A stretch of DNA of 64,000 nucleotides, from contig CAJTEY010000004.1 in NCBI GenBank assembly GCA_910575775.1, forward strand, positions 62,001 through 126,000, in the 5' to 3' direction. Below, piece after piece: positions 1 through 64,000 of the stretch. Under the pieces are notes generated by a model that worked only from the letters and a program-made list of their open reading frames with translations, did not search any database and was not told the DNA's origin. The DNA comes from Lachnospiraceae bacterium. GTDB lineage: Bacteria > Bacillota > Clostridia > Lachnospirales > Lachnospiraceae. The translations under genes were made by a program, and so were the position numbers. Numbering within the stretch: the stretch's first letter is position 1; every line of letters starts with the position of its first letter.

Positions 1-160
1 TGCCCTGCCTTATGGTAAGATAAAGACAGGGCAATTCTTTGGGAAGAACCCTGCGGGCATCCGGCACTTTCAGTTTGGCAATTGGCAGTGCCGGTTGCTT
101 TGTTTCTGTTCCCTCCCTAACATGGAAAACTCTTTGTTTGATTCTGGATGTCATATCCAT
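1..160 (-). CDS. partial unknown protein of the conjugative element (5' end only)
   Basis: An open frame starts at an ATG at 160 (a second in-frame ATG is at 154) and runs off the left edge without a stop, giving 53 visible residues that begin MDMTSRIKQR. An AGGGA sequence about 11 bases upstream could serve as ribosome site. I do not recognise the family. It lies downstream of a palindromic element copy (194-218) and of a small membrane protein gene in the same orientation, so it is probably the next gene of the conjugation operon. Its reality rests only on the uninterrupted frame and context. Confidence 0.4.
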   Translation of the reverse strand, partial: MDMTSRIKQRVFHVREGTETKQPALPIAKLKVPDARRVLPKELPCLYLTIRQG

Positions 161-193
161 TGGTTAATCTGTTCCCTATTCAGTTGTCTTTTT

Positions 194-218
194 ACTTGTG
201 GTCACAATGTCCACAAGT
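194..218. repeat. 25-bp palindromic element, copy 1
   Basis: Perfect 8-bp inverted arms ACTTGTGG and CCACAAGT are separated by the 9-base spacer TCACAATGT. It lies in the gap after the 72-residue membrane protein gene. It is one of seven copies found only in the left 10 kb of the window. Confidence 0.9.
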
Positions 219-230
219 TCTGCCACACGC

Positions 231-449
231 TCATTCCCCTAAAAGAATCGTATATGCGTCCGCGATCCGCTGATACTGCTTAAGTTCCTGCATGGCTCTG
301 TAACGGAAAACACCCACCAGCGCCATACACAACAGAGCAGTCAAAAGCCATGCGGCCAGACGTTTCCTCGACTTTTCATCCGCGCCGGGAAAAAGTTTCT
401 CCCCTACCCAGCCCGTGAGCCTGTCAAAGCCATCCCTTACCTTCTTCAT
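231..449 (-). CDS. small single-span membrane protein
   Basis: A 72-residue protein starting MKKVRDGFDR. The ATG at 449 is chosen because AGGAGG lies 8 bases upstream; a longer in-frame start at 479 has no such site. A charged, amphipathic N-terminus is followed by one hydrophobic segment (about residues 32-48, around AAWLLTALLCMALVGVF) and a short polar tail. It lies directly downstream of the VirD4-type coupling-protein gene, the position where small membrane proteins of the mating channel are usually encoded in Firmicutes conjugative elements. No specific family is recognised, and a role in mating-pair formation is only an inference from position. Confidence 0.6.
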   Translation of the reverse strand: MKKVRDGFDRLTGWVGEKLFPGADEKSRKRLAAWLLTALLCMALVGVFRYRAMQELKQYQRIADAYTILLGE

Positions 450-477
450 ACGGTCTGCCTCCTTTCCTAACGTTCTC

Positions 478-502
478 ACCTGTGGTCACAATGTCCACAA
501 GT
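478..502. repeat. 25-bp palindromic element, copy 2
   Basis: ACCTGTGG and CCACAAGT arms (one mismatch, a C for the usual third-position T) flank TCACAATGT. It fills the gap between the stop codon of the coupling-protein gene (503) and the ribosome site of the next gene. Confidence 0.85.
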
Positions 503-2338
503 TTATAACACTCCGGCATCGAAAACTTCCTCCACCACATCGGTGTCGTGTAACCTTGCCTTTCCCCGGTTCCTCATGTATTTTTCGATGTCGAAAGTAT
601 TCTTTGGGTCATAATCGAACAACAGCGGGTACTGCTTGTGCTGAGTAATATCGTATTTGTTTGAGAAAAAAGGTCTCACGCCCCTAAGCCGCATGATACA
701 CTTGCTGCCGTCCATAACCGCTATCTCATCCTCACTCATCAGCGCTTTTCCGGTTTTCTGGTAATTCATACCGTAGGACTGCGACGTGCCTCTTGTGTCC
801 GAAGTATTGCAGAGGTCTATCGTCTCCTTTCCCAGAACCTCCGCAAGCTCCTTAAGGGTGGTCTGCTCCTGCCCTCCCAGAAAAAGAAGGGTGTCGCAGT
901 TTCCCTGTATGGTGTCCGCATTATCCTTATAAATCGCCTTAAGCTGGGATTTCGACTGCAAAATAATAGAAGCTGATATCTCGCGGCTCCTGATCGTCGC
1001 AATCAGCTTCTCAAAATTGGGGATCTGCCCAATATTTGCAAATTCGTCCAAAAGAAAACGCACATGTATGGGCAGTCTCCCATGGTATATGTCGTCTGCC
1101 TTATCACAGAGCAGATTAAATAGCTGGGTGTACATGATGCTCACGAGGAAATTGAAAGTCGCGTCCGTATCGGAAATGATGACAAACAGCGCCGTCCTTT
1201 TCTCCCCCAGCGTGTCAAGTTCCAGTTCGTCATATGCCGTCAGCTCGCGCAGCTCCTTTATATCAAAGGGAGCAAGGCGCGCCCCGCAGGAAACAAGTAT
1301 ACTTTTCGCCGTTTTGCCCGCCGCAAGCTTAAACTTGGCATATTGGCGCACCGCGAAGTGATGAGGGTCCCTTTCCTTTAGTTCGTCAAAGAGCCTGTCC
1401 ACCACATTTTTGAAATTTTCGTCATCTTCCCTTACTTCGCTTGCGTCCACCATGTCGATGAGCATGGGAAAATTCTGCTCCTCTGGCGGAGCCTCATACC
1501 AGATATAGGCAATCAGCGCCGTGTAATACAGCTTTTCCGCCTTCACCCAGAAATCCTCACTGGATTGCTGCCCCTCCCCCTTGGTGTTTAAGATGATCGT
1601 ATTTACGAGTTTCAAAATATCTTTCTCGCTCCGAATATAGACAAAAGGGTTGATGTGCATGGATTTTGCAAAGTTGATGGTGTTTAAGACTTTTATCTGA
1701 TAACCATTCTTTACCAGCATCTTTCCGCACTCTTCGAGGATGGTGCCTTTCGGATCAGTGACACAATAAGAACCATTCATCTGCATAAGGTTCGGCTTTA
1801 CGAAAAAACGGGTCTTGCCCGATCCCGAACCGCCTATGACTAACACGTTTTTATTTCTCGCATATTTAGGCTGTTTCGGTCTGCCCGACATCATAAGACG
1901 CTCCGTTGCCGTCAGGATCACGTTATTCTCAAAAACCGGGTCTATGTATGGCTGAATATCCTTTGCCGTTCCCCAGCTTGCGGAGCCGTACTCCGTCCCG
2001 TGGCGAAACTTTTTGGCGTTCTTCCTCTTACAGTACACGACCAGAAAAAACACCGTGCCGCCGCAGATACCCGCCAGTAAATCCGCAGGATGCAAGCTGG
2101 GCAGGGGATTGTGAAAACTGCCGCCCAGATCGTTCAGCGTATAGAGAAGGTTCTGAAAGAAATTCCCCCTGTCCTCATGGCGGTACTGCCACGAAATCTT
2201 ATCCGACACATACCCGAAGGTCAGATAAGGCGCACCGCTCAAAAACAGTTTTTTCGGTTCTATGCCCTGCACCGCTCCCCTTACCCTGCCCGGAATCGAG
2301 AGCAGGTCGTTCTTTATGCCGTTCAGTATTTTATTCAT
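503..2338 (-). CDS. VirD4/TraG-type conjugative coupling protein (ATPase)
   Basis: A 611-residue membrane-anchored ATPase of the VirD4/TraG family. It docks the relaxase-DNA complex on the type IV secretion channel during conjugation. A hydrophobic segment lies near residues 86-103. The Walker A motif GGSGSGKT is at 169-176, and the Walker B region FLLDEF ends near residue 433. The TDPKGTI motif after the first strand and the late QSKSQL segment are also typical. The length fits the family. The start overlaps the end of the upstream pcfB-like gene by four bases, so the two are translationally coupled, as in many Firmicutes integrative conjugative elements. The gene appears intact. Confidence 0.93.
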   Translation of the reverse strand: MNKILNGIKNDLLSIPGRVRGAVQGIEPKKLFLSGAPYLTFGYVSDKISWQYRHEDRGNFFQNLLYTLNDLGGSFHNPLPSLHPADLLAGICGGTVFFLVVYCKRKNAKKFRHGTEYGSASWGTAKDIQPYIDPVFENNVILTATERLMMSGRPKQPKYARNKNVLVIGGSGSGKTRFFVKPNLMQMNGSYCVTDPKGTILEECGKMLVKNGYQIKVLNTINFAKSMHINPFVYIRSEKDILKLVNTIILNTKGEGQQSSEDFWVKAEKLYYTALIAYIWYEAPPEEQNFPMLIDMVDASEVREDDENFKNVVDRLFDELKERDPHHFAVRQYAKFKLAAGKTAKSILVSCGARLAPFDIKELRELTAYDELELDTLGEKRTALFVIISDTDATFNFLVSIMYTQLFNLLCDKADDIYHGRLPIHVRFLLDEFANIGQIPNFEKLIATIRSREISASIILQSKSQLKAIYKDNADTIQGNCDTLLFLGGQEQTTLKELAEVLGKETIDLCNTSDTRGTSQSYGMNYQKTGKALMSEDEIAVMDGSKCIMRLRGVRPFFSNKYDITQHKQYPLLFDYDPKNTFDIEKYMRNRGKARLHDTDVVEEVFDAGVL

Positions 2339-2808
2339 AAACTCTGCCCCCGATCCATCTGTTTTTCTCTTGTGCGCTCCCGGTTCTGGTCTTTTTCCAT
2401 ACCCTGCCTCATCTGTTTCATCTTCGCCCGGATAGACACACGCTGTTTTTTCTTCTCATTGGCACGGACAAACTCCTTAAACGCCTGCACGATCAAATCC
2501 GAGTCCTTCGCCTTAAAAAAGACCAGATATTTAGGCGGGTCTGCCGTCCTGTCCCTCTTGACAGAAAAATCCACGTTATATTTCCCCGCAATCCGGCTGA
2601 AGGACTTGATATTTTCGTCTGTGATCTCGATGGACTTCGCGCCCTGGTTCTGTGCCAGCAGTTTCTTCACCGAGATTTTTCCGTGAGAAGGCTCCCTATG
2701 CCTCCTGTGTTCCAGATACGCCTTAAATGCACGCAGCAACACATCCGTGGTCAGCCTTGCCGACTTAAACGTGATGGCTATGGTTTTTTGTGTCACTTCT
2801 TCCTGCAT
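2335..2808 (-). CDS. PcfB family protein (DUF3801)
   Basis: A 157-residue soluble protein resembling PcfB of enterococcal conjugative plasmids and DUF3801 proteins of Firmicutes conjugative elements. These are almost always encoded just before the VirD4 coupling protein and are thought to act with it at the relaxosome. The N-terminal half contains the recognisable stretches VTQKTIAITF and LLRAFKAYLEH; the C-terminal third is very basic and rich in Lys, Arg and Gln, consistent with nucleic-acid or partner binding. It ends with a four-base overlap with the coupling-protein start. The family call rests on sequence character plus the diagnostic neighbour. Confidence 0.82.
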   Translation of the reverse strand: MQEEVTQKTIAITFKSARLTTDVLLRAFKAYLEHRRHREPSHGKISVKKLLAQNQGAKSIEITDENIKSFSRIAGKYNVDFSVKRDRTADPPKYLVFFKAKDSDLIVQAFKEFVRANEKKKQRVSIRAKMKQMRQGMEKDQNRERTREKQMDRGQSL

Positions 2809-2840
2809 GTTATTTTCTCCCTCCTTTACTCCCTCTCCCG

Positions 2841-2975
2841 CTTTACACCGTGTCGGTAATCAAGGGCAAGGAACAGGTATGTCCCTGCCCTTGCCCCTAT
2901 GGTACGGCTATCGCCCGCGTCAAGGGGGTAGTATTTTGCTCCGCAAAATCTCCACCCTTTTCCTTGACACGGAAG
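2841..2975. other. non-coding region with nested inverted repeats; candidate origin of transfer
   Basis: The 254-base gap between pcfB and the AP2-domain gene has no convincing gene but several inverted repeats: CCGTGTC (2848-2854) with GACACGG (2966-2972), CAAGGGCA (2861-2868) with TGCCCTTG (2886-2893), GTCAAG with CTTGAC, and ATTTTGC with GCAAAAT around a three-base loop near 2932-2948. Dense inverted repeats in a gene-free gap next to coupling-protein genes are what an origin of transfer looks like. Attenuators or operators could look the same. The relaxase gene is not in this window. Confidence 0.4.
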
Positions 2976-3012
2976 TTACGCTGTGGCTTACGCCTACAGA
3001 TATCCTCCCGCC

Positions 3013-3037
3013 ACTTGTGGTCACAGTGTCCACAAGT
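3013..3037. repeat. 25-bp palindromic element, copy 3
   Basis: ACTTGTGG and CCACAAGT arms flank TCACAGTGT. The inverted match extends by two more bases on each side here (3011-3039). It lies just after the stop of the AP2-domain gene. Confidence 0.9.
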
Positions 3038-3062
3038 GGTCACTCTGGAAGGCTATTGCGGC

Positions 3063-3839
3063 TTACTGTCTCATAATCTCCTGCATCCTGTCTCTATAAT
3101 AATTTTTGTAAAAGTTTCGGTTGCTGTCATACTTCTTTATTGCCTCCTGCCTTTCTTCTTCGGTGAGGGAATCGTACCATTCGATAAAATCATCCCGAAT
3201 CTGGCGCATCTGTTGTCTTGCGCGGATGGCGTCCTCTAAGCTGTGGCAGGTTTTTTGGGCGTAGTATCCCTGAAAGCGGCAGTATGCCACCCATACGTCG
3301 CGGGTGGTGATATAGCTTACGCCCTGGTAGCCGGATGTGTTGGCTTTGGTGGGTTCCTCGTCTTTTCTGCGGATTTCCACAATGTTTGTCCCCATGACAC
3401 GGTTCCTCTCCAGATTGGCATAATGTTTTCGCCCATGCTCGGAATTGCCGATGAACCATGCCCGGCTGCAGCCGCAGGAGTGCGTGGGGTTTGTTTTCTT
3501 TGTCACTTCCGAGATGGGTCTCTCAATGATCGTTCCGCAGTCACAGCGGAATCTCCATATCCGCTGTTTGGTCTTGTTTGATTTCCCGGTGGGTTCCATT
3601 GCCACAAGGCTGCCAAAGCGCTGGCCCGTGATATCGCGGCGTTGTTTCTGGTGCTGTATCTCGGCATAGCAGCCGCAACTGCACATACGGTCTTTGCTCA
3701 GATAGCTGGTTGATTTGTAGACGATCTTCCCGCAGTCGCATCTGCATTTCCATATGACGTTGCCGAAGTTGCGCTGATCGGTTGGCTCGATGGCTGTGAG
3801 CATACCGAATCTTTCATTCTGGATGTTTATTCTTTTCAT
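3063..3839 (-). CDS. AP2-domain protein with two Cys-rich (zinc-ribbon-like) repeats
   Basis: A 258-residue protein, started at the ATG at 3839 because GGAGG lies 5 bases upstream. An in-frame GTG farther upstream would read through palindrome copy 4. The N-terminal half has two related modules, each with RFG(M/S)L, a CDCG motif and a later CSCGC or HSCGC motif, suggesting two metal-binding ribbons. Residues about 165-220, with SGYQGVSY and WVAYCRFQG, resemble an AP2 DNA-binding domain like those in phage and homing-endonuclease proteins. A basic, Tyr/Asn-rich tail follows. It is probably a DNA-binding protein of the mobile element; I see no nuclease motif. It stands alone between two palindrome copies. 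Confidence 0.7.
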   Translation of the reverse strand: MKRINIQNERFGMLTAIEPTDQRNFGNVIWKCRCDCGKIVYKSTSYLSKDRMCSCGCYAEIQHQKQRRDITGQRFGSLVAMEPTGKSNKTKQRIWRFRCDCGTIIERPISEVTKKTNPTHSCGCSRAWFIGNSEHGRKHYANLERNRVMGTNIVEIRRKDEEPTKANTSGYQGVSYITTRDVWVAYCRFQGYYAQKTCHSLEDAIRARQQMRQIRDDFIEWYDSLTEEERQEAIKKYDSNRNFYKNYYRDRMQEIMRQ

Positions 3840-3851
3840 ACTTTCCTCCAT

Positions 3852-3876
3852 ACTTGTGGTCACAATGTCCACAAGT
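3852..3876. repeat. 25-bp palindromic element, copy 4
   Basis: ACTTGTGG and CCACAAGT arms flank TCACAATGT. It lies immediately upstream of the ribosome site of the AP2-domain gene. Confidence 0.9.
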
Positions 3877-3883
3877 TCTCCAA

Positions 3884-3939
3884 AACGTAAAAAGGCAGAT
3901 ACTTGACCGTTATGGTTTCGTATCTGCCTTACCGCTGTG
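3884..3939. repeat. 56-bp direct repeat, left copy, with 11-bp hairpin (probable terminator)
   Basis: This sequence recurs at 9511-9566 in the same orientation with three differences. Its core is an inverted repeat, AAGGCAGATAC (3892-3902) with GTATCTGCCTT (3920-3930). On the minus strand the hairpin is followed by TTTT, so it can act as an intrinsic terminator for the KAP-family gene that ends at 3953. Confidence 0.85.
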
Positions 3940-3952
3940 TTTTGTTATGCTG

Positions 3953-6900
3953 CTATTTATTTTGTTTTTCTGTTTCCTCTACTTCCTCTACTCTTTCCGT
4001 TTCCTTTGTTACCTCTGTTCCCTCTTTTTCCCTTGTTTCCTCCATTTCCCCTGCTCTTTCTTTTTCCTTTGTTTCATCCTTACAATGCTCATTAAATTTA
4101 TAGACATAGACTTTGATTTCATTAATCGTATTCTGTGCATCATACCCTGTTAATCCATCCAATTTGCAAGCCAGTTCTTTTACTTCTTTCAACAGCTTCG
4201 CAATGTCCCGCTTCTTATCTCCAAACCAAGCCGGATCTGCCTCATATTGAACAATTATACGATAAGACAACCTGAGTAATAGCAACGAATAGTCGGAGTT
4301 ATAATTGTTTTCATTTCCTATATAAAACTTTTTCAATAATTCTAATGCTTCTATGAAAGCAGCGGAATCCACAAACATTTCTCTGCGTAACCCATACCCG
4401 TTTTCGACAAAATATTTTCTAGGAAATACTGTCTTCGCATCCTCATTCTTGTCAATATAATCTCTTACCCCATTCCAAAATCTGCAAATATCAAATACTA
4501 TTTTATTCCTTGAAAACAGGCCCTCTAAGTCTAATCCCAAATCTTTATACTTTTCATCCATTAATTCAATTTCCAGATTTTTATAATATGTTTCTATACT
4601 CAATAATTTATTCGTTTTATCCTCAAGTCCCTTAAATCTTGCATTTTTATCAATTCTCTCGAGTACAGTATAAAATCCATCTACATCTCTAAGAAAGAAA
4701 TTATCCCATTTTTCCATAACGATAGTTATATCAAACAGAATAAGTAAAACAATCATAAACTGGTTTTTATTATCCTCTAATGTCCTGTCAACAACTGAAA
4801 TACCTTCTCGCACGCACGTTATCTTCTCAACATCTGACATTCCTTTTTTTACCAGACACTCCATTAATCTTTTGGAAAAATCCAGAAAATCTTTTGTATC
4901 TGCCTTAAAGGGATTGGCGCGTTGAGATAATACATTAAAAATCATTTCTATAAAATTATAATTAGTAACTCCTTTATTCAATTCCTGGTTTTCATATATA
5001 TCCAGTATTTTGTTCAAATCTTCATATGTCTGGGCAAACTCGATATATTCCTTTATATGTTTTACTGAAGTCTGATCATTATGTAATTCAGAAAGGTATG
5101 TGTCACGAATGGTTTTAATCCGTGAAAAATCTATTACATCTATTTTATATATAATAGTATCCAATAGGGCTTCCTGTTTTTCACTGTGATATAAGAGTCC
5201 ATATTTTAGATCAAAAATCATATCTACCGCATAGCCGTCATATTTTTGATAAAATTCAAAAATATTTCTCTTCATTTTTATGTCATTAAAAACTTCCGGC
5301 ATAAAATTCCTAATATACTCCACTTTAATAATTGCCGCGAACCAGTCCTCCTCCCGAAGTTCTCCTTCGATCATATCTCTATCGTCTTTGAACGCATCCG
5401 CATCCCTTTTAATTCCTTTTAAGTAATTCTTTACTTTTCTGGGAATTGCAATATCCTTTTTTATTCTAAGAATTAGCTGCTGAAGCTCTTCAACTTTCTT
5501 TTTGCTCCTATTAAGTTCCACATCTTTCTTCTTTTGCTGACTCTCCTGCTCTGTCGATATTTCAGCTTCTATCTTCTCTATAAGACAAATAGGAAATCTG
5601 CACACTGCCTCTCTTATCTGCTCTGCACTCCTGTCTCTCAACAGAATGGGATTCATATATTGGATAAGCCTATCATCCAATATATCCTTAATTACAAATT
5701 TTACAATCTCAAGATAATCAACCTCACATAAATCCAGGGTGTAACTCACATATTTCTCAATATAATTGGCATCCTGCTCCTCAGTGAGAAACTTTGTTTT
5801 ATCAACCAGAAATATCGTTTTGCAGTTGTGAAGTTCCATACTTTCCCGAATTACTTTGAACATCTTTAGCTGATAATCTCTATCGCATCTGTCCAAATCG
5901 TCAATAATCAAATAAATAACCTTATCCAACTCATCTAACTTACTATTTAAGTATTTACTTTCATCTATACTTTTTTTATTCAGCATAACGCCAGCCATTT
6001 TCTTTAATGGCTTTAATGTGGTATCTTCAAGTAAATCAGAAAAAGCAAGAAAATACTTTTCAATCAGATCCTGACGATCTAAAAAGATATTATTCTCCTT
6101 GAGTACCGCCATAATCTGACCTGAAATCTCTGACATGATTTCTGCAACATTTTTTTCACTTCCTGCACGAACCCATATAAAACTGCTTTCTTCTAATGTT
6201 TTTTCCAGTGCCTGAACAAAGCTGGTTTTTCCCTTCCCCCACTCTCCTGAAATCATAACTGCATATGGCTCATATCTCTGTTCTTTCAATACTGCAATAA
6301 ATCTCTCTAATTGTCTTTTTCTTGTTGGATACAAATCGGGATCTGGATCATCACACCACTTATTTTTCTCCTTCTCTTTCCTCTCTTTTTTCTTATACAC
6401 CAACTTTTCCAACACTTTAGTCATCACTTCTGCAGAAATAATTCCTAATGTAACCGTTACCCATTCCAGAAAATCCAAATGCTGTGTAACCGCCAATAAA
6501 AACAGTTCCACAAAAATGAAGAACTGAATATACCTACAGCTTTGTTGCATCGGCAATAATATCTGCCGAAACATAAGGCATAATAAAATACCATATGCAA
6601 TCGTAGCCCCAACAATAAACATAAAAACTACTGCATTGAAATAAACATACTCTATCTCTAATTTTGCCCCCATCTGACAAAGTAATGTACCCATTCCAGC
6701 TACAATGGCACTATAAATCCCTTTATAAATCAGGCTATTTATATTATAATTTATTCTCTTTTTACTTGTCTTTGGATGGAGTTCTTCATTTTTTACTGCA
6801 TGAGTTCTATTCTTAACAAACTCAATGAAGTCTTTCAAGCAACGAGAGATATCATCTATGAAAGTATAGATAAAACCAAATATTGCAACAATTATAAAGA

Positions 6901-6976
6901 TAGCTGAAAAACACTCAAGTATCTCCGTACTATAAAAATAATATTGATCTATAATATTTTCTATTATAGCCATCAT
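3953..6976 (-). CDS. membrane-anchored KAP-family P-loop NTPase
   Basis: A 1007-residue protein with about four hydrophobic segments in the N-terminal 185 residues (roughly 21-40, 83-104, 111-137 and 150-182). These are followed by a cytoplasmic P-loop NTPase: Walker A GEWGKGKT at 244-251 and Walker B YLIIDDLDRCD at about 355-365. This combination of membrane spans and an IIDDLDR Walker B is characteristic of KAP NTPases, several of which occur in mobile elements and anti-phage loci. The C-terminal ~45 residues are a Glu/Lys/Thr-rich repetitive tail. The coding sequence is conspicuously AT-rich compared with both neighbours, indicating separate acquisition. GGAGG precedes the ATG pair at 6976/6973. 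The function is unknown; defence is a hypothesis. Confidence 0.85.
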   Translation of the reverse strand: MMAIIENIIDQYYFYSTEILECFSAIFIIVAIFGFIYTFIDDISRCLKDFIEFVKNRTHAVKNEELHPKTSKKRINYNINSLIYKGIYSAIVAGMGTLLCQMGAKLEIEYVYFNAVVFMFIVGATIAYGILLCLMFRQILLPMQQSCRYIQFFIFVELFLLAVTQHLDFLEWVTVTLGIISAEVMTKVLEKLVYKKKERKEKEKNKWCDDPDPDLYPTRKRQLERFIAVLKEQRYEPYAVMISGEWGKGKTSFVQALEKTLEESSFIWVRAGSEKNVAEIMSEISGQIMAVLKENNIFLDRQDLIEKYFLAFSDLLEDTTLKPLKKMAGVMLNKKSIDESKYLNSKLDELDKVIYLIIDDLDRCDRDYQLKMFKVIRESMELHNCKTIFLVDKTKFLTEEQDANYIEKYVSYTLDLCEVDYLEIVKFVIKDILDDRLIQYMNPILLRDRSAEQIREAVCRFPICLIEKIEAEISTEQESQQKKKDVELNRSKKKVEELQQLILRIKKDIAIPRKVKNYLKGIKRDADAFKDDRDMIEGELREEDWFAAIIKVEYIRNFMPEVFNDIKMKRNIFEFYQKYDGYAVDMIFDLKYGLLYHSEKQEALLDTIIYKIDVIDFSRIKTIRDTYLSELHNDQTSVKHIKEYIEFAQTYEDLNKILDIYENQELNKGVTNYNFIEMIFNVLSQRANPFKADTKDFLDFSKRLMECLVKKGMSDVEKITCVREGISVVDRTLEDNKNQFMIVLLILFDITIVMEKWDNFFLRDVDGFYTVLERIDKNARFKGLEDKTNKLLSIETYYKNLEIELMDEKYKDLGLDLEGLFSRNKIVFDICRFWNGVRDYIDKNEDAKTVFPRKYFVENGYGLRREMFVDSAAFIEALELLKKFYIGNENNYNSDYSLLLLRLSYRIIVQYEADPAWFGDKKRDIAKLLKEVKELACKLDGLTGYDAQNTINEIKVYVYKFNEHCKDETKEKERAGEMEETREKEGTEVTKETERVEEVEETEKQNK

Positions 6977-7038
6977 ACCATTTTCCTCCAGTTTCTCATT
7001 GATTACCCAATCACGATATTTTTCGTTCTTTCTGTTCT

Positions 7039-7066
7039 ATTATATCAGATATTTTTGCAGAAACTA
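7039..7066 (-). promoter_or_regulatory. extended -10 promoter of the KAP NTPase gene
   Basis: On the minus strand TGATATAAT gives a perfect extended -10 (TATAAT at 7039-7044, TG at 7046-7047). A weak -35 (TAGTTT, 7061-7066) lies 16 bases upstream. It sits about 60 bases before the start codon and outside the adjacent insertion sequence, so the KAP gene keeps its own promoter. Confidence 0.6.
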
Positions 7067-7079
7067 TTTTCAACAGACA

Positions 7080-7092
7080 ATTTTCTCTTCTT
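7080..7092. repeat. 13-bp direct repeat flanking the insertion sequence, left
   Basis: ATTTTCTCTTCTT recurs at 8794-8806. Each copy is separated by exactly six bases from the adjacent terminal inverted repeat. It is longer than the usual 2-3 bp duplication of IS30-family elements. Confidence 0.6.
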
Positions 7093-7098
7093 CGAAAA

Positions 7099-8787
7099 TT
7101 GAAATTTTAAATTCCACTTTTAGACAATTCAGTGGAATTTACCTCTGCATAAGTGGAGTTTACTCTTTCACATATCAGTGTTATACTCTCCATGCCCTCC
7201 TGACAGCAGTAGAAAGAGGTTCTCCATGAGTAAATACATACCAGGCAACCAGAAGCACCTTACCTTTGATGACCGTAAGTATATCGAAAAGTCTCTAAAC
7301 CAGGGGCTTTCCTTCAAAGAGATCGCCAAGTACCTGTGTAAAGACCCTACCACCATCTCAAAGGAGATCAGGGCCCACCGGCTCAGTGACTGGTATCATA
7401 AGGGCACTTTCTACAATGCCCATAACTTCTGTATCCACCGTTACCGCTGCAGGAAGACTAACGTATGCCGTAAGATCATCCTCTGTGATGTGAAATGTGC
7501 TTCCTGTCCTACCTGTAACCAGACCTGTCCCGATTTTGCCAAGGAACGCTGTGACCGCCTCGATAAAGCACCCTATGTCTGTAATGGATGTCCAAAAGCC
7601 ATAAACCACTGCACCATCGCCCACAAATACCGCTATGATGCTAAATTCGCTGACAGGAAGTACAGGGAACTCCTTACGGATTCCCGCTCCGGCATCAGTA
7701 TGACAAAGCATGAACTGCGGCAGAAGGATATGGTCATCTCCCCGCTCATCTCCCAGGGTCAGTCCCCTTACCAGATCGTAACAAACCACCCGGAACTGGA
7801 TATGTCCGTCAGGACTCTTTATACCTATCTGGATGAGGGGCTCTTTACCGCAAGGAATATCGACCTAAAACGCAAGGTAAAATTCAAACCTCGTAAGTGC
7901 CATAACACACAGATCAAAGACCGTGCCGTCTTTCAGGGAAGGATGTATACTGACTTTCAGGCGCTTTCCTCTGACCATTGGACGGAGATGGATACCGTTC
8001 ACTCCTCAAATGAGTCAAAAAAGGTACTCCTGACTTTCTTTTTAAAGCGGGAAAAACTCTTTCTGGCTTTCCTTATGAACCGTTGTACCAAAGGCGCTGT
8101 CCGTGCCGTATTCGACCGTCTGGAAAAGAAGATGGGCACTTATGATTTCCTGTGCCTTTTTCATACCCTCCTGACGGACAGGGGCTCTGAGTTTGGTGAT
8201 CCTGATACTCTGGAGGCAGGCATAAACGGCATAGAGAGGACTAACATCTATTACTGTGACCCCATGCGCAGCGGCCAGAAGGGCGGCGTTGAAAATGCCC
8301 ATACCATGCTCAGGATGGTACTGCCAAAAGGAACCAGTTTTGAATTCCTTACCCAGTGGGATGTGAACCTGATCGTAAACCACATCAATTCCACACCACG
8401 GGAAAGCCTTTCAGGAAAAACACCTTATGCAGCTGCACTGGAAGCATACGGTGAAGAAGTCCTGAAAGCACTTCAGCTTAGACCGGTCGACCCTGATGAA
8501 GTCAACCTGACGCCTAAGCTGATCAAATATAACCGTTAACAATCTTACAAAATCTGCTGTCAGGATGGAATTCAGACTTTCACATTTTTACCATGCTGCC
8601 GGTGGAATTTAGTCCGGCACACTAACTCTCCAGCGGTCTGTTTTCTATACCCTAAAACCAGATATTTTGTAAGAAGTTGTCTTGATTATAACAGAAACCG
8701 GGTGTTTTGACTCCTGGAAATCTCTATTTTCCTATAAATTTTAAACTGCAGTGGAATTTACTTCTGCACTGGAATTTAAAATTTCAA
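7099..8787 (+). mobile_element. IS30-family insertion sequence
   Basis: A 1.69-kb element bounded by 18-bp perfect inverted repeats, TTGAAATTTTAAATTCCA at 7099-7116 and its complement at 8770-8787. Just inside both ends lies a near-identical direct motif (CAGTGGAATTTAC, then C or T, then TCTGCA), plus further GTGGAATTTA-like copies, probably transposase-binding sites. It contains one intact transposase gene. It lies between the promoter of the KAP gene and palindrome copy 5, and does not interrupt a recognisable gene. Confidence 0.85.
7226..8539 (+). CDS. IS30-family transposase
   Basis: A 437-residue DDE transposase, the only clear plus-strand gene. It starts at the ATG at 7226 after AGAAAGAGG. 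The N-terminal HTH_38-type domain has LTFDDRKYIEKSL and KDPTTISKEIRAH. A Cys-rich segment (about residues 75-130, with repeated CxxC pairs) follows, as in a long-form clostridial branch of the family. The catalytic core shows WTEMDTV, LLTDRGSEF and KGGVENAHTMLR, which carry the three acidic residues. The C-terminal INSTPRESLSGKTPYAA segment is typical. The frame is intact, so the element may be active. Confidence 0.93.
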   Translation: MSKYIPGNQKHLTFDDRKYIEKSLNQGLSFKEIAKYLCKDPTTISKEIRAHRLSDWYHKGTFYNAHNFCIHRYRCRKTNVCRKIILCDVKCASCPTCNQTCPDFAKERCDRLDKAPYVCNGCPKAINHCTIAHKYRYDAKFADRKYRELLTDSRSGISMTKHELRQKDMVISPLISQGQSPYQIVTNHPELDMSVRTLYTYLDEGLFTARNIDLKRKVKFKPRKCHNTQIKDRAVFQGRMYTDFQALSSDHWTEMDTVHSSNESKKVLLTFFLKREKLFLAFLMNRCTKGAVRAVFDRLEKKMGTYDFLCLFHTLLTDRGSEFGDPDTLEAGINGIERTNIYYCDPMRSGQKGGVENAHTMLRMVLPKGTSFEFLTQWDVNLIVNHINSTPRESLSGKTPYAAALEAYGEEVLKALQLRPVDPDEVNLTPKLIKYNR

Positions 8788-8793
8788 GTCAGC

Positions 8794-8806
8794 ATTTTCT
8801 CTTCTT
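8794..8806. repeat. 13-bp direct repeat flanking the insertion sequence, right
   Basis: Second copy of ATTTTCTCTTCTT (first at 7080-7092), six bases outside the right terminal inverted repeat. Confidence 0.6.
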
Positions 8807-8817
8807 TCTATCTCACA

Positions 8818-8842
8818 ACTTGTGGTCACAATGTCCACAAGT
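8818..8842. repeat. 25-bp palindromic element, copy 5
   Basis: ACTTGTGG and CCACAAGT arms flank TCACAATGT. It directly follows the stop codon of the YodL-domain gene (8847). Confidence 0.9.
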
Positions 8843-8846
8843 TCCC

Positions 8847-9467
8847 TTACAATGACATTTCTTTCTGCTGTTTTCTCGTCGGGTGATCCTTCCCCACATC
8901 CGCCGATAAATTCTTGTACCCGGCAAGTTTTTCCTTAAGGGACTCTTTCCCTGCCACTCTGCCCTCTGACCGGGCACGGTCCGTTTCCTGCTCTTTTTCC
9001 CTCCTGTTCTCCAGCATACGGATAAAATGGGGCATTTCGGTATAACCCGTTGTATCGACATAATGCGCGGTGTTTTTCCCATCTTCCCGCAGCACCACGA
9101 TATCGCCCTTGGAGAGGGGATGTCCTGTGTAATCCCCCGGCTGATAGATATTAAATTTCTCAAAGAGAGCGTGCAGCGTATCTTCCTGTGTGTAGAGTCC
9201 GGCAGTCTTTGCTTTCAGTTCTGACAGGTCCCCTACATAGACCAGATCATAATTTTCCGGCTTAACCGCGACAGCCTCCGCATTTTCTTTGAGAATCCCC
9301 GCCTGCTTTAACGACCACGTCCCCTTAAAGCGCAGCCTGCTCAGTTCCGGATCGTCCCTTAACTGATAGATGCCGTATTTGTCGGCGCCGGATAAAAGCG
9401 CCGTCTCCTGCATCTGCTTTTCGTCCGCCATATCACTGTTTTCTGCTGCTCTTTGTTTTTCTGACAT
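8847..9467 (-). CDS. YodL-domain protein of the conjugative element
   Basis: A 206-residue hydrophilic protein. The central region (about residues 31-145) contains YGIYQLRDD, YDLVYVGDL, LFEKFNIYQPGDY, GDIVVLRED and YVDTTGY. This is the pattern of YodL-type domains found beside partition and replication genes on Firmicutes conjugative elements, often in larger antirestriction or LPD-containing proteins. The function of the domain is not established. The charged C-terminal 50 residues are Lys/Glu/Arg-rich. An AAGAAGG ribosome site precedes the ATG. It lies between direct repeat 9511-9566 upstream and palindrome copy 5 downstream. Confidence 0.7.
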   Translation of the reverse strand: MSEKQRAAENSDMADEKQMQETALLSGADKYGIYQLRDDPELSRLRFKGTWSLKQAGILKENAEAVAVKPENYDLVYVGDLSELKAKTAGLYTQEDTLHALFEKFNIYQPGDYTGHPLSKGDIVVLREDGKNTAHYVDTTGYTEMPHFIRMLENRREKEQETDRARSEGRVAGKESLKEKLAGYKNLSADVGKDHPTRKQQKEMSL

Positions 9468-9510
9468 AATAAAACCTTCTTTCTTCGATATTTTTCAAAT
9501 TTGTGTGTGA

Positions 9511-9566
9511 AACGAAAAAAGGCAGATACTTGACCGTTCTGGTTTCGTATCTGCCTTATCGCTGTG
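9511..9566. repeat. 56-bp direct repeat, right copy, with 11-bp hairpin (probable terminator)
   Basis: Second copy of the repeat at 3884-3939, with three differences. The hairpin arms AAGGCAGATAC (9519-9529) and GTATCTGCCTT (9547-9557) are followed on the minus strand by TTTTTTCG, a good intrinsic terminator or attenuator ahead of the YodL-domain gene. Confidence 0.85.
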
Positions 9567-9573
9567 AATCGTC

Positions 9574-9598
9574 ACTTGTGGTCACTGTGTCCACAAGT
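9574..9598. repeat. 25-bp palindromic element, copy 6
   Basis: ACTTGTGG and CCACAAGT arms flank TCACTGTGT, and the arms extend one further base on each side. It lies just after the stop of the 106-residue protein gene. Confidence 0.9.
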
Positions 9599-9609
9599 GG
9601 AATGTTTGG

Positions 9610-9930
9610 TTACAGTTCCTGCATCCCTCTATGTACCTGCCGTTTTCTATGGTTACCGCCGTCTGACAGGGCATTTCCCTGTTCTCTGGCAAGCCGTTCC
9701 TTCAGTGACGGGCGCGCCTGTTCTTTCTGGCGCTGCCATTCCTCTATCACTTTGGGAGATATTTTTTCGTATCCGGCAATGCGGTAGCCCTCCTCATACA
9801 TCTCCGCATAGCTGTCATAACCGTATTCACCTGCCCGCATTTCCAGATAGTCGGGCGCGGGAATCCTGCCGACATTGGTCTTAACGTCCGTATCCAGCCG
9901 TTCAAAAAGCGCCTGTCTGTTTTCCTCCAT
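9610..9930 (-). CDS. unknown 106-residue element protein
   Basis: A short hydrophilic protein beginning MEENRQALFE, preceded by GGGGGAG seven bases upstream of the ATG. It has a Tyr/Glu/Gly-rich centre (EYGYDSYAEMYEEGY) and a basic, Gln/Arg-rich C-terminus with no membrane segment or metal motif. I do not recognise a family. It lies between palindrome copies 6 and 7, downstream of the replication initiator gene, and is probably part of the same transcription unit. The ribosome site and the tight intergenic punctuation support it as a real gene. Confidence 0.6.
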   Translation of the reverse strand: MEENRQALFERLDTDVKTNVGRIPAPDYLEMRAGEYGYDSYAEMYEEGYRIAGYEKISPKVIEEWQRQKEQARPSLKERLAREQGNALSDGGNHRKRQVHRGMQEL

Positions 9931-9951
9931 ACACTCCCCCTTATCCTGTTT

Positions 9952-11097
9952 TCACTTGTGGCCACAATGTCCACAAGTGGTTATAATGCCTTTCTCCTCC
10001 CACCCGCCGCCATACATATCGTGGCTGACTTCCTGCTGGTAATAGTGTTTCATGGTTGCAGGAGCGTTAAAGAGAGCGGTCAGCAAGTATGCCTTGACGT
10101 TAGCGATCTTGACCGTGGTACTCTGCATACAGTCAATGACGTACTGCAGATGGAAACTGTTCAGCTTGAGGAATCTCTCCCTGACCATCTCACAGGGATA
10201 GGCTTCCCCGCCGATCCTGACGGTGCCATGCCTCATGCACACGGTCCCGCAGATCAGTTCGTACAACTCCTCGTAGAGTTCCCGGTCTAAACGGCTGTCA
10301 TCGCCCATGTAGGCATCGTAGTCAATGTTGTGTCTGATCTGCTCTATGTATCCGCGCTGCTCCCCATCCATCCCATCGCTCTCTGATGGATAGATGGAGT
10401 AATCTCTGCAGGTATTCTCTGCAGTATTCTCTGTATTCGTGTCTCCGTTTTGGGACAGAGGTGTATCCCGTTTGGGAGGGAGGGTGTATACCTGCGGGTA
10501 GGGAGCTGTATCCGAATCTGTAGGGTGCTGTGTCCCGTTTGGGATACCCCTCCCTCCGAAAATTTCCATAGGGGTGTCCGGTTTTGTAGGGAGTCTCCCT
10601 CCCGTTTTGTCACCAGCACCCGCCGGGCATGGCTTTGTCTGCCTGTCCACGCCCGGTTCTTCTTCCGGATAGGTCAATTCATACACTCTGGCGGGAATCA
10701 GTTCCACATACATGACGTTGTTGGAGATAAGCCCGTCTCCGTGAGATACTGTACGGAAATGGCGCTTTACTGCCTGCAGTTCTTCCAGCCTGTCTATGGC
10801 TGTCTTTACGGTTTTCTTTGACTCTCCGAACAGATCCGCATAGTATTGATAGCTCTGGCGCAGGATATCCTCGGAAAACCGCTTTCTCCACCCGGTGATC
10901 TGTCCCGTGTTCTGGTCACGCACTTCTGTCGGACGATACCAGTACACGATATCCGAAAGGATCGCGATCGCAAGCAGATAGGGCTTGCCGTTCTCTTTCA
11001 GCACTGTCTTATACCAGATGGTCGGGACGATGTTTCCCGTTATATTTATGGTTCCCATCGCGTCAACAATGGGATTGCCGCTGCTCAGATAACCCAT
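9952..11097 (-). CDS. replication initiator-like protein (DUF6017-type C-terminus)
   Basis: A 381-residue protein starting at the ATG at 11097, which overlaps the parB stop by one base (TGATG). The N-terminal ~120 residues contain TIWYKTVLKENGKPY, AIAILSDIVYWYRP and a winged-helix-like segment (FGESKKTVKTAIDRLEEL). This resembles replication initiator proteins of Firmicutes plasmids and conjugative elements. A Pro/Thr-rich linker follows, then a C-terminal region (LYELICGTVC, VIDCMQSTTVKIANVKAYLL) like DUF6017. The last six codons and the stop lie inside palindrome copy 7, giving the odd ending GHCGHK. Its position beside ParB and ParA supports a maintenance role. Confidence 0.72.
   Translation of the reverse strand: MGYLSSGNPIVDAMGTINITGNIVPTIWYKTVLKENGKPYLLAIAILSDIVYWYRPTEVRDQNTGQITGWRKRFSEDILRQSYQYYADLFGESKKTVKTAIDRLEELQAVKRHFRTVSHGDGLISNNVMYVELIPARVYELTYPEEEPGVDRQTKPCPAGAGDKTGGRLPTKPDTPMEIFGGRGIPNGTQHPTDSDTAPYPQVYTLPPKRDTPLSQNGDTNTENTAENTCRDYSIYPSESDGMDGEQRGYIEQIRHNIDYDAYMGDDSRLDRELYEELYELICGTVCMRHGTVRIGGEAYPCEMVRERFLKLNSFHLQYVIDCMQSTTVKIANVKAYLLTALFNAPATMKHYYQQEVSHDMYGGGWEEKGIITTCGHCGHK
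9954..9978. repeat. 25-bp palindromic element, copy 7
   Basis: ACTTGTGG and CCACAAGT arms flank CCACAATGT. This copy overlaps the 3' end of the replication initiator gene, so the palindrome encodes the end of that protein. Confidence 0.9.
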
Positions 11098-11978
11098 CAG
11101 CGCACCGCTCCTTCCCCTTTCCACTTCTCCAACAGCCCGATGATAACCTCCTCTATCTCCTCATTGCTGTAATCCTCCGGGAAGTAGCGGGTAATCTTGT
11201 CCGCTTTGAGGGTGACTTTACGCTCTTTCGGCTTTTCTTCGGAAAGGATCAGGCTTACCATTGCAGGTGTCAGCTCCCCAGTTTTCCCATACTCTTTCAG
11301 CTTTGCCGACTGTGCTGCATTTACGCCTGCACCTGCCTCTGCTATCAGCGAATGAACCCACCCCTGCGCCTCCTCCGCAAGAAAGGAAATATCCACGCCC
11401 TGCATGAACCCTAATTTCTTCCTGTCCACCAGATCGAGCAGTCCGTCTGACAGGCGTGACAGCCAGAGATACCTCTGGATTGTCTTAGCGCTCTCACCGG
11501 CATCCTCCCCCATCTCCTCAATGGTCTTGCCTCCTGCCTTTTTGCCCTGGTGTTTCAGGGCATCGTATTTCATCCGGTAGGCTTTCGCCTTTTCGCTGGG
11601 TAAGATATCCTCCCGCTGGATGTTGGAGTCCACCATGATGATCGTCGCCTCGTCATCCGTGTAATCCCGAACAACGAAGGGCATCGTCTCTTTTCCTGCC
11701 AGTTCCGATCCGTGTTTTCGGCGGTGTCCGGCTATGATCTCATAGCCGCCGCCCTTTCTCGGTCTTGCAATCCCCGGCACCAGAACACCGTGCTGTCTGA
11801 TGCTTTCTACCGTTTCTTCCATCTTTCCATCATCCAAAACCCGAAAAGGATGGTTTTTGAAGTTATGTAAACTACTTAAAGGTACTTCTATAATCTGTTC
11901 CCCTTCCGTCTCGCCAAACAAAGCATCATAACCGCCCAATTTGATTTTATCCGCAAGGTTTTTCCTCGTATTAGCCAT
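11097..11978 (-). CDS. parB: ParB/Spo0J-type partition protein
   Basis: A 293-residue ParB family protein. The ATG at 11978 overlaps the parA stop by eight bases and has GAGG upstream. The N-terminal ParB/Srx fold includes VPLSSLHNFKNHPFRV, the ARPRKGGGYEIIAGHRR box and the MVDSNIQRED segment. A central helix-turn-helix (about residues 130-175) lies around GESAKTIQRYLWLSRL. The C-terminus is charged (KKxx-type) and may dimerise. In the family, ParB loads on parS sites and spreads, working with ParA to segregate DNA. The parS site is not known here, but the local palindromes are candidates. It is part of a tightly coupled parA-parB-rep operon. Confidence 0.9.
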   Translation of the reverse strand: MANTRKNLADKIKLGGYDALFGETEGEQIIEVPLSSLHNFKNHPFRVLDDGKMEETVESIRQHGVLVPGIARPRKGGGYEIIAGHRRKHGSELAGKETMPFVVRDYTDDEATIIMVDSNIQREDILPSEKAKAYRMKYDALKHQGKKAGGKTIEEMGEDAGESAKTIQRYLWLSRLSDGLLDLVDRKKLGFMQGVDISFLAEEAQGWVHSLIAEAGAGVNAAQSAKLKEYGKTGELTPAMVSLILSEEKPKERKVTLKADKITRYFPEDYSNEEIEEVIIGLLEKWKGEGAVR

Positions 11979-12753
11979 TAGCAAGCACCTCCTCTGTCAG
12001 CCTTTCGTAAGCAGCGGCTACTTTACCCTTCGGATCGTGTGTATAAATGCTGATCCCTGCCGCCGAGACTTCCGCCGCCCTGACAGAAATGGGGATGGTA
12101 CTGTCATAGATTCTCACTTTATCGCCATAGTTTTCGATCAGAAGGCCGCTGATCTCTCTGGCGTAGGTTGTCCGACTGTCCACCATCGTCATTAAAATAC
12201 CCTCTATCTCCAGTTTCGGGTTAATCTGGCGCTTTACCTTGCCGATCGTCCTGATAAGCTGCTCCAGTCCTTTGAGTGACAGATATGCCGCCTGCACGGG
12301 TATCAGCACCGAATCGGCACAGGCGAGGGCATTGATCGTTATCATGCCAAGCGACGGGGTACAGTCAATCAAAATATAGTCATACTCCGCCGATACGAGA
12401 GACACATACGCCCGCAGCACGGTCTCCCGGCTCATGATGTTCACTAACGACACTTCTATGCCAGACAGTTCTATGTTCGCGGGGAGCAGGTCAACGCCCT
12501 CCTTGTGGTGCAGTATCCCTTCGGACGGTTCCGGGTAATCCTCATTCACGATCCGCTCCATGATTGTCGCAAGCGTCACCTCCAGCCTGTCCGGTTCCGT
12601 ATATCCCAGACTCGCCGTAAGGCTGCCCTGCGCGTCTGCGTCAATCAAAAGCACTCTTTTACCCCGTTTTGCCATTCCAATTCCTAAGTTCCCTGTTGTG
12701 GTGGTCTTGCCCACTCCACCTTTCTGATTTGCGATTGCAATCACTTTACACAT
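11971..12753 (-). CDS. parA: ParA-type partition ATPase
   Basis: A 260-residue Walker-type ATPase. The deviant Walker A motif KGGVGKTTT is at 11-19, the YILIDCTPSLG Walker B-like segment at about 127-137, and the SVLIPVQAAYLSLKGLEQL switch region follows. The length matches the short, Soj-like ParA class without an N-terminal DNA-binding extension. The ribosome site GGAGG lies 7 bases before the ATG. ParA forms ATP-dependent dimers on DNA and drives partition with ParB, whose start overlaps this gene's end. In an integrated element the pair stabilises any excised circular form. Confidence 0.95.
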   Translation of the reverse strand: MCKVIAIANQKGGVGKTTTTGNLGIGMAKRGKRVLLIDADAQGSLTASLGYTEPDRLEVTLATIMERIVNEDYPEPSEGILHHKEGVDLLPANIELSGIEVSLVNIMSRETVLRAYVSLVSAEYDYILIDCTPSLGMITINALACADSVLIPVQAAYLSLKGLEQLIRTIGKVKRQINPKLEIEGILMTMVDSRTTYAREISGLLIENYGDKVRIYDSTIPISVRAAEVSAAGISIYTHDPKGKVAAAYERLTEEVLANG

Positions 12754-12768
12754 GGTTTTTCCTCCGAT

Positions 12769-12951
12769 TTAGTTTGACTTTTGTTTGATATTGGCTTTCT
12801 GTACTTCCACATATGCCCTATAAAATCTGTCAGTACCCTTGTTTGGATACATCTCCGAGACTTCCGTCACAGCTACCTTTCGCTGCCTGCGCAAAAGCCT
12901 CTCAAACCACTTAATATCATTCTTCGTTCCCATCAGTCGAATTTTCAGCAC
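12769..12951 (-). CDS. DUF3970-like small protein
   Basis: A 60-residue protein beginning at a GTG at 12951 with AGGAGG four bases upstream. The sequence MLKIRLMGTKNDIKWFERLL followed by a basic stretch and a VYVEV-like strand (here RAYVEVQK) resembles the DUF3970 family of conjugative elements. Its start overlaps the end of the DUF6075 gene by 35 bases and it lies just before parA, so it is in the same operon. The function is unknown. Confidence 0.7.
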   Translation of the reverse strand: MLKIRLMGTKNDIKWFERLLRRQRKVAVTEVSEMYPNKGTDRFYRAYVEVQKANIKQKSN

Positions 12952-13435
12952 GTTTCCTCCTCATTCCCGCAAGAATCTCCTCCATAGACTTCTGTTTGTG
13001 GCAGTATTCCGGATAGCGGAGCTTAATGCCCTGCCAGAAGTACATCGCATAGCTGCAGTTAAAAATATCGCTTACGGAATATCTTCTGCACTCCCGCATC
13101 TGCCCAGCCCTGCTTTTATAATCATTGGCACTTGGCGTTGTGTCTGTGTATAGGTTAAATGCTAACCTTATCACATTTACACTACCGCTTGTCTGCCAGC
13201 CTTGATAAAGACACTCCCTTTTGATATTTCCTGTCCCAATATCATAAATCTGGTCAAAATCATTTCTTGTGTCCTCCGAAATACCAAGAATATAGATCAA
13301 AGCCTTATGATAGCAGTCCTGACATCTCGCCTGTTCCAGTTTCTCATAGTAAAACTTCTCATGTTCCTCATCCGCAAAAACCATGTGTGTGTTGTCGGCG
13401 CTCTGCGTCTCTGCTCTTAACGCTGTGTTGTTCAT
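12917..13435 (-). CDS. DUF6075-like protein
   Basis: A 172-residue protein starting MNNTALRAET with GAGGAAAG upstream. The signature FADEEHEKFYYEKL, the CQDCYHKALIYILGIS segment and the conserved later region around RAGQMRECRRYSVSDIF, CSYAMYFWQGIKLRYPEYC match DUF6075 proteins of Firmicutes mobile elements. It contains several cysteines and no membrane segment. It is the first gene of the element next to the chromosomal tsf terminator and is preceded by an operator-like repeat array. The function is unknown; its position suggests early maintenance or regulation. Confidence 0.75.
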   Translation of the reverse strand: MNNTALRAETQSADNTHMVFADEEHEKFYYEKLEQARCQDCYHKALIYILGISEDTRNDFDQIYDIGTGNIKRECLYQGWQTSGSVNVIRLAFNLYTDTTPSANDYKSRAGQMRECRRYSVSDIFNCSYAMYFWQGIKLRYPEYCHKQKSMEEILAGMRRKRAENSTDGNEE

Positions 13436-13490
13436 TTTCTTTCCTCCTTATGGATTTCATTAAAAAGATGAGAAATGGTTTTAAGGAAAC

Positions 13491-13564
13491 ACTATAATTG
13501 AGTAAACTTCGCCGAAGATTGTGAACACTCATTTTACTCAACATCGCACTTGAGTAATACTCAA
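13491..13564 (-). promoter_or_regulatory. operator-like TTGAGTAA array and probable promoter of the maintenance operon
   Basis: Upstream of the DUF6075 gene, TTGAGTAAA (13498-13506) and TTTACTCAA (13533-13541) form a perfect 9-bp inverted repeat. A third palindrome, TTGAGTAATACTCAA, lies at 13550-13564. A TATAGT -10 candidate is at 13491-13496, but no good -35 is seen. The TTGAGTAA half-site therefore occurs four times, as expected for cooperative binding of a dimeric regulator controlling the DUF6075-DUF3970-parA-parB-rep operon. Confidence 0.6.
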
Positions 13565-13636
13565 CTTGAAGTGATTTTAGACGATTTCAGACGGTAAAAG
13601 GCGGTATTTCTGTCTTTCCTTCTTAGATAACAAAAA

Positions 13637-13693
13637 GGCTCTGAAATCCTCATAATCACTTGAATAATAAGCAATTACAAGGCTTTCAGAGCC
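13637..13693 (-). terminator. intrinsic terminator of rpsB-tsf
   Basis: Perfect 10-bp stem GGCTCTGAAA (13637-13646) with TTTCAGAGCC (13684-13693), followed on the minus strand by TTTTTG. On the plus strand it is followed by a T-rich stretch, so it may stop transcription from both sides, separating the chromosome from the element. Confidence 0.8.
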
Positions 13694-13730
13694 TCATCAT
13701 TTTTTACATTATTTCAGATGCAAACTTCGC

Positions 13731-14666
13731 TTACATGCCCATCTGCTTCGCCACTTCCTCCGCGAAGTTCTCCTCCTTCTTCTCCAGACCCTCTCCGGTC
13801 TCGAAGCGGACGAATCTCTTCACGGAAAGGTTCGCGCTATTCTCCTTCGCCACCTGCTCCAGATACTTCGCAACGCTCTGCTTGCCATCCTCAGCCTTCA
13901 CATAGATCTGCTCTAAGAGGCATACCTCTTTCAGTTCTTTGTTCAGACGACCGTTTACCGCACCCTCGATTACCTTCTCGGGTTTGCCTTCCATCTTGGG
14001 ATCGTTCTTGATCTGCTCCGCGATGATCTCCTTCTCGTGCGCCTTGAACTCCTCGGAAACCTCGTCGGTGGACACATACTTCGGATAGAGAGCCGCCACC
14101 TGCATCGCGATGTTCGTGAGGGCTTCTTTCACTGCGTCGTTCACTACATCCGTAGCCGCCTCAACGATAACGCCGATTCTGCCGCCGCCGTGCACATAGG
14201 TCACTGCACAGCCGTCCGCTGCCACTACCTTCTCAAATCTTCTGATGCTTAAGTTCTCACCGATCACGGCAACCTTATCTACCAGCGCATCCTTCACGGT
14301 CTTGGACTCATCCAGATGCCACTTCTCGCCTAAGAATGCGTCCAGATCAGCCGCATCGGACTCTACCGCCTGCTTTGCTACCGCTTCCACATACTCCTGG
14401 AAATCTGCGTTCTTTGCCACGAAATCGGTCTCGGAATTTACTTCTACAACCGCTGCTGTCTTCTCATCCTTAACTGCCACACGGCAAAGACCCTCAGCCG
14501 CGATTCTTCCTGCCTTCTTCTCCGCCTTCGCCTGACCGTTCTTTCTCAGATACTCTACCGCTGCATCCATGTCGCCGTCCGTCTCGTTCAGAGCCTTCTT
14601 GCAGTCCATCATACCCGCACCGGTCATTTCTCTCAACTCTTTTACCATTGCTGCTGTAATAGCCAT
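13731..14666 (-). CDS. tsf: translation elongation factor Ts
   Basis: EF-Ts, 311 residues, the nucleotide exchange factor for EF-Tu. The N-terminal UBA-like segment (VKELREMTGAGMMDCKKAL) and the following AVEYLRKNG are diagnostic, as are AAVVEVNSETDFVAKN and the VAALYPKYVS region. AGGAGG lies 8 bases before the ATG. It follows rpsB with a 64-base gap, the universal rpsB-tsf arrangement, and ends before a strong terminator. The conjugative element lies directly downstream, where pyrH and frr would be expected by comparison with Bacillus. Confidence 0.98.
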   Translation of the reverse strand: MAITAAMVKELREMTGAGMMDCKKALNETDGDMDAAVEYLRKNGQAKAEKKAGRIAAEGLCRVAVKDEKTAAVVEVNSETDFVAKNADFQEYVEAVAKQAVESDAADLDAFLGEKWHLDESKTVKDALVDKVAVIGENLSIRRFEKVVAADGCAVTYVHGGGRIGVIVEAATDVVNDAVKEALTNIAMQVAALYPKYVSTDEVSEEFKAHEKEIIAEQIKNDPKMEGKPEKVIEGAVNGRLNKELKEVCLLEQIYVKAEDGKQSVAKYLEQVAKENSANLSVKRFVRFETGEGLEKKEENFAEEVAKQMGM

Positions 14667-14730
14667 CTATTTTCCCTCCTGAATTATCTGTGCCATTTTC
14701 GCCCAGCCTGTACACCCGCCGGCTGTACGC

Positions 14731-15468
14731 TTATTCCTCTTCTACCTTCTCCGCCTCTGCTTCCGCTGTATAATCGTCAGCCTCTGCGCCCTGATTTGCC
14801 TCAACTACTGCATCAGCCATCTTGGACACAATCAGCTTCACCGCGCGGATCGCGTCATCGTTTCCAGGAATGATATAATCAAGCTCCTCGGGATCACAGT
14901 TCGTATCACCGATACCGATCAGGGTGATGCCCAGTGTGTGAGCTTCCTGTACGCAGATTCTCTCCTTCTTGGGATCTACGACAAAAATACAGTCAGGTAT
15001 TCTGGTCATCTCTTTGATGCCGCCCAGATTCTTCTCTAACTTCTCCCACTCTTTCTTGATCTTGATGACTTCTTTCTTGGGCAGTACCTCAAAGGTGCCG
15101 TCCTCAGCCATTCTCTCGATCGCCTTTAATCTCTCTACTCTGGACTGGATTGTCTTAAAGTTTGTGAGCATGCCGCCCAGCCATCTCTCATTTACATAGT
15201 ACATGCCGCATCGCTCAGCCTCAGTCTTCACCGCGTCCTGCGCCTGCTTCTTCGTTCCTACAAAAAGGATCGTTCCTCCCTGTGAAACCACGTCAAATAC
15301 GGCTCTGTAAGCCTCGTCCACCTTGCCGACAGACTTCTGCAGATCAATGATGTGGATGCCGTTTCTCTCCGTGAAGATATAGGGAGCCATCTTAGGGTTC
15401 CATCTTCTTGTCTGATGTCCGAAATGAACACCTGCTTCCAGTAACTGCTTCATTGAAATAACGCTCAT
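14731..15468 (-). CDS. rpsB: 30S ribosomal protein S2
   Basis: Ribosomal protein S2, 245 residues. The start is set at the ATG at 15468 ([13 protein letters not shown]), with ACGGAGG eight bases upstream. An earlier in-frame start is rejected because it reads through the leader. Family signatures include [31 protein letters not shown] and the later [12 protein letters not shown] and [14 protein letters not shown]. The C-terminal extension is acidic ([11 protein letters not shown]). It is co-transcribed with tsf from the promoter at 15663-15691 through an unusually long leader. Confidence 0.98.
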
Positions 15469-15655
15469 AACTCTACCTCCGTTTGGTTGTCTGCCATATA
15501 CCTTGCGCCTCCCTGCCACCCGGGAACAAGCTTCACTCTCCGCACGGGATGCATGCTGCTTCTACAACAAATCTGACTGTCTGTTCCTGCGCATAAACGG
15601 GCACCGGCATGGGCTGGATATATGTGATTAATAGGATATATACGCTCTGCGCGCA
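15469..15655 (-). other. long 5' leader of the rpsB mRNA
   Basis: About 185 bases separate the predicted transcription start from the rpsB start codon. No supported gene lies in it. Leaders of ribosomal protein operons often bind the product for autoregulation, but I recognise no known S2-leader motif here, so a regulatory role is only possible. Confidence 0.35.
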
Positions 15656-15662
15656 CTCAGAT

Positions 15663-15691
15663 ACTATAACACAAAAAATTTCCTCTTGCAA
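15663..15691 (-). promoter_or_regulatory. sigma-A promoter of rpsB-tsf
   Basis: On the minus strand TTGCAA (15686-15691) and TATAGT (15663-15668) are separated by exactly 17 bases. The expected start is near 15655. Strong and ideally spaced, as expected for a ribosomal protein operon. Confidence 0.8.
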
Positions 15692-15728
15692 GAGGGGAAA
15701 CGCGAAAAACAGCCCAAACAACGGTAAA

Positions 15729-15773
15729 AGCGCTTCTTTGGCCCATGCCGGAGGCATGCTGCAAAGAAGCGCT
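15729..15773 (-). terminator. intrinsic terminator of the chemoreceptor gene
   Basis: A 12-bp perfect stem AGCGCTTCTTTG (15729-15740) with CAAAGAAGCGCT (15762-15773), with a further inner stem CATGCC/GGCATG. It is followed on the minus strand by TTTT. It lies just after the chemoreceptor stop at 15785 and before the rpsB promoter. Confidence 0.85.
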
Positions 15774-15784
15774 CCCTTCGTCTG

Positions 15785-17869
15785 TCAGTTGTGGAACATA
15801 TCCACAATATTTTTCAGCTTTACCACATTCTCGGAGTTGGTCTCCATCAGCTCCGCATTGCCCTCCACGAGCTGGGACACATCCAGCGTCTTCTGGGCTA
15901 TGCTGCTGATATTGTCGGCCGCCTCACCCACTGTCATCGTGATGCTGTTGACCGAATCCGCAATCTCCACAATGGCTGAGAGCAGGGTTTCCACCTCAGC
16001 GCCGATGCTCTTCATATTTTCCTCAAAATCTGAGGCATCCTGCGTATACTTCTCCGCAACGCCCATAAAGTCACTGTAATCTTTCAGTACGGTATCCTCT
16101 AAGAAGGTAAGGATTTCCTGTAAACAGGCTTCCATATTTCCCACCGCCTGGTTGACCTCCGTGGTGATGCCATTGATATTGGTCACTGTGGAAGAGGTCT
16201 GGGATGCCAGTCCGCCGATCTCGTCTGCAACCACCGCAAAACCCCTGCCGGCCTCTCCCGCTCTCGCTGCCTCAATCGACGCGTTTAACGCCAGCAGATT
16301 CGTCTGCCCGGAAATATCCAGAATGGACTGGGTGAGCTGGTTGATCTTCTCCACCGCCCGCGCCTGCTCCATAGCCGCTGCGCTCCTCTCCTGCACGCCC
16401 CGGTACATCTGCGTAGTCTTATTCTGGGCTTCTCCCGTTGTATGTTTCAGATCTCCGGCGCGCTGCTTGCTCTCCAGAGACGCCTTTTCTCCTACGATGG
16501 AATTATCCCGGATCGTCTGGGCGCGCTCTCTGATCTGCATTACCGTATTGTTCACGGTTTCCATGGCCGCTGCCGTCTCCTGCATGGCCGCTGCGAGTCC
16601 CTGCGTCGTCTCCGTGTTCTCCCCGCTCATGCCCTTCACCTGCTCGGTCGTATCGGAAAGCTTAAGCAGCGTATCGTCCAGATCCGAGTAGGTTGTCTTG
16701 ATATCCTGCACCATGGATCGGAGGCTGGCCCGCATCTCCCTGAGGGAATTAGCCATGCTGCCGCTCTCATCCTGCCTTTTGCAGAGCCTGTCGCTGTTCT
16801 CATTCTTGGAAAAATTAAACTGGGCTGTCTTGGACACGATATCATTGATCTGTGTGATAGGCCTGGTAATCACCAGCCCCATGATCACGCCGATCACAAC
16901 AGAGATCGCTACAGCGATGAGCATACCTATCATAATAAGCATCGTGATGCGGCTGGCCGCGCTCTTCATCTCCGATTCGGGAGCCGTCAGCACATACTGC
17001 ATGCCGTTGATCAGCGTTCTGTAACACATATCCTTTTCCAGCCCCTGATAGGTGTAATTGACCGGCAGTCCTTCCAGCGCCGGGTCAGCCAGCGCGCCCT
17101 CAATTACGCCCGATGCTTCTGCCTGTGCGATTGCCGTTCCCGCCTCTATCTCTTTATGATACGCAATATTGCCGCCTGCATCCACCAGAAAAGCGGAGCC
17201 TGTCTCAAACACCGTCGCATGATCCACAGTTGCCGTAAACTTGTCAAAGGCAATGTCCATACCGATAATGCCGATGGACTCCCCGTCCATCACAATGGGA
17301 ATGACATAAGACACCATATAAACATTAATATTGGAATTTAAGTATGGATCCATCCATGTCGGTTTCCCGTTTTTCACAGGTATGTAGTACCATCCCACAT
17401 GCTCCAGATCGTCGGGATCATACATGGAAAAATCTGTGGGGACAAGCGCCTCGAACTTTTCCGCGTCGCTGCTTCTGCTCCAGAACACGCCGCTGTCCGG
17501 CTCTGTGAACTCCGGGTTATAGCGGATGTATGCCGTCAGCGCCCCCTCCGTATTCCCGCCGATCTCATAGAGCATCTGCTCCATGATACTATTGAAAGCA
17601 TCCACATATGCCTTATCCGTCTTGAATGCCTGTACGTCGGTGAGCTGCTGCAGGGCAACGTTATATGCCGTGTTGACAGACTGCTCCACCCTGCTCATCT
17701 GTGCATTGAGCGCATCCGCCTGGTTGGTACATGCATACTGCATTTCCTTCTGGGAATCCTGATACACTGTTTTTCTGGAATTGATGATGCTGACTCCGCC
17801 GCAGATCAGGGAGGTCAAGAGGGTGCATACAATCACTGCAGCCAAAACTCTTGCTTTAATCGATTTCAT
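15785..17869 (-). CDS. methyl-accepting chemotaxis protein
   Basis: A 694-residue transmembrane chemoreceptor. The N-terminal signal anchor is at about residues 8-28. A long extracellular sensor region (about 30-310), with YNPEFTEP and [18 protein letters not shown] segments, fits a double-Cache domain. The second membrane span is at about 310-335 ([22 protein letters not shown]), then a HAMP linker ([12 protein letters not shown]). The cytoplasmic signalling hairpin contains [15 protein letters not shown] and [15 protein letters not shown]. The ligand cannot be told from sequence. It signals to the CheA-CheW complex encoded in the neighbouring operon. It is transcribed alone, with its own terminator. 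Confidence 0.95.
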
Positions 17870-17909
17870 AATGTCTCTCCTTTTCGCCGTGTTCTCTGAC
17901 TCTTATACG

Positions 17910-17935
17910 GAGAATGCCTCTTTTCCGGCATTCTC
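17910..17935 (-). terminator. hairpin between the flagellar operon end and the chemoreceptor gene
   Basis: Perfect 9-bp stem GAGAATGCC (17910-17918) with GGCATTCTC (17927-17935). There is no T-run after it on the minus strand, so termination may be weak or factor-dependent. It lies between the MltG-like stop (17953) and the chemoreceptor start. Confidence 0.4.
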
Positions 17936-17952
17936 ACGAGTGAGTAGTCATT

Positions 17953-18699
17953 CTAATCCTGGCCCGTCACAATTTTTGCAATCTGCTCTTCGCTGGCCTG
18001 CTCTGGAATGTCAAACGTTCCGGGTCTGAGTTTTTTGTCATAACCATTCGCACATAAAAACTCGTCATAGGAGACGGCTGAACCCACAACACCAGCGTCA
18101 GCCAGCTTCTTCGCCACCGTATAGGAACCGTCACCGCTGGAAATGGTCACACTGATCGCCTTCCCCGTTTTGGGTTGCTGGACATCCTCATCCTGTTTCG
18201 TCATCTCATTTGTGTCTGCGGAAGACTTTTGCTCTGTCGTCTTTCCCGGCTCTTTCTTCTTCTGCGCTTCCGGCTTTTTGGCCTCTGCCTCCCCGGACTC
18301 CTCAGCCTCTGCAGCCTTGTTCTCCTTCTCCTGCAAAGATTCCGGCGCACCCTCCACAGGCTCCACCTTCCCCGGATCGGTCTTCTCCGCCGTCTCTTCT
18401 GTCTGCTCTGCCGCCGCAATGTCCTTTTTCACGGGATCATCCTTTTTCACAGGGTCATCTTTTTTCACAGCATTTTCCTTCTGTACAGGCGCAGCCTCAA
18501 CTTCCCCCTGGCCATCCTGCCTATTCTCCTCAGACTCCAGCAGGGTAGAATCCTCAATCATACCCAGTTCTTTCGCCCGGGCTATCACCTCATCGTCAGT
18601 CATTGTCTTCTTTCCGCCGCCCGGCAGTGCAATTCCCATAATAACAGCCGTTACAATAATGCCCAGGCCAAATCCCCGGAAATAATATTTTTTCTCCAT
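17953..18699 (-). CDS. membrane-anchored protein with MltG/YceG-like C-terminal module
   Basis: A 248-residue protein with ATG at 18699, one base past the upstream stop. It has an N-terminal membrane anchor (YYFRGFGLGIIVTAVIMGIAL) and a DDEVIARAKELGM helix. A long Lys/Glu/Pro-rich low-complexity linker (about residues 55-170) includes three near-identical VKKDDP-like repeats. The last ~70 residues (VTISSGDGSYTVAKKLADAGVV, RPGTFDIP) resemble the LysM-like subdomain that precedes the catalytic part of MltG endolytic transglycosylases. The catalytic part itself is absent. It is probably the last gene of the flagellar operon and may bind or sense peptidoglycan. Confidence 0.65.
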   Translation of the reverse strand: MEKKYYFRGFGLGIIVTAVIMGIALPGGGKKTMTDDEVIARAKELGMIEDSTLLESEENRQDGQGEVEAAPVQKENAVKKDDPVKKDDPVKKDIAAAEQTEETAEKTDPGKVEPVEGAPESLQEKENKAAEAEESGEAEAKKPEAQKKKEPGKTTEQKSSADTNEMTKQDEDVQQPKTGKAISVTISSGDGSYTVAKKLADAGVVGSAVSYDEFLCANGYDKKLRPGTFDIPEQASEEQIAKIVTGQD

Positions 18700-18700
18700 C

Positions 18701-19894
18701 CTACACGCCCTCAAACAGGTCTATCACCAGTTTCACCTCGCCAAGACCAAGACCAAGTTCCTTGGCTATCGCCATATTGGACTTACCGGCCTTGTGAAGT
18801 TCCAAAATTCTCTCATTGCTATTACGCCCGTTATCTTTTCCCTGGGCAAAGCGGATATCAACCCCGCGCGGCTCCTCCGGCACGGGCGCAGGCTCTCTCC
18901 TGGCACCCATTTCCCGGCCACCTGCAAATTCTCTGCTGTCGCCGGATTCCCGGCCACCAGACTCACGACTGCCAAATGCTCTGACGCCTGCAAATTCCCG
19001 TTCATCCGGTTCCCGCTTCCCAAAAATACCCATCTCTGCAAAAATGGCGCTTGTGGAAAGTTCCGGCTCTTCAGCGACATAATCCGCATCGGGCTCATGA
19101 ATAATCTCAACCCGTCTGGGTTTGATCGGCTGAAAGTCCGCCTCCTCCACATCTTCTTCCGATTCCTCAGAAACAGGCTCATACGGTATATATTCCGGTT
19201 CCGGCTCATAAATCGGCTCTTCCTCCGGCTCCGCCGGGAATACTCGGGCCGTCTGCACTTCCTCCACCACCTCCGGCGAATATGTTCCGGCGCTGTGAAT
19301 CGACCAGAGATCGGTACGGGTATCCTCCACCGCCCCCATCACAGAGTGTACCGCCTCCTGCACAGCATCCTGCGCTTCTCTTGCCGAGACTTCCGCCTGA
19401 TGGATTCTCCTCAGAGCGCCTTCCGCTGCTTCTTCCGCCGCCCTCGCCTTTTTAGACGTCTCTTCCGCTGTGATTTCCGCATCGCGCACAGTCTGTCTGA
19501 TCTCTTCCGCAACCTGGTTCGCCTGACCGATATCAGACATCAACGTTTCATGCTTGTCATTGAGCATGTCATAGAGGAAGGTCACTTCCTTATGATTTTT
19601 GTTGATTTCCTCCAGCACGGTGTCCGAATATTCATTCACCGCCATAATCTTCTCATTTGCCACGCGCTCCATGGCACGTTCCGTCTTTTCTATCGAGTAA
19701 CCGATGGTCTCGTCCACAATGTCGGTGATTCTTTCCCTGACACCCTCTGCTTCTCCCTCCACCAGTTTTCTGATCTCAGCCTCACTGATCAGCTGTACTT
19801 CTTCATCTGCATCCTTCTTCCCTGCCGGCAGAAGATATCCCAAAAGAAATACCACTGCCCCGATGATAATCAGAACGATTTCAATCCCACTCAT
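18701..19894 (-). CDS. DUF6115-like membrane coiled-coil protein (SwrB-like position)
   Basis: A 397-residue protein started at the ATG at 19894, which has a GGGAGA ribosome site. The N-terminal membrane segment (IVLIIIGAVVFLLGYLL) is followed by a long coiled coil (about residues 35-180, rich in Glu, Ala and Lys). An acidic Pro/Glu-rich linker and a Gly/Arg/Glu-rich repetitive patch come next. The C-terminal ~40 residues form a helix-turn-helix-like unit (ILELHKAGKSNMAIAKELGLGLGEVKLVIDL). The architecture and its place downstream of the sigma-28 gene recall SwrB of Bacillus, which promotes flagellar assembly. That functional link is an inference. Confidence 0.65.
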   Translation of the reverse strand: MSGIEIVLIIIGAVVFLLGYLLPAGKKDADEEVQLISEAEIRKLVEGEAEGVRERITDIVDETIGYSIEKTERAMERVANEKIMAVNEYSDTVLEEINKNHKEVTFLYDMLNDKHETLMSDIGQANQVAEEIRQTVRDAEITAEETSKKARAAEEAAEGALRRIHQAEVSAREAQDAVQEAVHSVMGAVEDTRTDLWSIHSAGTYSPEVVEEVQTARVFPAEPEEEPIYEPEPEYIPYEPVSEESEEDVEEADFQPIKPRRVEIIHEPDADYVAEEPELSTSAIFAEMGIFGKREPDEREFAGVRAFGSRESGGRESGDSREFAGGREMGARREPAPVPEEPRGVDIRFAQGKDNGRNSNERILELHKAGKSNMAIAKELGLGLGEVKLVIDLFEGV

Positions 19895-19932
19895 GCTTCT
19901 CCCTTTCGTAATCCGGCACACCGCTTCCAATC

Positions 19933-20250
19933 CTACCCCGAAATGTCAAAAGTACTCACACCCTTCAGCAGCACCTTGCCGTCAGGTTCCCTTTTTCCCT
20001 TCTTCCTGTTCCGGCCGCCGTCCCCATCGTACTGGTTATTTCCTTTTTCTTTCGCGTCAAATTTTTTCTGGCGGTTTTCCGTCTTGTCTTTCTCGTTGAC
20101 CCTCTGTGTCTGCTTTTCTACCTGTCTGGTCATCTGCTGTCCGAAATTGGACTGATCTACCAGCCCCTTCGTGTCCTCATTATGCTTGACAGTCGTGAAG
20201 TCCTGTGCCCTCGTGATCTGTCCCTGCATCTCCACAAAGCCTATTGCCAT
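19933..20250 (-). CDS. unknown 105-residue flagellar-operon protein
   Basis: A hydrophilic, highly charged protein beginning MAIGFVEMQGQITRAQDF. Its N-terminus resembles the short, conserved start of small Lachnospiraceae flagellar-locus proteins, but I cannot name a family. The middle is Lys/Gln/Asn-rich and probably disordered, and the end (GKVLLKGVSTFDISG) is hydrophobic enough to be a binding peptide. It lies 21 bases downstream of fapA in the operon. Confidence 0.65.
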   Translation of the reverse strand: MAIGFVEMQGQITRAQDFTTVKHNEDTKGLVDQSNFGQQMTRQVEKQTQRVNEKDKTENRQKKFDAKEKGNNQYDGDGGRNRKKGKREPDGKVLLKGVSTFDISG

Positions 20251-20271
20251 AGCTACTCCCCTCCAAACTCC

Positions 20272-21867
20272 CTAGAACGGCGCTATCTTCACATCGCCCC
20301 GTTCCCTGATAAAGCGACAATAATGTGTGGTTTTCTGCACCACCATAGAAACATCCCCGATACAGATCCGCGTACCAGGGTATACCTCACCTTTTACACG
20401 CACCATGGTTTCCGAAGTGCTCATCATCTGTTTCTGCAGCTCTTCGATCTCCTCATTTGCCGCCGCTATCGCGTCGGTTTTCTGCTTATTTAGCGCTGCC
20501 ATGGACTGGATCTGCTGGATCTGCTCCGGACTCAGCTTCGCGCCCTTGGCAAGCTTTTGTTTCGCGGAAACGAGCGTAGGCTGTACTGTCTGCAGCAGCT
20601 TCGTATCCTCCCCGATCTGCTTCTGGAGCTGGTTTAAGCGTGCCTTCAGCTTGGGATCGGTTCCCACCTCCACAATGGTGTCAGCTCCCATCTCAGAACC
20701 GAGCGTTTTTACATGAATGCTTCCGGTGGCACACACTTTGCCGCCTGTGATAAATCCACGGCGGCCGTCTACATTGACTTCCCCGCCCGCCGTTACCCTG
20801 CTGTGTAGGATGGATTCGGCCGTCACATATCCTTCCGCCTCCGCAGTTACATTTTCCAAAAATTTCGCCACAATATTGCCGTCCGCCTTAAGCACACCCC
20901 GGCCCATGCCGTTCATGCCTCTGGCAATAATAATATTGCCGCCCGCAGTAAGCTGTGCGCCTTCCACGACGCCCTTTACCACGATGTCGCCCCTGGCTTT
21001 CACATGGAAATTAGTTGCCACGTTGCCGTTAATCTGCACATTTCCTTCATAGTCAATATTACCGGTAGAATTATCTACATTTTCCACCAGCAGTTCATCG
21101 GTGACAAAAACCGACCCCTCCACCAGCTCCACATGACCGTCCACCTGGGCAGTAAGCACGGTACGGTCTTCGGAAATCGCAATATTACGGCCAAATTTTA
21201 AGGTTTCCTTTCTTACCTCCGCAGGCTGAATCCTGTTTCCCGAAAGATCCTCCCCCGGTTTACCCGGCACCTCCGGGTGCAGAACCGCCAGCACATCTCC
21301 CTTATTACAATGATTTAGTATATTCAGATGGAAAAAATCTACGCTTCCATCCTCCTTCAAAGTAGGCTTCGCCTTCTTATCCGTGCTAAATTTATATTCA
21401 ATATAAGCATGTTTTCCCTGAACGGGTTCCCGTCCCTCTGCTACGAGTATCTCTTCCAAGTACTCTCTTTTTGCAAAGAAACCCTCAATGGCCTCCTTGC
21501 AGATTCCGCATTTGATCCCCCGGAGTTTCAGATCGTTGACCAGTTCTTCGGCAGTCATATTCTCGCCGCCCTCGGAAGCTGCATAAAACTTCACAAAGGC
21601 CTGCATCTTGTCAGGCCCCACCCTCAGCTTATAACATTCCCTTTCCGGAAGTCTCTTCTCCTTCCCGAGACTGATTTCCTGCTTCTTGCTTTTCGCACTC
21701 TCCACCGCCCGCTTAAGTGTCGGCAGATCGCAGGCGTAATCCTTCATCGTCAGATACTCAACCACATCTGCCACATTGATGGGTTTTCCGTCCCCTGTCG
21801 CCGGAAACAGCTTAAGTGACGACGCCCCTTCCCGGTTCACCAGTCTGAAATATCCGTTCATATGCAC
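20272..21867 (-). CDS. FapA family protein (DUF342)
   Basis: A 531-residue polymer-forming cytoskeletal/FapA-type protein. The centre (about residues 165-420) is a right-handed beta-helix made of short repeats such as IDYEGNVQINGNVATNF, VKARGDIVVKGVVEGA and INVDGRRGFITGG, typical of DUF342. A coiled coil follows (about 430-495), then a small C-terminal beta region. The N-terminal part carries the variable FapA N-domain. FapA-like genes are common at the end of clostridial flagellar loci, next to the sigma-28 gene, but their biochemical role is not settled. It starts seven bases after the fliA stop. Confidence 0.85.
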   Translation of the reverse strand: MHMNGYFRLVNREGASSLKLFPATGDGKPINVADVVEYLTMKDYACDLPTLKRAVESAKSKKQEISLGKEKRLPERECYKLRVGPDKMQAFVKFYAASEGGENMTAEELVNDLKLRGIKCGICKEAIEGFFAKREYLEEILVAEGREPVQGKHAYIEYKFSTDKKAKPTLKEDGSVDFFHLNILNHCNKGDVLAVLHPEVPGKPGEDLSGNRIQPAEVRKETLKFGRNIAISEDRTVLTAQVDGHVELVEGSVFVTDELLVENVDNSTGNIDYEGNVQINGNVATNFHVKARGDIVVKGVVEGAQLTAGGNIIIARGMNGMGRGVLKADGNIVAKFLENVTAEAEGYVTAESILHSRVTAGGEVNVDGRRGFITGGKVCATGSIHVKTLGSEMGADTIVEVGTDPKLKARLNQLQKQIGEDTKLLQTVQPTLVSAKQKLAKGAKLSPEQIQQIQSMAALNKQKTDAIAAANEEIEELQKQMMSTSETMVRVKGEVYPGTRICIGDVSMVVQKTTHYCRFIRERGDVKIAPF

Positions 21868-21874
21868 CCCTATT

Positions 21875-22660
21875 CTATTTTCTTCTGTCAGTCCCTGTGA
21901 GGATGCCGATATACTCTCCCAATCTTCCTCTCATCTTCTGCAGAGCTCTGGTGTGGAGCTGAGAAATTCTCGACTCGGACACCTCCAATATATTACTGAT
22001 TTCCTTCAGGGTCAGATCCTCGTAATAATATAGGACGATTACCTTGCGCTCTTTTTCCGTCAGAAGCTCAAGCGCCTGCTCCAGCATTTTTTTCAGCTCA
22101 TCTCTCTCCAGAATCTCTTCCGGAGAATCAAACGCTGCGCTCTTTGTGCTTCCCGCCTCATTGGGTACTTCACTCCCCTGTTCCAAAAACTCATTCAAAG
22201 ACACCACATTTGTGATCTTCATCTGGGACTGCCAGTCGAGGTATTCCTCGTCCGTAATACCCAGAAGCGTTGCAATCTCCTCATCTGTGGCGCTTCTGCC
22301 GTACTGCGTCTCGATTTCCTTAATTGCCGCATCGATCCGCTTCTGCTTCTGTCTGATAGTCCGCGGAATCCAGTCCATTTTTCGGATCTGATCCAGAATT
22401 GCTCCCCTTATTCTCAGACTGGCATAGGTCTCAAATTTGACATCCTTCATGCAGTCAAACTTATCAATGGCGTCGATCAGCCCAAATATCCCGTAACTCA
22501 CCAGATCCTCGTACTCTACATTGTATCCAAGGTACATGCTGAGACGTCCGGCCACCACCTTCACCAAAGGCGCATACTCCAATATGATCTTTTCCCGTAT
22601 CTCCGGGGACCTGGTACCTGCGTACTCCTCCCAGAGTTTCTTTTTGCCTGTATCGTCCAT
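21875..22660 (-). CDS. fliA: RNA polymerase sigma factor for flagella (sigma-28/SigD)
   Basis: A 261-residue FliA/WhiG-type sigma factor. Region 2 shows EYEDLVSYGIFGLIDAIDKFD and the DNA-melting segment FETYASLRIRGAILDQIRKMDWIPR. Region 3 has AIKEIETQYGRSATDEEIA. Region 4 has LTEKERKVIVLYYYEDLTLKEISNIL and ESRISQLHTRALQKMR. The length matches SigD of Bacillus. It directs transcription of late flagellar genes such as flagellin and many chemoreceptors. No FlgM anti-sigma gene lies in this window, so it must be elsewhere or absent. Confidence 0.95.
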   Translation of the reverse strand: MDDTGKKKLWEEYAGTRSPEIREKIILEYAPLVKVVAGRLSMYLGYNVEYEDLVSYGIFGLIDAIDKFDCMKDVKFETYASLRIRGAILDQIRKMDWIPRTIRQKQKRIDAAIKEIETQYGRSATDEEIATLLGITDEEYLDWQSQMKITNVVSLNEFLEQGSEVPNEAGSTKSAAFDSPEEILERDELKKMLEQALELLTEKERKVIVLYYYEDLTLKEISNILEVSESRISQLHTRALQKMRGRLGEYIGILTGTDRRK

Positions 22661-22692
22661 CCTGAGTCCCTACTCTACTTTATTTGTTTATT

Positions 22693-23094
22693 TTACTCCG
22701 AAGGTTCCTTTTCTATAACTTCGCCCTCCTCCATGTGGGCCTCCTGTATCTGCTGCTCAAAACGATCCAGCATAATCTGCAGGATTCTTCCGACAAAATA
22801 GAACCCCAGCAGTACGCACAGTAAAACAATCAGCATTGTCTGTAAATCATAGTGCAAAATCCGCATGGTAATGCTTACAACTGCCCCGGCAAATAACATG
22901 ACAAAAGGAGGGATCAGTCTGCGCTTTCTCGCCTTTGCTTGTCTCTCCTCTTCCTCACGCTTTTCCCTCGCTTCGCGCTGGGCCGCAGTTTCAATCTCAT
23001 CTTCCGGCGAAAGCCCTTCCTCCAGCTCTTCTTCTGTCTCTGGTGCTTCCGCCGTTTCTTCCATCTCTTCGCTGTTCTTCTCTTCCCAGTCCAC
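22693..23094 (-). CDS. unknown membrane protein of the flagellar operon
   Basis: A 133-residue protein with a very acidic N-terminal ~45 residues (EEMEETAEAPETEEELEEG). A charged coiled-coil stretch and two close hydrophobic segments follow (about 63-79 and 86-106). The C-terminal tail is acidic (EEGEVIEKEPSE). It lies between cheD and fliA, where Lachnospiraceae flagellar loci usually carry a small hypothetical membrane protein. I recognise no domain. It could be membrane-linked to motor or export components, but nothing in the sequence shows that. Confidence 0.65.
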   Translation of the reverse strand: MDWEEKNSEEMEETAEAPETEEELEEGLSPEDEIETAAQREAREKREEEERQAKARKRRLIPPFVMLFAGAVVSITMRILHYDLQTMLIVLLCVLLGFYFVGRILQIMLDRFEQQIQEAHMEEGEVIEKEPSE

Positions 23095-23126
23095 CTTATT
23101 ACCCTTCCATCATTTCCGCTGCAGGA

Positions 23127-23612
23127 TCAGATTTTATATTCCTGTTTACCTACTGCCCTGATTACAAAATCCCCGGTTTCAGGATAAAAAATAACCGTTC
23201 TTCCGAAATTCTTGCCGGTATCCTCCGCCAGAATCGGAATCCGAAGCTCCGCCAGCTTCTTTTTGGTCGCCTGGACATTTCTCTCACCCACGCGTACCAT
23301 CTCGCTGTTGCTGTTAAAACCAAACATCTGCGCCCCGCCCGCAATCTTGGCGACCAGACGGCTTCTGTTTGCCCCTCTTCTGGTCACCTGCTTCACCAGC
23401 TCCTCTATCCCTGTGTCAGCAAACTTCGGTATATTGGAGTTGTTTCGAATCGTCGTAGAGTCCGGCAGCATAATATGCGCAAGTCCGCCGATCTTTGTGA
23501 CCGGATCACGGAGCGCAATACCTACACAGGACCCCAGTCCCAGGGTCGTTATCCTGTCAGGACTGACGCAAACATTTAAGTCGGCCATTCCGACCTTTAT
23601 CTCTACACTCAT
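23127..23612 (-). CDS. cheD: chemoreceptor glutamine deamidase CheD
   Basis: A 161-residue CheD. The catalytic Cys lies in LGSCVGIALRD and the catalytic His in GGLAHIMLPDS, both clearly present, and the GGAQMFG segment is typical. CheD deamidates specific glutamines on chemoreceptors and is also bound by CheC, whose gene lies just upstream. The cheC-cheD pairing is the Bacillus/Thermotoga-type adaptation system. Confidence 0.95.
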   Translation of the reverse strand: MSVEIKVGMADLNVCVSPDRITTLGLGSCVGIALRDPVTKIGGLAHIMLPDSTTIRNNSNIPKFADTGIEELVKQVTRRGANRSRLVAKIAGGAQMFGFNSNSEMVRVGERNVQATKKKLAELRIPILAEDTGKNFGRTVIFYPETGDFVIRAVGKQEYKI

Positions 23613-23666
23613 AACACCGCGTTCTCCCGTTTACACTTTCTAAAGATTTCCCCCTGGCTGCACCGA

Positions 23667-24290
23667 TCAGATAGTGATCCCCAGCGCCGTCAACATCCGG
23701 CCATAGGAATCCAGATCAGGAATCAGGATAAAATACCCGTCTAACACCATCTCATCAAAAAACTGTGTCTGAATCATCAACATTCTGTCGCCAAGAGCGG
23801 CAAATTCTATCGCCGGCACACTTAAAATGGCTCCGGCCATATCCACCGTCAGATCCGGCACGGAAGGATAAATCGCCAGATTTGTAATGCTGGAAAGGGA
23901 ATTCAGATAAGATCCTGTGATAATATTTCCCACCTCTTTTAACGCGGAAAACTCCATCTCCGAAAACTCATCACCCTCCGATTCCATTCCCATCAGCTTA
24001 CCAACCAGATGTTTTGCCGCCGCTTTTTCCAGCAGAAACATAATGCTGCCCTTGATATCACCCTCTATACCAAGGTAGATACCTGCCATGACCGTCTCCT
24101 CGCCGACCATGGCCTCGCCAAGCTCCCTGAACTCCAGAAGCTGTACCTTAGGCACCGCCATATCCACCTTACACTGCATCATCTGCGCCAAAGCCGTGGT
24201 CGCATTTCCGGCGCCTATATTGCCCAACTCTCTCAGGACGTCGAAATATTCATTTGACATTTCGTCTAAACTGATTTCGCCCACTCTCAC
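23667..24290 (-). CDS. cheC: CheY-P phosphatase CheC
   Basis: A 207-residue CheC with both family active-site motifs: LRELGNIGAGNATTAL near the N-terminus and LKEVGNIITGSYLNSL in the middle, each supplying a Glu and Asn for CheY-P dephosphorylation. A short N-terminal extension precedes the domain. It works with CheD and the FliY phosphatase to reset the response regulator. It begins five bases after the cheW stop, so the two are probably co-translated. Confidence 0.94.
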   Translation of the reverse strand: MRVGEISLDEMSNEYFDVLRELGNIGAGNATTALAQMMQCKVDMAVPKVQLLEFRELGEAMVGEETVMAGIYLGIEGDIKGSIMFLLEKAAAKHLVGKLMGMESEGDEFSEMEFSALKEVGNIITGSYLNSLSSITNLAIYPSVPDLTVDMAGAILSVPAIEFAALGDRMLMIQTQFFDEMVLDGYFILIPDLDSYGRMLTALGITI

Positions 24291-24295
24291 TCCTC

Positions 24296-24757
24296 CTATA
24301 CACTCTCCAGCACAACCGCATTCAAATCGAGCAGGGAGATCAGTCCCCCATCACTCTTTCCGACACCGCAGAGGAAGTTCGATTTCTCATCTTTTGAGTC
24401 ATACGCCACTTTCTCAATTCTGTCGTCTTCCAATGTTACAACTTCTTTCACTTCATCGACGATCACACCGATTGTCCCTTGCTGTTCCAGCTTCAGAATA
24501 ATAATTCTGCTGGATTTCGTCTCCACATCTTTTTCAAGCCCCATCTTGATACGGATGCTCATAACGGGGATAACCTCGCCACGTAAGTTAATTACGCCCT
24601 TTAAGTAATCGTCCACCTTCGGCACTCTGGTAATGTGCGGCATTCTTACAATATTGTCTATGTATTTGATATCAATGCCGTACTGCTCCTCACCGAGCTT
24701 TATCACGATAAACTGCGTGGTCGTTGCCACCGGTCTTAATTCTTCCACTTCATTCAT
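24296..24757 (-). CDS. cheW: chemotaxis adaptor CheW
   Basis: A 153-residue CheW. The family pattern is FIVIKLGEEQYGIDI, then IDNIVRMPHITRVP and YLKGVINLRGEVIPVMSIR, and finally GVIVDEVKEVV. It couples chemoreceptors to CheA and is encoded directly after cheA. A 13-residue N-terminal tail precedes the domain. Confidence 0.96.
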   Translation of the reverse strand: MNEVEELRPVATTTQFIVIKLGEEQYGIDIKYIDNIVRMPHITRVPKVDDYLKGVINLRGEVIPVMSIRIKMGLEKDVETKSSRIIILKLEQQGTIGVIVDEVKEVVTLEDDRIEKVAYDSKDEKSNFLCGVGKSDGGLISLLDLNAVVLESV

Positions 24758-24776
24758 GCTCTCTTCCTCCCTTCTG

Positions 24777-26927
24777 TCAGATCAACGAATTGGCATCCAG
24801 AATCAGCGCCACTTCACCGTCGCCCAGAACCGTCGCTCCGCTGATAATCTTGCATTTGCTGATGTACTTGCCGAGCGACTTGATAACAATCTCCTGCTGC
24901 CCGATCAGTTCATCCACCACAAGACCCGCCAGTTTATCGCCCTTCTTAACGACAACCACAACCAGATTTTCCTCCGGGTTCTTCTTGCTCGGAATATCCA
25001 GAATCTCATTCAGACGGATCAGCGGAATTACCAGATCACGGAGCTGAATGACTTCCTTCGCCTGTACCAGATTCACATCGCTGGGAGGGATATCCTCAAT
25101 CGTCTGAATGGAGCCAAGTGCAATGGCGTATTTTTCGTCACCGATCTCCACCATCAGAGCCTGAATGATAGCCAGTGTCAGCGGCAGCCTGATTGTCCAC
25201 GTACTGCCCTCGCCGAGCTTGGACTTCACTTCCACCTCACCGCTTAAGGACTCAATCATGGATTTCACCACATCCAGACCAACGCCTCGTCCAGACACAT
25301 CCGAAACCACCTTCGCTGTGGAGAAGCCTGCGTTGAACAGCAGATTTATGATCTCCTTCTCGCTCATCGCCTCACCCTGTTCCGGAGTGATGACACCGCG
25401 CTCTATTGCCTTGTTTTTAACTGCCGTTGTATCAATGCCGTTACCGTCATCCCTTACCTCGATGACAACGTTATTCCCATCCTGATAGGCATCAAGGAAA
25501 ATAGAACCAACCTCCGGCTTGCCCCTCTCCTTACGCACCGCAGCGGACTCCAGTCCATGGTCAGCCGAGTTACGCAGCAGATGCATCAGCGGATCGCCGA
25601 TCTGGTCTACCACAGTACGGTCAAGCTCCGTCTCCTCACCGCTCATGTACAGCTCCATCTTCTTGCCCAGTTTCTTCTGCAGATCGCGTACCATACGTGG
25701 GAACTTATTCACCGTGCTCTCGATGGGCACCATCCTCACCTTCATAACCGACTCGTGAAGGGAAGTGGTCACACTCTCCAGATACTCAATCTGCTCATTC
25801 ACCGCCTGGCTGGAATTGCCTGACATTGCTGATGCCGATACAAGGGAGTTCTTCGCGATAATCAGCTCGCTGACCAGATTCATCAGCGTATCCAGCTTCT
25901 CTATGTCTACTCTGACAGTACGATTCACCACCGGCTTGTTTGCAGGCGCTTTTTTCGCTGCCGGAGCGGGTGCCGGAGCCGGGGCTGCTGCGGGTGCCTG
26001 TGCTGCTTCCGCCGGAGCCGCCGCAGGTGTCTCCACGGGCGGCTGCGCTGTCTCAGCGGGAGCGGGAGCCGGAGCCGCTGCGGGCTCTTCTGCCTCTGCC
26101 GCATGGGATCCCTCCGTCGTCCCCCCGCCCACGTCATCCAGATTCAGCTCGCTGCCGGAAACATCTTCTATCTCGGACACGGCCTTAGCCGCCTTCACAA
26201 CCTCGTTCATATCCGTCTCGGAGACAATAATCAGACTAAAGTGCAGATCAAACTTCTCATCCTCGATATCCTGTGAGGACGGGTCGGAAACGATAATTTC
26301 ACTGGTGTCCTCAATAGCCTTAAACACGAGAAAAGCCCTGGCCGCCTTCAAAATACAGGACTCCTGCACTTTCACGGTCAGTCCGTAAACACGCTTGCCC
26401 TGCTTGATCGCCTCAGTCAGTACGCTCTGCTGGTTCTCGTTCAGTTTGATTCCCACAAAACCGCCCGCAGCAGACGCCTGTACCTGTGCTTCGGGCGCAT
26501 CGGCCGCCTGCCCCTCCGCTTCCGGCGCCGGTGCATCAGCCGAACCATCGCCCATTATTTCATTCAGCCGCTTAATCAGCGCACCGTTATCATTCGTACC
26601 CTCGTCGGAGCTTTCTCTGATATTGGTGTTGTACTCCTCCAGCGCGTCAAGACACTGGAACAGCACATCTATCATGTCCGCCTTCACCTTGATATTGCCA
26701 TTTCTCACCTCCGAGAAAACGTTCTCCATATCATGGGTCAGCGTCTGCATCCTCTTATATCCCATGGTTCCCGCCATACCTTTTAAAGAATGGGCTGCAC
26801 GGAAGATCTCATTGATCGTATCCATGTTCTCAGGATCCTGCTCCAGAGAGAGAATCTGCGTATTCAGATTCTGCAGATGTTCATTGGTTTCATCAAGGAA
26901 AATCTCAAGATACTGGCTTACATCCAT
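24777..26927 (-). CDS. cheA: chemotaxis histidine kinase CheA
   Basis: A 716-residue CheA with all modules in order: an HPt domain with phosphorylated His46 in FRAAHSLKG, a CheY-binding P2-like domain (about 155-260) and a long Ala/Pro-rich linker (about 275-335). Then come a dimerisation helix pair, an ATP-binding domain (about 400-570, with HLLRNSADHGLE, RDDGNGI, GRGVGLDVV) and a C-terminal CheW-like domain. It phosphorylates CheY and CheB. The Pro/Ala linker is low complexity and probably flexible. It begins two bases after cheB. Confidence 0.97.
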   Translation of the reverse strand: MDVSQYLEIFLDETNEHLQNLNTQILSLEQDPENMDTINEIFRAAHSLKGMAGTMGYKRMQTLTHDMENVFSEVRNGNIKVKADMIDVLFQCLDALEEYNTNIRESSDEGTNDNGALIKRLNEIMGDGSADAPAPEAEGQAADAPEAQVQASAAGGFVGIKLNENQQSVLTEAIKQGKRVYGLTVKVQESCILKAARAFLVFKAIEDTSEIIVSDPSSQDIEDEKFDLHFSLIIVSETDMNEVVKAAKAVSEIEDVSGSELNLDDVGGGTTEGSHAAEAEEPAAAPAPAPAETAQPPVETPAAAPAEAAQAPAAAPAPAPAPAAKKAPANKPVVNRTVRVDIEKLDTLMNLVSELIIAKNSLVSASAMSGNSSQAVNEQIEYLESVTTSLHESVMKVRMVPIESTVNKFPRMVRDLQKKLGKKMELYMSGEETELDRTVVDQIGDPLMHLLRNSADHGLESAAVRKERGKPEVGSIFLDAYQDGNNVVIEVRDDGNGIDTTAVKNKAIERGVITPEQGEAMSEKEIINLLFNAGFSTAKVVSDVSGRGVGLDVVKSMIESLSGEVEVKSKLGEGSTWTIRLPLTLAIIQALMVEIGDEKYAIALGSIQTIEDIPPSDVNLVQAKEVIQLRDLVIPLIRLNEILDIPSKKNPEENLVVVVVKKGDKLAGLVVDELIGQQEIVIKSLGKYISKCKIISGATVLGDGEVALILDANSLI

Positions 26928-26928
26928 A

Positions 26929-28074
26929 TTATTTTACCCCCACGTTTGTTGTGATCTCCTGTGCGATCTGCTCCAGCGGCACGATCTGATCCGCCAGTCC
27001 CGCGTTCACGGCGCTCTTCGGCATCCCGTACACGGCACATGTACTCGCCTCCTGGACAATCACATGTATTTTCTTTTTTTCTTTCAGATGTTGGATTCCC
27101 TCTGTACCATCAGCACCCATGCCCGTCATTACCACACATACGATACGGTCAAGCTTACTGTCCATCAAGGACTCATACATGTAGTTCGCACAAGGTTTCA
27201 CACCTTCCCTGGCCGGTTCGTCCGAGTAATGAATCGTATACTTGCCTGCCACATTCAAGATATTCAGATGCTTGCCGCCCATGGCAATATAGACACTGCC
27301 CGGCATAAGCACATCCCCTTCTGCCGCTTCCTTCACGGTAACTTCGCTCAGGGAATTCAGCCGCTCCGACAGGGATGCCGTAAATCCGGCCGGCATATGC
27401 TGCACCACCACCACCGGCACCTTCAGATTCGCCGGGAGCTTAGGAATCACCGACTGCAGCGCCTTGGGGCCACCCGTGGAACTTGCAAGCGCTACAATCT
27501 GGGTTCCCGGATTGAAAACCGCCTTGCCCGAAGGCGGAGGCGCCGTCTTTCTCTCCGACCGGTCCACAATCGGAGCCGGAGCTGCACCCACCCTGCCTGC
27601 AATATTCCTGACCGGTATTGTTTTTGGCGCTGTCGTCGGTCCCGGCGGAATCGACGCCGGAGCCGGCGACAACACATCCAGATCCGTCACCGCCGCCAGA
27701 ATCCGCAACAGCCCCTGACTGAATGTCCCGTTACGGCAGTCCAGCGCACTGGTAGGCTTATGGATAAAGTCCAGCGCTCCCAGTTCCAGCGCATCAAGCG
27801 TAACCTTTGCACCATCCGCCGTATCTGTGCTTGCCATGATAATCTTCGCCGAAATCTTACGCTTCTGCAGCTCTTTCAAAAGCTCCAGACCGTTCATCTG
27901 CGGCATATTCACGTCAAGCACTACCGCGTCATAGGTTTTTCTGCTGAGCAGACTCAGCGCGTCCAGACCGTTTACAGCCCTGTCCTGTACACGGAATCTC
28001 TTATCTGATTCGATTATATCACAGAGCACTCTTCTCATGAGTGCAGAGTCGTCAACCAGCAATATATTTTTCAT
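26929..28074 (-). CDS. cheB: chemotaxis methylesterase/response regulator CheB
   Basis: A 381-residue CheB. The receiver domain (1-120) has the acidic pair DD at 8-9 and phosphoacceptor Asp54 in VVLDVNMPQM. A Pro-rich linker follows, then the methylesterase domain with the catalytic Ser in LASSTGGPKAL (about 198-199), His226 in VVQHMPAGF and the later Asp in MTGMGADGTEG. It removes methyl groups from chemoreceptors. The matching methyltransferase gene cheR is not in this window. Confidence 0.96.
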   Translation of the reverse strand: MKNILLVDDSALMRRVLCDIIESDKRFRVQDRAVNGLDALSLLSRKTYDAVVLDVNMPQMNGLELLKELQKRKISAKIIMASTDTADGAKVTLDALELGALDFIHKPTSALDCRNGTFSQGLLRILAAVTDLDVLSPAPASIPPGPTTAPKTIPVRNIAGRVGAAPAPIVDRSERKTAPPPSGKAVFNPGTQIVALASSTGGPKALQSVIPKLPANLKVPVVVVQHMPAGFTASLSERLNSLSEVTVKEAAEGDVLMPGSVYIAMGGKHLNILNVAGKYTIHYSDEPAREGVKPCANYMYESLMDSKLDRIVCVVMTGMGADGTEGIQHLKEKKKIHVIVQEASTCAVYGMPKSAVNAGLADQIVPLEQIAQEITTNVGVK

Positions 28075-28091
28075 TTTCTACCTCCGGCAGA

Positions 28092-28820
28092 TCAGACCTC
28101 CACCTTTTTGTGGGTTTTCCTCGACTCGTCAAAAATATACTGAATGATTTCCTCCCTGTCCTGAGGATCTACATTCACATACTGTACACGATGGTCAAAC
28201 ACGCCCGGCTCCTTCTCCAGTTCATTCACCGCCAGAACCTTCCCGATCAGCCGGTACTCCTTCTCCCTGCCTTCAATCTGCAGATGGTACCGGCAGAGAA
28301 TCAGGCTGTTCACCTCGTATGCATAATAAGCAACAAACCGCAGTCCCCCGCCACTGATGTCCACGATCACGCTGCTCTTTAACGGCAGCGCCGGCAGCAG
28401 CTCTTCCTGTGCTGCAAGGGAAATTTCCTCCTCCTCGCCGAGCTGTCTGGAATCCATCTCCAGCGCACAGCTGAAACGGTAATACTCCCGTCTCTGGTAA
28501 TTGCGCAGATTACTCGTCAGATCCATAACCAGCACATACTGCCCATTAAACCGATAACGGTCAACCACCCTTGCGGTACACTGGTAAACCACATTGTTCC
28601 CATAAAAATACATATCGTACTCACCGTCCACCGGCAGAAGAATCAGCTTTCCCGCCTCAATCGGCATTGCCACCTCCACACGGTTTTCCGTCAATACTTT
28701 CAACACATGGCTGCGATGGGCTTTTCTCTGTCTGCTGTCTTCCGGTTCTTGTGCTCTGCCTATCGCCTTGAGTTCTATCTCTCCTCCTGGCAGCGCGTAC
28801 TTTGATAAAATTTCTGACAT
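28092..28820 (-). CDS. PilZ-domain flagellar brake-like protein (YcgR/YpfA family)
   Basis: A 242-residue protein with an N-terminal YcgR-N-like beta domain (about 1-105) and a C-terminal PilZ domain. The PilZ signatures are RREYYR (c-di-GMP-binding arginines) and DISGGGLRF. Members bind c-di-GMP and slow the motor, often by contacting the stator or rotor. It lies between flhG and cheB in the operon. Both binding motifs are intact, so c-di-GMP binding is likely. Confidence 0.88.
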   Translation of the reverse strand: MSEILSKYALPGGEIELKAIGRAQEPEDSRQRKAHRSHVLKVLTENRVEVAMPIEAGKLILLPVDGEYDMYFYGNNVVYQCTARVVDRYRFNGQYVLVMDLTSNLRNYQRREYYRFSCALEMDSRQLGEEEEISLAAQEELLPALPLKSSVIVDISGGGLRFVAYYAYEVNSLILCRYHLQIEGREKEYRLIGKVLAVNELEKEPGVFDHRVQYVNVDPQDREEIIQYIFDESRKTHKKVEV

Positions 28821-28851
28821 TACCTACCTCCCGGCCCGCGCTCAGGCCGCT

Positions 28852-29727
28852 CTATTTTCCGGATATGATATGGGAAAAAAATGCCGCCATACCACGCCTT
28901 GGAATCGTTTTGTCCAGTTCCCTGTTCATCAGTTTTGCCGCTATGATTTCATAGGCAATGGCTGATCTGGCTTTGGGATTATCCAGTGATACCGGCATCT
29001 GCTGCATCACCGCCTTCGCCAGAAGCTGATCCTGCGGGATCATACCCAGATAGGAAATCGGTACCTTCAGATACCGCTCCACCACCGTTTCCAGCTTCCC
29101 GTAAAGTGAAAGCGCTTCCTGCTCTCCCGACACCTTGTTGGCAAGCACCTTGATCTGTGTCGCATCTGCCCTATAACGCGGATGACGGCTTAACGCCTTG
29201 AGAAGCGAATAGGAATCCGTAATGGAAGTCGGTTCAGGTGTGGTCACCAGCAGGATTTCGCCGCTGGCTACCAGAAATTCCAGCACCGTGTCAGAAATCC
29301 CGGCTCCGGTATCTACAATAATGGTTTCTGTCATTTCGTCCAGCTCCACCAGATTGTCAATGATATACCCCACATTATCTTTATCCAGATTTGACATCCC
29401 CGTGATCCCGGAGCCACCTGATATGAAGCCAACCTCCATGGGACCCCATGTAATGATATCGCTAATGCTTTTTCCCTGATAAATTAAATCACATAAATTA
29501 TGTTTAGGCACCGCCCCAAACATGATCTCTATATTGGCAAGCCCGAAATCCGCATCCAGAATAATAACCTTCTGACCCATTTTTCGAAACTGTATGGCGA
29601 GATTGATGGCCGTGTTCGATTTTCCCACACCACCCTTGCCGCTTGTAACGGTGATAACCCTTGCCAGAGGACGTTTCGGCGGAGCGCTGCCCTTTATTAT
29701 CCTTCTCAGTTGTTCAGCCTGATCCAT
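28852..29727 (-). CDS. flhG: MinD-like flagellar number regulator FlhG (YlxH)
   Basis: A 291-residue ParA/MinD-type ATPase. The deviant Walker A SGKGGVGKSNTAIN is near residues 29-42, the DADFGLANIEIMFG segment follows, and TIIVDTGAGISDTVLEF carries the Walker B. An N-terminal ~25-residue stretch contains EQLRRIIK, the DQAxxLR-like segment that activates FlhF. It controls flagellar placement and number together with FlhF, whose gene is directly upstream. Confidence 0.93.
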   Translation of the reverse strand: MDQAEQLRRIIKGSAPPKRPLARVITVTSGKGGVGKSNTAINLAIQFRKMGQKVIILDADFGLANIEIMFGAVPKHNLCDLIYQGKSISDIITWGPMEVGFISGGSGITGMSNLDKDNVGYIIDNLVELDEMTETIIVDTGAGISDTVLEFLVASGEILLVTTPEPTSITDSYSLLKALSRHPRYRADATQIKVLANKVSGEQEALSLYGKLETVVERYLKVPISYLGMIPQDQLLAKAVMQQMPVSLDNPKARSAIAYEIIAAKLMNRELDKTIPRRGMAAFFSHIISGK

Positions 29728-29759
29728 CCACTAGGCCTCCTCCTTCGTTGTTCCTCCGC

Positions 29760-31004
29760 CTAATTCTTCCCTCCGAGCAGTCTCTTAACTGTCTTCTGCG
29801 GATTAAAGTCCTCAATGTCATCCGGCACATTCTGCCCGTATGTCACATAGGACAGCGACGCGCCCGTATAAAGCCGCAGATTCAGAAGATTTCCCAATGT
29901 CGTCGTCTCGTCCAGCTTCGTGAAAATCAGCTTGTAGTCCGCCATCTCCTTGTAGGAATCCGCTATACTGATCAAATCCTTGTACTTGGTTGTTGCGCTT
30001 AAGACAAGATGCACCTCACTCTCCACCCTGTCATCCACCGAATGTATAATATTCCGCATGTTATCTTTCTGTGTCATGTTCTGGTGGGAATGACCGGCCG
30101 TATCAATCAAAATATAATCGTAGTCCTTAAAGTCCTCCAACGCCTTATTGATCTCTTCCACTGTATAGATCACGCGGAACGGCACCTCCAGAATATTTGC
30201 ATAAGTGCGCAGCTGCTCCGCCGCCGCAATACGGTAAGTGTCCGCCGTCAGAAGTGCCACCTTCTTCTTCTCATCCACACGGAACTTCGAAGCAATTTTG
30301 GCAATTGTGGTCGTCTTCCCGACTCCCGTGGGACCGATAAAGAACACAATCTTGATCCCGTTCAATGCAGGTTCGACGCCGCTCGGCTTGCCAAACTTGA
30401 GAATCATCTTCTGGTAAATATTGGCCAGCGCATAGTCAAACGGAATATTCGGCCTGTTAATCAGCTCGATTTCATCCATGATTTCTCTTGCATACTTTTC
30501 GTCCACTTCATTCTCCAGCATGGTGTCATGCAGAAGATGCATAAATTTATCCGTTTCCGTCTCCTCTTTTTTCTCCTCCTTCGGCTCTTCCTTCTCTTCT
30601 TCAGGCTTTTGGAGCTGCTGCTCTAAGAGCGACTGCAGACTGTCAAGTTTCTCTTCTATTGCACTGTTATTTTCCCTTTTCTCACTTATGACGCCGCTGT
30701 TCTCCCTCTTCTCCGCCGTTTCGGCAACAGGTGCATTTGTATCAGACGCACTCTTTAATGCTTCCTCTTCCTTACTCTGGCTGGAAGCAATCACACTGCT
30801 GATGGCCGACACCGCCGCCGTGAGCTTTTCGCTCTCCTCCTCAAGCGCTACCGTGACCTCCACCATGGGCGATTTCAGAAACGCAAAAAGACCCTTGCTT
30901 TTCACGGGCTTCACGTTCATCACAACCACGCCTTCTCCCAGTTCCGCTCTGGCGTTTTCAATCGCTTCCTTTTCGGTTTTCGCTACAAATTTCTTAATTA
31001 TCAT
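29760..31004 (-). CDS. flhF: SRP-type GTPase FlhF
   Basis: A 414-residue FlhF. The N-terminal basic domain (MIIKKFVAKTEKEAIENARAEL) is followed by a Glu/Lys-rich variable region (about 75-160). The SRP-GTPase NG domain has the P-loop GPTGVGKTTTIAKIA, LLTADTYRIAAAEQL, LIDTAGHSHQN and the TKLDETTTLGN base-recognition motif. It recruits early flagellar components to the assembly site. The start overlaps the flhA stop by one base. Confidence 0.95.
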   Translation of the reverse strand: MIIKKFVAKTEKEAIENARAELGEGVVVMNVKPVKSKGLFAFLKSPMVEVTVALEEESEKLTAAVSAISSVIASSQSKEEEALKSASDTNAPVAETAEKRENSGVISEKRENNSAIEEKLDSLQSLLEQQLQKPEEEKEEPKEEKKEETETDKFMHLLHDTMLENEVDEKYAREIMDEIELINRPNIPFDYALANIYQKMILKFGKPSGVEPALNGIKIVFFIGPTGVGKTTTIAKIASKFRVDEKKKVALLTADTYRIAAAEQLRTYANILEVPFRVIYTVEEINKALEDFKDYDYILIDTAGHSHQNMTQKDNMRNIIHSVDDRVESEVHLVLSATTKYKDLISIADSYKEMADYKLIFTKLDETTTLGNLLNLRLYTGASLSYVTYGQNVPDDIEDFNPQKTVKRLLGGKN

Positions 31005-33046
31005 TATGCTGTCACCATCCCAACAGACTGTAATTCAACACTGGATTCCACCTCGTTGTAGGATACAACAACCAGATCTTTATAGTAATCCTCCGTCAGC
31101 TTCTTAAAGTAAGCACGCACAATGGGGGACGTAATCACAAGCGGTATCTTGCCAAGATCCTCCAGCTTCTTGACCTCCACGCCAAGCGCTTCCATGATAC
31201 TCTTGGTCTTCGCCGGATCGAGGGTCAGATAAGCCCCCTGCTCCGTCTGCTTGACACTCGCCATAATCTCCTGCTCCAGCCTGGGATCCAGCGTCACCAC
31301 GCTGGTAGTTTCGTTGGCCGGGAAGAACTTGTTTGAAATCGCACGCTTCAGGCTCTGTCTGACATACTCTGTCAGAATATCGGTATCTCTTGTGGTTGTC
31401 GCATAATCTGCCAGCGTCTCGAACACGGTAAGAAGATCTCTGATGGAAATGCCCTCTTTCAGGAGGTTCTGCAGCACCTTCTGTATCTCGCCAAGTCCCA
31501 GAAGCTTGGGCACCAGCTCCTCCACAAGGGAAGGATTCGTCTCTTTTAAATTGTCCACCAGACTCTGTACATCCTGTCTTGTCAAAAGCTCCGATATGTA
31601 CTGTCTGATAATCTCTGTCAGATGTGTCGCGATGATAGACGGCGGATCTACTACAGTATAGCCCATGCTCTCCGCACGCTCTCTCTGCCCCTCCGTAATC
31701 CAGATGGCAGGCAGATGGAAAGAAGGCTCGAAGGTGGGAATACCTGTAATCTCCTCCTCCACATAACCGGGGTTCATGGCCATATAGTGATCGAAAAGGA
31801 TCTCGCCTTCGCTGACCTGTACACCTTTTATCTTAATAATATATTGGTTCGGATTCAACTGTATGTTATCACGCAGGCGGATAATCGGCACAACCGTACC
31901 AAGTTCCAGTGCGATCTGCCTTCTGATCATAACCACACGGTCCAGAAGGTCACCGCCCTGATTGACGTCAGCAAGCGGAATGATACCGTAACCGAACTCC
32001 AGCTCGATGGGGTCTACCTGCAGAAGCGAGGTAACATTCTCGGGCTGTCTGATTTCCTCCGCCGCCGCTTCCTCCTCGTCGGCCTCGTGCTCGATCACAG
32101 CCGTCTCGATGGTGCCGGCCATCACCCTGCCGACTACCACAAATACCAGACCAAGCCCCACGAACACCACTGGATTCAAAGGGGTAACAATTCCCAGAAA
32201 AGCCAGAACCGCGCCCACCAGATACAGCACCTTGGGCGTACCGAAAAGCTGGCTGATCAGAACCGTACCGAAATCCGCCTCCTTGGAACCCTTCGTCACG
32301 AGAATACCTGTGGCTAGAGAGATCAGAAGAGACGGGATCTGGCTTACCAGACCGTCGCCGATGGTCAGGATCGTATATTTATTGAGTGCATCGACTACCT
32401 CCAGCCCCTGTCTGAACACACCGAAAGAAATGCCGCCCACGATATTGATAAAAGTGATTACCAGACCCGCAGTCGCATCTCCCTTTACATACTTCACAGC
32501 ACCGTCCATGGAGCCGAAGAATGTGGATTCTTCCTGAATCTTTTCCCGTCGTCTCTTCGCCTCTTCGTCCGTAATGGCTCCGGTATTTAAGTCCGCGTCA
32601 ATAGCCATCTGCTTACCCGGCATCGCATCCAGCGTAAATCTCGCCGTTACCTCAGCCACACGCTCGGAACCTTTGTTGATAATCATAAACTGCACGATAA
32701 TCAAAATGAGGAATACGAGAACGCCTATCAGCAGATCGCCGCCGCCTACATATTCACCGAAGGTCTGCACCACGTTACCGGCGTCACCCTTAGACAGAAT
32801 CAGTCTCGTGGAGGAAACGTTCAGCGCGATTCTGAAAACCGTCGTGAAGAGCAGGATTGTCGGATAAAAAGACATCTGCAGCACTTCATTGGCAAACATA
32901 CAGCCAAACATAATCGTAAAGGCGACCGCGATATTGCAGGCCAGAAGAACGTCCAAAAGTCCCGATTGAATCGGAACGATCAGCATGATAAATGCCGCAA
33001 GAAGATACAGGGTAACACCTACGTCTCCAATTCTCAGTTTCTGCAC
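31004..33046 (-). CDS. flhA: flagellar export gate protein FlhA
   Basis: A 680-residue FlhA of the flagellar type III export apparatus. About eight membrane spans cover the N-terminal ~310 residues; the FHIPEP-family signature RFTLDAMPGKQMAID is present. The large cytoplasmic domain follows an acidic linker (EADEEEAAAEE). Its nonamer ring docks chaperone-substrate complexes. Translation starts at a GTG with AAAGGAGGTGA upstream. Confidence 0.96.
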   Translation of the reverse strand: MQKLRIGDVGVTLYLLAAFIMLIVPIQSGLLDVLLACNIAVAFTIMFGCMFANEVLQMSFYPTILLFTTVFRIALNVSSTRLILSKGDAGNVVQTFGEYVGGGDLLIGVLVFLILIIVQFMIINKGSERVAEVTARFTLDAMPGKQMAIDADLNTGAITDEEAKRRREKIQEESTFFGSMDGAVKYVKGDATAGLVITFINIVGGISFGVFRQGLEVVDALNKYTILTIGDGLVSQIPSLLISLATGILVTKGSKEADFGTVLISQLFGTPKVLYLVGAVLAFLGIVTPLNPVVFVGLGLVFVVVGRVMAGTIETAVIEHEADEEEAAAEEIRQPENVTSLLQVDPIELEFGYGIIPLADVNQGGDLLDRVVMIRRQIALELGTVVPIIRLRDNIQLNPNQYIIKIKGVQVSEGEILFDHYMAMNPGYVEEEITGIPTFEPSFHLPAIWITEGQRERAESMGYTVVDPPSIIATHLTEIIRQYISELLTRQDVQSLVDNLKETNPSLVEELVPKLLGLGEIQKVLQNLLKEGISIRDLLTVFETLADYATTTRDTDILTEYVRQSLKRAISNKFFPANETTSVVTLDPRLEQEIMASVKQTEQGAYLTLDPAKTKSIMEALGVEVKKLEDLGKIPLVITSPIVRAYFKKLTEDYYKDLVVVSYNEVESSVELQSVGMVTA

Positions 33047-33101
33047 CGCGCATCACCTCCTTTCAAAGCTTTTTGATAACACTTGTTATACATATGAAAA
33101 T

Positions 33102-34214
33102 TCAGACTTTTCCTTTCAAGTGGTAAACAAACGCCAGCACCTCCGCCACTGCCTGATACAGTTCCGGCGGCACCACACTGCCCACCTCCACATTCGCATA
33201 GAGCATACGTGCAAGAGGTTTGTTCTCCACAATCTCGATGCGGTTTTCCTTCGCCACATCCTTAATCTTCTGCGCCAGATAATCGGCTCCCTTCGCCACC
33301 ACAAAGGGGGCATCATAGCGCTCGGGTTCGTATTTGATCGCCACTGCAAAGTGGGTCGGGTTTGTGATAACCACGTCCGCCTCAGGCAGCTGCTGCATCA
33401 TACGGCGTCTGGAGGCTTCCATCATTCTCTGCCTCTGTTTACTCTTGATCTGGGGGTCACCTTCCGAATTCTTATACTCGTCTTTGACCTCCTGCTTGGT
33501 CATCTTCATGTCCTTCTTGAACTTGAGCTTCTGATAAGTAAAATCAGCGGCTGCGATCAGCATATAAAACAGGGCAATCCGAATTCCCAGATTGATCACC
33601 AGTGTCCCGATCTGCACGATTCCCTGGTTCAGGGACACGTCGTAAAGCTGGTAGATCGGCGGCATATTTTTTTCCAGATAATTATACACCACATACCCGA
33701 TCAGCGTCAGTTTTAACACGGATTTTAAAAGTTCCATCAGCGAGTTTGCCGAAAAAATCCGTTTCACACCATTCACAGGATTCAGCTTACTGAATTTCGG
33801 CTTAAGCGGCTTCGAGGTCATCTTCCATTTCACCTGCAGAAGGTTTGTGATAAAAGCCACCAGAAACCCCACAAGCAGAAAAGGGGCGATGATCTGCAGA
33901 ATCCGCAGCATACCATCCACAAAAAGCATCCGGAAGGTCTGTACCTGAATATGTCCGTCATAAAGCTTCGCATACTCCGGAATCCGGGAATAAATGCTCT
34001 GCATATTTCCCACGAAAACCGTTCCCATATGCTCAACCAGAAGGCGGATCATCAGAAAGGCCGCCAGCATCTCAAAAGCGCTGGTCACCTCTTTGCTCTT
34101 AGCCACCTGTCCTTCTTTACGGGCATCCTCCAGTTTTTTGCTGGTAGGCTCTTCTGTTTTCTCTCCGCCCGGTCCATCCTTGGCAAAGAACTGGAGATTA
34201 TACTCTAAAATCAA
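33102..34214 (-). CDS. flhB: flagellar export switch protein FlhB
   Basis: A 370-residue FlhB. Four membrane spans follow a hydrophilic N-terminus rich in Lys/Glu (EKTEEPTSKKLEDARKEGQ). The self-cleavage site Asn-Pro-Thr-His is at 285-288, which switches export from hook to filament substrates. It begins at a TTG that overlaps the fliR stop codon (TTGA), with GGAGGGGA upstream, so it is coupled to fliR. Confidence 0.95.
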   Translation of the reverse strand: MILEYNLQFFAKDGPGGEKTEEPTSKKLEDARKEGQVAKSKEVTSAFEMLAAFLMIRLLVEHMGTVFVGNMQSIYSRIPEYAKLYDGHIQVQTFRMLFVDGMLRILQIIAPFLLVGFLVAFITNLLQVKWKMTSKPLKPKFSKLNPVNGVKRIFSANSLMELLKSVLKLTLIGYVVYNYLEKNMPPIYQLYDVSLNQGIVQIGTLVINLGIRIALFYMLIAAADFTYQKLKFKKDMKMTKQEVKDEYKNSEGDPQIKSKQRQRMMEASRRRMMQQLPEADVVITNPTHFAVAIKYEPERYDAPFVVAKGADYLAQKIKDVAKENRIEIVENKPLARMLYANVEVGSVVPPELYQAVAEVLAFVYHLKGKV

Positions 34215-34990
34215 ATCATCCCCTCCACAAAAGATACAATCATACGTTTCATCTGCGTGAGTACGTTATCTGACAGAGTCGGCAGCATCCGCACAGACAA
34301 AAAGAGGATTCCCAGACCTACAAGCACCTTAAGCTGCATGCCGACGGCAAACATATTAAGCTGCGGGGACACCTTGGCAAGTACGCCAAGCACACAGTTT
34401 AAAAAAATCATGGCGCAGAAGATCGGCAGTATGATGCGAAATCCGATGACAATATAATCACCAAGAAACATAATAATGGACTGCAGCAGCGCCTCCTGCT
34501 TAAAAATCGCACCATTTATCGGAATTAAGGTAAAGGTCTCTGCCAGCGCCCTTAACAGATACTGGTATAAACCTGAAATAATCATAAAAAGCGTAAACAT
34601 ATACTGGTAAAACACACCGGTAAAGGTTGCCTGCTCTTTGGTAGTCGGATCAATCAGCGAAACCATCGACAAACCGATTTCCATATCAGCGATACTTCCC
34701 GCAAAGGATGTCACCGTGGCGCATATCTGCGCACCCCAGCCGATGAGAAAACCTGTCAGTGCCTCCTTCATCACAATGACGGCATAACCGAGCAGTGTAT
34801 GATAAACAACCTCATTATGATCCACCGCCACATAGAGCAGATAGGCGAAAAAAATGCTGAAACCGATCTTCACTCTCTGCGGTACATTCGACATGCTGAA
34901 AAACGGAGCAACATACACAAAGCAGCTGACCCGCACCAGAATCAACAGAAAATATTCCAAATCCGCATAAGTAAAGCTGATATCCAACAT
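34211..34990 (-). CDS. fliR: flagellar export gate protein FliR
   Basis: A 259-residue integral membrane protein with about six hydrophobic segments. Typical FliR segments are YFLLILVRVSCFVYVAPFFS, GAQICATVTSFAG and DYIVIGFRIILPIFCAMIFL. It forms the core export gate with FliP and FliQ. It ends with a four-base overlap with flhB. Confidence 0.94.
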   Translation of the reverse strand: MLDISFTYADLEYFLLILVRVSCFVYVAPFFSMSNVPQRVKIGFSIFFAYLLYVAVDHNEVVYHTLLGYAVIVMKEALTGFLIGWGAQICATVTSFAGSIADMEIGLSMVSLIDPTTKEQATFTGVFYQYMFTLFMIISGLYQYLLRALAETFTLIPINGAIFKQEALLQSIIMFLGDYIVIGFRIILPIFCAMIFLNCVLGVLAKVSPQLNMFAVGMQLKVLVGLGILFLSVRMLPTLSDNVLTQMKRMIVSFVEGMI

Positions 34991-35020
34991 AATGTCACTT
35001 TCCTATAGCGCAAACGATCT

Positions 35021-35290
35021 TTATCCAAGATAAAGGTTAAAGTCTGTCCACAGCCCCGTCATAAATTCTACCATATTATTCATAACCCAGTGCCCCATAA
35101 GCATCAGCGACAGAAAGATAGCCAGCACCTTCGGCACGAAGGTAAGAGTCTGCTCCTGAATCGAAGTGACCGTCTGAAAGATACTCACAAGCAGACCCAC
35201 GCACAGGGACACCAGCAGCATCGGCGCACTGCATTTGATAATTGTATAAATTGCCTGTGCGGCAATCTCGGTGACGTCATTGACTGTCAT
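35021..35290 (-). CDS. fliQ: flagellar export gate protein FliQ
   Basis: An 89-residue protein with two membrane spans. The signatures LLVSLCVGLLVSIFQTVTSI, EQTLTFVPK and the short polar N-terminus (MTVNDVTEIA) are standard for FliQ. It lies between fliP and fliR as usual. Confidence 0.95.
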   Translation of the reverse strand: MTVNDVTEIAAQAIYTIIKCSAPMLLVSLCVGLLVSIFQTVTSIQEQTLTFVPKVLAIFLSLMLMGHWVMNNMVEFMTGLWTDFNLYLG

Positions 35291-35378
35291 CTACCCACAC
35301 TCCATTCCTCGAATCACTGTCCGCACACACACTGTACTGCCTGCCGTATGTGTACATGCTCTACTCCCGAACGACTGC

Positions 35379-36284
35379 TCAGTAATAGAATGTCTCCACA
35401 ACGCCTTTGATCACCAGATACCAGCCGTCCGCCAGCACGAAAAGAAGTATCTTAAACGGCATGGAAATTGTCGTCGGCGGCAGCATCATCATACCCATAC
35501 TCATCAGCGTGGAAGCCACCACCATGTCGATCACAATAAATGGAATATATATGAGGAAACCGATAATAAACGCCTGCCGCAGCTCATTGATAATAAACGC
35601 GGGCACCAGCACACTGATCGGTATGTCGTCCAGTTCACCGTTCCACTCGGTACGGCTTAAATCCATAAAGAAATTTACATCGCTCTTCTGGGTCTGCCTG
35701 TACATGAACTGTCTGATCGGTGCCGCCGCAGCTGTGAGAGCCTCCTCCTGCGTCATCTCTCCCGCTTCGAAAGGCACGATCGCATCCGTGTAAATCGCCG
35801 TCATTGTTGGCTGCATCACATAAAAGGTAAGAAACAGAGCTATGCCGATCAGCACCGTATTTGGCGGAGCTGTCTGCGTATTCAATGCCTGCCTCGTAAA
35901 ATGCAGTACAATAATAATCCTCGTAAATGAGGTTAACATAATAATCAATGACGGTGCAATAGCAATCAAGGTAAGAATGAGCAGAATACGCAGAGCGCCA
36001 TTCACACTTCCATTACCATTGTTGTACGTAACCGTCACCGTATTGGCGATATTCAGTTCAGCCAGATCTTCGGCGCTCTCCGAGGCACCGGGCGGATCCA
36101 CATTGGTTCTCTCACTCTCCGTACCTGTGAGATTGGAGTCCCGGTATGGGGTATCAGTCACCGTATCCGGTCTGTTGTCCTCCACCGCATAGGCAGTCTG
36201 CCCCCAACTAAGATACAATATGCCTGCCACTATCAGCAGGCATATTAATTTTGCCAAATAACATCCGGAAAAATTTTTCTTCAT
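35379..36284 (-). CDS. fliP: flagellar export gate protein FliP
   Basis: A 301-residue FliP with a cleavable signal peptide (about residues 1-32, ending TAYAVE). A ~55-residue variable region rich in Ser, Thr and Asp follows. The FliP signatures are SLIIMLTSFTRIIIVLHF, APPNTVLIGIALFLTFYVMQP and SDVNFFMDLSR. The variable stretch before the first membrane span is longer than in short FliP forms. The start overlaps the fliO stop by four bases. Confidence 0.95.
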   Translation of the reverse strand: MKKNFSGCYLAKLICLLIVAGILYLSWGQTAYAVEDNRPDTVTDTPYRDSNLTGTESERTNVDPPGASESAEDLAELNIANTVTVTYNNGNGSVNGALRILLILTLIAIAPSLIIMLTSFTRIIIVLHFTRQALNTQTAPPNTVLIGIALFLTFYVMQPTMTAIYTDAIVPFEAGEMTQEEALTAAAAPIRQFMYRQTQKSDVNFFMDLSRTEWNGELDDIPISVLVPAFIINELRQAFIIGFLIYIPFIVIDMVVASTLMSMGMMMLPPTTISMPFKILLFVLADGWYLVIKGVVETFYY

Positions 36285-36670
36285 TCGTCTCGCCCGTCTT
36301 CTTTTTCCAGGATTCTTTCTTTTTGTATTTTTGCCAGCACATCCCTAAAAGTGGACGCGCCGTCGGAAGACCCTTCTGGAAAACTCATGTCTTCCGCAGG
36401 AATCTCTGATAACATTGTAACAGTATCTTTGCACACTGCAACTGCCAAATATTTCCGTCCAATCCTGACAATCTGGACATACTTATTACTGGACAGCCGG
36501 AGCGATTCGATCAGCTCCATGTTCGCACCTGCAGACTTTCCCTTCTGGTAGCCCCCGATCCATCTTGTCACAAAAGCTGTAATCGCCAGCACGAACACAA
36601 ACAGTATCAATACTGTCATAAACTGCACATAGGAGTCAGCCCTGTCTGATAATGCAGCAGCAAGAAGCAT
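36281..36670 (-). CDS. fliO: flagellar protein FliO/FliZ
   Basis: A 129-residue protein with one membrane span (about 16-36, VQFMTVLILFVFVLAITAF). A basic segment and a small beta domain follow with ANMELIESLRLSSNKYVQIVRIGRKYLAVAV, typical of FliO. FliO assists assembly of the FliP ring. It overlaps cheY by one base upstream and fliP by four bases downstream. Confidence 0.88.
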   Translation of the reverse strand: MLLAAALSDRADSYVQFMTVLILFVFVLAITAFVTRWIGGYQKGKSAGANMELIESLRLSSNKYVQIVRIGRKYLAVAVCKDTVTMLSEIPAEDMSFPEGSSDGASTFRDVLAKIQKERILEKEDGRDE

Positions 36671-37032
36671 TATCCTACAACCTTCTTCACAGCCTCTAAA
36701 ACACGGTCAGCCTGAAAAGGTTTTACGATGAAGTCTTTCGCGCCGGACTGAATAGACTCGATAACCATCGCCTGCTGGCCCATAGCGGAACACATAATAA
36801 CCATAGCACCAGGATCGCCCTCTTTGATCTTTTTGAGAGCCTGGATACCATCCATCTCAGGCATCGTGATGTCCATCAGCACGAGATCGGGCTTCAGCTC
36901 ATTGTACTTCTCAACCGCTTTTGCACCGTTCTCTGCCTCTCCTGCCACGTTATAGCCATTCTTTGTCAGGATATCTTTGATCATCATTCGCATAAACGCT
37001 GCATCATCACATACTAAAATATTTTTTGCCAT
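36670..37032 (-). CDS. cheY: chemotaxis response regulator CheY
   Basis: A 120-residue single-domain receiver. The acidic pair is DD 9-10, phosphoacceptor Asp54 lies in LVLMDITMPEMDG, a conserved Ser/Thr stretch is IMCSAMGQQ, and the Lys is in DFIVKPF (about 105). Phosphorylated by CheA, it binds FliM and FliY at the switch. AGGAGAAG precedes the ATG. Confidence 0.95.
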   Translation of the reverse strand: MAKNILVCDDAAFMRMMIKDILTKNGYNVAGEAENGAKAVEKYNELKPDLVLMDITMPEMDGIQALKKIKEGDPGAMVIMCSAMGQQAMVIESIQSGAKDFIVKPFQADRVLEAVKKVVG

Positions 37033-37052
37033 GTCTCTTCTCCTATCACATA

Positions 37053-38291
37053 TTATTTGATAATTTCGGTTACCCGAATACCAAAGCTTTCCTCAATTAC
37101 CACAACTTCACCTTTTGCTACAAACTTGCCGTTAACCAGAATATCAATCGGTTCACCCGCAATTTTATCCAGCTCAATAATTGTACCCGGTGCAAAATCC
37201 AGAATCTCCGAAATGGATTTAGAGGTTCTGCCCAGCTCAACGGTTACCTCTAACGGCACATCCTTGATCAGCTCTATGTTCTCCTGGCTCTGCAGCGGAT
37301 TAAAGTCGCTGGCAAAATTCTGGAACTGAACAGGCTGCACGTTCATATTAGGCTGCATCTGCATCTGAGGCATCATTTGCATCTGGGGCATCATCTGCAT
37401 CTGAGGCATTCCCATCTGAGGCATCATCTGCATCTGACTCATATCCATCTGAGGCATCCCCGCCTGCATCTGGCTCATATCCATCTGGGGTGCTGCCGCA
37501 GGCATCGGCTGGGGAGCCGGAGCTGCTGCCGGCGCCGGAGCAGGCGCTGCTGCCGGCGACGGAGCCGGTTCGCTGTCTCCACCCTGACTGGAAATAAAGG
37601 TGTCATAAATCTCCTTGGCAAACTCCACAGGATACAACTGCATAATCGTGGAATCCACCAGTTCATCAATCTGCATCCGAAAAGAAATCTTTACAAAAGT
37701 ACCTTCCAGAAACGGCGCAATCTCTCCGCCAGACTTAAATGCCGTTAAATCCACCAGACTTGCCTCCGGCGGGCTGATATCAATCATCTTGCCGAGCATG
37801 GTGGAAAGTGATGTGGCTGAGGAACCCATCATCTGGTTCATCGCCTCCGAAATTGCTGAAAGATGCAGCTCACCCAGCTCTCCGTCCGTATTACTGCCGT
37901 CACCACCCATCATCAGATCCGTGATGATCTTCACATCATGCTCTTTTAAGATCAGAATATTCGATCCATCCAATCCCTGTGTATACTTAATCAGAATAAA
38001 TACGCAGGGCTTCTCATAATCTTCCAGTACATTCTTCCAGGTTGCCATCTTAACCACAGGTGTCGTAATGTTGACCTTGCGGTTAACAATGGAGAACAGG
38101 GTGGTAGCAGATGCGCCCATGCTGATATTGGCAACCTCGCCGACAGCGTCTTTCTCAATGTCTGACAGAAGCGAATCATCCGCTTCATCACCATCAAAAC
38201 CTGCGGTATTCTCTCCCGCAGCATCACCGGCCGAATCATCCGTGCCATTCAAAAGCGCATTTATTTCATCCTGTGATAACATTCCGTCCAT
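37053..38291 (-). CDS. fliY: motor switch phosphatase FliY (CheC-like plus FliN domain)
   Basis: A 412-residue FliY. The N-terminus carries the CheY-P-binding peptide LSQDEINALL. The CheC-like middle (about 40-210) has two phosphatase motifs, VGEVANISMGASATTL and ISEAMNQMMGSSATSL. The C-terminal ~85 residues are a FliN/SpoA domain (VPLEVTVELGRTSKSISEILDF). Between them lies an unusual linker: a Pro/Ala stretch, then many repeats of the type MPQMQM and MDMSQMQ (about 255-320). Both CheY-P removal and C-ring assembly are expected. It starts four bases after fliM. Confidence 0.95.
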   Translation of the reverse strand: MDGMLSQDEINALLNGTDDSAGDAAGENTAGFDGDEADDSLLSDIEKDAVGEVANISMGASATTLFSIVNRKVNITTPVVKMATWKNVLEDYEKPCVFILIKYTQGLDGSNILILKEHDVKIITDLMMGGDGSNTDGELGELHLSAISEAMNQMMGSSATSLSTMLGKMIDISPPEASLVDLTAFKSGGEIAPFLEGTFVKISFRMQIDELVDSTIMQLYPVEFAKEIYDTFISSQGGDSEPAPSPAAAPAPAPAAAPAPQPMPAAAPQMDMSQMQAGMPQMDMSQMQMMPQMGMPQMQMMPQMQMMPQMQMQPNMNVQPVQFQNFASDFNPLQSQENIELIKDVPLEVTVELGRTSKSISEILDFAPGTIIELDKIAGEPIDILVNGKFVAKGEVVVIEESFGIRVTEIIK

Positions 38292-38295
38292 GCTT

Positions 38296-39279
38296 TTATT
38301 CTTCCCCCTCTCTGATCACCGAAGTAACCCGCACAGCATTCTTATCCCTGCTAGTACCCGGGAGCGCGGTAAATTTTCTAATATTGCCCACATACACCGT
38401 AAGATCCTGCTCTACCTCGGTATCTAATCGTATGATGTCGCCGATCTGCAAATTTACAAAATCGGTAACCGATATGCTCGTTTTTCCCAGCACCGCCTTG
38501 ACAGGAACATCCACTCTCTTGATAAGAGCCTCAATGTACTCCTCGAAATCCTCGTCACCCTGCTCCTGCAGATTCGCATACCAGTACTTCGTATTGAGCT
38601 TATCCATGACGCTCTCCAACGTAAAGAAGGGGAGACATACATTCATAAATCCTTCCACTTCACCTATCTTCATGTTCAAGGTGACAATGGCAATCATATC
38701 GCTCGGCGCGATAATCTGTGCAAACTGGGAATTGGTCTCAATCCTCTCCATCATGGGATTAATATCCACCACATTCTTCCATGGCTCCCGCATAAGCTGC
38801 ATACAGACTACCATCATTTTTTCGATGATTGTCATTTCAATTTCGGTGAACTCCCTGCTCTTTTCGAGCGGATCCCCGGCTCCGCCCAGCATTCTATCTA
38901 TCATGGCAAATCCAAGCTGGGACGCAAGCTCTATCAGAATCATTCCACCAAGCGGGTGAAAATTCACAACGCCTAAAATAACTGGGTTTGAAAGGGAGTT
39001 TGAAAACTCCGAAAAGATAACCGTCTCGGAGCTTGTCACCGATACCTGTATATTCTTCCGCAGGTATACCGGCATGCTTGTGGAAAGCAGCCGCCCGTAA
39101 TGCTCATATATAATTTCCAGTGTACGCAGATGCTCTTTCGAAAATTTAGTCGGCCGTTTAAAGTCGTAATCCTTAATCTGCTTATCATCCGCGCCGTTCA
39201 GTTCATCCGTGTCCAGCTCACCGCTGCTCAAAGCGGCCAGCAGATTGTCTATCTCGCTCTGTGATAGTACCTCACCCAC
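38296..39279 (-). CDS. fliM: flagellar motor switch protein FliM
   Basis: A 327-residue FliM. The N-terminal CheY-P-binding peptide LSQSEIDNLLAAL is near residues 5-17. The CheC-like middle contains LGVVNFHPLGGMILIE and MIDRMLGGAG, and the C-terminal SpoA domain has VLGKTSISVTDFVNLQIGDIIRL. It starts at a GTG with GGAGGTGA seven to eight bases upstream. It forms the switch ring with FliG and FliY. Confidence 0.95.
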   Translation of the reverse strand: MGEVLSQSEIDNLLAALSSGELDTDELNGADDKQIKDYDFKRPTKFSKEHLRTLEIIYEHYGRLLSTSMPVYLRKNIQVSVTSSETVIFSEFSNSLSNPVILGVVNFHPLGGMILIELASQLGFAMIDRMLGGAGDPLEKSREFTEIEMTIIEKMMVVCMQLMREPWKNVVDINPMMERIETNSQFAQIIAPSDMIAIVTLNMKIGEVEGFMNVCLPFFTLESVMDKLNTKYWYANLQEQGDEDFEEYIEALIKRVDVPVKAVLGKTSISVTDFVNLQIGDIIRLDTEVEQDLTVYVGNIRKFTALPGTSRDKNAVRVTSVIREGEE

Positions 39280-39317
39280 GAAAGTTCACCTCCTGTGGCA
39301 GTCATTTAGTCTAAGTA

Positions 39318-39845
39318 CTATCCAAACATGATGTCGCCGAAGGACACGTTATAGATAAACTTGGAATCAAACATGGTTTGTATTCTGTTGATAATTTCTT
39401 TCTTGATCGTTTCCTGATTATCCCGCGCTTCTTCCGTCGTGTACTGGGCGAAAACGCTGTTGATCTCATCTTTAATCAGGCCTTCCATCGTCGCCAGACT
39501 TTCTGCGGAGCCATACTCTTTATAGCCGTCAGCCTTTGTGTTAATGGAAAGGGTAATGGAAACGATACAATAGTGATCCTTATCTTCCCCCTCATTCTTT
39601 TTCAGCGGGATCGTCATAGGTTCCGCAAAAGAGTAAGTCTCTGTGTCCGCCATGGAAACAGCTTCCTCCGCCCCGGCGCCCTCTGTGCCGGAGGACAGCT
39701 CCAGATTCAGAGCCGTAGCAATGTTGTCAACCAGCGCGGCAGTCTTTTTGGACGCGCCCGTCACGCTGAACATCATTATGGCAGTCAATACAATATTTAC
39801 GATTAACAGCGCCAGAATAATAACGGAAATCAGATTCTTCTTCAT
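39318..39845 (-). CDS. fliL: flagellar basal body-associated protein FliL
   Basis: A 175-residue single-pass membrane protein. The N-terminal span is at about 4-28 (NLISVIILALLIVNIVLTAIM). The periplasm-side domain carries the FliL pattern near its end (IKKEIINRIQTMF) and an SLATMEGLIKDEI segment. It lies between motB and fliM, as expected for a stator-associated protein. Only the C-terminal half is clearly family-like. Confidence 0.85.
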   Translation of the reverse strand: MKKNLISVIILALLIVNIVLTAIMMFSVTGASKKTAALVDNIATALNLELSSGTEGAGAEEAVSMADTETYSFAEPMTIPLKKNEGEDKDHYCIVSITLSINTKADGYKEYGSAESLATMEGLIKDEINSVFAQYTTEEARDNQETIKKEIINRIQTMFDSKFIYNVSFGDIMFG

Positions 39846-39875
39846 AGCCTTCGTCTTCTCCTTCTACAACTTATC

Positions 39876-40694
39876 TTAATAAGAACTGAGAGAGTTATAT
39901 ATCTTGATCTCAACCCTTCTGTTCTTCGCCCTTCCCTCTGGCGTAGCATTGTCCGCTACCGGAAGATACTCTCCTCGGCCCGCATGCTTGATGTTCGCCG
40001 GATTCAGATTCGTAATTGAAAGAATATAGTCAAACACCGACAACGCGCGTCCGGAACTCAATTCATTGTTATTAGAATACTTAGCCCCCGACATGGGAAC
40101 ATTATCCGTATGTCCCTCAATCTCAATCGTACCTTCCGCATAGCGCTCCAGAATCAGTCCCACCTGATCCAGAACCGGTTTGGCCTCCTCCTTCAAATAC
40201 GTACTGCCCGAATCAAAAAGCAGGGAACCTTTCAAGGTAAGCTGGACAAACTGTGCGGTAAACTGCACCTCCACCTCATCCGCCATATCCCTCTCGTCAA
40301 CCGCCTCCTGGATCTTCTCAGCAAGCGTTTCAGACTCTTCCATCTGGGCTTCCTCAAGCTGCTCTTTTGCCGCAGCAGTGCTGTCAGCCACATCCTCAGA
40401 GACAATCTCTCCGTCATCCATCTTACCTGTACTGTTTATAAATTCATCCAGCTCATTGAGCTGGCTGACACCGTTACTGATCAGCATACCATCCCCGATC
40501 GCCTGCGCCCCTCCTTCAAAAACAGAAAACATCTGGTTAAAGGAAGCTACCACCTTTTCCTGCTTCACCTCATCAACCGTAGACATCGAAAAAAGTAACA
40601 CGAAGAAACATAGCAGCAGATTCATCAGGTCAGAGAACGTGGCCATCCACGCCGGGGAGCCTTTCGGAGCCTCTTCCTGCTTTTTTTTAGCCAT
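39876..40694 (-). CDS. motB: flagellar stator protein MotB
   Basis: A 272-residue MotB. The ATG at 40694 overlaps the motA stop by eight bases, with GGAGGTGA upstream. The single span (about 20-40) carries the essential Asp22 in FSDLMNLLLCFF. The C-terminal OmpA-like peptidoglycan-binding domain has IEGHTDNVPM, NELSSGRALSVFDYIL and the final GRAKNRRVEI. A ~100-residue linker is Glu-rich. The coupling ion cannot be decided from sequence alone. Confidence 0.95.
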   Translation of the reverse strand: MAKKKQEEAPKGSPAWMATFSDLMNLLLCFFVLLFSMSTVDEVKQEKVVASFNQMFSVFEGGAQAIGDGMLISNGVSQLNELDEFINSTGKMDDGEIVSEDVADSTAAAKEQLEEAQMEESETLAEKIQEAVDERDMADEVEVQFTAQFVQLTLKGSLLFDSGSTYLKEEAKPVLDQVGLILERYAEGTIEIEGHTDNVPMSGAKYSNNNELSSGRALSVFDYILSITNLNPANIKHAGRGEYLPVADNATPEGRAKNRRVEIKIYNSLSSY

Positions 40695-41484
40695 CCGCCT
40701 CACCTCCGCCTTCATCTCCGGCCATGCCTCTGTCCGCAGGCGCCAGGAAGGATTTCAGTTTCTCCTCGATGACACGTGGATTCTCGCCTGCCTGAATGGA
40801 GAGCAGGCCCTCAATCTCGATTTCCTTCACCATCATCTCTTCCGCGTTCTTGTTCTTCAATTTAGTGGAAACCGGCGCGCAAATCCAGTTCGCCAGCACA
40901 GAGCCATAGAAAGTCGTAACCAGTGCGACCGACATATTGGGTCCGATGGTTGCAAAATCCGACAAATCCCTAAGCATGTTAATCAGACCGATCAGGGTTC
41001 CGATCATACCCCATGCAGGACCCATGGCCGCGATATTCTCCCAAAAACCGATCTTATCCTTGTGTCTGCTTTCCACGCTTACCAGTTCCGTCTCCATAAT
41101 CGCGCGGACAAGCTCAGGATCGGTACCGTCAACGATCAGCAGGATGCCCTTTTTCAAAAAATCATCCTCGATGTCGCTGGCCGCTTCTTCCAGAGACAGA
41201 AGCCCTTCCTTACGCGCCACGTTGGAAAGCTCTATAATTTTCTGAATAATCCCGGGCACATTCATGCTGGATGTCTTAAAGATCAATCCCATGCTCTTAA
41301 GACCCGCCACGAAATCAGGTATCGTGTAACTCGCAAAAATACACATGAAGGAACCGCCGAAAGTAACCAGAATCGAAGGCACATCCACGAAGCCTAACAC
41401 CGTGGAAAAGTCCTTACCGAAAACCATACCGAATATCATCAATGCAAAGCATGCTACCAAGCCAATAACCGAAGCTATATCCAT
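40687..41484 (-). CDS. motA: flagellar stator protein MotA
   Basis: A 265-residue MotA with four membrane segments: two in the first ~50 residues and two around 145-205. The family pattern includes PSILVTFGGSFMCIF, the cytoplasmic charged loop, GMIGTLIGLINMLRDL and the PNMSVALVTTFYGSVLANWI motif. It forms the ion channel with MotB and pushes on FliG. It lies 21 bases downstream of flbD. Confidence 0.95.
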   Translation of the reverse strand: MDIASVIGLVACFALMIFGMVFGKDFSTVLGFVDVPSILVTFGGSFMCIFASYTIPDFVAGLKSMGLIFKTSSMNVPGIIQKIIELSNVARKEGLLSLEEAASDIEDDFLKKGILLIVDGTDPELVRAIMETELVSVESRHKDKIGFWENIAAMGPAWGMIGTLIGLINMLRDLSDFATIGPNMSVALVTTFYGSVLANWICAPVSTKLKNKNAEEMMVKEIEIEGLLSIQAGENPRVIEEKLKSFLAPADRGMAGDEGGGEADG

Positions 41485-41505
41485 ATGTACACACCCACTT
41501 TTACA

Positions 41506-41691
41506 CTAGTCTGCAAAAATATCCTTTCTATACGATTTTACTAAATTTTTCACTTCTTGTCTACTTTCTTTTACAATTAATTTGCGGCCGGTGGTAAAAG
41601 ACAACACCGTGTCAGGGGTTTCCTCCACCAGCTCCAGCAAATCCGGATTGATCAGTACTTTCACGCCGTTAATCTTCGTGACCTCAACCAT
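41506..41691 (-). CDS. flbD: flagellar FlbD family protein
   Basis: A 61-residue protein beginning MVEVTKINGVKVLINPDL at an ATG with GGGGG seven bases upstream; a longer in-frame start is rejected. The pattern of a beta N-half with ETPDTVLSFTTGRKLIVKES fits the small FlbD family encoded just before motA in many Firmicutes (not the Caulobacter regulator of that name). It heads the second part of the flagellar locus, downstream of a sigma-A promoter. Its molecular role is not established. Confidence 0.88.
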   Translation of the reverse strand: MVEVTKINGVKVLINPDLLELVEETPDTVLSFTTGRKLIVKESRQEVKNLVKSYRKDIFAD

Positions 41692-41734
41692 AAACAATCC
41701 CCCTCTGCTACATCTTATATTATACAACTCATTT

Positions 41735-41763
41735 ATTTTACCACACATCCTCAAAAACTGCAA
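41735..41763 (-). promoter_or_regulatory. sigma-A promoter ahead of flbD-motA
   Basis: On the minus strand TTGCAG (41758-41763) and TAAAAT (41735-41740) are exactly 17 bases apart. The predicted start is about 35 bases before the flbD start codon. It follows a terminator-like hairpin after flgE, so it can restart transcription for the downstream motility genes. Confidence 0.7.
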
Positions 41764-41805
41764 AAAGAAATTTTACCATTCCATGATCCGCACAGGTCTG
41801 CACAT

Positions 41806-41850
41806 AAAAAAGGGAACCTATGCGCGGTATCCCGCGCAGAAGCCCCCTTA
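41806..41850 (-). terminator. terminator-like hairpin after flgE
   Basis: On the minus strand a GC-rich hairpin (core GCGCGG, loop GATA, CCGCGC, flanked by GGG and CCC) is followed by TTTTTT. It lies between the flgE stop (41864) and the flbD promoter, so it divides the flagellar locus into two transcription units, at least partly. Confidence 0.75.
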
Positions 41851-41863
41851 TGCTTTTAAATAA

Positions 41864-43909
41864 TCAGCGCTTCAGATTTACCAGCTCTTCCAGCATGGAG
41901 TCGGATGTGGTGATAATACGGCTGTTTGCCTGGAAACCACGCTGTGTCGTGATCATTTCAGTGAACTCGCCTGCCAGATCCACGTTACTCATCTCCAGCA
42001 CGCCGGATTCCATGGAACCCTCGCCGTCTGACGTAATGTCTATACCGGTGCCGTCGAACTCGCCGGAGTTTAAGGTCGCCGAGTACAGGTTGTTACCTGC
42101 TTTCGCAAGACCTGCCGCGTTGGCGAACTTCGTCACCGCAATCTGTCCCAGAAGTTTGGAGAGACCGTTGTCGTAGGAAGCTCTGATCTTACCGTCCTGA
42201 CCGATCTCCACACCGATGAGCGCGCCTTCCTTACGGCCGCTGCCGAGGTTGTTCTCACCGCCGTCGCCATTATCAAAGGTAACCGTAGACGTCTTGCCGT
42301 TGCCGACATTACGGATTGTCGAAAAGTCGATGGACAGGTCGCTGAAATGACCGAGATCCACGTTTGCGCCAGTCAGATCCGTGGCGGAACCCGCAAAATT
42401 CAGAGTCACCGCATCCTGCTCCGAACCTCCCACATAATCAAATTTACCGGTTTTTGTATCGAACACAAGCGCATTACCCACATAGTGCTCGTCACGGGTG
42501 ATGCTTGCATGGCCGTCAGGAGTAATGTAATTGATGCTGTAGGACGTATTGTCGGTGGAGTGCAGCCCATAAGCCTTCTCCAGAATCTCCTCTCTGTTCT
42601 CCGGCGTATCCTCTATAGTCACACCAAACGTTCCTGTCGCGGAAAGAACCGAATCTGTCGTCGTCTCAAACTGTGCCTCAAAGTTCAAGGTCACTGCTCC
42701 CTTATCGTCCATCGTGATTCCGGGAGTCGTAGGGATCGTCAGCCCCGCACCGCCCAGCTTTGCCAGCACAGTCTGCCAGCTTGCCGTGTCAGTAAGCTCC
42801 ATCTTCTTCTTCGGGCCGTAGGAACCGTCAGCCTGTTTCTCTGCATAGTAGTATGCCTTCTCCTTCTCGTCGTAGGTCAACCCGTACTTTTCCTGCAGGA
42901 TCTTCTTATCCAGCGTCACATTTCCCGTCATGGTAACCTGTGTGCCTGCTGCCACATTACCTGCCGCAGGAGCCGTCACCGTTAAGTCATTCGCCATGGA
43001 CATCATGACATTATCAGAGAACCCCTTCAGAATCTCTCCGTACTGATAATTCACCTTAAAGGTGGGCGGATTCGTCGTATCGTCATATTCTACGCTGCCG
43101 TCGTCGGGAAGACCGTAAACCTTCGTCTCCGTGATATGCTTTTCCTCACCGAAGGTAGCGATCTGGCTGATATCGTTAACATTGTAGTATTCTTTCAGAG
43201 AGACACCGTTTTCATTCATAATGTCGTCAAGCTGCACGTAGTAATTGCCATCCTGACTCAGCGCATGGATACTGAACTGTGCTGTGTAAAGGTAACCCCT
43301 TGCATCGAAAAACGATAATGTCCGCACGAGTCCCGCCTTGCTGTGGACGTTGGTGTCGTTCTTATCCAGAATACCGCTTACGATTGCCTTGGTCGTCGCC
43401 TCTGCGGGAGCCGTCATATTTTCCGCTTTCATGATCTGCAGCGCCTGCACCGGGCCGGACTGGATATTGCCGTCCTCATCCAGTCCCCAGCCCATTACAC
43501 GATAACCGGTACTCGCCATAACGAGGTTTCCGGAGCCGTCGATGGTAAAGGAGCCGTCTCTGGTGAAGAAGTTCTGGGAGCCGCTGTTAACAATGAAAAA
43601 GGACTCGCCCGAAATCATGACATCCCAGGGGTTGTTCGTAGACTGGGCGGAACCCTGTCTCGTGATGGCAGTGTTGATCGCCGCCGCCTTGGCGCCGAGA
43701 CCGATCTGTCTTGCGTTGATACCGCCTCGTCCCGTGTCCGCGTTGGCACCGGAAGCTGCCTGTGTTGTCTGGTAGAGCAGGTCGCTGAATATCATGTTCT
43801 GTGACTTGTATGCGACCGTGTTTACGTTTGCAATGTTGTTACCGATAACATCCATTCTGGTCTGGTGGGTTTTAAGACCCGACACGCCAGAAAAAAGTGA
43901 TCTCATCAT
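41864..43909 (-). CDS. flgE: flagellar hook protein FlgE
   Basis: A 681-residue hook protein. The N-terminal basal-body rod/hook motif (MMRSLFSGVSGLKTHQTRMD, then GNNIANVNTVAYK) and the C-terminal VDLAGEFTEMITTQRGFQANSRII pattern are diagnostic. FlgE is often near 400 residues in Proteobacteria; here a large variable middle (about residues 180-500), rich in Thr, Gly and Asp, probably forms extra surface domains. AGGAGG lies ten bases before the first ATG. It is followed by a terminator. Confidence 0.93.
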   Translation of the reverse strand: MMRSLFSGVSGLKTHQTRMDVIGNNIANVNTVAYKSQNMIFSDLLYQTTQAASGANADTGRGGINARQIGLGAKAAAINTAITRQGSAQSTNNPWDVMISGESFFIVNSGSQNFFTRDGSFTIDGSGNLVMASTGYRVMGWGLDEDGNIQSGPVQALQIMKAENMTAPAEATTKAIVSGILDKNDTNVHSKAGLVRTLSFFDARGYLYTAQFSIHALSQDGNYYVQLDDIMNENGVSLKEYYNVNDISQIATFGEEKHITETKVYGLPDDGSVEYDDTTNPPTFKVNYQYGEILKGFSDNVMMSMANDLTVTAPAAGNVAAGTQVTMTGNVTLDKKILQEKYGLTYDEKEKAYYYAEKQADGSYGPKKKMELTDTASWQTVLAKLGGAGLTIPTTPGITMDDKGAVTLNFEAQFETTTDSVLSATGTFGVTIEDTPENREEILEKAYGLHSTDNTSYSINYITPDGHASITRDEHYVGNALVFDTKTGKFDYVGGSEQDAVTLNFAGSATDLTGANVDLGHFSDLSIDFSTIRNVGNGKTSTVTFDNGDGGENNLGSGRKEGALIGVEIGQDGKIRASYDNGLSKLLGQIAVTKFANAAGLAKAGNNLYSATLNSGEFDGTGIDITSDGEGSMESGVLEMSNVDLAGEFTEMITTQRGFQANSRIITTSDSMLEELVNLKR

Positions 43910-43992
43910 AGTGAAATGACCTCCTTAAACTTATATGGAACCGTCTGTCCTCTCTGTCATTCGAGGACGGTAAGCCTCCTGTAAGGTCCGGC

Positions 43993-44394
43993 TTATATAA
44001 TGACCGCTCCGTCTATGTTTGTGAATACATTCTCATCGGCTTCCGCCTGATCCATCGCCGTGATAACCGTCTGGTTCGGCACGCTCACGATAAACGCGAG
44101 GGAATCAACCATGACCAATGACTCTTTGATACCCTTCTCTGAGGCTTTGGCTGCTCCTAAGTTCAGGCGCTCGACCTGATCCTCGGTCAGTTCAATATTT
44201 CTGTCTGTCAGGCGGTTTGCCGCGTGCTTGGAGAATCTGACCTCCCCGGGTTCCATCCCGTCCGTCTTTTTTGACAGAATATCCTGAAAGCTTATGCCTC
44301 CCGGTGCAGGCGCTCCGTCCCTGGATCTGCCCGTCTTTAAATATTGATCCTGAAGCTGCTCTATCGAAGGGAAAGAACTGCCTTGAATCTTCAT
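43993..44394 (-). CDS. TIGR02530-type flagellar operon protein
   Basis: A 133-residue protein with the pattern FQDILSKK, VRFSKHAANRLTDRNIELTEDQ and SLAFIVSVPNQTVITAMD, which matches the TIGR02530 family placed between flgD and flgE in Firmicutes. The C-terminal half contains a FTNIDGAVII ending. The exact role is not established. GGGAGGAG precedes the ATG. Confidence 0.85.
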   Translation of the reverse strand: MKIQGSSFPSIEQLQDQYLKTGRSRDGAPAPGGISFQDILSKKTDGMEPGEVRFSKHAANRLTDRNIELTEDQVERLNLGAAKASEKGIKESLVMVDSLAFIVSVPNQTVITAMDQAEADENVFTNIDGAVII

Positions 44395-44430
44395 ACTCTC
44401 TCCTCCCTGAGATCAATGCTCCTCTGAAGC

Positions 44431-45174
44431 TTACTTGTCGCTATCGCTGTCGCCGTCGGTGTCGCCATCTCCGTCGCCATCATCATCCCCGTCGACATCA
44501 CCATCGCTGTCATTTTCCTTATCAGCCTCAGCGATCGCCACCAGATCCTTCATCTTATCCACATACTTCTTCATGGTGTCTACTTCTTCGTCCGTCAAGA
44601 ACTCCTTCTGGTAGTCGGTCATCTTCTCGTACATCTCGTTCAGCTGTTCAACCTTCTCCCTGTCGGCAATCGACAGATTCGACATAGCCGGAAGTTTGTT
44701 GAAAATATTCAGCCATTCCGCTGCCAGCTTATATGCTTCCAGATATTTAGGATCCGCCACAGTTGCCAGATCATCCATCGAATAAAGCTCTCCGCGAATG
44801 GAAAGATACGCTTTGTTGTTCTCGTAAGTGACAAAGTCCACAGGACCCTGCACCTGCGTAAGCCTCCCCTGACTGTCCCTCACATTTAAGAGTACGGTCT
44901 GCCCTACCAGCGCCGACGCCCGGAAAAGATCCATGGATGCGCTCATGTTCTGCATCTGCTCCAGTTCCGAGAATGTCGCATACTGGGAAATATACTCGGT
45001 GTTGGAAGTTGGCTCCAGAGGATCCTGATACTTCATCTGTGCTACCAGAAGCTGCAAAAACGCGTCCTTGTCAAGCGTATTTCCCTTTGCTGACTTGTTG
45101 ACTGCATCAGCCAGAGACGCTGCGGAATTGGATTCCACAAACTTTCCGTTTTCTACTTTCTGTACTACTCCCAT
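44431..45174 (-). CDS. flgD: flagellar hook assembly protein FlgD with acidic repeat tail
   Basis: A 247-residue FlgD. The ATG at 45174 has AGGAG seven bases upstream, so the longer frame is rejected. The N-terminal signature DKDAFLQLLVAQMKYQDPLEP and STNTEYISQYATFSELEQM are diagnostic of the hook cap. The region after ~130 is atypical (helical rather than a clear FlgD tudor/fibronectin module). The last ~28 residues are almost only Asp, Gly and Ser (repeats such as DGDGDTDG), an EF-hand or calcium-binding-repeat-like composition. It is encoded by a short tandem-repeat-rich DNA segment. Confidence 0.9.
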   Translation of the reverse strand: MGVVQKVENGKFVESNSAASLADAVNKSAKGNTLDKDAFLQLLVAQMKYQDPLEPTSNTEYISQYATFSELEQMQNMSASMDLFRASALVGQTVLLNVRDSQGRLTQVQGPVDFVTYENNKAYLSIRGELYSMDDLATVADPKYLEAYKLAAEWLNIFNKLPAMSNLSIADREKVEQLNEMYEKMTDYQKEFLTDEEVDTMKKYVDKMKDLVAIAEADKENDSDGDVDGDDDGDGDGDTDGDSDSDK

Positions 45175-45201
45175 TCTTTCACTCCTTTCTGTTTTCACTA
45201 T

Positions 45202-46731
45202 CTACGCGGTATAGTCTACCGTATTGCCGTTTGCCTGCATCATCTCCACCGCGATCCGCTCCGAATCGTCGAGTGCCTCAAGACCTTCCTCCTCCATCTC
45301 ATCGAGGTTTAGGTTGATCCTTCTCGCGCCCTTCTGCGCGTTTTCGCTCTGCTGATCCGCCGCTTCCTGACCGCCGCCGAACTGCTCGCCGTAAGCGTGG
45401 TTTGCCACTGTGACTTCCACAGCCGCCACCTTGATGCCCTGCTCTTCAAACTGTTCCTTCAGCTGGATCATCTGGGTTTCCAAAACCGCTTTCACCGTCT
45501 CGTTCTGTGCCGCAAACTGTGCCGTGACAACGCCGTCCTTCGCCGCGATCTGCACATGTACCGTACCCAGACTTGCAGGATGTAACTGCATCTCCATCTC
45601 CTGCATCTCCGGCTTGAGATTAAACTTCATGTACTCCACGATCTGATCCATGATCTGATTCGTCTCAGGCTGTGTGTATACCGGCCGCTCCACCGGCGCT
45701 TCCACTTCTTCCATGCGTCCTGTCAGATTCTGCAGGAAAGCATTGCCTGCGTTGTTTCCGCCCGCGTTCTCGTCTCCCCTGTGTCCTGTGTCTCCCATGT
45801 TCTCCTTCTTTAAAACAGGAGTCGTCTCGGGCTTTCCAGTGTCCGTGACCTGCTCGCTGACATGTTTCTCGCCGCTGGCATCGTCAACCGTCACCTTGAT
45901 CTGTACAGTGCCTCCATCCTTCTGCACGGAAACCGCATAATCCTTCATGCCTTCCACGCTTACCTCGGGCTCCTCAGTCATTGGCATTTCCGCTCCCGGC
46001 ATGGTAAGTACGGGTTCTTCCTCTACAGGCGCTCCCTCCCCGGCGCTGATCCGCGCCATCAAGGCTTCCAGCTCCTCAGCGCTCAGTCCCAGTTCCTCCT
46101 GTAACGCACCCAGTGTTTCGTTCACCGTCTGGAGCAGCTCCTGTAAATTGCCGTAAAGTGTCTCATCTGTAACCAGCGCCAGCTCATCCGCATTGTCTGT
46201 CAAAGCAAGCAGCAACTGTCTCAGATTCGCCGGGTCGAAGAGATCCACTGCCGTGAGTCCCAGGATTTCCATGGCTTCTTCCACCTTTTCCAGCGGAACG
46301 TCTGTCACATCGACAATCTCACTGACAAGCTCTTTGGCCGCCTCCTCCACAGTCTCCTGTGTTTCGCCGTCCTGTGTCTGGACATCTTTCGTCCCGGTGG
46401 TCGTGCCATCGCTGCCATCCTGCTCCACGGCGTCATTCGCATTGTCTGCGGACATGTCCGTCTCCTCAGGCTTTTTCAGTTCTGCGCTCTCCTGCCCGGA
46501 CACATCCTTCGGCTGCGCTGTTTCCTGCGCATTTTCCACAAATGCCTGCTTTGGCGCTGTGGCTGCCGCAGAACTTCCCGCCTGTGCCTTCTGCAGTCCC
46601 GTAAGCTGATCACTCACTTTATTCATCAGCTTATCAAAGCGTTCCTGCGCGACCTGCTCCGTCTTCGCAGATGCCTGACTTCCCTGCACTGTCCCAAAGG
46701 GCGACAGGGCGTTTACATTGTTTACTGCCAT
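45202..46731 (-). CDS. fliK: flagellar hook-length control protein FliK
   Basis: A 509-residue FliK-like protein. The ATG at 46731 (MAVNNVNALSPFG) is chosen because AGGAGG and AGAGCAGGG precede it; a longer frame would read through a structured leader. Most of the protein is low-complexity, Glu/Thr/Gln/Ala-rich and probably extended, as in molecular rulers. The conserved C-terminal domain (about 360-460) has MQLHPASLGTVHVQI, followed by a helix LETQMIQLKEQFEEQGI. FliK measures hook length and triggers the FlhB switch. Confidence 0.88.
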   Translation of the reverse strand: MAVNNVNALSPFGTVQGSQASAKTEQVAQERFDKLMNKVSDQLTGLQKAQAGSSAAATAPKQAFVENAQETAQPKDVSGQESAELKKPEETDMSADNANDAVEQDGSDGTTTGTKDVQTQDGETQETVEEAAKELVSEIVDVTDVPLEKVEEAMEILGLTAVDLFDPANLRQLLLALTDNADELALVTDETLYGNLQELLQTVNETLGALQEELGLSAEELEALMARISAGEGAPVEEEPVLTMPGAEMPMTEEPEVSVEGMKDYAVSVQKDGGTVQIKVTVDDASGEKHVSEQVTDTGKPETTPVLKKENMGDTGHRGDENAGGNNAGNAFLQNLTGRMEEVEAPVERPVYTQPETNQIMDQIVEYMKFNLKPEMQEMEMQLHPASLGTVHVQIAAKDGVVTAQFAAQNETVKAVLETQMIQLKEQFEEQGIKVAAVEVTVANHAYGEQFGGGQEAADQQSENAQKGARRINLNLDEMEEEGLEALDDSERIAVEMMQANGNTVDYTA

Positions 46732-46957
46732 TCCCTGCTCTTTCCTCCTTTCTTCTTTTTTTATAAGACGCATTCCTGCGTCCTGGCAATCGGACAGGTT
46801 CCCTTGTCCGCCGCGCGGAATGCAGACTGCGAAGCAGTCATATGCCATATGCATTCCTGCGCATATATAGCACATGTAACGGATTGCCCGCCACATGGTA
46901 TATATCGGCATTTTCCCGCACTATGTAAAGCGGTTCCCGAAAGAATCCGATGAGAAA
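46732..46957 (-). other. structured gene-free leader before fliK
   Basis: The 226-base gap between the MotE-like stop and fliK holds at least three hairpins: GGAATGCA (46817-46824) with TGCATTCC (46850-46857), enclosing GACTGC/GCAGTC; CGGACA (46791-46796) with TGTCCG (46805-46810); and GACGC with GCGTC at 46767-46782. The string CATTCCTGCG occurs in the first and third. No T-run follows, so these look more like RNA structure or processing sites than terminators. Confidence 0.5.
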
Positions 46958-47842
46958 TTACTCGTCGGGATCCATGATTCTGGTGATTCTGGCCGCTGTC
47001 TCTGCATCCATGACCCCCAGAATATTTCCCCTGTCGGCGGGTTTCATCTGACTCAGTATCTTAGCCGCCAGATCCAGGTCGTCAGTCATTGCCTCGAAAA
47101 TACCGGCCGCCTGTGAAGGCTCCATCTCCGCATACGCCTGCGCGTAGTCCTGAATCCGTTCATCTGTCTCAAGCTGCAGCGTCACCTGCTTATACAGATA
47201 CTCCGCCGTGGCGGGGTCTATGTTCTGATAATACTTCTGGTACTCTTCCGCCCCCGGCCCGTTTTCCGCATAAACCACTTCCTCATAAAACTCTGTCTTT
47301 ATGCGCTCGAACTCTACCTGCGCGTCCTCAAAAGTCTGCAGTCTCTCGTTCTCGGCGCGGAGCTCTTCCAGCTCCTCAGAATCCACCGTGCTGGCCGCCT
47401 GCGCATCCTCTAACTCCAGCTCCAGTTCCTTAATATAATCTACCGCTTCACGCAGGCTTGTATATCCGCCGTAGGACTCCTGATCATCGGTAGTGATCGT
47501 GGCGTCCGCAGGTAAAATCTTATTGACCACAGGCACATCCTTGAGCACCGGGGCGAGCACCCCGGAACCGAAGCCGCCTACATCAAGCTTAATCAAAAGA
47601 CACAGAATCGCAATCCAGATAATTACAATAACAACTGTTACCAAAAAAACAGAAACGCCGCCGCCCTCGTCATCGTCCAGCTGCGCCTCCTGCTCTGAAA
47701 TTTCTTTTGCGCGCTGCTTTGCCTCTTTCTTCTGGGCCTTCTGATCGCTCTTGATCTTATTGCGCTCTTCTTTTAACCTCTTTTTTTCCGCTTTCTTATC
47801 AATGGGGGGTTCCATACCCATATTCGTTGCTTCAGCTGCCAT
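46958..47842 (-). CDS. MotE-like protein with MgtE-N-like C-terminal domain
   Basis: A ~294-residue protein; ATGs at 47848 and 47842 are both possible after the AAAGGA site, and the frame overlaps the fliJ end. A basic Lys-rich N-terminus precedes one membrane span (about residues 61-82, VFLVTVVIVIIWIAILCLLI). A coiled coil (about 120-190) follows. The C-terminal MgtE-N-like domain contains YKQVTLQLETD, YAEMEPSQAAGIFEAM and AAKILSQMKPADRGNILGVM. This architecture, between fliJ and fliK, matches MotE/FliJ-associated proteins that support stator or export function in Gram-positives and relatives. Confidence 0.8.
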   Translation of the reverse strand: MAAEATNMGMEPPIDKKAEKKRLKEERNKIKSDQKAQKKEAKQRAKEISEQEAQLDDDEGGGVSVFLVTVVIVIIWIAILCLLIKLDVGGFGSGVLAPVLKDVPVVNKILPADATITTDDQESYGGYTSLREAVDYIKELELELEDAQAASTVDSEELEELRAENERLQTFEDAQVEFERIKTEFYEEVVYAENGPGAEEYQKYYQNIDPATAEYLYKQVTLQLETDERIQDYAQAYAEMEPSQAAGIFEAMTDDLDLAAKILSQMKPADRGNILGVMDAETAARITRIMDPDE

Positions 47843-48296
47843 TCCCATTTTCCTTTCCACGCTGTCCATAGGTATAGCTCGTCAGTTCATCTACTACCTT
47901 GAACTCGGCTGCTTTCTCTTCTTCTAAAAATTGGAGCAGAGCCTTTTCCTTGAGCTTTTCATGCATCTTGCGCTCCTGCATGATCTCCGTCAGCTTCGCC
48001 CGCGCTCTCTCAAGCGCCTCCTCGGCTTTTTGCACCTCAAATTTCTGCACCGCAATCATCTCATCCATAATGAGCACGGCATTGCGGTTGTCACGCAGAT
48101 CGTTCACGTGGAGGGCCCTCTCCCGCATCCGCCGCCCTTCCTCGAGATAAGCCTCCTTCCGGTCAAACAGCGCCTGCTGCTTCTCCAACTCCTCGTTCAG
48201 ACGCATCTGTGCCCGGCCCACTTCCATCTTTGCCTGCGTTTCAAGCTGATACTTGATGTTCAGGATACTCTGCATCCTGTATCTGAATTTCGCCAT
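47832..48296 (-). CDS. fliJ: flagellar export protein FliJ
   Basis: A 154-residue, almost entirely coiled-coil protein. The N-terminal FRYRMQSILNIKYQLETQAKME and long Glu/Lys/Arg-rich heptads are typical of FliJ, a gamma-subunit-like stalk in the export ATPase. It lies directly after fliI, as usual. Sequence identity in this family is low, so the call depends on coil pattern and position. Confidence 0.88.
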   Translation of the reverse strand: MAKFRYRMQSILNIKYQLETQAKMEVGRAQMRLNEELEKQQALFDRKEAYLEEGRRMRERALHVNDLRDNRNAVLIMDEMIAVQKFEVQKAEEALERARAKLTEIMQERKMHEKLKEKALLQFLEEEKAAEFKVVDELTSYTYGQRGKENGNGS

Positions 48297-48309
48297 GGCA
48301 GGTCACCTC

Positions 48310-49626
48310 TTACTCCGCTTCTTCAAAAAGCTCCCTCAGCATACCCACGGCTTCCTCATAATCATATTTTGAATCCACATCCTGCATCAGAAACTCATTC
48401 ACCGCCTCGATCTTCTCAATGGCATAGTCGATGTTTCTGTTACTGCCGCTCTTATAAGCGCCAATGTTAATCAGATCTTCCGCCTCATTGTAAGTGGCAA
48501 GTACGTTTTTCAGCTTGCCTGCAAGCGTCTTATGCTCCTTGTTCACAATCTGGCTCATACATCGGGAAATGCTCTGCAGCACGTCAATCGCCGGATAATG
48601 ATTCTGGTGCGCCAGCTTTCTGTTTAACATGATATGACCGTCCAGAATACTTCTCGCCGTATCCGTGATCGGCTCGTTCATGTCGTCGCCGTCCACCAGC
48701 ACCGTGTACAGGCCGGTAATGGAACCTGTCGCCGCACATCCCGCCCGCTCCAGAAGTCTTGGCATCTCCGAGTAAACGCTGGGGGGATAACCCCTTGACA
48801 CCGGCGGTTCCCCGCTGGCCAGCCCGATTTCTCTCTGTGCCATGGAAAAACGGGTCAGAGAGTCCATCATCAAAAGAACGTCCCTGCCCTGATCCCTGAA
48901 ATATTCCGCAATCGCACAGGCGGTTTTGGCCGCTTTATTTCTCTCGAGAGCCGACCTGTCCGAAGTGGCCACCACCACCACGGAACGGCGCATGCCCTCC
49001 TCACCAAGATCCCGCTCCACAAACTCGCGCACTTCCCTGCCGCGCTCGCCAATCAAGGCAATCACATTAATATCCGCCTTTGTATTTCGTGCAAACATAC
49101 CCATCAATGTGGATTTCCCCACGCCGGAGCCTGCAAAAATACCGATACGCTGTCCCTTGCCCACCGTCATCAGACCGTCAATGGCCTTCACGCCAAGCGG
49201 CAGCACATCCGAAATGATTTTGCGGCTCATGGCATCCGGGGGCTGTGCCTCCACACTGTAGGGCACACCCGGCATATATTCGCCGTCAATCCTGCCAAGT
49301 CCGTCCAATACCTTTCCCAAAAGGTCATCGCTCACCGGCACCGTCAGCGGATTTCCCGTGTTCTCCACGATGCATCCCAGCCCGATTCCGTCCGTGTTGT
49401 CGCAGGGCATCAAAAGCGTCCGCCTGTCCTTAAACCCCACCACCTCCGCCGTGATCGGCGGGTATTCATCCCCAACGGGATAAATAATACACAGATCCCC
49501 AAGCTTCGCTTCTGGTCCGGCGGACTCGATGGTAAGTCCCACCACATTCTCCACTCTGCCCTTTTTCTTAAAGAAGGTATCGTCCTTTATGCTGCTGTAT
49601 TTAAAGTAATTGATTGCTTTATTCAT
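48310..49626 (-). CDS. fliI: flagellum-specific export ATPase FliI
   Basis: A 438-residue ATPase of the F1-beta-like FliI family. The Walker A motif GSGVGKSTLMG lies in GIFAGSGVGKST. The Walker B region is DVLLMMDSLTRFSMAQREIGLA, and the SVYSEMPRLLERAG and LYTVLVDGDDMNEPITDTARSI stretches are diagnostic. It unfolds and passes substrates to the export gate together with FliH and FliJ. Confidence 0.96.
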   Translation of the reverse strand: MNKAINYFKYSSIKDDTFFKKKGRVENVVGLTIESAGPEAKLGDLCIIYPVGDEYPPITAEVVGFKDRRTLLMPCDNTDGIGLGCIVENTGNPLTVPVSDDLLGKVLDGLGRIDGEYMPGVPYSVEAQPPDAMSRKIISDVLPLGVKAIDGLMTVGKGQRIGIFAGSGVGKSTLMGMFARNTKADINVIALIGERGREVREFVERDLGEEGMRRSVVVVATSDRSALERNKAAKTACAIAEYFRDQGRDVLLMMDSLTRFSMAQREIGLASGEPPVSRGYPPSVYSEMPRLLERAGCAATGSITGLYTVLVDGDDMNEPITDTARSILDGHIMLNRKLAHQNHYPAIDVLQSISRCMSQIVNKEHKTLAGKLKNVLATYNEAEDLINIGAYKSGSNRNIDYAIEKIEAVNEFLMQDVDSKYDYEEAVGMLRELFEEAE

Positions 49627-49655
49627 CCGATGCTTCTTTCTGCCGCAGACTTATT

Positions 49656-50561
49656 TTAAACCTTTTCATAAGATAACACTTGTAATTTCTTAGCAAGCTC
49701 CTCAAGCTGAGTGCCTACGCCACAGTCGAAAATGCCGCCATCCGTCTCAATCAGACAATCTCCCTTACCGAGGGCAATGTCCTCGATAATCTCAATCATG
49801 CCCCTGCCCGCTACAGCGCCCTCCACAAGAGCCTGTTTCTGCATATTTACATGAGGATAATCCTCCGCCGACACATGCACAATAAAAGTTCTGCTGCTCT
49901 CCACCTTTCGCAGGGTGGAATCGACCAGATGCACCAGAATGTCTCTGTTATCCATCAGATCCACGCCAAAGATATGGCTGTATACATCGGTGATCGTGTC
50001 GATGAACCGCGGTTCCAGATCTTCCAGAAGTCCGTCAAACTCCGCTTCAAGCTGTCTTCTCTTCTCAGCCAGCTCCCGCTTCATGTCATCCACTTCAGAA
50101 AGACCTCTTGCGTATCCTTCGTCGTATCCCTGCCGCGTGCCTTCCTCAACGGCATTTGCTCGCGCAATATCAGCGTCACGTCTGGCCTGTGTCTCAATCT
50201 CAAGCGCCTGTGCTCTGGCCTCTGCAAGAATGCGTTCCGCCTCCTCTTCGGCCTCGGCCCTGATCTCTTCCAAATCAGGCCCTGCCGCTTCACCGGCTTT
50301 GATCACACTGCTTCCCCCCTCGCCGTCCGCAAAGAGGACATCCAGCTCTTCGCCTTCGATGCCGCTCACAAACTCCGGCTCACCTTCGCCATCCTCCTCG
50401 TCAAAGGCAGGCAACGCAGCCGCATTCGCCTTGCGGACGTTCTCCCACTTCTCGATGCGTTCCGCCACAAGACTGTTGCTGTCTATCACACACTTATCTT
50501 CACCGTCTATTCTGACCCAGCCGGCTTTATATAGATTCCTATGTTTTATCCTAAACAATGA
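49656..50561 (-). CDS. fliH: flagellar export regulator FliH
   Basis: About 301 residues. I prefer a TTG start at 50561 because the fliG end supplies GGAGGTGA 9-11 bases upstream; an earlier start (50603) would overlap fliG by 53 bases. An acidic N-terminal region is followed by a long Glu/Ala/Arg coiled coil (about 100-190, with GYDEGYARGLSEVDDM). The C-terminal FliH/HrpE domain has VHLVDSTLRKVESSRTFIVHVS and ALGKGDCLIETDGGIFDCGVGTQL. It is the FliI regulator and stator-like partner. Confidence 0.9.
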   Translation of the reverse strand, partial: SLFRIKHRNLYKAGWVRIDGEDKCVIDSNSLVAERIEKWENVRKANAAALPAFDEEDGEGEPEFVSGIEGEELDVLFADGEGGSSVIKAGEAAGPDLEEIRAEAEEEAERILAEARAQALEIETQARRDADIARANAVEEGTRQGYDEGYARGLSEVDDMKRELAEKRRQLEAEFDGLLEDLEPRFIDTITDVYSHIFGVDLMDNRDILVHLVDSTLRKVESSRTFIVHVSAEDYPHVNMQKQALVEGAVAGRGMIEIIEDIALGKGDCLIETDGGIFDCGVGTQLEELAKKLQVLSYEKV

Positions 50562-51570
50562 TCTCGTCACCTCCGCCTCTGGAGATAACAATTTCCGCAG
50601 CATCCTCCAGTTTTCGGATGATGTTTACAATCTTCTGCTGCGCTTCTTCCACGTCCTTCATGCGGACGGGACCCATAAACTCCATATCCTCCTTGATCAT
50701 AACGGCAAGACGCTTGGAGAGGTTGTTAAAGATTGCGTTCTGCACATCTTCATTGGAACCCTTCAAAGCGATCGCCAGATCGGAGTTATCCACATCACGC
50801 AGCACACGCTGGATTGCACGGTCGTCCAGAAGCAGAATATCCTCGAATACGAACATCTTCTTTCTGATCTCGTCCGCAAGTTCCGGCTCCTCGATCTCCA
50901 ACGTCTCCATGATATGTTTCTCTGTACCGCGGTCTACCGTATTCAAAATTTCCACGACAGCGTCCACACCGCCGATAATCGTATAATCCTGATTTACCAG
51001 AGATGACAGTTTGGATTCCAAAACTTTCTCCACCTCCTTGATTACATCCGGGCTCGTTCTGTCCATCACCGCAATACGCTTCGTAACATCGGCCTGTCTG
51101 TCCGGCGGAAGCGCCGAAACAATGATAGCCGCCTGCCCGGGCGCCAGATAGGACAGTATGAGCGCGATGGTCTGCGGGTGTTCATCCTGAATAAAGTTGA
51201 GAAGCTGTGCCGCATCGGCCTTTCTCACAAACTCGAAAGGCTTTACCTGCAGGGATGCCGTCAGCTTGCCGATTACGTCCATCGCCTTCTCGGAGCCGAA
51301 AGACTTCTCCAGCAGCTCCTTCGCGTAGTTGATACCGCCCTCCGCAATATACTGCTGCGCCAGACACACCTGATAGAACTCGTTCACCACGCTCTCCTTA
51401 ACCTGAGGCGTGATACTCCTTGTGTTCGCGATCTCCAGCGTCAGCTCCTCCACCTCGTCTTCTTTCAAGTGTTTGAAAATTGACGCCGACTTTTCCGGTC
51501 CAAGAGCAATCATCAAGATGGCCGCCTTCTGGAGTCCGTTGATCTTCTCATCCGTTTTTGCCGCTGCCAT
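50551..51570 (-). CDS. fliG: flagellar motor switch protein FliG
   Basis: A 339-residue FliG. The N-domain has KAAILMIALGPEKSASIFKHL, the middle domain AQLLNFIQDEHPQTIALILSYL and DVTKRIAVMDRTSPDVI. The C-terminal torque helix region (LADEIRKKMFVFEDILLLDDRAIQRVLRDVD) carries the charged residues that interact with MotA. It follows fliF by five bases. Confidence 0.97.
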   Translation of the reverse strand: MAAAKTDEKINGLQKAAILMIALGPEKSASIFKHLKEDEVEELTLEIANTRSITPQVKESVVNEFYQVCLAQQYIAEGGINYAKELLEKSFGSEKAMDVIGKLTASLQVKPFEFVRKADAAQLLNFIQDEHPQTIALILSYLAPGQAAIIVSALPPDRQADVTKRIAVMDRTSPDVIKEVEKVLESKLSSLVNQDYTIIGGVDAVVEILNTVDRGTEKHIMETLEIEEPELADEIRKKMFVFEDILLLDDRAIQRVLRDVDNSDLAIALKGSNEDVQNAIFNNLSKRLAVMIKEDMEFMGPVRMKDVEEAQQKIVNIIRKLEDAAEIVISRGGGDEIIV

Positions 51571-51575
51571 TTATC

Positions 51576-53180
51576 CTACCCCCAGTCTTCGTTTAACCAG
51601 TTGCGCAGCAAATTCGCCGCCGCCTCCGGATTCTCTTCCACAAATTTGCCGACGAGCCGTTTCTCATCGGACTCGTTTTCGGAGGAAATCTCCTCAAGCT
51701 GCACATCGGACTGAAGCAGCGTCTCCACGGTGAGCTCCTCCTCTTCCTCCTCGTGCTTCTCGCTGCGCATACTGCGGAGCACTACAAAGGCCAGAAGCGC
51801 AAGAATCACAATAATCAGAAGAATCTGCAGGACATCCGTCGCCGTGATCGGAGAACCTTCTGCGTCAAAGAAGAGGTTCTCGCTGTACGCCACCAGCGTA
51901 ATGTTATCTACCGCAATGCCCGTCGCGTTTGCCGCAGCATTATAAAATGTCTCATCCAATTCGATCCGTGTGCGCTCGTTGTTGGCAAGCTTATACTCTT
52001 CCCAGCTCACGCCGTCCAGAAGCCCCTGGGCGTCCACGTCCTCCTCGCGGATTACGTTGTAACGGATCAGGGATGCCGCCAGAGACGAAGCCGCGTAATT
52101 GATCACCCCGGAAGGCGTTTCCGTTGTGGTGATCGTCTCGTTTGGCAAATAGTCCCTCGACTGCTCGCTCCTCGTGGAACGGGAATTGCTGTTATCCTCA
52201 ATGACATAAGTCGTGTCGTCGTCGTTAGAATCCGTACCGGGCACGCCGCCCACATCACTCACATTCTCCTCGTCGTAAAGATCCTCATGGCTCAGCACGC
52301 CCTGGGTCTGTCCCTCCGCCGGGGTATATGTATGCTCCGTCTTTGTCTGATTGGAGAAATCCAGTACCAGATTGGGGGACACCTCCACATTGTCGAACTC
52401 ATTCGTGCCCAGCATAACCCTGCGCACACTGTTAATCATGTTTTTCTCCGCCTCGGTCTTTACAGAAAGGTGGGCGTTTGCCAGACCGGAAGGAGAATAA
52501 TTTTCATCCCCTGTAAACAGCATATTGCTGTTCGTGTCAAGAATGACAATATTGTCTGTGGTTTCATTACCCAGAGCCGTCGCCACAGCGCGCGCCAGAT
52601 AGGCTGCACTCTCCTGCGAAAACTCGTCCTTCAGCTCCAGCACTACCCATGCGTAAGATTCCTGCTCCTGCGCAATCAGCGTACCGTCGTCCTCGGGAAT
52701 ATTCAGGGTGACCTTCGCTCTGTTGATCGCCGTGAACATGGACAGTACGTCATTTTCCAGGCGCTTTTCCAGATAAACGACATGTTTTTTCTGCTTGTCG
52801 GACTCCGTCGTGGAAAAACTGCCGTCCGTCACATTCTCAATCCCCCAGCTAGCCGCCTGTATATTGTTGGCGCCAAGGAGCAGATTAGCCTGCCCTAACT
52901 GTTCCTCAAGAATGGAGATGGTCAATCCGTCATCCGTAATCTGGTATTTATACCCTTCGCCCTCCAGAAGGTCTATCACCTCCGAGGCTTCCTTGGTGGT
53001 TTCACACTCCCTGAGCAGCACATACTCAGGTCTGGTGAGACTTGACACGATAATCACCAGGGCTATGATAAGCGCCGCTACCACCGCCACGATCAGAGTC
53101 TTCTGCTTCGACGTGAAACGGTTCCACCACTCCATTATTCTATTTCCTAATTCTCTCAGTTTCTCAATTATCTTTTCCAC
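51576..53180 (-). CDS. fliF: flagellar MS-ring protein FliF
   Basis: A 534-residue FliF with two membrane spans (about 27-47 and 458-478). The YscJ/FliF domain contains KEASEVIDLLEGEGYKYQI and YLEKRLENDVLSMFTAINRAKVTLNIPE, and a variable Asp/Ser-rich periplasm-side segment lies near 295-335. The C-terminal cytoplasmic tail (LLRNWLNEDW) binds FliG. It starts at a GTG with AAGGAG upstream. The length fits the family. Confidence 0.95.
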   Translation of the reverse strand: MEKIIEKLRELGNRIMEWWNRFTSKQKTLIVAVVAALIIALVIIVSSLTRPEYVLLRECETTKEASEVIDLLEGEGYKYQITDDGLTISILEEQLGQANLLLGANNIQAASWGIENVTDGSFSTTESDKQKKHVVYLEKRLENDVLSMFTAINRAKVTLNIPEDDGTLIAQEQESYAWVVLELKDEFSQESAAYLARAVATALGNETTDNIVILDTNSNMLFTGDENYSPSGLANAHLSVKTEAEKNMINSVRRVMLGTNEFDNVEVSPNLVLDFSNQTKTEHTYTPAEGQTQGVLSHEDLYDEENVSDVGGVPGTDSNDDDTTYVIEDNSNSRSTRSEQSRDYLPNETITTTETPSGVINYAASSLAASLIRYNVIREEDVDAQGLLDGVSWEEYKLANNERTRIELDETFYNAAANATGIAVDNITLVAYSENLFFDAEGSPITATDVLQILLIIVILALLAFVVLRSMRSEKHEEEEEELTVETLLQSDVQLEEISSENESDEKRLVGKFVEENPEAAANLLRNWLNEDWG

Positions 53181-53226
53181 AGCAATTCGTTCTCCTTCGG
53201 CATTTCCTTTTATGCGCTAAATGGAA

Positions 53227-53553
53227 CTAAACCTGCATCTGGATCAGTTCTTTATACGCTTCCAGAAGCTTATCCCTGATCGCCACAGTGTATTGTAATG
53301 CTGTAGAAGCCTTCTGCAGGGCGATGGTAAGGTCATGGGTGTTCTCCGTCTCACCCAGCGCCCATTTGATCTTCTCGTTTTCCGCCTCCGACAAATAACC
53401 GTTCGTGGTGTTCAGATTGTCAATCGCGGTATGTAGCAGTGCATCAAAACCATTTTCCTTATAGTCTTCAATACGCGTTGTGGGCGCCGCTTTCGCAGCT
53501 TCACGAATCACGCCCGAAGACACATTATATAATTCTGTGATATCCAAAGCCAT
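53227..53553 (-). CDS. fliE: flagellar hook-basal body protein FliE
   Basis: A 108-residue FliE. The ATG at 53553 has GGAGG eight bases upstream. The pattern NGFDALLHTAIDNLNTTNGYLSEAE followed by HDLTIALQKASTALQYTVAIRDKLLEAYKELIQMQV is diagnostic. It joins the MS-ring to the rod and is needed for export of rod proteins. Confidence 0.95.
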   Translation of the reverse strand: MALDITELYNVSSGVIREAAKAAPTTRIEDYKENGFDALLHTAIDNLNTTNGYLSEAENEKIKWALGETENTHDLTIALQKASTALQYTVAIRDKLLEAYKELIQMQV

Positions 53554-53629
53554 CTCTGTTTCCTCCAACATTCCCCGTTCAATTCCGTGTATTAATAACG
53601 TGTGTTACTCCACCTGATACACCATCTTA

Positions 53630-54076
53630 TCAGCCGTTCAAAATGTTAAGTCCCATTGTAGCCATGTTCTTGCTGGCAGAAAAAGCAGTCCCGTTCGCCT
53701 GATAAGCGCGGGACGCGTCAATCAGGTTCGTAAACTCCGTAATGATGTTCACATTCGGGTACATCACATAACCGTTTTCATCTGCATCCGGATGGGAAGG
53801 GTCGTAAACCATATTCCCCTCTGTCTTCGTATCCTCATAGACGCCCGTTACCTTCACACCGTTGCCCGCGAAGCGTTCATGCTCCTTCATAAGGATCTGA
53901 TGGAAGTGCGTCGGAGAATTTTTCTCCTTAAATACTACGATCTTTCTGCGGTAGGGCGTACCGTCCTCCGTCCTTGTTGTATTCGCGTTCGCCACATTCT
54001 GGGAAATGGTATCCATGCGGAAACGCTCCGCAGTCATACCTGTCGCGTTGATGTCAAAAGCGGTAAACAATGCCAT
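53630..54076 (-). CDS. flgC: flagellar rod protein FlgC
   Basis: A 148-residue FlgC. N-terminal segment MALFTAFDINATGMTAERFRMD and QNVANANTTRT, the PYRRKIVVF stretch, and the C-terminal DASRAYQANGTAFSASKNM helix are standard. It is a proximal rod component exported by the flagellar apparatus. Confidence 0.96.
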   Translation of the reverse strand: MALFTAFDINATGMTAERFRMDTISQNVANANTTRTEDGTPYRRKIVVFKEKNSPTHFHQILMKEHERFAGNGVKVTGVYEDTKTEGNMVYDPSHPDADENGYVMYPNVNIITEFTNLIDASRAYQANGTAFSASKNMATMGLNILNG

Positions 54077-54101
54077 GTCTGACTCCTCCTTCTATACACT
54101 A

Positions 54102-54500
54102 TCACTTCATAACTGACTGCAGATTCTTAAACTCCTGGGCAACACTCTGATAGAGTCCCTGGTAAACAATCTGGTTCTTCGCCAGATATACACCCTCGGT
54201 ATCCGGATCGACGTTATTTCCGTCTATGCGGTAGGAAAAGCCGGAGTAATCCCTATAGGAAATCGGATCCAGTCTTCTCATCTTCAAATCCGCCACCTTC
54301 GCGTCCATACTCTTATACCGGGAATGGCGCAGCGCCTTCGCGAGCTGCGTCTCGAAGTTCACATCCTGCCTCTTATAACCCGGTGTATCCACATTAGACA
54401 GATTATTGGAAATTGCCTCATGCCTAAGCATGGATGCGTCCATCGCCTTATCCAGCACACTCACATAATCAAACGCATTCGTATCCATCAATGAGCTCAT
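54102..54500 (-). CDS. flgB: flagellar rod protein FlgB
   Basis: A 132-residue FlgB, the first gene of the flagellar operon. The ATG at 54500 has AAGGAG seven bases upstream. The rod motif LRHEAISNNLSNVDTPGYKRQDV is near residues 23-45. The C-terminal helix contains QIVYQGLYQSVAQEFKNLQSV. Transcription probably starts from the promoter at 54538-54565, about 25-30 bases upstream of the gene. Confidence 0.96.
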   Translation of the reverse strand: MSSLMDTNAFDYVSVLDKAMDASMLRHEAISNNLSNVDTPGYKRQDVNFETQLAKALRHSRYKSMDAKVADLKMRRLDPISYRDYSGFSYRIDGNNVDPDTEGVYLAKNQIVYQGLYQSVAQEFKNLQSVMK

Positions 54501-54537
54501 AGTCACACTCCTTCCACGTTAATACAATCCATATTCC

Positions 54538-54565
54538 ATTATAAATAAATTATAAAAAAATACAA
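54538..54565 (-). promoter_or_regulatory. sigma-A promoter of the flagellar operon
   Basis: On the minus strand TTGTAT (54560-54565) and TATAAT (54538-54543) are 16 bases apart. The perfect -10 suggests housekeeping sigma-A control of the early flagellar genes. Confidence 0.65.
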
Positions 54566-54577
54566 GGTTTTTCGATT

Positions 54578-54592
54578 GATTTTCACAAATTC
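54578..54592. promoter_or_regulatory. possible CodY box upstream of flgB
   Basis: GAATTTGTGAAAATC (minus strand) matches the CodY consensus AATTTTCWGAAAATT at 11 of 15 positions. It lies just upstream of the flgB -35 element. CodY represses the fla/che operon in Bacillus, and codY is the neighbouring gene here, so nutrient-linked control is plausible. Confidence 0.4.
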
Positions 54593-54610
54593 GTGTCGCC
54601 GCAAAACAGC

Positions 54611-54655
54611 AAAAAAGAACCTGCGGTGCGCAAAATCAGCACTTTTCGCAGATCC
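54611..54655 (-). terminator. intrinsic terminator of codY
   Basis: On the minus strand GGATCTGCG pairs with CGCAGGTTC (two wobble pairs), followed by TTTTTT. It lies between the codY stop and the flgB promoter. Confidence 0.8.
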
Positions 54656-54686
54656 TTCTGCCAGTAATTTCTAAAGCGTCAACTGT

Positions 54687-55472
54687 TTAAAACCTTCCCT
54701 GCTCTTTCAATTTTTCCACTTCATCGAACACCACATCGTTCAGCACCTTGATGTATGTTCCCTTCATTCCCGATGAGCGGGATTCGATCACGCCCGCGCT
54801 CTCAAATTTGCGCAGAGCGTTCACAATCACCGAACGGGTAATCCCCACCTTATCCGCAATCTTGCTGGCCACCAGTATGCCTTCCATACCTCCCAGCTCG
54901 TCAAAAATATGGGTGATGGCTTCCATCTCAGAGAACGAAAGTGTGGAGATCGCCGATTTCACCACCGCCACCTTGCGGTTTTCCTCCGCATTCTCCTCGC
55001 TGACTGCCCGCAGCATCTCAAGTCCTACCACCGTGGTGCCATACTCACACAAAATAATGTCGTCAATATCGTACTGTTCGTCGCATTTATAAAGGAAGAG
55101 AGTTCCCAGCCGTTCTCCCGATATCTCGATCGGGGCGATCACCGCCTGGAACCGCCGGATACCCGGACTTTCAAATCCGAGTGTCTCCAGGTTGACATTC
55201 TCCTTGGTGGAAAGTACCCCGAGAAGCCGCTCATTTAACATGGGGTCAATAAAACCGCCCACATGATCCACGATCAGCTCCGTGATGGATTCCACCGTCG
55301 GCATATCGCCGATGCCTAAAATCTTGCCTTTTCTGCTCACAACCAGCACATTGGAGACCAGAATTTCCTTCAGTACATCGCAGATGTCGTTAAACACCAC
55401 CTTGCCCGAATTGTTGTTGTGTAAAAGTTTCCCGATCTTCCTGGTCTTATCTAATAATTGCACGCTGCTCAT
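54687..55472 (-). CDS. codY: GTP-sensing global repressor CodY
   Basis: A 261-residue CodY. The N-terminal GAF domain (MSSVQLLDKTRKIGKLL, DVLKEILVSNVLVVSRKGKILG) senses branched-chain amino acids. The C-terminal winged helix has ASKIADKVGITRSVIVNALRKFESAGVIESRSSGMKGTYI, the strongly conserved DNA-binding part. CodY adjusts metabolism and motility to nutrient supply. It is transcribed from its own promoter and probably autoregulated. Confidence 0.97.
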   Translation of the reverse strand: MSSVQLLDKTRKIGKLLHNNNSGKVVFNDICDVLKEILVSNVLVVSRKGKILGIGDMPTVESITELIVDHVGGFIDPMLNERLLGVLSTKENVNLETLGFESPGIRRFQAVIAPIEISGERLGTLFLYKCDEQYDIDDIILCEYGTTVVGLEMLRAVSEENAEENRKVAVVKSAISTLSFSEMEAITHIFDELGGMEGILVASKIADKVGITRSVIVNALRKFESAGVIESRSSGMKGTYIKVLNDVVFDEVEKLKEQGRF

Positions 55473-55518
55473 GTGTATACCTCTCGATCCCTGTGCCCGG
55501 TCCGCCTGTAATACACTG

Positions 55519-55547
55519 ATTTTATCACACTATTCAGACAATTTCAA
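55519..55547 (-). promoter_or_regulatory. sigma-A promoter of codY
   Basis: On the minus strand TTGAAA (55542-55547) and TAAAAT (55519-55524) are exactly 17 bases apart, about 40-50 bases before the codY start. Confidence 0.75.
55529..55543. promoter_or_regulatory. CodY box inside the codY promoter
   Basis: AATTGTCTGAATAGT (minus strand) matches AATTTTCWGAAAATT at 12 of 15 positions. It occupies the spacer between the -35 and -10 elements, where bound CodY would block RNA polymerase. This indicates negative autoregulation. Confidence 0.6.
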
Positions 55548-55611
55548 TGCATGTCGCACAATTTGTCCAATTTTAAACTGTGTTGCGTCAATATCCCCAT
55601 TCCTCACTGTT

Positions 55612-57690
55612 TCATTCAGTCTTTTCCTTCGGCATATCCTTGACAAATCCGCAGGATTCATCGGCGCATACCAGCTTGCTGCCCTTCTGGAGCATAATGG
55701 AACCGCAGCGGCCGCACTTTTCATCCACCGGCTTCTGCCACACCATAAAGTCGCAGTCCGGGTTGTCGATGCAGCCGTAATACTTCCGCCCCTTCTTCGT
55801 CTTTTTAAGGACGATATCCTTGCCGCACTTGGGACAGGCAACGCCGATCTTCTCAAAATAGGGCTTGGTATTTCTGCAGTCGGGGAAACCGGGGCAGGCC
55901 AAGAATCTGCCGTGAGGCCCGTACTTGATTACCATCTGTCTGCCGCACAGCTCACAGAACTCATCGGACAGTTCATCGGCAATCTCCACTTCCTCCAGCT
56001 CCTTCTCTGCCTTCTCCACAGCCTCCTGCAGATCGGGATAGAAGTTTTTCACCACCGTCTTCCACTTGACGCTGCCTTCCTCCACACCGTCCAGAAGCGC
56101 CTCCATAGTAGCGGTGAAATTCACATCCACGATAGAGGGAAAGGCGTCCTTCATCATATTATTGACAACCTCGCCCAGCTCCGTCACATAAAGGTTCTTG
56201 TTCTCTTTCACGATATAGCGTCTCGCCAGTATCGTTGTAATGGTAGGCGCATAGGTACTCGGCCTTCCGATTCCCAGCTCCTCCATGGCGCGCACCAGAG
56301 ATGCCTCCGTATAATGGGGGGACGGCTGGGTAAAGTGCTGCTTCTCCTCCAGCGCAAGCAGTGCCAGCCCCGTATCTTCCGAGATACCGCAGATCAGGGT
56401 ATTGCTCTCCTCCTTATCCTCCTCCTGCATATATACACTCATAAAGCCGTCAAATTTTACTTTCGATGCCGCCACGGTAAAACGATGTTCCCCGGCGTCT
56501 ATCTTTACGGAGGTGGTCTCATACCGGGCCGCCGCCATCCGGCTGGCCGCAAACCGCTTCCAGATCAGCTGGTACAGCCGGAACTGATCCCTGGAAAGGG
56601 ATTCCTTGATCTCCAGCGGAAGCCTGCCGATATCCGTGGGACGGATCGCCTCGTGGGCGTCCTGGATCTTTTTATCCGGCTTTTTCTCCCGCTCTACGGC
56701 CGCCGCATACTCCTCCCCGTACTTTTCCGTGATATAAGTCCTGGCTGCCGCCTCTGCCTCCTCCGATATTCTGGTGGAGTCGGTACGCAGATAGGTAATG
56801 ATACCCGTGGTACCGTTTCCTTTGATCTCCACACCCTCATAGAGCTGCTGCGCCAGGCGCATCGTCTTCTGGGTGGAAAAATTCAATACCTTGCTAGCCT
56901 CCTGCTGGAGCGTCGAAGTCGTAAAGGGCAGCGGCGCTTTCTTAATCCGTTCCCCGGTCTTAACCGAGCTTACTTTGTAAGCTGCGCCGGACAGCTCCTT
57001 CTTAATCTGCTCCATCTCCTGCGCGGAAGCGATGGTGCGCTTCTCCGCCTTCGTGCCGTAATATTTCGCAATGAGCGGGTTTTTCTCGCCCTCCACCTTC
57101 AGTTTCGCATCCAGCGTCCAGTACTCCTCCGGGATGAAGGCATTGATCTCCTCCTCCCTGTCGCAGATAATCCGAAGCGCCACCGACTGTACGCGCCCGG
57201 CGGACAGTCCCCGCTTCACCTTCGCCCAAAGAACGGGTGATATCTTATAACCCACCATACGGTCCAGACATCTTCTGGCCTGCTGGGCGTCCACCAGATC
57301 CATATTGATCTCTCTGGCGTTCTTTAAGGACTCCTTCACAGCTGTCTTGGTAATCTCATTGAAGGTAATGCGGTACACCTTCTTATTTTCCAGCTTCAGC
57401 GCAAAAAGCAGATGCCAGGAGATCGCCTCGCCCTCGCGGTCCGGGTCGGTTGCCAGATAGACTTTCTCCGCCTTCTTCACTTCTTTGCGCAGATTCGCCA
57501 GTATGTCCCCCTTGCCCCGGATCGTAATGTACTTCGGTTCAAAGTCATTGTCCACGTCAATCCCCAAAACACTCCTGGGGAGATCACGCACATGTCCCTG
57601 ACTGGCCGCCACTTCATAGTTCGCGCCCAAAAATTTTTTGATGGTTTTCACCTTTGCCGGTGACTCCACAATTACCAGATATTTTGCCAT
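55612..57690 (-). CDS. topA: DNA topoisomerase I
   Basis: A 692-residue type IA topoisomerase. The TOPRIM domain has VIVESPAKVKTIKKF at 7-20 and the metal-binding TDPDREGEA at 81-89. The catalytic Tyr300 lies in GIITYLRTDSTRI. Three C-terminal zinc ribbons are visible (CELCG...CPGFPDC, CPKCG...CIDNPDC, CGRCG...CADESC). It relaxes negative supercoils. The promoter is at 57744-57772. In Bacillus, trmFO, xerC and hslVU lie between topA and codY; they are absent here. Confidence 0.97.
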   Translation of the reverse strand: MAKYLVIVESPAKVKTIKKFLGANYEVAASQGHVRDLPRSVLGIDVDNDFEPKYITIRGKGDILANLRKEVKKAEKVYLATDPDREGEAISWHLLFALKLENKKVYRITFNEITKTAVKESLKNAREINMDLVDAQQARRCLDRMVGYKISPVLWAKVKRGLSAGRVQSVALRIICDREEEINAFIPEEYWTLDAKLKVEGEKNPLIAKYYGTKAEKRTIASAQEMEQIKKELSGAAYKVSSVKTGERIKKAPLPFTTSTLQQEASKVLNFSTQKTMRLAQQLYEGVEIKGNGTTGIITYLRTDSTRISEEAEAAARTYITEKYGEEYAAAVEREKKPDKKIQDAHEAIRPTDIGRLPLEIKESLSRDQFRLYQLIWKRFAASRMAAARYETTSVKIDAGEHRFTVAASKVKFDGFMSVYMQEEDKEESNTLICGISEDTGLALLALEEKQHFTQPSPHYTEASLVRAMEELGIGRPSTYAPTITTILARRYIVKENKNLYVTELGEVVNNMMKDAFPSIVDVNFTATMEALLDGVEEGSVKWKTVVKNFYPDLQEAVEKAEKELEEVEIADELSDEFCELCGRQMVIKYGPHGRFLACPGFPDCRNTKPYFEKIGVACPKCGKDIVLKKTKKGRKYYGCIDNPDCDFMVWQKPVDEKCGRCGSIMLQKGSKLVCADESCGFVKDMPKEKTE

Positions 57691-57743
57691 AGCGATTCCC
57701 CTGTCTGTGTCATTTTACGGTTTTACCCTGTCTAACGTGCAAC

Positions 57744-57772
57744 ACTATACACCAAATCGCAGGCGGTTGCAA
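57744..57772 (-). promoter_or_regulatory. sigma-A promoter of topA
   Basis: On the minus strand TTGCAA (57767-57772) and TATAGT (57744-57749) are exactly 17 bases apart, about 55 bases before the topA start. Confidence 0.75.
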
Positions 57773-57806
57773 GGGGAAATTACTATCCAAACCCAGAAAA
57801 CGGAAA

Positions 57807-57830
57807 ACAGGCGGCTGCATTTCCGCCTGT
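57807..57830 (-). terminator. terminator of the 55-residue protein gene
   Basis: ACAGGCGG (57807-57814) pairs with CCGCCTGT (57823-57830), followed on the minus strand by TTTTCCGTTTTC. It starts eight bases after the small gene's stop. Confidence 0.75.
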
Positions 57831-57837
57831 CCTTTCC

Positions 57838-58005
57838 TCACCGATTCAACGATTTTTCAAGTCTTTCCATGATACGGCCGTATTTTTTTTCAAATCCCGC
57901 ATCGTCACCGGCCTCTTTGTACTCATGCAGTTCTTCCAAATTCTCTTTTATCGCCTCCACAAAATCCTTGTATTGATTGTCTGTCATTCCCATGATTTCC
58001 TCCAT
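57838..58005 (-). CDS. small 55-residue helical protein, own transcription unit
   Basis: The frame reads MEEIMGMTDNQYKDFVEAIK and continues as a charged helical sequence rich in Glu and Lys to a stop at 57838. A start at 57993 (the fifth codon) has an even better GGAGG spacing than the start at 58005, which has AAAGGAGGG. No membrane segment or known domain is visible. A strong promoter and a terminator fit around it exactly, which argues for a real gene. Small proteins of this kind are common in Lachnospiraceae. The function is unknown. Confidence 0.65.
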   Translation of the reverse strand: MEEIMGMTDNQYKDFVEAIKENLEELHEYKEAGDDAGFEKKYGRIMERLEKSLNR

Positions 58006-58047
58006 TTCGTTTCACTCCCTCCTTTCGGATATTCCGCTCTTAAGATC

Positions 58048-58076
58048 ATTATATGTAAAGCGGGAAACCCGGTCAA
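58048..58076 (-). promoter_or_regulatory. strong sigma-A promoter of the 55-residue protein gene
   Basis: On the minus strand TTGACC (58071-58076) and TATAAT (58048-58053) are exactly 17 bases apart; one mismatch to consensus in total. It lies about 40 bases before the start codon. Confidence 0.8.
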
Positions 58077-58116
58077 GGCGCCATGTGTATTCATTTCCGT
58101 TTATTTATATATTTTT

Positions 58117-59337
58117 TTAGGTTTTCATAGTGCGCATAAAATGCCCGCCGCCCACCTGCCCTGCATAACCGTCTGTACACAGCTCCAGAAGTTCCTTATA
58201 CAGTATCGGAAAAGCGATGGCCTTTCCATATCTTTCCTCATATCTGCGCTGCAGTTCCTGCACCGGCAGCGGATTGAAATCCAGAATCTCCCACAGTTGT
58301 CCCTGCACGCCTTCCAGAAAAATCAGGCTGCCCTGCGCCCCCTTCTTCCTCCTGCCGCCGTTTCTCTGTGGCTCCTCCAGAAGCTCTCCCAATATCTCCT
58401 CCGGCGAGGATACCAGCCCTGCCCCCTGGCCGATCAGGCGGTTGCATCCACCGCTTAAAGGATCGGTTGCCCTCCCGGGCAGCGCGTAGACCTCCCGCCC
58501 CTGCTCAAGCGCCATATCCACCGTGATTAAAGTACCGCTCTTCTCCCTCGCCTCCACCACGAGCACCGCATCGCTAAGTCCGCTGATAATACGGTTCCTT
58601 GGAGGAAAAAGGATTCCTCTCGGCCCGGTTCCCGGCGGATATTCAGAACAGACACCGCCAGACGCAAGCAGCATTTCATACAGTTCTTGATTCTCCCGGG
58701 GATAACAGATGTCCACGCCGCATCCCAGAACCCCAAGCGAATACCCGCCCTCTTTTAGCGCCGCAGTCTGTCCGATACCGTCTATTCCCCTTGCCATGCC
58801 GCTGATCACCTGTACACCTGCCCTTGCAAAAGCTGCGCTGAATTGTCCCGCCATATATCTGCCGTACTCGGTACAATCCCTGGCGCCGATCAGCGCCACC
58901 GCCTTTTTTTCCTCCTGCGGAAGCTGCCCGGCGCAGTAGAGAACATAAGGCGGATCCGAAATCCTTTTCAGGCGTGCCGGATACTGCCGTTCCCCCTCTG
59001 CAACCAGAAAAATTCCCCTCTCCCTCATACGCCCGTACGCTCCCGGAACATCGTACCCTCTGCTAAATTCCAGCATCCGTTCCGCTTTCTTCTGAAAACG
59101 CGCCGACAGTTTCCCTGAAAGCACGCCGGAAACAGTCATCTGATAAATTTCCCGGGGTGTCCCAAGAGACGCCAGGGAGCGCAGAAACCCTCTGCTGTTA
59201 AAGCCTGCCGCCTGATACAGCCAGTGTATGTACGCTTTGTCTTCCGCCGCCGCTGTCTTCTCCGTTCCATCCGCTGCCCCCATTTTCTCTGTCTCTGCAG
59301 CCCTCATTTTCACTCTTTCCGCATCCTCCATTCTCAT
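58117..59337 (-). CDS. dprA: DNA-processing protein DprA (Smf)
   Basis: A 406-residue DprA. The start is placed at the ATG at 59337, after GGAGAGGG and 10 bases past the comM stop; a longer frame would overlap comM by 74 bases. A variable N-terminus precedes the Rossmann core (about 145-340) with ALIGARDCTEYGR, VISGMARGIDGIGQTAAL, GCGVDICYPREN and FPPRNRIISGLSDAVLVVEA. A C-terminal winged-helix region follows. DprA loads RecA on incoming single strands in transformation. It pairs with comM here. Confidence 0.95.
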   Translation of the reverse strand: MRMEDAERVKMRAAETEKMGAADGTEKTAAAEDKAYIHWLYQAAGFNSRGFLRSLASLGTPREIYQMTVSGVLSGKLSARFQKKAERMLEFSRGYDVPGAYGRMRERGIFLVAEGERQYPARLKRISDPPYVLYCAGQLPQEEKKAVALIGARDCTEYGRYMAGQFSAAFARAGVQVISGMARGIDGIGQTAALKEGGYSLGVLGCGVDICYPRENQELYEMLLASGGVCSEYPPGTGPRGILFPPRNRIISGLSDAVLVVEAREKSGTLITVDMALEQGREVYALPGRATDPLSGGCNRLIGQGAGLVSSPEEILGELLEEPQRNGGRRKKGAQGSLIFLEGVQGQLWEILDFNPLPVQELQRRYEERYGKAIAFPILYKELLELCTDGYAGQVGGGHFMRTMKT

Positions 59338-59347
59338 GCCCTCTCCC

Positions 59348-60940
59348 TCAATTCCAGTATTTGTGGTCAGACTGCCGGTAGCAGATCGCCTCCGCCAGAT
59401 GTATTGTCCCGATTCTGTCACTGTTGTCTAAATCCGCGATGGTTCTTGCCACCTTCAAAATTCGGTGGTAGGCTCTGGCGGAAAGCTGCATCGCAGCGAA
59501 CATCCGCTCCATGTAACGCAGTTCTGCCTCCTCCAGCGCGCAGTAACGCGCCACATCCCCGGCTCCCATATCCGCATTGAAGTGAAGCCCGCTTCCGGCA
59601 AACCTGCTCTCCTGCCTTTTTCTCGCCGCCATCACCCGTTCCCTGACCTGTGAGCTTCCCTCCGCCTCCCCGCTGCAGGTCATATCCGCAAAAGCCATTG
59701 GCACCGCCTCCACACAGATATCCATGCGGTCCAGAATCGGCCCCGACACCCGGTTCAGATAGCGTCTCACCTCAAAGGGCGTACAGCGGCACCTCTCCCT
59801 GTCTGGGTAAAACCCGCATGGACAGGGATTCATCGCCCCCACCAGCATAAAATCTGCGGGATAAACATAGCTTCCACTGCTTCTGGCTATCTGTACCTGC
59901 TTATCCTCCAGAGGCTGCCTCAAAATATCCAGTGTCTCCCGCTTAAACTCCGGGAGCTCGTCTAAAAAGAGTACCCCACGGTGGGAAAGGCTGATGACCC
60001 CCGGCGCAGGAATCCGCCCGCCGCCTGCAAGCGCCCGCCCCGTTATGGTGTGGTGGGGATGCAGAAAAGGTCTCGTGGTCCGCAGGGATCCGACAGACTG
60101 CAGCCGGCCGCAGATGCTGTAGATCGTGGATACCTCCAGACTCTCTTCCCGCGTCAGCGGCGGCAGGATGGAGGGGATCCGTCTGGCAAGCATCGTTTTC
60201 CCGGAACCCGGCGCACCTATGATCAGCAGATTGTGGAACCCGGCAGCAGCCACTTCCGCCGCCCGCTTCAGTCCCTGCTGGCCGTTTATCTGGGAGAAAT
60301 CGAGCTGTTCCTCCTTCGCCTTCTCCTCAACGGACGCTGCGGCACAGGCCACTTCCCCCGCAGTCACGCAAACCACAGATTCAGCCCCGTTTCCGTCCAT
60401 GCTCTCTCCTGGTTTCACCACGGAAACAGTCTCCCCCGCAAGCAGCGCCACCGCCTCCGTTACATTTCTCACACCGATGCTTTCCATCTCCCGAATCAGA
60501 GCACCCTCCCATGCATTACCCGCAGGCAGAATACATCTTCTGACACCCTGCACGGCAGCCTCTCTGACAATGGGAAGCACACCCCGGACAGGTTTTAGTT
60601 CCCCCGACAGCCCCAGTTCCCCCAGAAGAAGCGTCCCTGCCACATTTTCCTGTTTCAGTTTTCCAAGCGCAATCATAATCCCCACCGCCACAGGCAGATC
60701 AAACATGGTACCGTTTTTCGGCAGATCCGCCGGGGAGAGATTGACGTTGATGCACATGGGCGGCAGCTTGACCCCTGCATTCTTGAGCGCCACCTTCACC
60801 CGCTCTCTCGCCTCACGCACCTCGGAACCCGGCAGTCCCACGATCTGAAAGCATGGCAGTCCCTGGGAAATATCCACCTCCACCTGGATCAGATGACTGC
60901 GAACACCGTAAACCGCCCCCGATGTAATTGTACTGAGCAA
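59348..60940 (-). CDS. comM: ComM/YifB family Mg-chelatase-like ATPase
   Basis: A 530-residue protein with an N-terminal Lon/ChlI-like domain (about 1-170, with INVNLSPADLPKNG and GELGLSGELKPVRG). The AAA+ domain has Walker A GAPGSGKT at 242-249, Walker B GVLFLDELPEFKRETL and the MNPCPCGFYPD sensor loop. The Mg_chelatase_C helical domain is at the end (RAYHRILKVARTIADLD). ComM is a helicase that extends heteroduplex in natural transformation. It starts at a TTG with AGGAGG eight bases upstream. Confidence 0.95.
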   Translation of the reverse strand: MLSTITSGAVYGVRSHLIQVEVDISQGLPCFQIVGLPGSEVREARERVKVALKNAGVKLPPMCINVNLSPADLPKNGTMFDLPVAVGIMIALGKLKQENVAGTLLLGELGLSGELKPVRGVLPIVREAAVQGVRRCILPAGNAWEGALIREMESIGVRNVTEAVALLAGETVSVVKPGESMDGNGAESVVCVTAGEVACAAASVEEKAKEEQLDFSQINGQQGLKRAAEVAAAGFHNLLIIGAPGSGKTMLARRIPSILPPLTREESLEVSTIYSICGRLQSVGSLRTTRPFLHPHHTITGRALAGGGRIPAPGVISLSHRGVLFLDELPEFKRETLDILRQPLEDKQVQIARSSGSYVYPADFMLVGAMNPCPCGFYPDRERCRCTPFEVRRYLNRVSGPILDRMDICVEAVPMAFADMTCSGEAEGSSQVRERVMAARKRQESRFAGSGLHFNADMGAGDVARYCALEEAELRYMERMFAAMQLSARAYHRILKVARTIADLDNSDRIGTIHLAEAICYRQSDHKYWN

Positions 60941-61001
60941 ACACGTATCCTCCTTTTCTCACAGCTGCAAATCATTGCACGGTACAGCCTTTTTTCGTTA
61001 T

Positions 61002-61070
61002 GCTTACCCCTCTTACTGCCCTGTCTGTTGAATTTCTGCGGCGAAACGCCAGAATGTCAGAAATTAGAAT
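61002..61070. repeat. 69-bp direct repeat, left copy
   Basis: This stretch recurs at 61949-62017 with one base difference (T/C). It contains ATTTCTG and CAGAAAT as outer inverted arms around a GGCG-AAA-CGCC hairpin. The similarity weakens but seems to extend on the comM side. It lies 64 bases downstream of the 60-residue gene. Confidence 0.9.
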
Positions 61071-61072
61071 TG

Positions 61073-61101
61073 TTGGGAAAGGCTCTGACGGTCTTTCCCA
61101 A
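61073..61101 (-). terminator. hairpin after the 60-residue protein gene
   Basis: Perfect 9-bp stem TTGGGAAAG (61073-61081) with CTTTCCCAA (61093-61101). The minus-strand sequence after it is AT-rich but lacks a strong T-run, so termination is probable but not certain. Confidence 0.45.
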
Positions 61102-61133
61102 GCCGCTATCACTTAACACTGCCTTTTACTCTT

Positions 61134-61316
61134 TTATTCTACTCTAAACTCCTCCGCCTCCTCCTCTGTGAGAGGTCTGCCCAATTCTTTTGACCGTTCG
61201 ATCATTTTCCGCCACTCATACCTTTTACCGTCTGGCTCTCCTGTTAATCGACTATCTGTTGCATAATATGCAATGTCGTATTCATATTCTGTTGATTTTT
61301 CAGTCATCGCCAACAT
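61134..61316 (-). CDS. unknown 60-residue protein paired with a GNAT-like gene
   Basis: A 60-residue acidic protein beginning MLAMTEKSTEYEYDIAYYAT and ending EEEAEEFRVE, with a short basic centre (YEWRKMIERSKELGR). AGGTG precedes the ATG and it begins eight bases after the upstream stop, so the two genes form an operon. I do not recognise a family. Gene pairing and size recall toxin-antitoxin or partner-protein modules, but the usual antitoxin folds (for example ribbon-helix-helix) are not evident. Confidence 0.7.
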   Translation of the reverse strand: MLAMTEKSTEYEYDIAYYATDSRLTGEPDGKRYEWRKMIERSKELGRPLTEEEAEEFRVE

Positions 61317-61324
61317 ACTATCAC

Positions 61325-61822
61325 CTACTTTCTCATATACTTTTCTAACAGGATCTGTGCTGCCTTTTCTAAAATAACCATTCTTCTCGGTGTAATTTCC
61401 ACCGCATTCAATTTGTCCATGTAATACTTTACCAAATTACTCTTAGATGTAAATGCAACTACACCGTCACATCCTGCATCAAGACTCACCTGACAGGCGA
61501 TCGCAAACAAATGTGCGCCGACACCCCTATATCTTCCTGTATGGCTGTAATTGTGCGGCGCCGTCTCAACAATCTCCACATCTGCGACCCCGCCGCCAAT
61601 TTTGACGGAAATCCGCCCCTGCACGGTATCGTCACCTTTTAAGAACAACTCGTATATATCATACCCGTTTTTCTCAGTGATACTCCAGTTAAATTTCCAC
61701 CCCCTGCAATCTTTCGGTCTGATCGGCGTTTCACGTGCCCGGTATTCCGTCTCCACTTCTTCCCCTGTTCTCGTGTCTATCAGACATTCCGTAATTGTGT
61801 CAATTAAAATATCGACCTCCAT
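61325..61822 (-). CDS. GNAT-like protein
   Basis: A 165-residue protein. The C-terminal half has the acetyltransferase-like pattern of a beta strand (ADVEIVETAPHN), the motif GRYRGVGAHLFAIACQVSLDAG that resembles the acetyl-CoA-binding (Q/R)xxGxG/A loop and helix, and a following VVAFTSKSNLVKYYMDKLNA segment. The N-terminal half (RETPIRPKDCRGWKF) is less conserved. The substrate is unknown. It is the first gene of a two-gene cassette flanked by 69-bp direct repeats. Confidence 0.72.
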   Translation of the reverse strand: MEVDILIDTITECLIDTRTGEEVETEYRARETPIRPKDCRGWKFNWSITEKNGYDIYELFLKGDDTVQGRISVKIGGGVADVEIVETAPHNYSHTGRYRGVGAHLFAIACQVSLDAGCDGVVAFTSKSNLVKYYMDKLNAVEITPRRMVILEKAAQILLEKYMRK

Positions 61823-61846
61823 CTCGTATGTACCTTCTTTCTTCCA

Positions 61847-61855
61847 ATTTTACCA
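61847..61855 (-). promoter_or_regulatory. possible extended -10 promoter of the GNAT cassette
   Basis: TGGTAAAAT on the minus strand (TAAAAT at 61847-61852) fits an extended -10 element about 25 bases before the GNAT start. No convincing -35 is seen. Confidence 0.4.
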
Positions 61856-61948
61856 CATTTTTGAAATAAAACACCACAAAAAACACGCTATTGCTTTCTG
61901 CTCACGATCCTTGCGGTAAATGCAACGGCCCAGGCTGAACTGCTACCC

Positions 61949-62017
61949 GCTTACCCCTCTTACTGCCCTGTCTGTTGAATTTCTGCGGCGAAACGCCAGA
62001 ATGTCAGAAATCAGAAT
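61949..62017. repeat. 69-bp direct repeat, right copy
   Basis: Second copy of the repeat at 61002-61070, same orientation. A different short hairpin (CGGGA-AA-TCCCG) follows it, and both copies share GGGAAA immediately after the match. Confidence 0.9.
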
Positions 62018-62088
62018 CCCCGGGAAATCCCGGTAAAATTATTATGCGCCATGCGGCACCTGTTTGTCAAGAAAAAATGACCTCAAAA

Positions 62089-62112
62089 GAGCCCGCGCTT
62101 TCGCGCAGGCTC
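62089..62112 (-). terminator. intrinsic terminator of the DUF5057-like gene
   Basis: GAGCC-CGCG hairpin with CGCG-GGCTC, followed on the minus strand by TTTT and a further T-run. It lies 42 bases after the stop codon at 62155. Confidence 0.85.
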
Positions 62113-62154
62113 AGACATTTTGTTTTCCTATTATAATAACCTTACATTACCCTG

Positions 62155-64000
62155 TTACTCCAGCAGGAACATCTGGGCGCGGTTCAGGGATACGCTGTCC
62201 ATACTCAGCGCTTCCACACTCTGTCCGGCTCTTGTATATCGGTTCGTGAGCAGCACGCAGATCCGCGACGTCTCATCATCCCCATTCTGCAAAGCCGCCA
62301 GAGGCGCTTTGACGCGGTACACCTTACCTGGAACGATTCCTCCTGTCACTTCCACCAGACGGTTGTTCTCCACCGCCCAGACAGGACTTGTAAAGGCCGT
62401 GTACGCAGCGCTGTTAATTCCGCCGCCGGGCAGAAGAAGCTCCGCCTCAGGCGCCGCACCCGCATTCTTATAGAAGAGGGAAAGCTCCGTAGTCTTGTCG
62501 CAGGCAATATTGTTGTCCGTGAAACAGAAATACACATCTATTGTTTCACCCAAAATACCGCCCTTGGCATCCCCGCCTTCCTTGAATGCCACATCGTAAG
62601 GGATCGTGACGCTCTCCACCTTGGTGACGCCGTTAAAACCCGCCACAATGGAGACGTCGGCTCTGTGCACACCGGCATTGTAAGCCGCCATCAGCGCATT
62701 CACAAAGATCCGGCACTCTTGTATGCCGTCTCCTTCCGTCGGCGCATCTTTATCCTTATCATAGTAGTAAGGGTACATCGACTGTCCCACATACACCACG
62801 TTGCCTTTACTGTACACATAGTAGTTATTTCTGCCGTCACGGGGTGACACGCTGTAACCGCCCGAGCCGTAACCATCGGAAGTTTCCTGATCAAACAGGG
62901 TAAACCATGCTGTAGTATAGGCCTTTCCGGCCTCCTTTTCCGTACCGATATCCAACAGATAATCCGGCACTGAAAGCTTCGTAATATTTGAGAGCTGTAC
63001 CCGCAAATCAATCTCATACGGCCATCTGGCAACAGTACCGTCATTGATCCGATCCAGCAGAAGGTCTGTCGTCTCATCAAACACTTCTGTTTTTATACCC
63101 TCATAACGGAATTTTGAGCCACTTCCCATGCTGAGTCTTCCGTATGTCTGTTCATTCTTCTGCCCCAGCACTTCCGCTGACAGGCCAGCTCTTCCTTTAT
63201 CCGCCGACGCGCCCGCCGAGGAGACGACAATGCTCCCGCCCTCGTCAATGAACGCATTGACAGCATTCATCACCACGTCACCCGGGTTCCCACTGTCACC
63301 AAAGCCCAGCGCCACCACATCCCAGAGGGAAAGGTAATTCGCATTTTTCGAAATTCGATCCGCCAGTTCACCCGGTGTAACTGCCTCGATATCCCAATCC
63401 ATTTTCAGAAGCGCTTCCGCTCCGCTCAAATAATGAGCCAGCGTAGAATTATTTATATCCTCATACTGCTTCTGGATGTTTTTATCTCTGTTATCCGTAT
63501 CGTCAAGAATCTGCAGTACCCGGATCTTCGCCCTGTCGCTGCCGCTTATGGTAAAGCATCCCTGCGCCGCTGCCCGCCGGTATTCGTTATCGGTATCCCT
63601 CACTTCCAGTTTCCAAGGCACAATACCAAAATTAATCTCATTGAAGTCGACACTGATTCTGCCGATTCCATCCGACTCCTCAAACTGATATCCGGCAAAT
63701 TCCTCTTCCGGCGCAAAAACACCGTCATAGTTTAAGTCAAGATACAGGTGTTTATCCAGACTGCCCCAATAAGTTTTATCGTCTCCCGCCCGGTCGCTGG
63801 TTATGCAGTACTCGATCGTACCACGGAGTATCCCCGGTCTCTCAGGCACGGCTTCCGTCGCTATCATATCGGAAGATCTCTGCTCTCCGTCGGAATCATT
63901 TCCGCCACTGTCTCCCTCCGCCCGGAGTTCAATCTTTGGACGCTGCGCATTTAACTGCATGGCAAACATTGCGCTGCTGTGCACATCTTCAATGGTGTAG
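62155..64000 (-). CDS. DUF5057-like protein, 5' end beyond the window
   Basis: The frame is open to the right edge, so the true start is outside; more than 610 residues are visible. The centre contains IRVLQILDDTDNRDKNIQ, a domain (about 180-260) reading DWDIEAVTPGELADRI, LWDVVALGFGDSGN and AFIDEGGSIVVSS like a flavodoxin-type or glutamine-amidotransferase-like fold, and later SPRDGRNNYYVYSKGNVVYVGQSMYPY. This pattern resembles DUF5057 proteins of Lachnospiraceae, which are usually large secreted or surface proteins. The signal region cannot be judged here. An acidic Glu/Gly/Asp-rich patch lies near the visible N-terminal side. Confidence 0.6.
   Translation of the reverse strand, partial: YTIEDVHSSAMFAMQLNAQRPKIELRAEGDSGGNDSDGEQRSSDMIATEAVPERPGILRGTIEYCITSDRAGDDKTYWGSLDKHLYLDLNYDGVFAPEEEFAGYQFEESDGIGRISVDFNEINFGIVPWKLEVRDTDNEYRRAAAQGCFTISGSDRAKIRVLQILDDTDNRDKNIQKQYEDINNSTLAHYLSGAEALLKMDWDIEAVTPGELADRISKNANYLSLWDVVALGFGDSGNPGDVVMNAVNAFIDEGGSIVVSSAGASADKGRAGLSAEVLGQKNEQTYGRLSMGSGSKFRYEGIKTEVFDETTDLLLDRINDGTVARWPYEIDLRVQLSNITKLSVPDYLLDIGTEKEAGKAYTTAWFTLFDQETSDGYGSGGYSVSPRDGRNNYYVYSKGNVVYVGQSMYPYYYDKDKDAPTEGDGIQECRIFVNALMAAYNAGVHRADVSIVAGFNGVTKVESVTIPYDVAFKEGGDAKGGILGETIDVYFCFTDNNIACDKTTELSLFYKNAGAAPEAELLLPGGGINSAAYTAFTSPVWAVENNRLVEVTGGIVPGKVYRVKAPLAALQNGDDETSRICVLLTNRYTRAGQSVEALSMDSVSLNRAQMFLLE

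What the first reader, a model, noticed from the sequence alone, without database searches (positions are those of the whole stretch)
194..9978. Seven copies of a 25-bp palindrome punctuate the genes of the conjugative element
ACTTGTGG-N9-CCACAAGT occurs at 194, 478, 3013, 3852, 8818, 9574 and 9954. The arms are perfect in six copies and have one change in the seventh. Every copy is at a gene junction, and none lies inside the coupled pairs virD4-pcfB or rep-parB-parA. This could be a ParB-binding centromere set (parS), operator sites for an element regulator, or intercistronic RNA hairpins for processing. I know no described element with this exact sequence.
Basis: partly seen in the sequence, partly recalled or inferred. 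Interest (0 to 1): 0.75.

Follow-up and report, generated by a model that had tools for sequence, protein, structure and literature searches.

The report
ParB centromere sites in mobile elements
The seven repeats are very probably the landing sites of the element's own ParB segregation protein, and many relatives of this protein carry the matching site inside their own gene, with a readable code linking amino acids to DNA bases.

Summary
In detail: seven copies in one orientation, 0.17 expected by chance. They are best explained as binding sites (parS) of the element's own ParB (11097-11984).

Among 173 ParB genes found by protein rather than by motif, 111 hold a 25-nt palindrome (at least 10 of 12 pairs) in codons of a disordered loop beside the helix-turn-helix; synonymous recodings give about 2. 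The sequence differs between elements but both arms change together. ParBs without the loop palindrome usually have one outside it: 34 of 49, against 5 of 84 ParBs with it. On a tree the dispersed systems, the window's included, form one group.

The bases covary with ParB residues that correspond to known parS contacts. In 147 motif-independent systems, Lys or Arg at the second recognition-helix residue goes with G at position 8 in 68 of 68. Training on distant ParBs predicts that base in 124 of 136. The window ParB (Lys167) fits. Mismatches show no G-U excess, so RNA hairpins are unlikely.

Not shown: binding, partition, or gene regulation. ParABS and parS inside parB are known kinds; a covarying site encoded in the ParB loop, and its dispersal in this ICE group, I found in none of ten paper searches.

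The parts
194..218 (+). parS-like palindrome copy 1
   Evidence: exact arms; 10/12 pairs; 12 bp after the stop of ORF 231-479
478..502 (+). parS-like palindrome copy 2, one change in an arm
   Evidence: (9/12 pairs); fills the gap between the virD4 stop (503) and ORF 479-231
3013..3037 (+). parS-like palindrome copy 3
   Evidence: (11/12 pairs); 25 bp after the stop of ORF 3063-3872
3852..3876 (+). parS-like palindrome copy 4
   Evidence: (10/12 pairs); just 5' of the likely ATG start of ORF 3063-3872
8818..8842 (+). parS-like palindrome copy 5
   Evidence: (10/12 pairs); 4 bp after the stop of the YodL-like ORF 8847-9467
9574..9598 (+). parS-like palindrome copy 6
   Evidence: (11/12 pairs); 11 bp after the stop of ORF 9610-9930
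9954..9978 (+). parS-like palindrome copy 7; encodes the C-terminal residues TCGHCGHK of the rep-like protein
   Evidence: (10/12 pairs; C-terminus printed)
11097..11984 (-). parB: ParB_N domain; GHRR at residue 86, NIQRE at 121; recognition-helix Ala166-Lys167; Ile155 at profile column 164; linker without a palindrome
   Evidence: PF02195 E 4.2e-17; TIGR00180 83.4 bits, cut-off 58.45; residue numbers
11971..12753 (-). parA, overlapping parB by 14 nt
   Evidence: (PF13614 E 1.8e-58)
9952..11124 (-). rep-like gene (DUF6017)
   Evidence: a relative in L032 has RepA_N plus DUF6017
503..2338 (-). virD4-like coupling protein, CD1115 family
   Evidence: (NF045973, 567.5 bits against cut-off 250)

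Best explanation
The seven palindromes are the binding sites of the element's own ParB, that is a dispersed parS set of a ParABS system on a Tn1549/CD1115-type conjugative element. A ParB dimer reads the two arms with its helix-turn-helix: the first two residues of the recognition helix and a residue at the start of the preceding helix choose the variable bases 6-9 of each arm. ParB loaded there would spread and engage the ParA encoded just upstream, to keep the excised or replicating element in both daughter cells. In many relatives the same kind of site is a single copy written into the parB gene itself, in codons of a disordered loop next to the helix-turn-helix; in the window's group that loop has been rewritten and the site occurs in one to several copies outside it, mostly between genes. 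Shown: the sites, the covariation of both arms, the covariation with ParB contact residues, the switch of location. Inferred: binding, loading, partition.
For: Loop palindromes in 111 of 173 motif-independent ParB genes, against a mean of 2.4 (largest 8) in 200 synonymous recodings. ParBs with a loop palindrome: 5 of 84 have another within about 9 kb; without: 40 of 55, or 34 of 49 after setting aside six whose outside hit is a neighbouring parB's loop; shuffles expect 0.2 and 0.5 copies in all. Covariation in the 147 motif-independent systems: the strongest of all tested pairs is profile column 176 (recognition helix) with palindrome position 8, z 12.6; then 175/8, 164/6, 176/9, 164/7. Lys/Arg176 with G8 in 68 of 68; Asn176 with C8 in 31 of 33; Asp176 with G9 in 12 of 12. 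Cross-validated on ParBs under 50% identical: 124 of 136 right at position 8 against 45 by the commonest base (11 of 147 skipped). Sixty-nine nearest-neighbour pairs: column 176 is the best of 257 columns for position 8 (p 2e-8). Independent pairs on a tree without loop and HTH columns: 17, of which 15.5 go the same way and 0 the opposite way, p 6e-5. By alignment to Thermus Spo0J and the spacing in PMC7383237, column 164 corresponds to Caulobacter ParB Gln162 and column 175 to Arg173, both listed as parS contacts. Some linker-less relatives carry closely spaced sites, as centromeres can (L485 three at 47 bp; L566 and L463 two at 65 bp). A ParA-like gene lies just upstream in 19 of 20 dispersed systems with enough sequence.
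Against: No binding or partition data exist here. 31 of 88 loop-type systems with enough upstream DNA have no ParA-like ORF within 4 kb, so for them partition is doubtful. Position 5, at which the window's arms differ from those of its sister elements, has no convincing link to any ParB column (best p 1.7e-3 of 257 columns). Prediction of positions 6, 7 and 9 is weaker (110 of 142, 96 of 142, 99 of 136). One of ten held-out records with a palindrome (L575) misses the code at position 8. Dispersed copies are enriched at gene junctions (59 of 89 against 1214 of 7600 random positions), which would also suit gene regulation. The tree is a FastTree, and 'one change of location' counts only systems in which a site was found.
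Confidence: 0.86

Rival explanations
1. The palindromes are ParB operators whose main job is to control element genes (KorB-like global regulation or road-blocking), not partition.
For: Copies sit mostly at gene junctions of the transfer and maintenance genes. KorB and Noc are among the structural matches. NAH7 ParB binding at parS is reported to activate transfer genes, and the same repeats are reported near transfer genes elsewhere (PMC12421886, abstract read). Some relatives lack a ParA-like gene nearby.
Against: A parA gene overlaps parB here, and one lies upstream in 19 of 20 dispersed systems. In 79 of 84 loop-type loci with flanks just one site was seen, inside parB. Junction placement is also expected for any site that is hard to fit into codons.
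Confidence: 0.3
2. Intercistronic RNA hairpins for processing, stability or attenuation.
For: The transcribed sequence folds (two of the seven copies tested: -13.9 and -10.8 kcal/mol, z -2.9 and -2.3). All seven copies have one orientation.
Against: In 111 of 173 relatives the palindrome is inside parB codons. Mismatches are A.C 37, G.T 20, other 45, so no G-U preference. Bases covary with ParB DNA-contact residues.
Confidence: 0.04
3. A mobile palindromic repeat that inserts between genes and into linkers, with no binding protein.
For: Homogeneous copies within an element, different between elements.
Against: One position in parB, 110 of 111 in one codon frame, and a base-to-residue code that holds on distant ParBs.
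Confidence: 0.02
4. Recombination sites that bound exchangeable gene cassettes.
For: Single genes lie between direct copies in the window (231-479, 3063-3872, 8847-9467, 9610-9930).
Against: Single copy inside parB in most loop-type loci; the covariation is with ParB. Association with a recombinase was not tested.
Confidence: 0.03

Closest known systems
Chromosomal ParABS with parS, and Noc with NBS (PMC7383237, passages read)
   Same: ParB fold; palindromic site; helix-turn-helix reads it; contacts Gln162 and Arg173 of Caulobacter ParB correspond to the covarying columns 164 and 175
   Different: Site is 25 nt with a 1-nt centre and a different, highly variable core; the passages describe two site types, here there are 75 cores at positions 5-9 in 147 systems
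parS inside a parB/spo0J gene on chromosomes (recalled for Bacillus subtilis; my searches and passages, showed no text that states it)
   Same: Site overlaps the ParB coding sequence
   Different: Here the site lies in one loop beside the helix-turn-helix across a mobile-element family and covaries with the protein
KorB of RK2/RP4 (structures 8qa9, 8qa8, 1r71; operator dispersal recalled)
   Same: ParB-fold protein; several dispersed sites on a conjugative element; possible double role
   Different: KorB operators have an unrelated sequence and are not in a ParB loop (both recalled)
NAH7 parS repeats (PMC12421886, abstract and section list read)
   Same: parS repeats near transfer and partition genes of conjugative elements
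   Different: Proteobacterial; sequences not compared here
ParR-parC families deciding plasmid compatibility in Clostridium perfringens (PMC9426499, abstract read)
   Same: Diversified centromere specificity that would let related elements coexist
   Different: Different protein class (ParMRC)

Membership tests
ParABS (type I) partition system | ParB-fold centromere-binding protein with helix-turn-helix | tested here: met
ParABS (type I) partition system | Walker-type ParA ATPase encoded next to parB | tested here: met
   Window parA overlaps parB; in relatives a ParA-like ORF upstream in 19 of 20 dispersed and 51 of 88 loop-type systems, 6 more labelled downstream, 31 none (14 and 46 further systems had too little upstream DNA)
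ParABS (type I) partition system | cis-acting palindromic parS recognised by that ParB | tested here: inconclusive
   Co-occurrence, complementarity and residue-base covariation support it; binding itself not testable here
ParABS (type I) partition system | CTP-dependent clamp loading and spreading | not testable with these tools
   GHRR and NIQRE present in the window ParB, judged by eye only
ParABS (type I) partition system | Stabilises inheritance of the replicon | not testable with these tools
   needs a stability assay
Tn1549/CTn-type ICE of Firmicutes | VirD4 of the CD1115 family with DUF3801 protein and rep-parB-parA module (set recalled) | tested here: met
   NF045973 567.5 bits, PF12687, PF19481, ParA, ParB
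Tn1549/CTn-type ICE of Firmicutes | Complete element with ends, relaxase and excision genes | tested here: inconclusive
   Relaxase and serine recombinase genes lie left of the window, but the ends were not defined and these may belong to another element
Chromosomal 16-bp parS | TGTTTCACGTGAAACA-type sequence (recalled) | tested here: not met
   The seven sites are a different 25-nt palindrome
Rfam RNA family | match above gathering score | tested here: not met
   0 matches in window 1-14000

The most novel reading that the evidence does not exclude
A large family of mobile-element ParB proteins carries its own centromere inside its own gene, in the codons of a disordered loop touching the DNA-reading domain, so that protein and site travel and diversify as one unit. 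An amino-acid-to-base code for positions 6-9, near-deterministic at position 8, makes much of the partition specificity, and so perhaps the compatibility group, of each plasmid, ICE or phage-plasmid readable from one gene. In one branch, that of the window, the site left the loop and multiplied between genes.
Probability: 0.75. Interest if true: 0.85.

Novelty: new variant of a known kind. Interest (0 to 1): 0.78.

Why it matters
To my knowledge the centromere sites of mobile elements in gut Firmicutes are mostly unknown. Here over a hundred can be read off directly, because the site is encoded in the parB loop or lies nearby with the same consensus. The natural pairs give a ready test set for how a helix-turn-helix changes its DNA target: by parsimony the key residue changed 55 times on a tree of 147 systems. 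It also offers a testable rule for which ICEs and plasmids can coexist: the three ICE-like regions of this one genome carry two arm types.

Tried and rejected
RNA hairpin reading: rejected on mismatch types, location in codons and covariation with ParB, although two copies do fold. Rfam: no match. Coding-only reading (the peptide T[SC]xQxxxK is conserved and the palindrome incidental): rejected, since synonymous recoding of the same peptides loses the palindrome. Motif bias: loci fetched by motif patterns were kept out of the counts; the window itself and L246 (a stretch fetched for its palindromes, whose ParB was also found by protein) are in them. The statistics include 21 motif-selected rows among 168; one search repeats the main ones of 40, 42, 67 and 72 on the other 147, with the same outcome. 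Methyltransferases with a ParB-like domain: L201 and L123, both found by the motif, carry the palindrome in the equivalent loop (L123 in another frame) and fit the code, but 0 of 4 loci with such relatives in which an ORF was parsed (L585, L586, L587, L589; L588 and L590 were not parsed) has one, so I make no general claim. The pattern ACTT-N5-CAA-N-TTG-N5-AAGT in viral contigs (stopped at its limit) also hits unrelated repeats, so the pattern alone is not diagnostic. Paper searches gave no description of this site family; only open-licence PubMed Central text was searched and I judged most papers by listing alone. Dropped rows: 258 hits became 248 with a full linker, 202 unique, 173 motif-independent; only the 139 ParBs from loci with flanks were used; seven ParBs (six tandem paralogues and L488), the EEA-type ParBs, and systems with no site found were left out.

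Full report
Observation. In the 4.9-Mb genome there is no further match with 0 or 1 mismatch and six with 2, five of them of a related type in two other ICE-like regions. All seven have one orientation. The genes around are a VirD4 of the CD1115 family, a DUF3801 protein, a DUF6017 rep-like protein, ParB and ParA, so a Tn1549/CTn-type conjugative element is the right setting. A KAP NTPase gene and an IS30-like transposase gene lie between copies 4 and 5 (the IS30 label is recalled, the Pfam hit is HTH_38).

First lead. The two other ICE-like regions of the genome read ACTTYTGGACNNNNNGTCCARAAGT, partly at equivalent junctions, and in one of them two copies lie in frame inside a 924-aa gene. A pattern scan of genomes (stopped at its limit) then showed two settings in Clostridia: several copies between genes, and a single copy inside a gene. 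Of 20 such genes translated, 18 read as ParB by eye, two as methyltransferases with a ParB-like front part; Pfam was run on five of the 20 and gave ParB_N for three and methylase domains for two.

Test without motif bias. ParB genes were collected by protein similarity with 100 larger stretches around some of them. Of 173 unique ones outside the motif-selected loci, 111 have a 25-nt window with a 1-nt centre and at least 10 of 12 pairs in the stretch between the LPSEKA helix and RYIRL; 37 are perfect. Recoding the same peptides with synonymous codons at each gene's own codon usage gives 2.4 on average, at most 8 in 200 trials. The consensus is A[CA]TT-N5-C[AC]-N3-[TG]G-N5-AA[GT]T. Positions 5-9 take all four Watson-Crick pairs and both arms change together: 60 different cores in 111. 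Mismatches are A.C 37, G.T 20, other 45, so there is no wobble preference.

Where the loop lacks it. The window ParB and its relatives have a different loop (KKAGGKTIEEMGEDAG and similar). Among 139 ParBs from loci with flanks, 55 have fewer than 10 pairs in the loop, and 40 of these have a palindrome of the same consensus elsewhere within about 9 kb; in six the hit is the loop of a tandem parB, which leaves 34 of 49 (one, L488, lies in its own parB outside the loop). Of 84 ParBs with a loop palindrome, 5 have another. Examples are L486 with five copies, L478 with four and L485 with three spaced 47 bp. On a FastTree without loop and helix-turn-helix columns the 34 dispersed systems form one group, a single change of location. 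Of 89 dispersed copies in the loci examined, some chosen by motif and some overlapping, 59 lie at gene junctions, against 1214 of 7600 random positions.

Who reads it. Each ParB was paired with its own half-site. On the 147 motif-independent systems (113 loop, 34 dispersed) the strongest residue-base link is profile column 176 with position 8 (z 12.6), then 175/8, 164/6, 176/9 and 164/7. On all 168 the first is the same; links of column 159, which lies within the palindrome's own codons, rank among the next and say nothing. Arg or Lys at 176 goes with G8 in 68 of 68, Asn with C8 in 31 of 33 and C9 in 33 of 33, Asp with G9 in 12 of 12, Glu with A9 in 6 of 6; Arg at 164 goes with G7 in 22 of 22, Asp with G6 in 28 of 29. 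Training only on ParBs under 50% identical (loop and HTH excluded) predicts position 8 in 124 of 136 cases against 45 for the commonest base; positions 6, 7 and 9 are right in 110 of 142, 96 of 142 and 99 of 136 (baselines 46, 68, 66). Position 5 has no convincing partner. Seventeen independent pairs on the tree go the same way in 15.5 on average and never the other way (p 6e-5). The HMMER alignment to Thermus Spo0J puts column 164 at the Gln of TQEE and columns 175-176 at the Arg-Ser of the recognition helix. By the spacing given in PMC7383237 these are Caulobacter ParB Gln162, Arg173 and residue 174; the paper lists 162 and 173 among parS contacts and 173 among the specificity residues (passages read). 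In the window ParB these are Ile155, Ala166 and Lys167. All 11 distantly related ParBs with Lys at that place have G8, as the window's sites do (on the set that includes motif-selected rows).

Held-out records. Twelve named plasmid or phage stretches, out of 80 hits listed, were fetched after the code was drawn up. Ten have a loop palindrome with at least 9 pairs (8 of them at least 11); two have none (L577, L584). Nine of the ten fit the code at position 8: Cohnella herbarum plasmid, Enterococcus faecalis plasmid LR962508, Streptococcus phage phi-SsuZKB4_rum, Monoglobus and Pusillibacter plasmids, Acetoanaerobium noterae pTPELB2 and three records labelled Subdoligranulum variabile. L575, a fourth such record, does not at position 8, but does at 9. 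Some have the same loop as training sequences (L573, L581, L582), so this is a check rather than an independent trial.

Structure. The AlphaFold model of a relative (L275, mean pLDDT 81) has a stretch of confidence under 50 at residues 149-159, which covers most of the palindrome-encoded peptide TSSQLGTK (153-160). The next helices are 163-171 and 175-184; the covarying residues are Asp164, the second residue of the first, and Arg175 and Asn176, the first two of the second (residue numbers counted on the alignment). The fold matches Noc, ParB and KorB. So the site is written where the protein tolerates changes, directly beside the domain that reads it.

Mechanism and limits. The best reading is a ParABS centromere: ParA-like genes lie just upstream in 19 of 20 dispersed and 51 of 88 loop systems, and some elements have closely spaced sites. 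The window ParB has LGGYDALFG at residue 16, which only loosely resembles the ParA-binding motif LG-R/K-GL given in PMC12704722 (passages read). For the 31 loop systems without a ParA-like neighbour partition is open. A regulatory role in addition is plausible, with NAH7 as a precedent (PMC12421886 abstract). Binding, partition and regulation are untested.

Known and new. ParABS is known, and parS within a parB gene has precedents on chromosomes (recalled). Ten paper searches found no account of this site family, of a loop-encoded site covarying with its reader, or of its dispersal in Tn1549-type elements. I therefore call it a new variant of a known kind.

Noticed in passing
window 3893-3935 and 9516-9558, - strand: Two near-identical terminator-like hairpins (GGCAGATAC...GTATCTGCC then a run of T; folding z about -6.5), each next to a palindrome copy and ahead of a gene: a duplicated attenuator or terminator.
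   Followed up: partly
window 3953-8539: A KAP NTPase gene (3953-6976, -) and a transposase-like gene with HTH_38 (7178-8539, +) occupy the interval between copies 4 and 5, probably cargo.
   Followed up: no
L557, L569, L570, L565, L525, L521: Tandem parB paralogues, one with a loop palindrome and the other with a weaker one or none.
   Followed up: no
31 loop-type loci, e.g. L534, L441, L553:2525-3451: ParB with its own site but no ParA-like ORF within 4 kb; function other than partition possible.
   Followed up: no
L201:4101-5345 and L123:3592-5088: Methyltransferases with a ParB-like front part carry the palindrome at the equivalent loop, in L123 in another reading frame, and fit the code; the four loci of relatives parsed do not carry it.
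   Followed up: partly
L461:8111-10366: Five copies of a second palindrome AATTGGGCTCCATTGGAGCCCAATT (one with a change), four of them spaced 86-87 bp, beside a ParB with a different loop palindrome; perhaps another ParB's sites.
   Followed up: no
L511:14661-16102: Three copies of a divergent palindrome (ACAAATGGACACTGTGTCCATTTTT type) in and near a linker-less parB, outside the consensus used.
   Followed up: no
L308, L321, L350, L355 and others: A recurrent near-palindrome ACTTCTTATCAAGTTGATTATAAGT, intergenic by the script's ORF calls, in many viral contigs; not in a parB loop and unrelated as far as seen.
   Followed up: no
L245:9029-9212: In the C7 element two palindromes lie in frame inside a 924-aa gene and encode TFGQKVQKS and TSGQKVQKS.
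   Followed up: no
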